A stretch of 24,187 nt of DNA, taken from NCBI GenBank assembly GCA_945882755.1, contig CAMCWS010000023.1:1-24187 (forward strand). Direction: 5' to 3'. The translations under genes and the position numbers were made by a program. The notes beneath the pieces are model-generated. The model saw nothing but the letters and a program-made list of their open reading frames with translations. It made no database searches and was not told the origin of the DNA. This DNA is from Bordetella parapertussis. GTDB lineage: Bacteria > Pseudomonadota > Gammaproteobacteria > Burkholderiales > Burkholderiaceae_C. The first letter of the stretch is position 1, and each line of letters starts with the position of its first letter. Shown here in pieces: positions 1 through 24,187 of this stretch.

Positions 1-663
1 TTTGGTGAGGGTTTGGCAGCCGATGTACGCGGTCCGATTGATGATGCATTGAAAGCACTGCAAGCCCAAGGCGCGACCTTGGTGCCGATTGCGCTGCCCC
101 GCACCTCACTGTCCATTCCGGTGTACTACATCATTGCCCCCGCTGAAGCATCGAGCAACCTCAGTCGCTTTGACGGCGTGAAGTTCGGTCACCGCGCCAA
201 AGACTTCACCGACCTCGCCGACATGTACGAAAAAACCCGCACTGAGGGTTTTGGCGATGAAGTCAAGCGCCGCATCATGATCGGCAGCTATGTGCTGTCG
301 CACGGCTACTACGACGCCTATTATTTGCAAGCGCAAAAAATCCGCCGCATGATCGCCAACGATTTCCAGCGGGCTTTCGCCAGTTGCGATGTCATCGCCT
401 GTCCTGTGGCACCGACAGTGGCGTGGAAGTTGGGTGATAAGTCGGACGACCCACTGGCCAACTACCTGGCCGACATCTTCACCCTGCCCGCCTCACTCGC
501 CGGCTTGCCCGGCATGAGCATCCCCGTGGGTTTGGGCGACGCGGGCATGCCTGTGGGCATGCAACTGATTGGCAACTATTTGCAAGAGGCGAAGTTGCTC
601 AATGTGGCGCATCAGTTTCAATCGGTCACCGATTTCCACAAAGCTTTGCCGAAGGGGGCGTAG
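1..663 (+). CDS. gatA: Aspartyl/glutamyl-tRNA(Asn/Gln) amidotransferase subunit A, 3' part
   Basis: This is the C-terminal part of GatA, open at the left edge and ending at TAG 661-663. GatA hydrolyses glutamine and supplies ammonia to GatB, which amidates mischarged Glu-tRNA(Gln) or Asp-tRNA(Asn) in the cytoplasm. The visible ~220 residues carry the conserved C-terminal amidase segments: [14 protein letters not shown] followed by QAQKIRRMI, then a [13 protein letters not shown] block, [17 protein letters not shown], and [18 protein letters not shown]. The reading frame is open from base 1, so the catalytic Ser-Ser-Lys part lies outside the window. The gene normally sits directly before gatB, but here two small genes intervene. 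Family assignment is secure. Confidence 0.96.
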
Positions 664-666
664 AGC

Positions 667-927
667 ATGCCGACCATCAGCATGTTTTACGGCATCCTCA
701 TTCGGATGTATTGGAATGATCACGCGCCGCCCAACTTCCATGTGGAATATGGCGAGTACCGCGCACAGTATTTGATAGAAACTTTGGTCTTGAGCCGAGG
801 CCAACTGCCTCGGCGAGCACACGCCTTGGTGCTGGAATGGGCCGCTTTGCACCGCAACGAATTGATGGAGGATTGGGAACTATGCGAATTGAAGCAGCAA
901 CCCAAGATGATTTCGCCTTTGGATTGA
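667..927 (+). CDS. DUF4160 domain protein (small, possible toxin-antitoxin-like partner)
   Basis: An 86-residue protein starting 3 bases after the gatA stop. An AAGGGGG run inside the gatA tail is a good ribosome-binding site. The sequence has the DUF4160 layout: MPTISMFYGILIRMYW at the N-terminus, the PPNFHVEY motif around residues 21-28, a GQLPRRA motif at about 46-52 and a conserved EWAALHRNEL helix at about 58-67. The biochemical function is not established. DUF4160 genes commonly sit next to DUF2442 genes, as here, and the pair has been discussed as toxin-antitoxin-like. It is the first gene of a cassette inserted between gatA and gatB, and its 3' end overlaps the next gene by 46 bp. Confidence 0.85.
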   Translation: MPTISMFYGILIRMYWNDHAPPNFHVEYGEYRAQYLIETLVLSRGQLPRRAHALVLEWAALHRNELMEDWELCELKQQPKMISPLD

Positions 928-1187
928 ATCCATGTGCGCCCAACGTGACCTCAGTGAAAGTCATTGAGCACCTGAACTTGCGGGTCGAGTTTGCTGATGG
1001 CCTGGTGGGCACGGTGCGGTTTGAGCCTTCGCATTTGAGCGGGGTTTTTGAGGCATTGCGCGACCCTGACTTCTTTTCAAAAGTGACTGTTTTACATGGG
1101 ACAGTAGCGTGGCCTGGTGAACTCGATATGGCACCAGATGCCATGTACGACGCCATTCGACAGCATCAAGAATGGGTGCTTCAGTGA
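882..1187 (+). CDS. DUF2442 domain protein
   Basis: A 101-residue protein. I place the start at ATG 882 rather than at the upstream in-frame ATG 837, because 882 has GGAGG-type spacing (GATGGAGG at 864-871) and gives the usual DUF2442 length. Conserved features are [19 protein letters not shown] (residues ~23-41), then a [13 protein letters not shown] block and [16 protein letters not shown] near the C-terminus, the typical end of the family. Function is unknown. Partnership with DUF4160 is supported by the 46-bp overlap. The stop TGA at 1185-1187 overlaps a GTG that fits as the gatB start, so the cassette is packed into the gat operon. Confidence 0.85.
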
Positions 1188-2674
1188 GCAACAACACATC
1201 CCCTTTGGTTCAAAGCTACGAAGTCGTCATCGGCTTCGAGACCCACGCCCAACTCTCCACGCAAAGCAAAATTTTCAGCCGCGCCGCTACCGCGTTTGGC
1301 GCCGAACCCAACACCCAAGCTTGCGCGGTGGATCTGGCCTTGCCCGGCACTCTTCCAGTGATGAACAAAGGTGCGGTGGAACGCGCCATTCAGCTGGGTT
1401 TGGCTCTGGGTTCGCACATCGCCGATCGCAGCATTTTTGCGCGTAAAAATTATTTCTACCCCGACTTGCCCAAGGGCTACCAGATCAGCCAGTTTGAAAT
1501 TCCCGTGGTGCAAGGCGGTGAGGTGTCGTTCTTCATGGAGTTGGGCAAAGAGACGGTGCGCAAAACCGTTCGTTTGGTGCGGGCGCATTTGGAAGAGGAT
1601 GCGGGCAAGTCTTTGCATGAGGACTCAAGCTTGGGTGCGTCCATTGGAAATGGACGGGGTCATAGCGGCATTGACTTGAACCGTGCTGGCACGCCGCTGT
1701 TGGAAATCGTCACCGAACCCGACATGCGCAGCAGCACCGAGGCCGTGGCCTATGCCAAAGAGCTGCACAAAATCGTCACCTGGATTGGCATTTGCGACGG
1801 CAATATGCAAGAGGGTTCCTTCCGCTGCGACGCCAATGTGTCGGTGCGCAAACCCGGTGCGCCTTTGGGCACCCGGCGTGAAATCAAAAACCTCAACAGC
1901 TTCAAGTTCATGCAGCAAGCGATTGACTATGAGGTGCGCTGGCAGATCGAGCAAATTGAAGACGGCCACGCCATCCAACAAGCCACGGTGCTGTTCAACC
2001 CTGACACGGGCGAGACCCGCGCCATGCGCACCAAAGAAGACGCCGCCGATTACCGCTATTTCCCCGACCCCGATTTGCCGCCGCTGGTGATTGGCCGCGA
2101 CTGGGTGGAGCGTGTGAAAAGCGAGATGGCCGAATTGCCCCGCGTGATGGCCGAGCGCTTTGTCACGCAATATGGCTTGCCCGAGTACGACGCCACGCAA
2201 TTGACGCAAAGCAAGGCGATGGCGGCTTACTTTGAAGCCACCGCCAAAGCTTGCAGACAGCCCAAGTTGGCGAGCAACTGGATCATGGGCGAGGTGTCAC
2301 GGCGTTTGAATGCGGATGAGTTGAGCATTGAGCAGTCGCCTGTGAGCGCCGCGCAACTCGCGGACCTGATTGGCCGCATCAGCGACAACACCATCAGCAA
2401 TAACGCAGCGCGTCAGGTGTTTGAAGGCTTGTGGAATGGTGAAGGCGAAGTGGATGCCCTCATCGACGCAAAAGGCTTGAAGCAAATGAACGACTCAGGC
2501 GAGTTGGAAAAAATCATCGACGAGGTGCTGGCCGCCAACCCCAAGAACGTGGAAGAGTTCAAGGCGGGTAATGCCAAGGCGTTGAACGGCTTGGTCGGCC
2601 CCATCATGAAGGCCAGCAAGGGCAAGGCCAATCCGGCGCAGGTGAATGAGATATTGCTGAAAAAGTTGGGTTAG
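1184..2674 (+). CDS. gatB: Aspartyl/glutamyl-tRNA(Asn/Gln) amidotransferase subunit B
   Basis: GatB phosphorylates the misacylated tRNA-bound Glu or Asp with ATP and transfers GatA-derived ammonia to form Gln-tRNA or Asn-tRNA. The N-terminal catalytic domain shows the family signature [15 protein letters not shown], then [32 protein letters not shown] and the LEEDAGKS region. The C-terminal GatB/YqeY tRNA-binding domain runs to the end. Two starts are possible: ATG 1172, inside the end of the DUF2442 gene, or GTG 1184, which overlaps its TGA as GTGA. I prefer GTG 1184, giving [10 protein letters not shown] and 496 residues, because it resembles the usual short GatB leader. Neither start has a strong Shine-Dalgarno sequence, which suggests translational coupling. 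Confidence 0.97.
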
Positions 2675-2685
2675 CCCAGTTCTTT

Positions 2686-2732
2686 ATCCTTGCATTTCGA
2701 AAATGTCATATTTAAAAAGCAAGGATGTTTTT
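2686..2732 (+). terminator. Candidate rho-independent terminator after gatB
   Basis: An 8-bp perfect inverted repeat, ATCCTTGC (2686-2693) and GCAAGGAT (2719-2726), is followed by GTTTTT (2727-2732). The loop is 25 bases and contains a smaller TTCGAA symmetry, so the stem is long-looped and less stable than a classical terminator. It lies between the convergent ends of gatB and the HTH-ATPase gene, where a terminator is expected. The T-run is only on the plus-strand side, so it would serve gatB. Confidence 0.5.
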
Positions 2733-2764
2733 CACGCATTGCTCTACCTTTATTCGTGAGCGCC

Positions 2765-3811
2765 TCAAGCGCCAAAAAGCTTCAACATCTTTGCTACCTC
2801 TGGCGTTAATCCCATGGTCTTGAGCTGAACATGGGGATGGGCCGCGGCAAAAACTCGAAAGACCTCATCCACAAACGCCTGCCCAACGGTTTGCACGCCT
2901 TCAAAGTCGAGGATGACTGTCTTGAATTGTGTAGCGCGTTCTGTCACCCATTTGGCTTGCGATCGCGAAACGAGTTCGCTGCTGAGCTGTGCCAAGCGAA
3001 CTGGAATTTCAGTGGTGTGAAAAGCGTCTGCGCCCACCTCGGTTGGTTCGAAGTACTTCAGGTAGACATCGTTGGCCTTGCGTTGGGTTTGTATCGCCAA
3101 GTCCATGCGCACCAAGGTCTGCATGGCGCTGGGCTTGAGGCAAGCTTGGGCATTCATCCACGCAAACGGGGGCAGCGCATCCGCTGTATCGTGCGGATCA
3201 AAACGCAAGCCACCGGATTCAATGGCAAAGCCGTCCATCATCCGCGAGGATACAAACACACCGATGCCCGAATGTCCTTGCGGCGCAGTTGTGAACTTGC
3301 CCTTGGCCAACTCCAACAACGCCAAACGGGTGTCAAACAAATGGGCAGCCTTCGCAATCTTGGCAAAAATGCCCACCCCGTCATCCGCCACAAGCATTTG
3401 CAAACGCCCGCCATGCACATGCATGCCCATCGCGACTTGCTGCGCCTGAGCATGGTCCAACACGTTGTTGAGCATTTCCGTGAATGCAATATTGGCAAGG
3501 TTGCGCACATTGGCGCTGACATCTTTTAGCAGCGGCGCAAGGTGTTGCTCCCACACCGCCATTTCACCACCTTGCTGGGCGATAGCTTGGACGGGCTGTA
3601 CGGCCGACCAAAAGCGCATAGCGCCAAGAGAGTAGGTCTGCCGTGTGCCGCTCCCATGGCGCTGCAGATAGCCGGTATCAGCCAACTTCTTAATTCGACG
3701 CGAAACCGCCACCCGACTCAAGCCGGTTTGCGCGGTCGCCTCCCCCGCCAAGCCTTCGCCTTGGGCAGCGCAAGCCAAGATGATTGAGTCGTTGAGGTCT
3801 AGGGATTGCAT
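2765..3811 (-). CDS. Winged-helix / GHKL ATPase / STAS-like (DUF4325) regulator
   Basis: A 348-residue protein with three recognisable parts. Residues ~5-60 form a winged helix-turn-helix (GLSRVAVSRRIKKLADTGYLQRH region, a MarR/ArsR-like recognition helix and wing). Residues ~100-195 are a GHKL (HATPase_c) ATP-binding domain with an N-box (E112, N116 in FTEMLNNVLDH), a G1 box (DDGVGI, 143-148) and a G2 box (GHSGIG, 179-184). Residues ~265-345 match the STAS-like DUF4325 fold (VILDFEGVQTVGQAFVDEVF). This looks like a partner-switching regulator, with anti-sigma-kinase-like and STAS modules, merged with a DNA-binding domain. The target is unknown. It is monocistronic and convergent with gatB. 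There is no strong SD before ATG 3811. A repeat-rich region directly upstream may be its own operator. Confidence 0.85.
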   Translation of the reverse strand: MQSLDLNDSIILACAAQGEGLAGEATAQTGLSRVAVSRRIKKLADTGYLQRHGSGTRQTYSLGAMRFWSAVQPVQAIAQQGGEMAVWEQHLAPLLKDVSANVRNLANIAFTEMLNNVLDHAQAQQVAMGMHVHGGRLQMLVADDGVGIFAKIAKAAHLFDTRLALLELAKGKFTTAPQGHSGIGVFVSSRMMDGFAIESGGLRFDPHDTADALPPFAWMNAQACLKPSAMQTLVRMDLAIQTQRKANDVYLKYFEPTEVGADAFHTTEIPVRLAQLSSELVSRSQAKWVTERATQFKTVILDFEGVQTVGQAFVDEVFRVFAAAHPHVQLKTMGLTPEVAKMLKLFGA

Positions 3812-3831
3812 CGTGAGCTGATCTTAAAAAG

Positions 3832-3875
3832 GTCATTATTGTATCTAAATATATACCAAATTGTATCTTAATGAC
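3832..3875 (-). promoter_or_regulatory. Putative operator/promoter of the HTH-ATPase-STAS gene
   Basis: An AT-rich block about 20-65 bases upstream of the regulator start. It contains a perfect 9-bp direct repeat, ATTGTATCT, at 3838-3846 and 3860-3868 (22-bp period, about two helical turns). The repeats are enclosed by a perfect 7-bp inverted repeat, GTCATTA (3832-3838) and TAATGAC (3869-3875). On the minus strand this reads as two AGATACAAT copies flanking TATATT, a possible -10. Position and symmetry suggest autoregulation by the encoded winged helix. No experimental support is visible. Confidence 0.5.
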
Positions 3876-3942
3876 TGTAAAGACGTTAGCACCGGGTGGC
3901 TCAGTTTCCATGTGATTTGCGAAAAGCTGCATTGGTGCGGGT

Positions 3943-4350
3943 TCAATGCCCCCCAACCCAGTTCTCCACCTTCAGCTCTGAATAGGCCGCGAAATCTGAC
4001 ACATTGTTGGTGACCAATGTCACGCCCATGGAAACGGCGTGTGTGGCGATCAATTTGTCCAGCGCATCACGTTGTCTCTCGCGGGTGGCCAAGCGGGCGG
4101 GGCCATAGACGGCCGCGGCCGCACCATCAAATGGTGCGGCAGGTACCTCTTGCAAGAAGGCGTCCAAGGCTTTTCGGTTGCGTGCTCGTTGAGTGCCCGA
4201 ACATGCCACGCCATATTCCAACTCGGCCTGTGTGATAGCGGAAATCACCACATCGCCGACATAACATTGTGCAAACCGTTCTGCCACCTCAGGTGGTTGG
4301 TGCTTCATGAGGTAGATGCAGATGTTGGTGTCGAGCATGTATCTGGCCAT
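3943..4350 (-). CDS. vapC: Type II toxin VapC, PIN-domain ribonuclease
   Basis: A 135-residue PIN-domain protein. VapC toxins are Mg2+-dependent endoribonucleases that cut tRNA or rRNA. Catalytic acidic residues are visible: D7 in MLDTNICIYL, E43 in ITQAELEYG, D98 in ALDKLIATHA, and the terminal TNNVSDF segment with D119. Length and motif order are those of the common chromosomal VapC group. The start ATG (4348-4350) shares one base with the vapB stop (TAATG), so the two are translationally coupled. The stretch around residues 84-98 is more divergent than usual, but all acidic positions are kept, so the toxin looks intact. Confidence 0.93.
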   Translation of the reverse strand: MARYMLDTNICIYLMKHQPPEVAERFAQCYVGDVVISAITQAELEYGVACSGTQRARNRKALDAFLQEVPAAPFDGAAAAVYGPARLATRERQRDALDKLIATHAVSMGVTLVTNNVSDFAAYSELKVENWVGGH

Positions 4351-4586
4351 TAAAGGGCCTCTCGTTCAGCTTGCTCCTGCTCACCGCGGCCAGCTGACAT
4401 GAAGTTGGGAGAAAAGCTTGAAAGCACCTTCATGACATTGCCCATTCGACGTTGAGCGGGCCGAATACGCAGCTCTTCACCCACGCGCTCAATCACCAGC
4501 TCCATGTCGCCGGAAGAAAAAGCGAGCTCTGCAGGGATTCTGACGGCTTGTGAATTGCCGTTTTTGAACAATCGGGTGGTGGCCAT
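4350..4586 (-). CDS. vapB: Type II antitoxin VapB, AbrB/SpoVT-type
   Basis: A 78-residue antitoxin. The N-terminus, TTRLFKNGNSQAVRIPAEL, is a classic AbrB/MazE-type swapped-hairpin DNA-binding domain, followed by VIERVGEELRIRP. The C-terminal ~30 residues (GNVMKVLSSFSPNFMSAGR and a Glu-rich tail) would wrap around and block VapC. An AGAAGGG sequence just upstream of ATG 4586 serves as ribosome-binding site. It is transcribed ahead of vapC with a 1-bp overlap, and a perfect palindrome upstream is the likely binding site for VapB or VapBC autoregulation. Confidence 0.93.
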   Translation of the reverse strand: MATTRLFKNGNSQAVRIPAELAFSSGDMELVIERVGEELRIRPAQRRMGNVMKVLSSFSPNFMSAGRGEQEQAEREAL

Positions 4587-4602
4587 ACGCCCTTCTGATG
4601 TG

Positions 4603-4614
4603 TGTACGCGTACA
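4603..4614. promoter_or_regulatory. Perfect palindrome upstream of vapB (likely VapBC operator)
   Basis: TGTACGCGTACA is a 12-bp perfect palindrome 17 bp upstream of the vapB start. It is nested inside a wider dyad, TTCTG (4593-4597) and CAGAA (4621-4625), centred within half a base of it. VapB antitoxins of the AbrB class typically repress their own promoter by binding such inverted repeats. The site is tight against the 3' end of the upstream gene (stop at 4653), leaving about 65 bp for the promoter. Confidence 0.6.
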
Positions 4615-4652
4615 TCCTAACAGAACTGTTTCCAATTTGGGTGAAGGCACGC

Positions 4653-6374
4653 TTACAAAATTGTGGTTTTTCCACTCCCTCTCACTATCAACCCCTGCGC
4701 CAGATAGTAAGTAGCCAAGACCCACAAACCGGCATAAGGCAAGGGGCTGACAAACTTATCGATGGCCAGCAGGGTGTCAGAGAGCATGAAGCTCACGCTG
4801 CCCCAAGCCACCCACACACTCGCCGCCGAGCCCAGGTGCTTGGCGCGGCCCCAAGCCTGTGCGGCCATGGTGGCAATCACCAACACATAAGCAGCAACAG
4901 GCACACGCAGTTCGGAGGGCAGGCCGTTTTGGTCCAAGCCCACAAAAATCACTGCGGCTGCAGAAATGGCGATGGCCACCGCACGTCGGCTATGAAGCCA
5001 CGGCGCATCTTGTCTAAAGAGTTGTATGAAGCTCAGGTGTGCCAGCAAAAACGCCACCAATCCATACACAAACATGCCTTCCCCCATCAGCAGCACATCT
5101 CCCGCCAGCGACAAAGCCAAAGCTGCCATCAACCAAGCGCGGCCCTTGGTACCTGCTGACCCTTGCCACGCCGCAAAGATCAAGACCAACAAAGCCAAGG
5201 GTTTGGCCCACAGGTATACCTCGCTCCAGCCACAGGCATTGGCAGCAGTCGCCAAGGCGGCGGCTTGCACAAAGGCGCACATGGCGGGACTGAGTCGGTT
5301 TTGCAGCATGGCGTTCAAGCCCCACAAACCTGCACTCACCGCCAACACGCAAGTAGCGGCCTCGCCCCACACCATGCCGTCCATGAACCACAAGACGCCA
5401 GACGCACAACTGAGCAGCACCACAAACCACAGCATGGCCCATCGCTGCACAGCCGCAGACTGCACGGGCTGAAACGCGGGAAAGTTGTGGATGTCAAAGG
5501 CTTTGGCGGGAAAGCGCTGGGCCACATCCGCAGGACGCCAACCAGGGTGGCGAAACCACACCATCAGCTTGTCTCGCCAACGCTTGGCGTGCCAGCTGTC
5601 GTGGGCCAAGTCGGTGTAAATCTGCAAGTTGGCCCACAGCGGGTCCCAGCTGTTCAAAGCTTTGCGGCTGCCGTACACACAAGGCTCACGGCTGTCTTCT
5701 TCTTGAAAGCTGCCAAACAGACGGTCCCATACCACCCAGATGCCGCCGTAGTTGCGGTCTACATACTTGTCATTCACAGCATGGTGCACACGGTGGTTGG
5801 AGGGAGAGCAAAACCAACGGTCAAACCAACCCAAGCGACCAATGTGTTCGGTATGCACCCAGTATTGGTAAAGCAAATCGATCAGCGCGACGATGCCAAA
5901 CACCACGGGTGGCACACCCAGCAAGGCCATGGGCAGGTAAAACACCCAACTGGTCAATGCACCAGCGCTGCTTTGACGCAGTGCGGTGGACAAGTTGTAG
6001 TGCTGGCTTTGGTGGTGAACCGTGTGGCCCGCCCAAAACACCGCCACCTCGTGGCTGCAACGATGGAACCAGTAATAGCAAAAGTCATATAACACCAAAG
6101 CCAATAAAGCGCCGTACCAGGTGCTCCACCAAGCGTCATTACGCACCAAGGCCACTTGCTCGAACACCAAGGTGTAAATGCCAATACGTAGCAAACGGGT
6201 GAACACCGCGCTGATTTGGCTCAGGATGCCCAGCGAGATGCTGCTGATGGCGTCGTCTAGGCGGTAGGTTTGCGCGGACGCTTGACCTTGTTGAGCCAGC
6301 CTCCTGCCCCAAAGCCACTCTATGAATATCAGGCCAAAAAACACTGGCGACGCCAACACAATGATGTAACCCAT
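4653..6374 (-). CDS. Alkylglycerol monooxygenase-like (sterol desaturase family) fused to YhhN/lysoplasmalogenase-like domain
   Basis: A 573-residue polytopic membrane protein with two enzyme-like halves. Residues ~1-265 are a fatty acid hydroxylase/sterol desaturase domain with di-iron histidine boxes HRCSH (104-108), HTVHH (117-121) and NHRVHH (193-198). The flanking text HTVHHQSQHYNLSTALRQS and KYVDRNYGGIWVVWDRLFG resembles alkylglycerol monooxygenase (AGMO/TMEM195), which cleaves O-alkyl glycerol ethers. Residues ~380-565 match YhhN/TMEM86: KPLALLVL (391-398), SLAGDVLLM (422-430), GLVAFLLAHLSF (438-449), SFMLSDTLLAIDKF (528-541) and a YYLAQGLI end (556-563). TMEM86 proteins hydrolyse the vinyl-ether bond of lysoplasmalogens. 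Substrates here are inferred. It is followed by vapBC on the same strand, with no obvious functional link. Confidence 0.88.
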   Translation of the reverse strand: MGYIIVLASPVFFGLIFIEWLWGRRLAQQGQASAQTYRLDDAISSISLGILSQISAVFTRLLRIGIYTLVFEQVALVRNDAWWSTWYGALLALVLYDFCYYWFHRCSHEVAVFWAGHTVHHQSQHYNLSTALRQSSAGALTSWVFYLPMALLGVPPVVFGIVALIDLLYQYWVHTEHIGRLGWFDRWFCSPSNHRVHHAVNDKYVDRNYGGIWVVWDRLFGSFQEEDSREPCVYGSRKALNSWDPLWANLQIYTDLAHDSWHAKRWRDKLMVWFRHPGWRPADVAQRFPAKAFDIHNFPAFQPVQSAAVQRWAMLWFVVLLSCASGVLWFMDGMVWGEAATCVLAVSAGLWGLNAMLQNRLSPAMCAFVQAAALATAANACGWSEVYLWAKPLALLVLIFAAWQGSAGTKGRAWLMAALALSLAGDVLLMGEGMFVYGLVAFLLAHLSFIQLFRQDAPWLHSRRAVAIAISAAAVIFVGLDQNGLPSELRVPVAAYVLVIATMAAQAWGRAKHLGSAASVWVAWGSVSFMLSDTLLAIDKFVSPLPYAGLWVLATYYLAQGLIVRGSGKTTIL

Positions 6375-6380
6375 GGATTT

Positions 6381-6402
6381 GCCCTGTTAATACAGCAAGG
6401 GC
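6381..6402. repeat. Short inverted repeat upstream of the AGMO-YhhN gene
   Basis: GCCCT (6381-6385) and AGGGC (6398-6402) can pair. An alternative inner pairing is CTGT (6384-6387) with ACAG (6392-6395). It lies 7-28 bases before the start codon of the minus-strand gene, in its probable leader and overlapping the ribosome-binding region. It could be a weak translational control hairpin or chance. Confidence 0.25.
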
Positions 6403-6416
6403 GATATTAATGCATC

Positions 6417-6501
6417 AGATTGCTTCGCTGCGCTCGCAATGACGGGAGGCAGCTCTCAATGACGGAAAGATGTCACTGCGAGGCCGAAGGCCGAAGCAGT
6501 C
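6417..6501. repeat. Dispersed GTCATTGCGAG/GAAGCAATC-type intergenic repeat, inverted pair
   Basis: Two related arms in opposite orientation. The first, 6418-6444, reads GATTGCTTCGCTGCGCTCGC and then AATGACG. The second, 6471-6501, reads TGTCACTGCGAGGCC, GAAGGCC and GAAGCAGTC. The first arm's complement (CGTCATTGCGAG...GAAGCAATC) matches the second, so the block can fold into a long hairpin. A partial third copy of the end (CTCAATGACGG) lies between. Closely similar arms recur at 24021-24131. The second arm runs into the mltA stop codon (6500-6502), so the element forms part of the gene's 3' end. This is a REP-like dispersed element known in many bacteria. It may act as a terminator or mRNA-stabilising structure. 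Confidence 0.8.
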
Positions 6502-7726
6502 AAGGCTTAGGCCACAAAGCCCATAAACGCAAGGGTTGTTTCAAGCGCCCCGCCACTTCACCGGCGTCTCGGCCTGTACCCATGAAAAAATCCGCACGCA
6601 CTGCCCCCACGATAGCACTGCCCGTGTCTTGCGCTAACACCAAGCGCGACAAGGCTTGGGTGGGGCCAGGCGACACCAACCACAGCGGCGTGCCATAGGG
6701 GATGCTGAGTGGATCGATGGCCACCGAGCGCCCAGCGACCAGCGGTATGCCCTGTGCACCGCGCGGACCCACACTGGGGTCGGCCCCCATGGGCTCTTCT
6801 TTGAAAAACACATAACGCGGATTGGTCCAAAGCAATTCTTGGCGACGCTGCGGGTTGCGCTGCAACCACGCCTTGATGCCCGGCCACGAGGCGTCGCGTG
6901 TTTCGCCTTTGTCCAGCAACCATCTGCCTACACTTTGGTAGGGCTGATCATTGGACGCGGCAAAGCCCACACGGACGGTGCGTACACTGCCATCGGGCTC
7001 GGTGATGCGCAGTCTGCCGGATCCTTGGATGTGCAAAATCAAAGCATCCACTGGGTCGGCCAACCATGCAATCTCGCGGCCACGCAAAGCGTTTTGTGCC
7101 GCAGGCAGGCTTTCTATGTCTTGGCGGGTGAACCAAGGCTTGCCATTCCCTGCACCCGGCGGGGTGGCATACAAAGGGGTATTAAAGCCATTGCCTGCCA
7201 AACGCTGTGCCTCGAACACCGGTTCATAGTAGGCGGTGAGCAAGCCACTGGTTTCACCTTCCAAAGACTCCAAGCGGTAAGCCTGCAAGCGACTGAGTAA
7301 CAACAAGCGCTGCTCGGTTTCGCTGGCAATGCTCAGGCGTCGTATATCACTGCACAAGGGGGCGAGCACCGTGCCGCTGACATCGCAATTGGCCAGCAAC
7401 AATGTCCACACCTCGGCCATGGACTCTTGCGGCCAGCCGGGCAACTCTTCGATGGGCACCGGCACCCAGCGGCTTTTGCTCTCGCCTTTGACCGGTGGCT
7501 CAAAACGCGGCGCAGCCTGTGGCACAGTGGGTTGACTGAGCGGCGGGCTGGTCACTGGCGCGGGCTTGACGCTTTCAGGACGCAGCACTGGCGGCGCGGC
7601 AGAGGGCGCAGGCAGACTGGTGGGCCTAGGCACCGAAGAAGCGCAGGACACCAGCATGCCTACAATCGCCACGCTCCATGCTGCGCGGTAAGGCAGCGTC
7701 CAACCTATCCATACATCTGAAAACAT
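6500..7726 (-). CDS. mltA: Membrane-bound lytic murein transglycosylase A
   Basis: MltA cleaves the beta-1,4 bond between MurNAc and GlcNAc in peptidoglycan, forming a 1,6-anhydro end, and is tethered to the outer membrane. From ATG 7726 the protein has 408 residues with a lipoprotein signal ending at LVSC (C28), then a Pro/Ser-rich linker (~30-85). The MltA domain carries SGLLTAYYEPVFEA and LHIQGSGRL, and the C-terminal 3D domain carries VAIDPLSIPYGTPLWL, then LAQDTGSAIVGAVRADFFMG with the conserved aspartates. The open frame continues upstream to ATG 7792, but that start adds an odd hydrophilic leader before the signal peptide. No clear SD is seen before 7726. The start overlaps, on the opposite strand, the ATG of a small plus-strand ORF. 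Confidence 0.93.
   Translation of the reverse strand: MFSDVWIGWTLPYRAAWSVAIVGMLVSCASSVPRPTSLPAPSAAPPVLRPESVKPAPVTSPPLSQPTVPQAAPRFEPPVKGESKSRWVPVPIEELPGWPQESMAEVWTLLLANCDVSGTVLAPLCSDIRRLSIASETEQRLLLLSRLQAYRLESLEGETSGLLTAYYEPVFEAQRLAGNGFNTPLYATPPGAGNGKPWFTRQDIESLPAAQNALRGREIAWLADPVDALILHIQGSGRLRITEPDGSVRTVRVGFAASNDQPYQSVGRWLLDKGETRDASWPGIKAWLQRNPQRRQELLWTNPRYVFFKEEPMGADPSVGPRGAQGIPLVAGRSVAIDPLSIPYGTPLWLVSPGPTQALSRLVLAQDTGSAIVGAVRADFFMGTGRDAGEVAGRLKQPLRLWALWPKP
7661..7666 (+). promoter_or_regulatory. Possible -10 element for the small plus-strand ORF
   Basis: TACAAT, a common -10 variant in this bacterial group, lies about 60 bases before the ATG of the 44-residue ORF at 7725. The -35 region at 17-bp spacing (GAAGCG) is poor, so this is only a weak promoter call, and it falls inside the 5' part of mltA. 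Confidence 0.25.
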
Positions 7727-7859
7727 GCTGCTGATTTTGCTTGAATCCCTGGGTGCTGGCTTGCTGCTGGCGTTCATCGTGTGGTGGACCATGTTTCATG
7801 GTCGTAACAAAGGCGAACCAGAAGACAAAGAACGCGACAAAGATAACGGCAAAGACTGA
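7725..7859 (+). CDS. Small single-span membrane protein (44 aa), hypothetical
   Basis: An ORF from ATG 7725 to TGA 7857-7859. It encodes MLLILLESLGAGLLLAFIVW at the N-terminus, then WTMFHGRNKG and a charged Glu/Asp/Lys tail. The layout is one clear transmembrane helix (residues ~2-24), a basic cap, and a hydrophilic cytoplasmic tail, a common design for genuine small membrane proteins. It ends exactly one base before the nit stop codon on the other strand, and otherwise fills the whole gap between mltA and nit. Its ATG overlaps the CAT of the mltA start. No good SD is seen. Function is unknown. It could be spurious, but the hydrophobic-then-charged layout and the exact fit argue for a real gene. 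Confidence 0.5.
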   Translation: MLLILLESLGAGLLLAFIVWWTMFHGRNKGEPEDKERDKDNGKD

Positions 7860-8678
7860 TCATCCCAGCGGTGAGCGGCGCAGGGGCAACTGCTGTCGGC
7901 GCTCGCGCAATTGATCGATAGACAAATCAGCCAGCACACAGGCCTCGCCCTCGTCTTGCACCGCTTGTACCTGACCCCAAGGGTCTACCCACATCGAATG
8001 CCCCCAAGTGCGGCGGCCGTTGCTGTGCTTGCCGCCTTGCGCTGCAGCACCTACCCAGGCTAAGTTGTCAATCGCACGCGAGCGTAACAACACTTCCCAG
8101 TGGGCAGAGCCGGTGGTGTGTGTGAAGGCGCTGGGTGCGAGCAGCAACTCGGCACCTTGCTGCACCAATTGGCGGTACAGCTGAGGAAAGCGCAGGTCGT
8201 AACAGACGCTCAAACCAATGCGCCACGTATGGCCATCTTTGGAAGGCAAATCCATCACCACCGGCGTGTCCCCGGCTTGCAGCACCACGCTTTCGTCGTA
8301 GCTTTCGCGGCCATTGTCAAAGCAAAACAAATGGATTTTGTCGTAACGCGCCATGCATTCGCCTTGGGCGTTGTAAACCAAGGTGGTGTTGCGCACATGC
8401 GAACTGTCGCCTGGAACAGCAATCGGCAAAGTACCCGCCACCAAGCACACGCCATAGGTCTTGGCCATGGCGGCCAAGCGCCGCTGCATGGGGCCGTCAC
8501 CATAGGCTTCGGCGATGGCCAATTTGTCGGTGTCGTGCTGACCTAGCAAACAAAAATACTCTGGCAATACAGCCAATTCGGCACCTGCGTGGGCAGCTTG
8601 CGCCAGCAAGCGCTCAGCGGTGTCGAGGTTGGTAGCCACATCAGTGGTGGAGACCATTTGCAGCAAAGCGGCTTTCAT
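7860..8678 (-). CDS. Carbon-nitrogen hydrolase, Nit1/deaminated glutathione amidase-like
   Basis: A 272-residue nitrilase-superfamily amidase with the full catalytic triad: E40 in AVLPEYF, K114 in RYDKIHLF and C159 in GLSVCYDLRFPQLYR. The FDNGRESYDES segment (120-130) and the RRTWGHSMWVDPWG block near the C-terminus place it in the Nit1/NIT2-like branch. Such enzymes repair deaminated glutathione or act as omega-amidases on 2-oxoglutaramate. Which substrate applies cannot be told from sequence alone. The start overlaps the yhdP stop by 4 bp (ATGA), so it is translationally coupled to yhdP, a pairing frequent in betaproteobacteria. Cytosolic, no signal peptide. Confidence 0.92.
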   Translation of the reverse strand: MKAALLQMVSTTDVATNLDTAERLLAQAAHAGAELAVLPEYFCLLGQHDTDKLAIAEAYGDGPMQRRLAAMAKTYGVCLVAGTLPIAVPGDSSHVRNTTLVYNAQGECMARYDKIHLFCFDNGRESYDESVVLQAGDTPVVMDLPSKDGHTWRIGLSVCYDLRFPQLYRQLVQQGAELLLAPSAFTHTTGSAHWEVLLRSRAIDNLAWVGAAAQGGKHSNGRRTWGHSMWVDPWGQVQAVQDEGEACVLADLSIDQLRERRQQLPLRRSPLG

Positions 8679-11600
8679 GGTTTGACTTCCTTTTGTGTAG
8701 AGCCATCGACTTTGCTAACCTTGGGGTCTTTCCAAGAGCCCTGTACGCGAAACTCTTGGGTGGTTGATCTGGCCAAGGGCGTCTTCAAAAAATACTGGGT
8801 GAGAAAACTGGTCAAACCCACCACGGGGTTGATGATGGTGTAGAGCAAGGTAGCGGTGCCGGTGTTGAGGTCGGGTACCACCACCACTTTGAGATCTTGG
8901 GTTTCATGCTCGATATCGGCCTTGCCTTCGAGCATGACCGCGGCTGTCACGCCCTTCATTTGCAAATTGTTGGTGCTGGCAATGCCTTGCTGGATTTGCA
9001 CGTCGCCACGCACAAAGTCAAAGGTAAATCCCTCACTAAAGACGTCGGAAAAGTCCAAGGTGAGGCGCCGTGGCAAGGCTTGTAAATTGAGCACACCAAA
9101 CAGCCGCGCAACCCCTGGCTCGGCTTTCAAAAACTGACCCTTGTCGATGTTGACATTGAACTGCCCGCTCATACTTGTGTAGTCGGGCGAGAAAGGCGAA
9201 CCGGTCCAACCGACCTGCCCAACCATGCGCCCTTTGCCGTTGCGAATCGCGCCTTTGTAGCCCAAGCGCTCCAACAACTCGCCTGAGTTTTGCAGCTGAA
9301 AAGTGAAATCAAGTTGGGTACGCTTGGCTTGCAAACGACCCACACCGCCCCATTGGCCTTTGGCCTGAAAACTCGCTTCTGGCAAGGTGAGGTTGAATTT
9401 GTTAAGCACCCATTCGCGTCCACCGCCAGCGATGGCACGGCTGAAACCATCGATCTCGGCACGACCCAATTTCAAGCCACGCAGCTCCAAGTTGTCGATG
9501 ACGATGTCCATGGCGGGTAAATCTTTGGGGGAGTCTGACAAAGTTGCTTCCACATCCTTCACCGCAGCAGGAGGAATCACCAAATTGGCCAGCTTGGCGA
9601 CCACCTGCGCTGTTTGGTTGTCTTGCGCAGGTTTGTAGTCGATTTGCCCCTGCGCTTCATCGGCTTTGAGTTGGATACGCCATTGCGGACCCTGCTTGTC
9701 GGCGCTGGCTTGCACCCGATTGAAGGTTCGACCCAACCAAAGCAATTCATTGGTGCCCACCTCAAATCGGGTAGGAACAAAGGCCATGGCTTGGGGACTG
9801 GCAGGCTTAGCAGCTTGGTCTCCCTTGGTTTGGGTGCCGAGCCAGCCGGACAAGGTTTGTTGCCAATCGTCGGCATGGAAGTGTGGCAACTGCACTTGCA
9901 TCAGCACCGCACCTTCAGGAATGTCTTTGCGCGGTGTCACAGGTCCCAAGGTAATCTGCCCGCGCAAGACCTGCGGCACTTGAGGCGTCATATCGCGCAA
10001 ATAACTGACGGTGATGAGTTGCCCCAAAGTGAGGGTGCTTTGCTCTAAATGCGCAGTGCCACGCGACTGCGCCACATGCAGCAACTCATTGTCAAAGCGT
10101 ACCGGCCAAATGGCATCCGCGGGTTTGTTCAAAGGCTCAGGCAAATCCACGCCCATGCCCTGCAAAGAACTGCTGAAAGAAAACTCGGGCACACCTCGGC
10201 GCAAGCCCAAGCTGGCAACAAAGGAGGTGCTGCCGCTTAAGTGCGCAGCAAAACCCGAGACCAGCGCAGGCTCGGGCAATTGGCGCAAAGCCTCGGCGCT
10301 GACACTGCCTTGCAAACTCAGGCGCGAAGGGCCTGCTGTTGCGATATCGTTGAAACGCAGACCGCCATCAAGGCGAGCATCCCCGCCCAGCCAACGCAGA
10401 CGCATATTGTTGACCGCCAACCCTGACTCGGTGTAGTTGAGGGTGCCGTGCAATTTGCTAAAGCGCGGCAGCGACGGCTGCCACTGGATATCGTTGCCAT
10501 TGAGCACCACGCTGCCTTGCACTTTGGCCAAAGCCATGTTTTGCAGTGGAAGATTCAGGCGAAGTTGGTGTTCGGCGGTGCCGGTGGCGCTGACCTGCGT
10601 GAACGCTTGATCGGTGATGCTGTTGAGCGGCGAGGTTTTGACCATCTGCGCCACATCGCTCAAATTGCCGCGCATCTGCGTGTTGATGTCCACCACAATA
10701 TCGCGCAGGTCGGCGATTTGCAAGTCCAACTTGCTCAGGGTTGTGGCCCCTTCTTGCCCGAGGCGAGCGGTTGCGCCCTTGATGAAAAGGCGGTTGCGGT
10801 TGATTTGCAACTCACCTGCGGCTTGTTGCACCAGCGGCCAGGCGACTTTGTCGCGTCGCTGTGCCGCACTCATCGAACTGTTGGGGGCGTACTGCATGCT
10901 CAAGCCTTGAAACGGCGCTTTGACGGTGAACACGCCCTCGTTGTTGCGGCTGAACGGAAAGCGGTCCAAGGGGCCTTTGAGCTCGATAGCGGCTTGGCTG
11001 AAACGACCCGCCAATAAAGCGTCGCGCAAATAGTGGCGGGCTTGTTCATCCATGGCACGCGGCAAATAGCGGTGCAGCGTGGTCGCGTCTAAGCGGGCCA
11101 CCTTGGCCTGCATATCCAACAGACCCATGTCTTGTTCGCTCGTGCCAGACAACCAACTGCCTTTGGCTTGCGCTTGCAAGTCGGGGTTGTCCATTTGGGC
11201 TTGGTGCACTGTCACCGCCCATTGGCTGTCTTTTTTTGCCCAAGAAACATCTGCCGACGCTTCTTTGACGGCCATTTGGTTGGCCTCCCAAATACCACCC
11301 ATTTCCAAACGACCGCCTGTTTGCTGCCATTGGGCTTTTCCGCCGTGTTCGCTGACCTCCAGGGTGAGTTTCGACGACTGCAGGCCTGGCCACCACAAAG
11401 CAGGATCAGGCTTGGCGGCACTGCTCGACGATTGAAGCGTCAAGCCAGTGACCTCGGTTTTGAGGTTGAACTGTGGCGCATCGCTGTGCGCCAAAAACCA
11501 ACGCACATCGAGTTGCTTGACCTGCCCCTTGGGTTGCGCCAAGGCCAGCCGTGCTTGCCAATGCTCGCCCAAGGGCAAGCGCTGGGCTATGCGCGCAAGC

Positions 11601-12733
11601 ATTTCCAAAGAAAAGCCCTGTAATTGCAGTTCGCCGGCATCGGCCACCTGCTCGCCCTCGTTGCGCCAGGCCACACGACTGTTCCCCAAATTCCATTCTT
11701 CGCCATCTTCAAAGCGCAAGGCCAGGTCTTGGCTGCGCAAGTCCTGCCCCAAGCCCTCTAACCAAGCTTGGTGGTGCACACGCCCTTGGACTTGTTGCAG
11801 CATCACCGCAGGGGCAGTCGCGTTCGCTTGCCAACGCAGTGACTGCAGATTGACGTCCACGGTTTGCGCCATCACCTTGCCTTGGCGCACCTGCGCCCAT
11901 ACCCGCAACCAACCCTGGCCGGTTTGCAAGCCCTCTCCGAGCACAAAGCTCAGGTAGGGCTGGATGGGTGCGAGGTCGATGTGCGAAAAAGCGGCGTAGA
12001 CATCGCCATCCCAGGTCTGTATGTCGCTGGCATGGTGGCTGAAAAAGGGCTGGTGAAAACGCCCTTGCAGGCTAAACCGAGCACCCCATTCAGGCGGCGG
12101 CGTGGCATCGATACGCCAATCGTGGCTGCGCAAGCCATTGCGTAAAACCACATTGACTTCTTGCAATTCCACCGCAGGCAATAACGCCTTCTGATCAACC
12201 CAGCGCAAGCGCCCTCGGTGTACAAATATTTCGGGTTGGCTCCAAAACCAGTCGGCCAAGGCCGAGGGTTGTGCCTGCCCCATGGACAAACCGGCAATGC
12301 GCAACAGTCCTTCGCCGTCTCGGGTCACCTCAATCAAGGGGCTGTCAATGTCGACCCGATCCAGCGACAAGGTCAAAAGCGACGTGGGCGAAAGCGACAC
12401 CAGCACGCGTGGCAGGTGCAACACTTGTTGGTCAGCGGCATCGCGCAGCACAAAGTCGGTGATTTCCAAGGACGGCAGCCAGTCGGTGGAGAGGGTGTCT
12501 AGGTTGCCTATGCTGACCTTCACGCCCAAGGCTTGCGAAGCCATGGCTTCGATGTCGCCCTTCCAATCGAGCACACGCGGCACAATCCAAAAATGCAAGG
12601 CCAGCGCGGCCACAGCCACCAAACCCCAGGCCGACAAGGCCAACCACCACAGAACCCGCACACACCACGCGTAGCCACGCCACCAAGGCGAGGGCTTGGC
12701 AGTGACAATGGGTGAATCTACGGTGTTTGTCAT
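8675..12733 (-). CDS. yhdP: YhdP family AsmA-like envelope protein (TIGR02099/DUF3971)
   Basis: A 1352-residue AsmA-like protein. A single N-terminal membrane anchor (LWWLALSAWGLVAVAALALH, ~28-47) precedes a very long periplasmic region of beta-rich repeats with the DUF3971 centre. The C-terminal AsmA-like end contains NNLQMKGVTAAVMLEGKADI, then TQDLKVVVVPDLNTGTATLL and NPVVGLTSFLTQYFLKTPLA, a typical YhdP ending. YhdP with TamB and YdbH forms bridges that move phospholipids from inner to outer membrane in E. coli (1266 residues there). I choose ATG 12733 (MTNTVDSPIV). The open frame extends upstream to 13021 but would run deep into glnE. It forms an operon with the downstream nit gene. Confidence 0.93.
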   Translation of the reverse strand: MTNTVDSPIVTAKPSPWWRGYAWCVRVLWWLALSAWGLVAVAALALHFWIVPRVLDWKGDIEAMASQALGVKVSIGNLDTLSTDWLPSLEITDFVLRDAADQQVLHLPRVLVSLSPTSLLTLSLDRVDIDSPLIEVTRDGEGLLRIAGLSMGQAQPSALADWFWSQPEIFVHRGRLRWVDQKALLPAVELQEVNVVLRNGLRSHDWRIDATPPPEWGARFSLQGRFHQPFFSHHASDIQTWDGDVYAAFSHIDLAPIQPYLSFVLGEGLQTGQGWLRVWAQVRQGKVMAQTVDVNLQSLRWQANATAPAVMLQQVQGRVHHQAWLEGLGQDLRSQDLALRFEDGEEWNLGNSRVAWRNEGEQVADAGELQLQGFSLEMLARIAQRLPLGEHWQARLALAQPKGQVKQLDVRWFLAHSDAPQFNLKTEVTGLTLQSSSSAAKPDPALWWPGLQSSKLTLEVSEHGGKAQWQQTGGRLEMGGIWEANQMAVKEASADVSWAKKDSQWAVTVHQAQMDNPDLQAQAKGSWLSGTSEQDMGLLDMQAKVARLDATTLHRYLPRAMDEQARHYLRDALLAGRFSQAAIELKGPLDRFPFSRNNEGVFTVKAPFQGLSMQYAPNSSMSAAQRRDKVAWPLVQQAAGELQINRNRLFIKGATARLGQEGATTLSKLDLQIADLRDIVVDINTQMRGNLSDVAQMVKTSPLNSITDQAFTQVSATGTAEHQLRLNLPLQNMALAKVQGSVVLNGNDIQWQPSLPRFSKLHGTLNYTESGLAVNNMRLRWLGGDARLDGGLRFNDIATAGPSRLSLQGSVSAEALRQLPEPALVSGFAAHLSGSTSFVASLGLRRGVPEFSFSSSLQGMGVDLPEPLNKPADAIWPVRFDNELLHVAQSRGTAHLEQSTLTLGQLITVSYLRDMTPQVPQVLRGQITLGPVTPRKDIPEGAVLMQVQLPHFHADDWQQTLSGWLGTQTKGDQAAKPASPQAMAFVPTRFEVGTNELLWLGRTFNRVQASADKQGPQWRIQLKADEAQGQIDYKPAQDNQTAQVVAKLANLVIPPAAVKDVEATLSDSPKDLPAMDIVIDNLELRGLKLGRAEIDGFSRAIAGGGREWVLNKFNLTLPEASFQAKGQWGGVGRLQAKRTQLDFTFQLQNSGELLERLGYKGAIRNGKGRMVGQVGWTGSPFSPDYTSMSGQFNVNIDKGQFLKAEPGVARLFGVLNLQALPRRLTLDFSDVFSEGFTFDFVRGDVQIQQGIASTNNLQMKGVTAAVMLEGKADIEHETQDLKVVVVPDLNTGTATLLYTIINPVVGLTSFLTQYFLKTPLARSTTQEFRVQGSWKDPKVSKVDGSTQKEVKP

Positions 12734-12792
12734 GGCGAAAGAATCATCAGAATTATGACCCGCAAAACCACCTGCATGCATACTGTCCAACC
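12734..12792. promoter_or_regulatory. Divergent yhdP/glnE promoter region
   Basis: A 59-bp spacer between the divergent starts. On the plus strand, ATGACC (12755-12760), an 18-bp spacer and CATACT (12779-12784) make a plausible sigma70-like promoter with a start point a few bases before the glnE ATG. On the minus strand, CATAAT (complement of 12752-12757) is a good -10 for yhdP, without a convincing -35. The short spacing implies very short 5' leaders and possible promoter interference. Confidence 0.35.
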
Positions 12793-15483
12793 ATGACCCT
12801 GCCCCCCCCTTTTTCGCAAGGTTCACGTTTGGTGCAACGCCTGCACAGGCGCTATCCCCAAGAACTGGCACTGCTGCCTGCAGGCCAGCCCACAGCAGCG
12901 CATTTGCAAACCGCCTATGCCCGTTTACGCCAAGCCTATCCGCAGGTGGCAGACGCGCTGCGCGTGCTGCGCCAGTTGGTGCTGGAGCGACTGGTGGTGC
13001 TGGACTGCGATCAACAAGCACCTCTGAACACCGTCATGCAAAGCATGACCGCACTGGCTGAATTTTGCTTAGGCGAAGCTTTGCAAGAAGCCTTGGCCCG
13101 TGTTGATCTGCGCCATGGCGCACCCATGACAGCCCAAGGTACACGAGCTGAACTTTGGGTCGTCGGCATGGGCAAACTGGGCGCGGGTGAACTGAATGTC
13201 TCCAGTGATATCGATTTGGTCTATGTGTTCGATGAAGAAGGGCAGACCCAAGGTATCGAAGGGGGTCGCGGCGTGGTTAGCAACCACAGCTACTTTGACA
13301 AAGTGGTCAAACAGCTTTACGCCTTGATTGGCGAGACCACCGAGCATGGTCAAGTCTTTCGCATGGACTTGGCCCTGCGCCCCAACGGCGAGTCGGGCCA
13401 CAGCGTGGTGTCGCTTGACGCCTTGGAAGAGTATTTCCAAGTGCAGGGCCGTGAATGGGAGCGTTTGGCATGGCTGAAAGCGCGGGTGGTGGCGCCTGCG
13501 ACCTGCATCGATCAGGTCAAGGCTTTGCGCGAGGTGGTCACGCCTTTTGTGTTTCGCCGCTACCTCGATTACAACGTGTTTGAGGCTTTACGGGTGCTGC
13601 ACCAGCAAATTCGAGCGCAGTCGCAGCGTCTGAGCGCAGGGCGGCCCGAACGCGCCAACGATGTCAAGCTCGGTCGTGGTGGTATCCGAGAAATTGAATT
13701 CACCGTGCAACTGCTGCAAGTGGTGCGCGGCGGGCAGTTTCCCGAGTTGCGCCAACGCGCAACGCTGGACACGCTGGCCAGCCTGGTGCAAGCCCGCTTG
13801 ATGCCCGCCGACACAGCGCAGGCACTGCACGAGGCTTATGTGTTTTTGCGCCGTGTGGAACACCGCATTCAATACTTGGACGACCAACAAACCCACCGCC
13901 TGCCCAGCGACCCTGCCGATTTGCAATGGATTGCCCACACCTTGGGGCTGGCTGGCAGCGACGACTTATTAACAGTGTTGCAGCAACACCGCGATCGCGT
14001 TGCCCAAGAGTTTGAGCGCTTGTTGGGCCAAGGTGAACCCTCACAGGCCGATACGGCCAACTCACCTGCGCCAGTAAGCCACGACTGGGCGGGTGTGCTG
14101 GAAGGCTTATCCCCCCAGTTCCGAGAGCGCATGGCGGCTTGGCCGGCTTTGCCGCGGGTGCTGGCCGTGCGCGAGGACGCCCGTGAGCGACTGCTGCGTT
14201 TGGTGCAACGCACCCAAAGTTGGCTTGACCAAGGCATCATCAACAAAGAGGCTGCGCTGCGCTGGAGCGACTGGATGGAGCCCTTGCTGCGGCGCGAAAC
14301 CTATTTGGCCTTGCTGCTTGAGCGCCCGCAGGTACACCAACAGTTGCTGCGGTTGCTGGGCTCGGCACGCTGGGCGGCGCGCTATTTGCGCACCCACCCA
14401 GGGGTGATAGACGAGTTGGCCAACCCCGAGGTGTTGGATGAACGCTTTGATGCCACGCAGCTGCGCCGCCATTTGCAAGCCCGCCACGATGCTCTTGCCA
14501 GCCAAGGCGCGGATGACGAGGAAAGCCTGCTCAATGTGCTGCGCCGCGCCCACCACGGTGAAACCTTGCTGACACTGGCGCGGGATGTAGAGGGTCGTTT
14601 GAGCGTGGAGCAAGTGGCGGACGATTTGAGTTTGTTGGCAGACACCTTGGTCGAGGTGGCAGCCTTGTGGGTTTGGTCACGCCTGAAAACACGCCACCGT
14701 GAACTGCCTTGTTTTGCGGTTCTGGGTTATGGCAAATGGGGGGGGAAAGAGCTGGGCTATGGCAGCGACCTCGATATCGTTTTTGTCTACCAAGACGAAC
14801 ACCCCCAAGCGGGGGAGATCTACGCGGGGTTTGCGCGCAAGCTGATTCAGTGGCTGACCATCAAAACCGGCGAAGGCGATGTGTACGAAATTGACACCGC
14901 ATTGCGGCCCAATGGCAACGCCGGTTTGTTGGTGAGTTCGTGGGAGTCGTTTGCCGACTACCAACGCCAGCGTGGCTCCAACACCGCTTGGGTCTGGGAA
15001 CACCAAGCCATGACACGTGCGCGGTTTTGCGTGGGCGACGAGCAGCTGCGCCAGCCGTTTGAAGAAGTCCGCCGTGAAGTTTTGTGCGCCCCACGCGACC
15101 CGCAAGCGCTGGCGCTGGAAGTGGCGGCCATGCGCGACAAAATGCTTGCTGCCCAAACCCTCACGCCAGAAGTATTCGACTTCAAACACAGCCCTGGGGG
15201 CATGATTGACGCCGAGTTTGCGGTGCAGTTTTTGGTGTTGGCCCATGCCGGCCAATACCCCCTGCTGGCAGACAACGTCGGCAATATCGCGTTGCTAGAA
15301 CACGCCGAATCGGTGGGCTTGCTACCCCCTGGCATGGGGCAAGCCGCAGCCGATGCTTACCGCGTTCTACGCCACTGGCAACACCTTGCGCGCTTGGACG
15401 AGGCACCAGCACAGTTGCCACTTAAAGAAGTGCAGCAACAACAAGAGGCTATTGGGGCTTTGTGGCGCTTTGTATTTTTGTGA
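12793..15483 (+). CDS. glnE: Glutamine synthetase adenylyltransferase / adenylyl-removing enzyme
   Basis: GlnE adds AMP to, and phosphorolytically removes it from, glutamine synthetase in response to PII and glutamine, tuning nitrogen assimilation. The 896-residue protein has two nucleotidyltransferase domains. The N-terminal adenylyl removase has GMGKLGAGELNVSSDIDLVY with the S-D-I-D metal site at 138-141. The C-terminal adenylyl transferase has GYGKWGGKELGYGSDLDIVF with G-S-D-L-D at 657-661. PII-UTase GlnE-like helical regions (RLGRGGIREIEF-type block: KLGRGGIREIEFTVQLLQ, and FDFKHSPGGMIDAEFAVQFL) follow each. I use ATG 12793. The frame is open further up, but that part overlaps the yhdP start. 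The last 35 bp overlap the 3' end of rfaE2 on the other strand. Confidence 0.97.
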   Translation: MTLPPPFSQGSRLVQRLHRRYPQELALLPAGQPTAAHLQTAYARLRQAYPQVADALRVLRQLVLERLVVLDCDQQAPLNTVMQSMTALAEFCLGEALQEALARVDLRHGAPMTAQGTRAELWVVGMGKLGAGELNVSSDIDLVYVFDEEGQTQGIEGGRGVVSNHSYFDKVVKQLYALIGETTEHGQVFRMDLALRPNGESGHSVVSLDALEEYFQVQGREWERLAWLKARVVAPATCIDQVKALREVVTPFVFRRYLDYNVFEALRVLHQQIRAQSQRLSAGRPERANDVKLGRGGIREIEFTVQLLQVVRGGQFPELRQRATLDTLASLVQARLMPADTAQALHEAYVFLRRVEHRIQYLDDQQTHRLPSDPADLQWIAHTLGLAGSDDLLTVLQQHRDRVAQEFERLLGQGEPSQADTANSPAPVSHDWAGVLEGLSPQFRERMAAWPALPRVLAVREDARERLLRLVQRTQSWLDQGIINKEAALRWSDWMEPLLRRETYLALLLERPQVHQQLLRLLGSARWAARYLRTHPGVIDELANPEVLDERFDATQLRRHLQARHDALASQGADDEESLLNVLRRAHHGETLLTLARDVEGRLSVEQVADDLSLLADTLVEVAALWVWSRLKTRHRELPCFAVLGYGKWGGKELGYGSDLDIVFVYQDEHPQAGEIYAGFARKLIQWLTIKTGEGDVYEIDTALRPNGNAGLLVSSWESFADYQRQRGSNTAWVWEHQAMTRARFCVGDEQLRQPFEEVRREVLCAPRDPQALALEVAAMRDKMLAAQTLTPEVFDFKHSPGGMIDAEFAVQFLVLAHAGQYPLLADNVGNIALLEHAESVGLLPPGMGQAAADAYRVLRHWQHLARLDEAPAQLPLKEVQQQQEAIGALWRFVFL

Positions 15484-15952
15484 CCAAGGCGCTGGTGGAG
15501 TAGCCGCTGACAAAAGGAATGGACACGGCATGTCCACCCCAGCTGCGCACGGTCGCGGTCTCTTGCAAGATTTCCATGTCGTAGTCCCCGCCTTTGACAT
15601 ACACGTCGGGACGCAACAGCTCGATCAGTTGCACCGGCGTGTCTTCGTCAAACCAAGTCACCAAGCTGACCGAGGCCAGCGCGGCCAGCAACAAGGCTCT
15701 GTCTTGCTGAGCGTTCAAGGGGCGCTCAGGCCCTTTGCCCAAGCGCTTGGCAGACGCGTCGGTATTGACACCCACCACCAAGCTCGCCCCCAAGGCGCGT
15801 GCCTGCTCTAAGTAGGTGGCGTGGCCACGGTGCAAAACATCGAAAACGCCATTGGTGAACACCACCGGCCCCAAGTGACGCAGCGCCTGCAGCCGCGCCA
15901 AGGCTTTGTCAGCCTCGCACACTTTGTTGGCAAAACCCAGGGTTTGGCTCAT
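15449..15952 (-). CDS. rfaE2: D-glycero-beta-D-manno-heptose 1-phosphate adenylyltransferase
   Basis: A 167-residue stand-alone nucleotidyltransferase, also named HldC or the C-terminal half of HldE. It makes ADP-heptose for the lipopolysaccharide inner core from heptose 1-phosphate and ATP. Motifs are FTNGVFDVLHRGHATYLEQA (32-51) with the HxGH signature at 41-44, GVNTDASAKRLGKGPERP (61-78), VKGGDY (119-124) and SGYSTSALV (149-157). Length fits the single-domain form. The kinase domain is absent, so hldA/rfaE1 should be elsewhere. The start shares an ATGA with the stop of the MerR-type regulator upstream, so both are cotranscribed. The 3' end overlaps glnE tail-to-tail. Confidence 0.95.
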   Translation of the reverse strand: MSQTLGFANKVCEADKALARLQALRHLGPVVFTNGVFDVLHRGHATYLEQARALGASLVVGVNTDASAKRLGKGPERPLNAQQDRALLLAALASVSLVTWFDEDTPVQLIELLRPDVYVKGGDYDMEILQETATVRSWGGHAVSIPFVSGYSTSALVTKIQSATKPQ

Positions 15953-16893
15953 GGTTTACGCTTGCGCCAACGCTGCACCTGCACCTCGATTTGCGCCAAA
16001 TCGGCAATCACCGTGATGCCCGCAGGTGGGCGACGCTGCAACACGGGTGCGCGACCACCGGCCCAAATCTCGACTTGCGCTGGCAAGAGTCGGCGCAACT
16101 CGGCCAAGCCATCCAGCACATGGTTGGGGTTTTGGCTGATGCTAAAGCTCAGCGCCACGATATCGGGTTGATGCACCTGAGCGGCTTTGGCGATATCGCT
16201 CAAGGGTGTTTTCACTCCCATGGGCAGGCAGTGACAGCCTTGCGAGGTCAAGAGACTCTCAGCCATGAGCAAGCCCACCGCATGCTCTTCTTGCGGAAAA
16301 GTGGTGAGCAACACGCGGGGTTGGCGTTGCAGGGCATGGCTGCTGAGTTGGTGAATGGCTTGGCGCAGCACGCCGGTGGCGCACTCGGTGAACATATGCT
16401 CTTCAAACACTTGGATTTCGGCGCGCATCCAAGCATCACCCACCATGGTGGTCAAAGGTGCGAGCAGTTCGATGATGAAGCGATTGACCCCTAAGCTGGC
16501 CACAGTTTGGTGTAAATGGCTACGCAAGCCATCAATATCTTGGGCACGCAACAAGCCCATGGCCTGGTCGAGCAGTTGACCCACACCGTCTTTGCCACGC
16601 GCAAGGGCCATGGGGCCGGCAGTCAATGCCTCGGTGATGCTTTGCAATTGCTCGACAGACAGGGCCACGACTTGACCTGGGCGGTGACCGGCATCCAGTA
16701 AACGTTTGATGATGCGCAGTTTTTCCACTTGCGCCAAGGGGTAGCTGCGTTCGCCAAAGCTGTCTCGTCCTGGCTGGGGAAAGCCATAGCGACGCTCCCA
16801 CACGCGCAATGTATCCTTGCCTATGCCCGTGTCCCGCTCGACAGCGGCTATCGAAAAATGAAGGTTTTTCGACTCGCCTTCGCTCAAATCCAT
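15949..16893 (-). CDS. MerR-family regulator with cobalamin-binding domain (CarH/LitR-like, putative B12 photoreceptor)
   Basis: A 314-residue protein. Residues ~11-80 are a MerR helix-turn-helix (FSIAAVERDTGIGKDTLRVW, then ERRYGFPQPGR). Residues ~100-185 form the helical-bundle cap with the exact W-x9-EH signature (W155, E165, H166) that holds adenosylcobalamin's adenosyl face in CarH. Residues ~192-310 are a B12-binding Rossmann domain with E-x-H-x-x-G (E202, H204, G207; H204 the lower axial ligand), SFSIS (249-253) and GG (279-280). CarH and LitR proteins repress in the dark as AdoCbl tetramers and release DNA on light-driven Co-C cleavage. All light-sensing residues are present, so this is probably a photoreceptor, not a B12-independent paralogue. 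Divergent from the lipid operon, which is the probable target. Confidence 0.9.
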   Translation of the reverse strand: MDLSEGESKNLHFSIAAVERDTGIGKDTLRVWERRYGFPQPGRDSFGERSYPLAQVEKLRIIKRLLDAGHRPGQVVALSVEQLQSITEALTAGPMALARGKDGVGQLLDQAMGLLRAQDIDGLRSHLHQTVASLGVNRFIIELLAPLTTMVGDAWMRAEIQVFEEHMFTECATGVLRQAIHQLSSHALQRQPRVLLTTFPQEEHAVGLLMAESLLTSQGCHCLPMGVKTPLSDIAKAAQVHQPDIVALSFSISQNPNHVLDGLAELRRLLPAQVEIWAGGRAPVLQRRPPAGITVIADLAQIEVQVQRWRKRKP

Positions 16894-16970
16894 AGGGTTA
16901 TTTTCTTAAAAACATACTGCTAAGCACATATGTCATAGACAATAGCATAAAACCTCTTGGGAACACCTCC
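16894..16970. promoter_or_regulatory. Divergent control region between the CarH/LitR-like gene and the lipid operon
   Basis: A 77-bp AT-rich spacer in otherwise GC-rich DNA. It contains AACATA at 16911-16916 and TATGT at 16929-16933, forming an ACATA-N12-TATGT dyad, with a perfect ACATATGT palindrome at 16926-16933. Putative -35 and -10 pieces on both strands (for example minus-strand TTGTCT, complement of 16937-16942) overlap the dyad, but no promoter is strong. MerR/CarH-type repressors usually bind imperfect dyads that cover their promoter, so this is the best candidate operator for both directions. Confidence 0.5.
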
Positions 16971-17573
16971 ATGCAAACACTGCTTAAACCGTTTTTTAAA
17001 ACCCTCTTCTTGGCTGCCTTGTCTGTGGCTCCCGCGGTTTGGGCAGCCGACCCCAAGCCTGCAACCCCCACCAGTTCCAGCGCTCAGTGCCCGACACTGC
17101 TGCGCCACACCGTTGAACGCTTGCAAGACGAAAAGCCCCAAAACCTTTGCCAGTACGCGGGTCAGGTGGTGGTGGTGGTCAACACCGCCAGCTACTGCGG
17201 CTTTACGCCACAGTACAAATCGCTAGAAGCCCTGTACGACAAGTACAAAGACAAAGGCTTGGTGGTGCTGGGCTTCCCCTCCAACGATTTTTCCCAAGAG
17301 CCTGGCAACAACCAGAAAATTGCTGACTTTTGCGAAAACACCTATGGCGTGAAGTTCCCCATGTTCAGCAAAACCACAGTGCGCGGCAGTGACGCCTCAC
17401 CTTTGTTCAAACAACTCACCCAAGCAACAGATACCGCTCCCAAGTGGAACTTTTACAAATACCTTGTTAGCCGGGACGGCAAACAGGTCAAAAGCTACAA
17501 CAGCACCACCGACCCCATGGACAAAGCCTTTTTGGCCGAGGTTGAGAAACAGCTGAGCACACGAGTGAACTGA
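16971..17573 (+). CDS. Exported glutathione peroxidase-like thiol peroxidase
   Basis: A 200-residue protein with a Sec signal peptide (basic KPFFK, hydrophobic TLFLAALSVA, cleavage likely at AVWA-AD near residue 25), so it acts in the periplasm. The glutathione peroxidase fold shows the peroxidatic Cys76 in NTASYCGFTPQY, a GFPSNDFSQEPG loop (101-112) and the W159-N160 pair in KWNFYKYLV. The usual catalytic Gln of the NQF loop is Asp106 here, a variant I recall from exported bacterial members. C121 (FCENTYGVKFP) could be the resolving cysteine, which would make it thioredoxin-like-dependent. It probably reduces lipid hydroperoxides. First gene after the regulator; its stop overlaps the next start by one base (TGATG). 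Confidence 0.92.
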   Translation: MQTLLKPFFKTLFLAALSVAPAVWAADPKPATPTSSSAQCPTLLRHTVERLQDEKPQNLCQYAGQVVVVVNTASYCGFTPQYKSLEALYDKYKDKGLVVLGFPSNDFSQEPGNNQKIADFCENTYGVKFPMFSKTTVRGSDASPLFKQLTQATDTAPKWNFYKYLVSRDGKQVKSYNSTTDPMDKAFLAEVEKQLSTRVN

Positions 17574-18880
17574 TGCGCCAACGGGTAGCGGTGATCGGCT
17601 CAGGCATCGCTGGTTTGTCAGCTGCCCACCATTTAAACAACCATGTGGACCTCAGCTTGTTCGAGGCTGGCAGTTACTTTGGCGGCCACACCCACACGGT
17701 AGACGTGACTTTGCCGAGCCCCCAAGGCACGGTCACCCACGGCGTGGACACTGGCTTTTTGGTTTACAACCAACGCACCTACCCAGGGCTGATCAGCTTG
17801 TTTGAAAGCCTCGACATCCGCACCGCCGCTTCGGACATGTCGTTTTCGGTGCAAGCGCACTGGGACGACACAGGCAAGGTGTTGGAGTGGAATGGCGCCA
17901 ACTTGAACAGCGTGTTTGCCCAACGCAGCAACCTTTTGCGTCCGCGCTTTTGGGGCTTGCTCAGAGACATCATGCGGTTTAACCAGCTGGCCACCGACTT
18001 GGCCCAAAGTGGGCAAGCAGACGCTTTGACGCAACCTTTGCAACAGTTTTTGGATGAACACCGCTTTGGCAGCGCATTTCGCCAAGGCTATTTGCTGCCC
18101 ATGCTCGGCTGCATCTGGAGTTGCCCGACCACCCAAATGCTGCAGTTTCCGGTGGCCACCATGGTGCGCTTTTGTGACAACCATGGCTTGCTGCAAGTCA
18201 ACAACCGCCCGCCGTGGTTCACGGTGGCAGGGGGTGCCAAGCACTATGTCCAAGCCATCACCGACCGCATCAGCGACAAACGCTTGAACACCCCTGTGCT
18301 GGGCATTGCCCGCGACGCGCAGGGCGTGCAGATTCGCACCGCCCAAGGCGTCGAACGTTTCGACCAGGTGGTGTTGGCTACCCATGCCGACCAATCGCTG
18401 GCTTTGTTAGAGCGTCCCAGCATCGATGAACAGGCTTTGCTGGGCGCGATCCGCTTTCAAGCCAACCGCGCGGTCTTGCACACCGACACCCGCGTCATGC
18501 CCCAGCGGCGCTTGGCTTGGGCCGCATGGAATTACCAACGCACCCAAGACTACAGCGAAAGCGCTCGCGTTTGTTTGCACTATTGGCTCAACCGACTGCA
18601 ACCCCTGCCATTCAAGCAAGACGTGATCGTCTCGCTTAACCCCGCCTCGCCGATTGACCCCGCCACGATTTTGGGCAGCTACGACTACGACCACCCGGTG
18701 TTCGATTTGCCAGCTATTGCAGCCCAAAACCAGTTGCCGCGTTTGCAGGGCCAACAGCGCACCTGGTATGCCGGTGCTTGGATGCGCTTTGGCTTTCATG
18801 AAGACGGCTACCAAGCCGGCTTGGCAGCGGCGAAAAGCTTGCTGGCCCAACACACCCACCCGCAAGAGGCTTTGGCGTGA
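17573..18880 (+). CDS. NAD(P)/FAD-dependent oxidoreductase (amine-oxidase fold, COG2907)
   Basis: A 435-residue flavoprotein. The N-terminal dinucleotide-binding motif VAVIGSGIAGLSAAHHL has G9-x-G11-x-x-G14, with E31 for the ribose. GGHTHTVDV (37-45) and HGVDTGFLVYNQRTYP (56-71) follow. The C-terminal FAD segment is YAGAWMRFGFHEDGYQAGLA. No signal peptide. COG2907 members are persistently found beside DUF1365 and cfa-like methyltransferases, and this position suggests it oxidises or desaturates a methylated fatty acyl chain in the membrane. The substrate is inferred. In furan fatty acid synthesis a desaturation step (UfaD) is required, but I cannot tell which enzyme family here does it. Next start overlaps its stop as GTGA. 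Confidence 0.88.
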   Translation: MRQRVAVIGSGIAGLSAAHHLNNHVDLSLFEAGSYFGGHTHTVDVTLPSPQGTVTHGVDTGFLVYNQRTYPGLISLFESLDIRTAASDMSFSVQAHWDDTGKVLEWNGANLNSVFAQRSNLLRPRFWGLLRDIMRFNQLATDLAQSGQADALTQPLQQFLDEHRFGSAFRQGYLLPMLGCIWSCPTTQMLQFPVATMVRFCDNHGLLQVNNRPPWFTVAGGAKHYVQAITDRISDKRLNTPVLGIARDAQGVQIRTAQGVERFDQVVLATHADQSLALLERPSIDEQALLGAIRFQANRAVLHTDTRVMPQRRLAWAAWNYQRTQDYSESARVCLHYWLNRLQPLPFKQDVIVSLNPASPIDPATILGSYDYDHPVFDLPAIAAQNQLPRLQGQQRTWYAGAWMRFGFHEDGYQAGLAAAKSLLAQHTHPQEALA

Positions 18881-19659
18881 GCTCTGCTCAGCCGCTCATC
18901 GGTTTTGGCCAAGTTCGCCACAGCCGTGCGCGGCCTCGCCGCCACGCATTTGCCTACCCCACTTGGTTTTTGCTGCTGCCCATGCGTAGCTTGGCAAAGC
19001 AGCCCGCTGCTGGATTGGCGCTGAACCGGCGTGCAGCCATTTCTTTTCACGATGCTGACCACGGCGATGGTCGATCGGTCGCGCAAGGCGGCGCACTGGC
19101 TTGGCTGGATGAATTGCTACAAAGCCAAAACATTCATGACGCGCAAGGCGAGGTGTGGCTGCACTGCTATGCACGGGTGTGGGGCTATGCCTTCAAACCG
19201 GTCAGCTTTTGGTATTGCCACCGCAGCGACAACAGCTTGGCTGCCATCGTGGTGGAAGTGAACAACACTTTTGGCGAACGCCATTGTTATGTCTTGCCCC
19301 AACCCCATTACGGTCAAACCCTGCACGCCGACAAGGTGTTTCATGTGTCGCCCTTTTGCCATGTGCAAGGTCGCTATGACTTTCGCTTCATGCGTGCCGA
19401 GCGTGAGGGTGAGTTCAAAACCGTGGTGCGCATCGACCACCGCGATGCCGACGGGCTGCTCATCAGCACCAGCGTGAGCGGCAAGTTACAACCCCTGACT
19501 GCCCAATCGCTGCGCCAAGCGCTGTGGCGCTATCCTTTGCAAAGTTTTGGGGTGATTGCCCGCATCCATTGGCAAGCGTTGGGCCTGTGGCTCAAGCGTG
19601 TCCCCTTTGTGCGCAAACCCCCGCCCCCTGCAGAATTTGCCACCCGTGGCGGTCTGTGA
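18877..19659 (+). CDS. DUF1365 family protein (COG3496)
   Basis: A 260-residue DUF1365 protein beginning at GTG 18877, which overlaps the preceding TGA. Family marks are the N-terminal RHSRARP (14-20), GYAFKPVSFWYCH (103-115), EVNNTFGERHCY (127-138) and KVFHVSPF (153-160), rich in His, Cys and aromatic residues as if for a metal or haem-like active site. The biochemical function is unknown. It always travels with a COG2907 flavoprotein and a cyclopropane-synthase-like gene, here on both sides, which implies a step in the same acyl-chain modification. No signal peptide or clear transmembrane helix; it may sit on the inner membrane surface. The next gene starts 33 bp later. Confidence 0.9.
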   Translation: MSSAQPLIGFGQVRHSRARPRRHAFAYPTWFLLLPMRSLAKQPAAGLALNRRAAISFHDADHGDGRSVAQGGALAWLDELLQSQNIHDAQGEVWLHCYARVWGYAFKPVSFWYCHRSDNSLAAIVVEVNNTFGERHCYVLPQPHYGQTLHADKVFHVSPFCHVQGRYDFRFMRAEREGEFKTVVRIDHRDADGLLISTSVSGKLQPLTAQSLRQALWRYPLQSFGVIARIHWQALGLWLKRVPFVRKPPPPAEFATRGGL

Positions 19660-19692
19660 ATTTCGATTGATTTTTTGCCTGCGATTTGACCC

Positions 19693-20928
19693 ATGTCTAC
19701 CCTGCCTTCCACCCAACACTCCTCCTCTGCTGTCTTGACCCACAACGTGCCCATGGCAGCGCAGCGTGCCTTGCGAATGCTCGGTTCTTTGAGCGTAGGT
19801 GGATTGGGTGTGGAACTGCCCGATCAGCGTCAAATGACATTTGGATCCTCTCAAAGCGGCCCACAAGCCAGCATCCGCATCCACGACTGGGCGGTATTTG
19901 CTGCGGCCATGCGCTCAGGCGACATTGGTTTTGCTGAAAGCTACATTGCCGGTGATTGGGATACGCCCGACCTCACCACCTTGTTGCAACTGCTGGTGGC
20001 CAACCGTCGCCCTATGGACGATTTGATTTTTGGCACTTGGTGGGGGCGCTTGGCCTACCAAATACGCCACTGGATGCGGCGCAACACCAAAAAGAACAGC
20101 AGCAAAAACATCCATGCCCACTACGACTTGGGCAACGGTTTTTACAGCCAATGGCTAGACCCCAGCATGTCTTATTCCTCGGCATGGTTTGACAACGACC
20201 CAAGCCAAGACCTGCAAACCGCGCAACACGCCAAGGTGCGCCGTGCCTTGCGCATGGCCGGTGTAGAAGCGGGAGCGGGTCAGCGCGTATTAGAGATTGG
20301 TTGTGGCTGGGGCGGCTTGGCAGAAATTGCCGCTCGCGAATTTGGGGCCAAGGTAACGGGCATCACCCTCAGCCCCTCGCAGCTGGCCTATGCCAGCGAA
20401 CGCCTAGGCGCACAAGCCATCCATGCCGACTTGCGCTTGCAAGACTACCGCGATACCAACGACGGTCCTTATGACGCGATTTGCTCGATTGAAATGATCG
20501 AAGCCGTGGGGCGTGCCTATTGGCCCACCTATTTCCAAACCATCGCACGTTTGCTCAAACCCGGGGGTCAGGCCTGCATCCAAAGCATTGTGATCGACGA
20601 CGCCTTGTTTGAGCGCTATGCCTTGGGTACGGACTTTATTCAGCAATATATTTTTCCAGGCGGCTTCTTGCCCAGCAGCAGCGAGTTCAAGGCGCAAGCG
20701 CAAGCGGCGGGCTTGCAAGTCGTCGACAGTTTTGCCTTTGGCCAAGACTACGCCGAAACCTTAAAGCGTTGGCGCGAAACCTATGTGCAAGCTTTGCCGC
20801 GCATGAACGACCTGGGCTTTGACCAACGCTTTGAGCGCACCTGGGTGTTTTACTTGGCTTATTGCGAAGCCGCGTTTTTAGAGCGCAACACCGACGTGGT
20901 GCAGTTCACTTTGCGCAAACCTGCATGA
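19693..20928 (+). CDS. SAM-dependent fatty acid methyltransferase, cyclopropane-fatty-acid synthase family (UfaM/CfaA-like)
   Basis: A 411-residue protein of the CFA family, which methylates the double bond of phospholipid acyl chains. The order of motifs is normal: NIHAHYDLGNGFYSQWLD (139-156), SYSSAWF (160-166), SAM motif I LEIGCGWGG (200-208), EMIEAVG (267-273), DFIQQYIFPGGF (314-325) and the conserved C391 in the C-terminal YCEAAF. Family members either make cyclopropane rings or, as with UfaM, add a methyl group without ring closure on the way to methylated or furan fatty acids. Which product forms here is not decidable by eye. The DUF1365 and COG2907 context favours the UfaM-like option. 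Its stop is overlapped by the MFS start (ATGA). Confidence 0.9.
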   Translation: MSTLPSTQHSSSAVLTHNVPMAAQRALRMLGSLSVGGLGVELPDQRQMTFGSSQSGPQASIRIHDWAVFAAAMRSGDIGFAESYIAGDWDTPDLTTLLQLLVANRRPMDDLIFGTWWGRLAYQIRHWMRRNTKKNSSKNIHAHYDLGNGFYSQWLDPSMSYSSAWFDNDPSQDLQTAQHAKVRRALRMAGVEAGAGQRVLEIGCGWGGLAEIAAREFGAKVTGITLSPSQLAYASERLGAQAIHADLRLQDYRDTNDGPYDAICSIEMIEAVGRAYWPTYFQTIARLLKPGGQACIQSIVIDDALFERYALGTDFIQQYIFPGGFLPSSSEFKAQAQAAGLQVVDSFAFGQDYAETLKRWRETYVQALPRMNDLGFDQRFERTWVFYLAYCEAAFLERNTDVVQFTLRKPA

Positions 20929-22211
20929 CCGCTGCCACTGGCAACCCGCTGAGTGCCTGGGCCTTGGTGCGTTTGGGGCTGCCTGCGCTACCGCTGGCTT
21001 TTGTGGCGCTGCCTTTGTATGTGCTGTGGCCGCATTACTTTGCCAGCCAGTTCGGCGTGTCGCTTTCCTTGATCGGCGGCTTGCTGTTGTTGGCCAGGGC
21101 CTTGGACGCCCTGATCGACCCCAGCATTGGCCACTGGTTAGACAAGCTTTATGCACACAGCCCCAAGAGTGTATTGCGCCGGGCTTGGCTGGCAGCGCTT
21201 TTGCTGGCCCTGAGTTTTGTCGGTTTGTTTTTCCCGCAATGGCTGCTTGGGCGCAGCGTGGGGCAAGCCGATTTGCTGCTGTTGGTCGGCGCCTTGTTAC
21301 TGGTTTGTTATCTGAGCTACAGCGTCCTCACCATAGCGCTGCAAGCTTGGGGTGCACGCATGGGTGGGGACAGCTTGGCGCGAAGCCGCTTGGTGGGTTG
21401 GCGTGAAGGCTTGGGACTGGCGGGTGTGATCTTGGCTTCCTTGGTGTCTGGCTTGGCTGGGATCGCTGAACTGGTAGCGGTGTTTGTCGGTGTGCTGATT
21501 TTGGCCATGCTGTCATGGAGTGGAGCCGTGCAGCCCGCCCCCAGCCCTGACACGCCCAACATCCGTTGGTGGTCTTCGCTTTGGCAGCCTTGGCAAGACA
21601 GAGCGTTTCTTCGCTTGCTGGGTGTGTTCATGGTCAATGGCATCGCTTCAGCCATTCCGGCCACCTTGATCGTATTTTTTGTGCAAGACCGCCTGCAACT
21701 TGGCGCTGAGATGCAGGCGCAGTTTTTGGGCACTTACTTTGTTGCGGCGGCTGTGTCTATGCCGCTGTGGCTGCGATTAATTGCGCGTTTTGGGCTGCGC
21801 TCTTGCTGGGCTGCTGGTATGGCCTTGGCCATTGCGGTGTTTATCTGGTCGTTGGCGCTGGGCGCAGGAGACGTGTGGGGCTACACCGTCATTTGTGCGC
21901 TCTCAGGACTTGCGTTGGGCGCAGATTTGATCGCGCCTGGCGCGTTGCTCAACGGCGTGCTGCAAACTGAAAATCAGCAACACCCCCACGCGGGTGCCTA
22001 CTTTGGCTGGTGGCAAGTCGCTACCAAGCTGAACTTGGCACTCGCCGCTGGTGTCGCCCTGCCTTTGCTAGAGTGGCTGGGCTACACCCCTGGCGCACAA
22101 GACGCCCCCGCCTTGGCAGCGCTCAGTTGGTCGTATGCCTTGCTGCCCTGTGCTTTGAAATGTCTGGCGCTGCTGTTGTTGCGCAAAGCGTCTCGTGTAT
22201 CGCTTAAATAA
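20925..22211 (+). CDS. MFS transporter, GPH (glycoside-pentoside-hexuronide) type
   Basis: A 428-residue membrane protein with about 12 hydrophobic segments. I choose ATG 20925, which overlaps the previous stop by 4 bp, because the longer frame from 20862 lies inside the methyltransferase gene. The first pair of helices shows LARALDALIDPSIGHWLDK, the R-x-x-D-A-x-x-D-P type signature of GPH/MFS_2 symporters. GPH carriers usually move sugars with cations. In this lipid cluster it might instead move a lipid-related or head-group substrate, a guess from context only. Related cfa/DUF1365 clusters in alphaproteobacteria also carry a sugar/cation-symporter-type gene, so its presence is a recurrent trait. 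Confidence 0.85.
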   Translation: MTAATGNPLSAWALVRLGLPALPLAFVALPLYVLWPHYFASQFGVSLSLIGGLLLLARALDALIDPSIGHWLDKLYAHSPKSVLRRAWLAALLLALSFVGLFFPQWLLGRSVGQADLLLLVGALLLVCYLSYSVLTIALQAWGARMGGDSLARSRLVGWREGLGLAGVILASLVSGLAGIAELVAVFVGVLILAMLSWSGAVQPAPSPDTPNIRWWSSLWQPWQDRAFLRLLGVFMVNGIASAIPATLIVFFVQDRLQLGAEMQAQFLGTYFVAAAVSMPLWLRLIARFGLRSCWAAGMALAIAVFIWSLALGAGDVWGYTVICALSGLALGADLIAPGALLNGVLQTENQQHPHAGAYFGWWQVATKLNLALAAGVALPLLEWLGYTPGAQDAPALAALSWSYALLPCALKCLALLLLRKASRVSLK

Positions 22212-22220
22212 GGAGTCTGT

Positions 22221-22757
22221 ATGAAACGCCGCTTATGGTTATCCGCTGCCGCCGCCACCGCCTTGGGTGCGAGCGGCTGTGCTGGCCCGTCCATCAACGA
22301 CTATGCCCAAGAAAAGCCCATACTGGACTTGAAAACCTATTTCAATGGCGTGATCGACGCCTGGGGCGTGTTCACCGATCGCTCGGGGCGTGTGGTGAAA
22401 CGCTTCACCGTGGTGATGAACTGCAGTTGGAACGGCGAGCAAGGTGTGCTGGATGAAGACTTTGTCTACTCAGACGGCAGCACCCAAAAACGCATTTGGA
22501 AACTGCAACACCTTGGCAACGGTAACTACAGCGGTGCAGCCGATGATGTGGTGGGGCTAGCCAATGGCGCGACCCGAGGCAACACCTTTCGCTGGGGCTA
22601 CACCTTGGCTTTGCCCGTAGACGGTCGTGTCTGGGAGGTGCAATTCGATGACTGGATGTACCTGATGAACGATCGCGTGATGCTCAACAAAGCCAGCATG
22701 TCCAAGTTTGGCGTGTTTTTGGGTGAGGTCACCTTGTCGTTCACCAAGCGGGCTTGA
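22221..22757 (+). CDS. DUF3833 family lipoprotein
   Basis: A 178-residue protein with a strong ribosome-binding site (AAGGAG, 8 bases before ATG 22221). The N-terminus MKRRLWLSAAAATALGASGC is a lipoprotein signal, with Cys20 the lipidated residue after an ASG box, so it is anchored in the envelope. DUF3833 marks include YFNGVIDAWGVFTDRSG (40-56), FTVVMNCSW, DEDFVYSDGSTQKRIW, and the C-terminal DDWMYLMNDRVMLNKASMSK. Function is unknown, but the DUF3833 family recurs next to cfa-like and DUF1365 genes. A beta-barrel, lipocalin-like lipid carrier is a reasonable guess. The SDR gene starts at or just after its stop. Confidence 0.9.
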   Translation: MKRRLWLSAAAATALGASGCAGPSINDYAQEKPILDLKTYFNGVIDAWGVFTDRSGRVVKRFTVVMNCSWNGEQGVLDEDFVYSDGSTQKRIWKLQHLGNGNYSGAADDVVGLANGATRGNTFRWGYTLALPVDGRVWEVQFDDWMYLMNDRVMLNKASMSKFGVFLGEVTLSFTKRA

Positions 22758-22759
22758 GC

Positions 22760-23542
22760 ATGGCGTGGCTCAGCCCTTTCAACACACCGCTGAATGACTG
22801 GCGTGGTCGCAGCGTGTGGTTGGTGGGCGCGTCCAGCGGCATTGGTTTGGCTTGCGCCAAAGCCTTACACGCACAGGGTGCCAAGGTATGCGTGTCGGCA
22901 CGTCAAGCGGATTTGCTGCAACAGTTTGCAGACCAACACCCTGGCAGCACGGCCCTGCCTTTGGATGTCACCGACAAACTGGCCATGCAAGCCGCTGCAC
23001 AACACCTCAGCGCGGCACAAGGTTTGGATGTGGTGGTGTATTGCGCCGGTGTCTACCAACCCCAACGCGCCACCGAATACAACCTGGCCAGCATGGAACA
23101 GCACATGGCGGTGAACTACCACGGCGCTTTGTTTTTGCTTGACGCTGTCTTACCCGTGTTGTTGCCCCAAGGCAAGGGCCACCTGAGCTTGGTCTCCAGC
23201 GTCGCCGGTTACCGCGGCTTGCCGCAAAGCTTGGCCTACGGTCCTAGCAAAGCCGCACTCACCCATTTGGCCGAGGCCTTGTATTTGGATTTGCAAGACA
23301 GCGGCATTGGCGTGAGCGTGATCAACCCGGGCTTTGTTGAGACACCGCTCACCGCGCAAAACCAGTTCACCATGCCTGCACTCATTACGTCGGATGAAGC
23401 GGCACAACACATCTTGAAGGGTTGGCGAGACGGTTTGTTTGAAATTCACTTTCCCAAGCGCTTCACACGTTGGTTGCAGTTGCTGCGCATCCTCCCCTAC
23501 CGCTGGTATTTTTCATTGGTGCGACGCGCCACAGGTTTGTGA
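22760..23542 (+). CDS. Short-chain dehydrogenase/reductase (SDR)
   Basis: A 260-residue classical SDR. The Rossmann motif is GASSGIG (23-29), followed by DV (69-70) for the adenine pocket, CAG (95-97, replacing the usual NAG), N119, S147, Y160 and K164. The catalytic tetrad Asn-Ser-Tyr-Lys is complete. I start at ATG 22760. TTG 22754 is in frame and overlaps the DUF3833 stop as TTGA, which would give 262 residues. The C-terminus (RWLQLLRILPYRWYF, SLVRRATGL) is basic and amphipathic, which suggests membrane association. In this cluster it may reduce or oxidise a lipid-derived carbonyl, as inferred from context. The next gene begins 2 bases after its TGA. Confidence 0.9.
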   Translation: MAWLSPFNTPLNDWRGRSVWLVGASSGIGLACAKALHAQGAKVCVSARQADLLQQFADQHPGSTALPLDVTDKLAMQAAAQHLSAAQGLDVVVYCAGVYQPQRATEYNLASMEQHMAVNYHGALFLLDAVLPVLLPQGKGHLSLVSSVAGYRGLPQSLAYGPSKAALTHLAEALYLDLQDSGIGVSVINPGFVETPLTAQNQFTMPALITSDEAAQHILKGWRDGLFEIHFPKRFTRWLQLLRILPYRWYFSLVRRATGL

Positions 23543-23544
23543 AC

Positions 23545-24000
23545 ATGAACGCTGCTTCTTTGAACAACACGGTAGACGCTTTGGTGGTGGCTTTTGAGAG
23601 CCTCAGTCCCGACACAGTGAAAGCCTTAGGCCACTGGTATGCGGCCGATGCGCGTTTCAAAGACCCGTTCAAAGAGGTGCAGGGGGTAGCGGCGATTGAG
23701 GCCATTTTTGAGCACATGTTTGACAGCCTGCACGAGCCGCGCTTTGTGGTGACCGAGCGGATTGTGCAAGGCTCGCAATGCTTTTTGGTGTGGGACTTTG
23801 TGTTTCGCTTCAAAACCATGGACAGCCAAACCGTGCAGTGCATACGCGGCGGCTCACACCTGCAGTTTGCGCCTCACACCGATGGCGCTTGGCGCATTAC
23901 TTTGCACCGCGATTACTGGGATGCCGCTGAAGAGCTGTACGAAAAATTCCCGTTGGTGGGCGGCTTGATGCGCTGGCTGAAAAAACGAGTGAACGCTTAA
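23545..24000 (+). CDS. SnoaL/NTF2-like fold protein
   Basis: A 151-residue protein from ATG 23545 (MNAASLNNTVDALV) to TAA 23998-24000. The frame is open further upstream, to 23470, but that would lie inside the SDR gene. The pattern of ALGHWYAADARFKDPFKEVQG at the start of the fold, VWDFVFRFK and the ITLHRDYWDAAEELYEKFP block is the cone-shaped NTF2-like/SnoaL fold. Such proteins are small hydrolases, isomerases or binding proteins, and the substrate is unknown. It is a recurrent member of LitR/ChrR-type lipid clusters. It is the last gene of the run. A compact repeat block begins right after the stop. Confidence 0.85.
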   Translation: MNAASLNNTVDALVVAFESLSPDTVKALGHWYAADARFKDPFKEVQGVAAIEAIFEHMFDSLHEPRFVVTERIVQGSQCFLVWDFVFRFKTMDSQTVQCIRGGSHLQFAPHTDGAWRITLHRDYWDAAEELYEKFPLVGGLMRWLKKRVNA

Positions 24001-24002
24001 AC

Positions 24003-24131
24003 GTCACTGCGAGCCATATCGCGTCACTGCGAGGCCGTAGGCCGAAGCAGTCACTGGTTTGCTTCGTCAGTTTGCTTCGTCAGTTTGCTTCGTCGCTGCG
24101 CTCCTCGCAATGACAGCTCCTCGCAATGACG
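24003..24131. repeat. Repeat block: dispersed GTCACTGCGAG-type arms plus nested tandem repeats
   Basis: Directly after the SnoaL stop. A partial arm at 24003-24013 (GTCACTGCGAG) is followed by a full arm at 24023-24052 (GTCACTGCGAGGCCG, TAGGCC and GAAGCAGTC). Next comes a 13-bp tandem, GTTTGCTTCGTCA, three times (24057-24069, 24070-24082 and 24083-24095, the last ending in G). An inverted arm, TTGCTTCGTCGCTGCGCTCC and TCGCAATGACA, follows. GCTCCTCGCAATGAC then occurs twice (24100-24114 and 24116-24130). It resembles the element at 6417-6501 in sequence and in its inverted arrangement. As the 3' end of an eight-gene run, it may terminate or stabilise the message. Confidence 0.85.
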
Positions 24132-24143
24132 GGTAGGCTCTGG

Positions 24144-24187
24144 TTAGGGCTGGGTATCGATGAAGCTTTGGCGCTGCATGAGTTTTT
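24144..24187 (-). CDS. Possible 3' end of a convergent gene (partial)
   Basis: On the minus strand an open frame enters from the right edge and ends at TAA (complement of 24144-24146), reading KLMQRQSFIDTQP. This is only 13 residues, so identity cannot be assigned. A convergent gene would fit the repeat block lying between it and the SnoaL gene. Treat as a hint only. Confidence 0.3.
   Translation of the reverse strand, partial: KLMQRQSFIDTQP

Follow-up and report, generated by a model that had tools for sequence, protein, structure and literature searches.

A fusion of alkylglycerol monooxygenase-like and YhhN/TMEM86-like halves as a candidate ether-lipid enzyme in the Burkholderiales

Alkylglycerol monooxygenase (AGMO, TMEM195; EC 1.14.16.5) hydroxylates the alkyl chain of its substrate at the position adjoining the ether oxygen, which yields a hemiacetal that decomposes to a fatty aldehyde. 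According to the available parts of the literature, its substrates are alkylglycerols and lyso-alkyl phospholipids (PMC3617469, PMC9131029), and residue positions of the human enzyme have been tied to activity or pterin binding by mutagenesis (PMC3617469, PMC7911779). The YhhN lysoplasmalogenases, such as human TMEM86A/B and the YhhN proteins of Legionella and M. tuberculosis, stand alone; in the sources as far as available, YhhN enzymes release aldehyde from lysoplasmalogens only when the sn-2 hydroxyl is free (PMC9052158), and eight functional residues of TMEM86A are given from mutations tested in TMEM86A/B (PMC11994398). Literature on alkylglycerol monooxygenase together with TMEM86 or lysoplasmalogenase includes PMC9131029 and PMC9471318; in the available parts of the literature joining AGMO with YhhN, a fusion goes unmentioned. 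The open-licence literature yielded no paper on lysoplasmalogenase with sterol desaturase, on YhhN with fatty acid hydroxylase or on bacterial AGMO, and no published account of an AGMO/YhhN fusion, which may be reported elsewhere.

Domains and active-site residues

The window (the whole stretch of 24,187 nucleotides that was analysed) carries on its minus strand a gene for a protein of 573 amino acids (P0001; ATG at 6374-6372, TAA stop at 4655-4653), in which an N-terminal FA_hydroxylase (di-iron) domain is followed by a complete C-terminal YhhN domain. The features are:

4653..6374, minus strand: fusion gene P0001 (open reading frame, Pfam domains and protein matches)
5709..6107, minus strand: FA_hydroxylase (AGMO-like di-iron) domain, residues 90-222 (Pfam PF04116, 103.7 bits, cut-off 31)
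6048..6065, minus strand: first His box HRCSHE, residues 104-109; E109 corresponds to AGMO Glu137, described as pterin-interacting (PMC3617469, available part)
6012..6026, minus strand: second His box HTVHH, residues 117-121 (alignment to human AGMO positions)
5973..5975, minus strand: Gln134, corresponding to AGMO Gln162 (in 25/25 fusions and 1/25 generic FA_hydroxylases)
5853..5855, minus strand: His174, corresponding to AGMO His201 (residue comparison)
5781..5795, minus strand: third His box HRVHH, residues 194-198 (residue comparison)
5748..5759, minus strand: DRNY, residues 206-209, corresponding to AGMO D233, N235 and Y236 (residue comparison)
5724..5729, minus strand: Trp216-Asp217, corresponding to AGMO W243 and D244 (residue comparison)
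5292..5489, minus strand: two membrane helices in common with the unfused AGMO-like tail, residues 296-361 (hhalign, 98.6-99.4%, the aligned stretch being residues 296-365)
4677..5210, minus strand: YhhN (lysoplasmalogenase-like) domain, residues 389-566 (Pfam PF07947, 152.8 bits, cut-off 25.6)
5202..5204, minus strand: Lys391, corresponding to TMEM86A K43 (residue comparison)
5097..5102, minus strand: Gly425-Asp426, corresponding to TMEM86A G81 and D82 (residue comparison)
5037..5039, minus strand: His446, corresponding to TMEM86A H104 (residue comparison)
4800..4802, minus strand: Gly525, corresponding to TMEM86A G182 (residue comparison)
4776..4781, minus strand: Ser532-Asp533, corresponding to TMEM86A S189 and D190 (residue comparison)
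4707..4709, minus strand: Tyr556, corresponding to TMEM86A Y213 (residue comparison)

An earlier note on this DNA had described the N-terminal half as AGMO-like, beyond a generic sterol desaturase, and the C-terminal half as YhhN/TMEM86. The motifs that it quoted (HTVHH, YNLSTALRQS and DRNYGGIWVVWDRLFG) are found in the translated minus-strand frame. Sixteen AGMO positions were compared (nine histidines, Q162, D233, N235, Y236, W243, D244 and Glu137), and P0001 carries all of them, the nine histidines included, within a domain well over the PF04116 cut-off. Human H132, H136, E137, H145, H148, H149 and Q162 fall on residues 104, 108, 109, 117, 120, 121 and 134 with identical spacing, and H201 to D244 on residues 174-217, likewise with identical spacing after one shift of a single residue. 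AGMO differs in that it ends in a C-terminal domain of its own where the fusion ends in YhhN.

The residue table comprises the locus proteins in classes of our own definition: 25 fusions (A), 58 unfused AGMO-like proteins (B), 21 members of the next subfamily (C) and 25 generic FA_hydroxylases (D). L062 (G028) is left out of the counts, as are six of the 33 host-family genomes with B (G101, G102, G105, G112, G091 and G047); the B matches of the first four contain one in-frame stop each. All 16 residues are present in 23/25 A, 33/58 B, 4/21 C and 0/25 D proteins; the set of the nine histidines with Q162, D233, N235, Y236, W243 and D244 is found in 24 of the 25 sampled fusions and in none of the 25 generic members. 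Singly, Q162 occurs in 25/25 A, 55/58 B, 17/21 C and 1/25 D, and Glu137 in 23/25 A, 35/58 B, 4/21 C and 6/25 D. A further set of named loci, the best 80 of at least 581 confirmed relatives from a pattern scan of a species-genome collection, shares some genomes with the sampled fusions; the nine histidines are present in 80 of these 80 and Glu137 in 75. The glutamate is missing, then, from 5/80 best named fusions, 2/25 sampled fusions and 23/58 B proteins. An AGMO review (residue sources PMC3617469, PMC7911779) states, in the part available, that Glu at position 137 occurs in no other family member; Glu137 alone is not diagnostic, since six of the 25 generic members have it. The set of Q162, D233 and E137 nevertheless argues for an AGMO-like N-terminal half, as the note had proposed.

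The C-terminal domain of AGMO (AGMP_C, PF24858) gave no match at E<=1 in the 26 fusions scanned; 16 of the 58 unfused relatives matched at E<=1, the best with 26.6 bits, below the Pfam cut-off of 28.3. In the short unfused relatives (342-383 aa; e.g. L018, L045 and L046), the place of the pterin Glu is taken by Thr or Arg in 15 of 23 cases, as against mostly Glu in the fusions, and a shift of cofactor or substrate is possible. AGMO-like genes of 47-51% identity, annotated as sterol desaturase family protein, are also present on plasmids of Delftia and Pseudomonas aeruginosa.

The C-terminal half resembles the YhhN lysoplasmalogenases in the full Pfam domain, in eight predicted helices and in the eight functional residues, and differs from them in being joined to an AGMO-like oxygenase. 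P0001 and 25/25 sampled fusions have all eight TMEM86A residues, and each residue singly is present in 78 to 80 of the best 80 named fusions, one of them truncated at a contig end; the assignment to YhhN/TMEM86 in the earlier note thus agrees with the residue pattern. Judged by these residues, both active sites of the fusion appear to be preserved.

Structure prediction, proposed in the same note for both sites, was informative for the YhhN half, which begins as an eight-helix unit at about residue 363 with pLDDT mostly >90, and less so for the di-iron half. The mean pLDDT of the fusion model is 77.7; since the catalytic part of the N-terminal half falls below 50 in the stretches 173-210 and 222-237, the model does not show how the two sites lie relative to each other. 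The model of L018, an unfused relative (57% identical), has a mean pLDDT of 94.4. The tail helices of the fusion lie at residues 307-333 and 336-357 in the model, and YhhN takes the position of two further C-terminal helices of the long unfused relatives (hhalign). These last two helices are lacking in 23 of the 58 unfused relatives (342-383 aa), as seen in the L018 model and deduced from length for the others.

Distribution and origin of the fusion

Among the 120 best protein matches listed, 119 contain both Pfam domains, the remaining one (P0044) being marked partial. The profile search for each half and for the spread of the fusion, as suggested by the earlier note, gave PF04116 and PF07947 over their cut-offs in P0001 and the full fusion in 24 of 150 sampled host-family genomes (141 genera), with 55-62% identity and in some cases in single-contig genomes. 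The fusion is hence not an assembly artefact. An unfused AGMO-like gene (B, >270 bits) is present in 33 of the 150 genomes. Of 398 genomes sampled across the phylum, five have the fusion, all within the host family. The best 80 named loci are from Hydrogenophaga, Variovorax, Acidovorax, Polaromonas, Ramlibacter, Comamonas, Diaphorobacter, Curvibacter, Hylemonella and Caenimonas, with further records assigned only to order, class or phylum; 79 of the 80 match over both halves and one ends with its contig at residue 412. Fusions may possibly also occur outside these groups. The closest named record to P0001 among those listed (L133, 97% identical) is from a Comamonadaceae MAG. Each half has already been named automatically in the databases: the 120 listed matches bear the names 'alkylglycerol monooxygenase' (10/120 rows), 'lysoplasmalogenase family protein' or double names.

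In a tree of the N-terminal half, all 26 fusions form one clade (100/99, 31 rows) within B, with five unfused proteins nested among them. The YhhN tree places 32 of the 39 separate YhhN proteins together in a single clade (100/99); those of G005, G015, G062, G121 and G137 group among the fusions, and two badly aligned rows stand at the root (L216, L218 and L231 are badly aligned; the YhhN of L245 was left out as too distant). The unfused B proteins (342-428 aa), among which the fusions nest, are 38-62% identical to the N-terminal half of P0001; they lack YhhN, and their long forms retain the two extra C-terminal helices.

The neighbourhood sample consisted of the best 80 named loci, the window and 29 B loci. 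The gene ruvB is a neighbour of the fusion in 58 of the best 80 named loci and of 16 of the 29 B genes (wide flanks), and is absent nearby in the window; fusion and B would therefore derive from one ancestral chromosomal place, the window being an exception. In the window and in nine named loci from the freshwater group closest to it, mltA is found upstream where others have ruvB (in the window at 6500-7792, on the strand of the fusion gene). Most simply, the fusion would have arisen once, when yhhN was joined to an AGMO-like gene already present beside ruvB, followed by losses of either half; the trees have several weak forks and some long-branched rows, and the counts fit, rather than prove, a single gain.

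Unfused halves and the candidate activity

Within the host family, the unfused genes co-occur: YhhN is present in 24/33 genomes with B and in 13/91 without (odds ratio 16, Fisher 1.5e-9; fusions, the truncated G028 and G084 with its gene at a contig edge excluded). A size-stratified comparison of 116 genomes (eight of the 124 have no listed size and were left out) gives an odds ratio of 8.7, a value reached in 0/2000 within-size permutations. The effect is strongest in genomes of >=4.7 Mb (19/19 with B against 2/23 without) and weak in the two lower size classes (<4.7 Mb; 5/14 against 11/60). The control subfamily C shows no link with YhhN in the family (2/13 against 11/78, p=1). All of these statistics ignore phylogeny. 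Outside the family the association with B is also significant (17/25 against 82/361), but there, unlike within the family, C is associated as well (52/74 against 30/287); phylum-wide co-occurrence was rejected as evidence, phylogeny being a heavy confounder and the control associated too.

The neighbourhood of the unfused pair was judged by eye from coordinates of genes on the same contig. The pair lies within 2 kb in three of the 41 genomes holding both (G493, G480 and G462, none in the host family); no such neighbourhood was seen in the other 38, many of which are in several contigs. In G493 (L245), from another family of the same order, three genes are arranged in a row on one strand: an araC-type gene (5074-6102), yhhN (6188-6859) and, separated from yhhN by one base, the AGMO-like gene (6861-8078). 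G480 and G462 have a yhhN-araC pair convergent to the AGMO-like gene, and regulators 33-38% identical to the AraC of L245 adjoin AGMO-like genes of G128 and G294. AraC-type regulators at such genes would fit an inducible catabolic function. None was found near the fusion in the best 80 named loci, and the sampled fusions gave one weak match, about 5 kb off (L038). The earlier note had read the fusion as a Rosetta-stone hint of joint function, which is borne out by the co-occurrence of the unfused genes and by their neighbourhood in the three genomes; since related bacteria often carry both enzymes as separate genes, a common role in the breakdown of ether lipids is suggested.

On balance we lean towards a bifunctional integral membrane enzyme that cleaves O-alkyl and vinyl-ether lysolipids. 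The N-terminal half would be an AGMO-type di-iron oxygenase using O2 and reduced pterin, which hydroxylates the first carbon of the O-alkyl chain of an alkylglycerol or lyso-alkyl phospholipid, so that the glycerol part and a fatty aldehyde are released as the hemiacetal breaks up. The C-terminal half would be a YhhN/TMEM86 lysoplasmalogenase that hydrolyses lysoplasmalogens at the vinyl ether, likewise releasing a fatty aldehyde, here together with the glycerophospho moiety. Both halves would take lipids with a free sn-2 hydroxyl and work in parallel on the saturated and vinyl-ether members of a single mixed pool that probably comes from other organisms, and the aldehyde would be oxidised as a carbon source or detoxified. 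The domains, the residue sets, their conservation, a tree compatible with a single origin, the co-occurrence of the unfused genes and their neighbourhood in three genomes are directly supported; we infer the reactions, the cofactor, the source of the substrates and the physiological role.

For ether-lipid biosynthesis, the CarF/PEDS1-type route (PF10520; the aerobic vinyl-ether-forming desaturase family) was considered, and was found in two of the 150 family genomes, one of them with the fusion. Plasmalogens would thus come from outside, since 23 of the 24 fusion genomes are without this route, and external substrates are probable on this gene content, in line with the environmental rather than self-made lipids supposed in the earlier note. 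Pterin-4a-carbinolamine dehydratase is encoded in 136/150 family genomes and in 23/24 with the fusion; a means to recycle reduced pterin is thus predicted for the fusion genomes, though a gene so nearly universal is uninformative for the fusion and not diagnostic.

The main rival is a different lipid substrate for the N-terminal half, which would be an AGMO-like hydroxylase of ornithine lipid (as OlsE) or of another membrane lipid, YhhN removing a lysolipid of the same process and the fusion marking a shared location or pathway. We regard this as rather unlikely. The sole NCBIfam match of P0001 is the ornithine-lipid hydroxylase OlsE (NF052566), a member of the same FA_hydroxylase superfamily, and bacterial AGMO activity was not found in the open-licence literature as far as available; the OlsE score of 63.5 bits, however, is far below the cut-off of 475 and places P0001 outside that family, and OlsE also matches 25/25 generic members scanned. 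The ornithine-lipid synthase-type domain PF13444 is present in 131/150 genomes and in 21/24 with the fusion, but at least one single-contig genome rated 100% complete (G073) has the fusion and no PF13444 match, and a role in ornithine lipids hardly explains the link of the gene with YhhN. As discriminators, the ornithine-lipid (PF13444) and pterin genes were discarded as too common in the genomes.

It appears improbable that the halves act in series, the di-iron half turning the alkyl ether in a lyso-plasmanyl lipid into a vinyl ether, by oxidation or desaturation, and the YhhN half then hydrolysing this product. A covalent link and equimolar amounts would suit successive steps, and the vinyl-ether former PEDS1/CarF resembles membrane desaturases and hydroxylases in its His motifs (PMC9131029, available part), but CarF belongs to a different Pfam family (PF10520), the N-terminal half bears the AGMO residue set, and AGMO chemistry splits the ether without a second enzyme. 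Least probable is a fusion with one active half, in which YhhN would anchor the protein in the membrane and stand in for the final two helices of the AGMO-like tail. YhhN does occupy the place of those helices in the longer unfused relatives, and each half is also found alone inside the fusion clades; an anchor, however, needs none of the eight YhhN residues kept in 25/25 sampled fusions, with which the named loci agree, and the 23 short unfused relatives manage without those helices. The simplest reading, which we favour by a modest degree, is that of parallel cleavages of saturated and vinyl-ether lysolipids to the same class of product. Of the ether-lipid fusion proposed in the earlier note, the AGMO-like and YhhN halves and the linkage of their unfused counterparts stood, while the C-terminal Pfam domain of AGMO was not recognised in the fusion.

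More tentatively, and with doubt prevailing, AGMO and lysoplasmalogenase might form an ancient bacterial module for the catabolism of lyso-ether lipids, seen as scattered genes, as an AraC-linked row and, in the Comamonadaceae, as a pterin-dependent bifunctional enzyme that clears plasmanyl and plasmenyl lysolipids, with animals keeping the pair as separate genes. If so, the fusion would offer bacterial versions of two membrane enzymes that are hard to work with (AGMO resisted purification, according to the available parts of reviews of 2013 and 2021; PMC3617469, PMC7911779), and would be the first bacterial AGMO as far as the open-licence literature searched shows. It would also give a genetic handle on ether-lipid breakdown by environmental bacteria, and a shared physiological pathway of AGMO and TMEM86 in animals would become testable.

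Genomic surroundings of the fusion gene

The commonest neighbour of the fusion, ruvB, is uninformative about lipids, and the largest neighbour clusters were rejected as real genes in so far as they are partly reading frames antisense to ruvB. Other clusters comprise a D-serine dehydratase-like gene and a phosphatase gene. In 14 of the best 80 loci (L149, L190, L191 and 11 others, mostly titled Variovorax), the fusion is followed 2-6 kb downstream by a same-strand gene with Hydrolase_4 (alpha/beta-hydrolase) and Methyltransf_20 domains.

In the window, genes for a MazE-type antitoxin (78 aa) and a VapC-like PIN toxin follow downstream of the fusion gene (3943-4586) and are likely a toxin-antitoxin pair. 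A protein encoded at 2765-3811 combines a histidine-kinase-like ATPase domain with a STAS-like DUF4325 domain and may be a regulator of the stress or anti-sigma type. The sequence CGTCATTGCGAGCGCAGCGAAGCAATC, which lies upstream of the fusion gene at 6418-6444, occurs as one copy in the window; we take it to resemble a short dispersed palindromic repeat. Further off (15949-24000), a CarH-like MerR/B12-binding regulator on the minus strand faces a plus-strand row of genes with glutathione peroxidase, FAD amine oxidase, DUF1365, CMAS (cyclopropane-fatty-acid-synthase-like), MFS, DUF3833, SDR and SnoaL domains, possibly a light-controlled operon for lipid modification.
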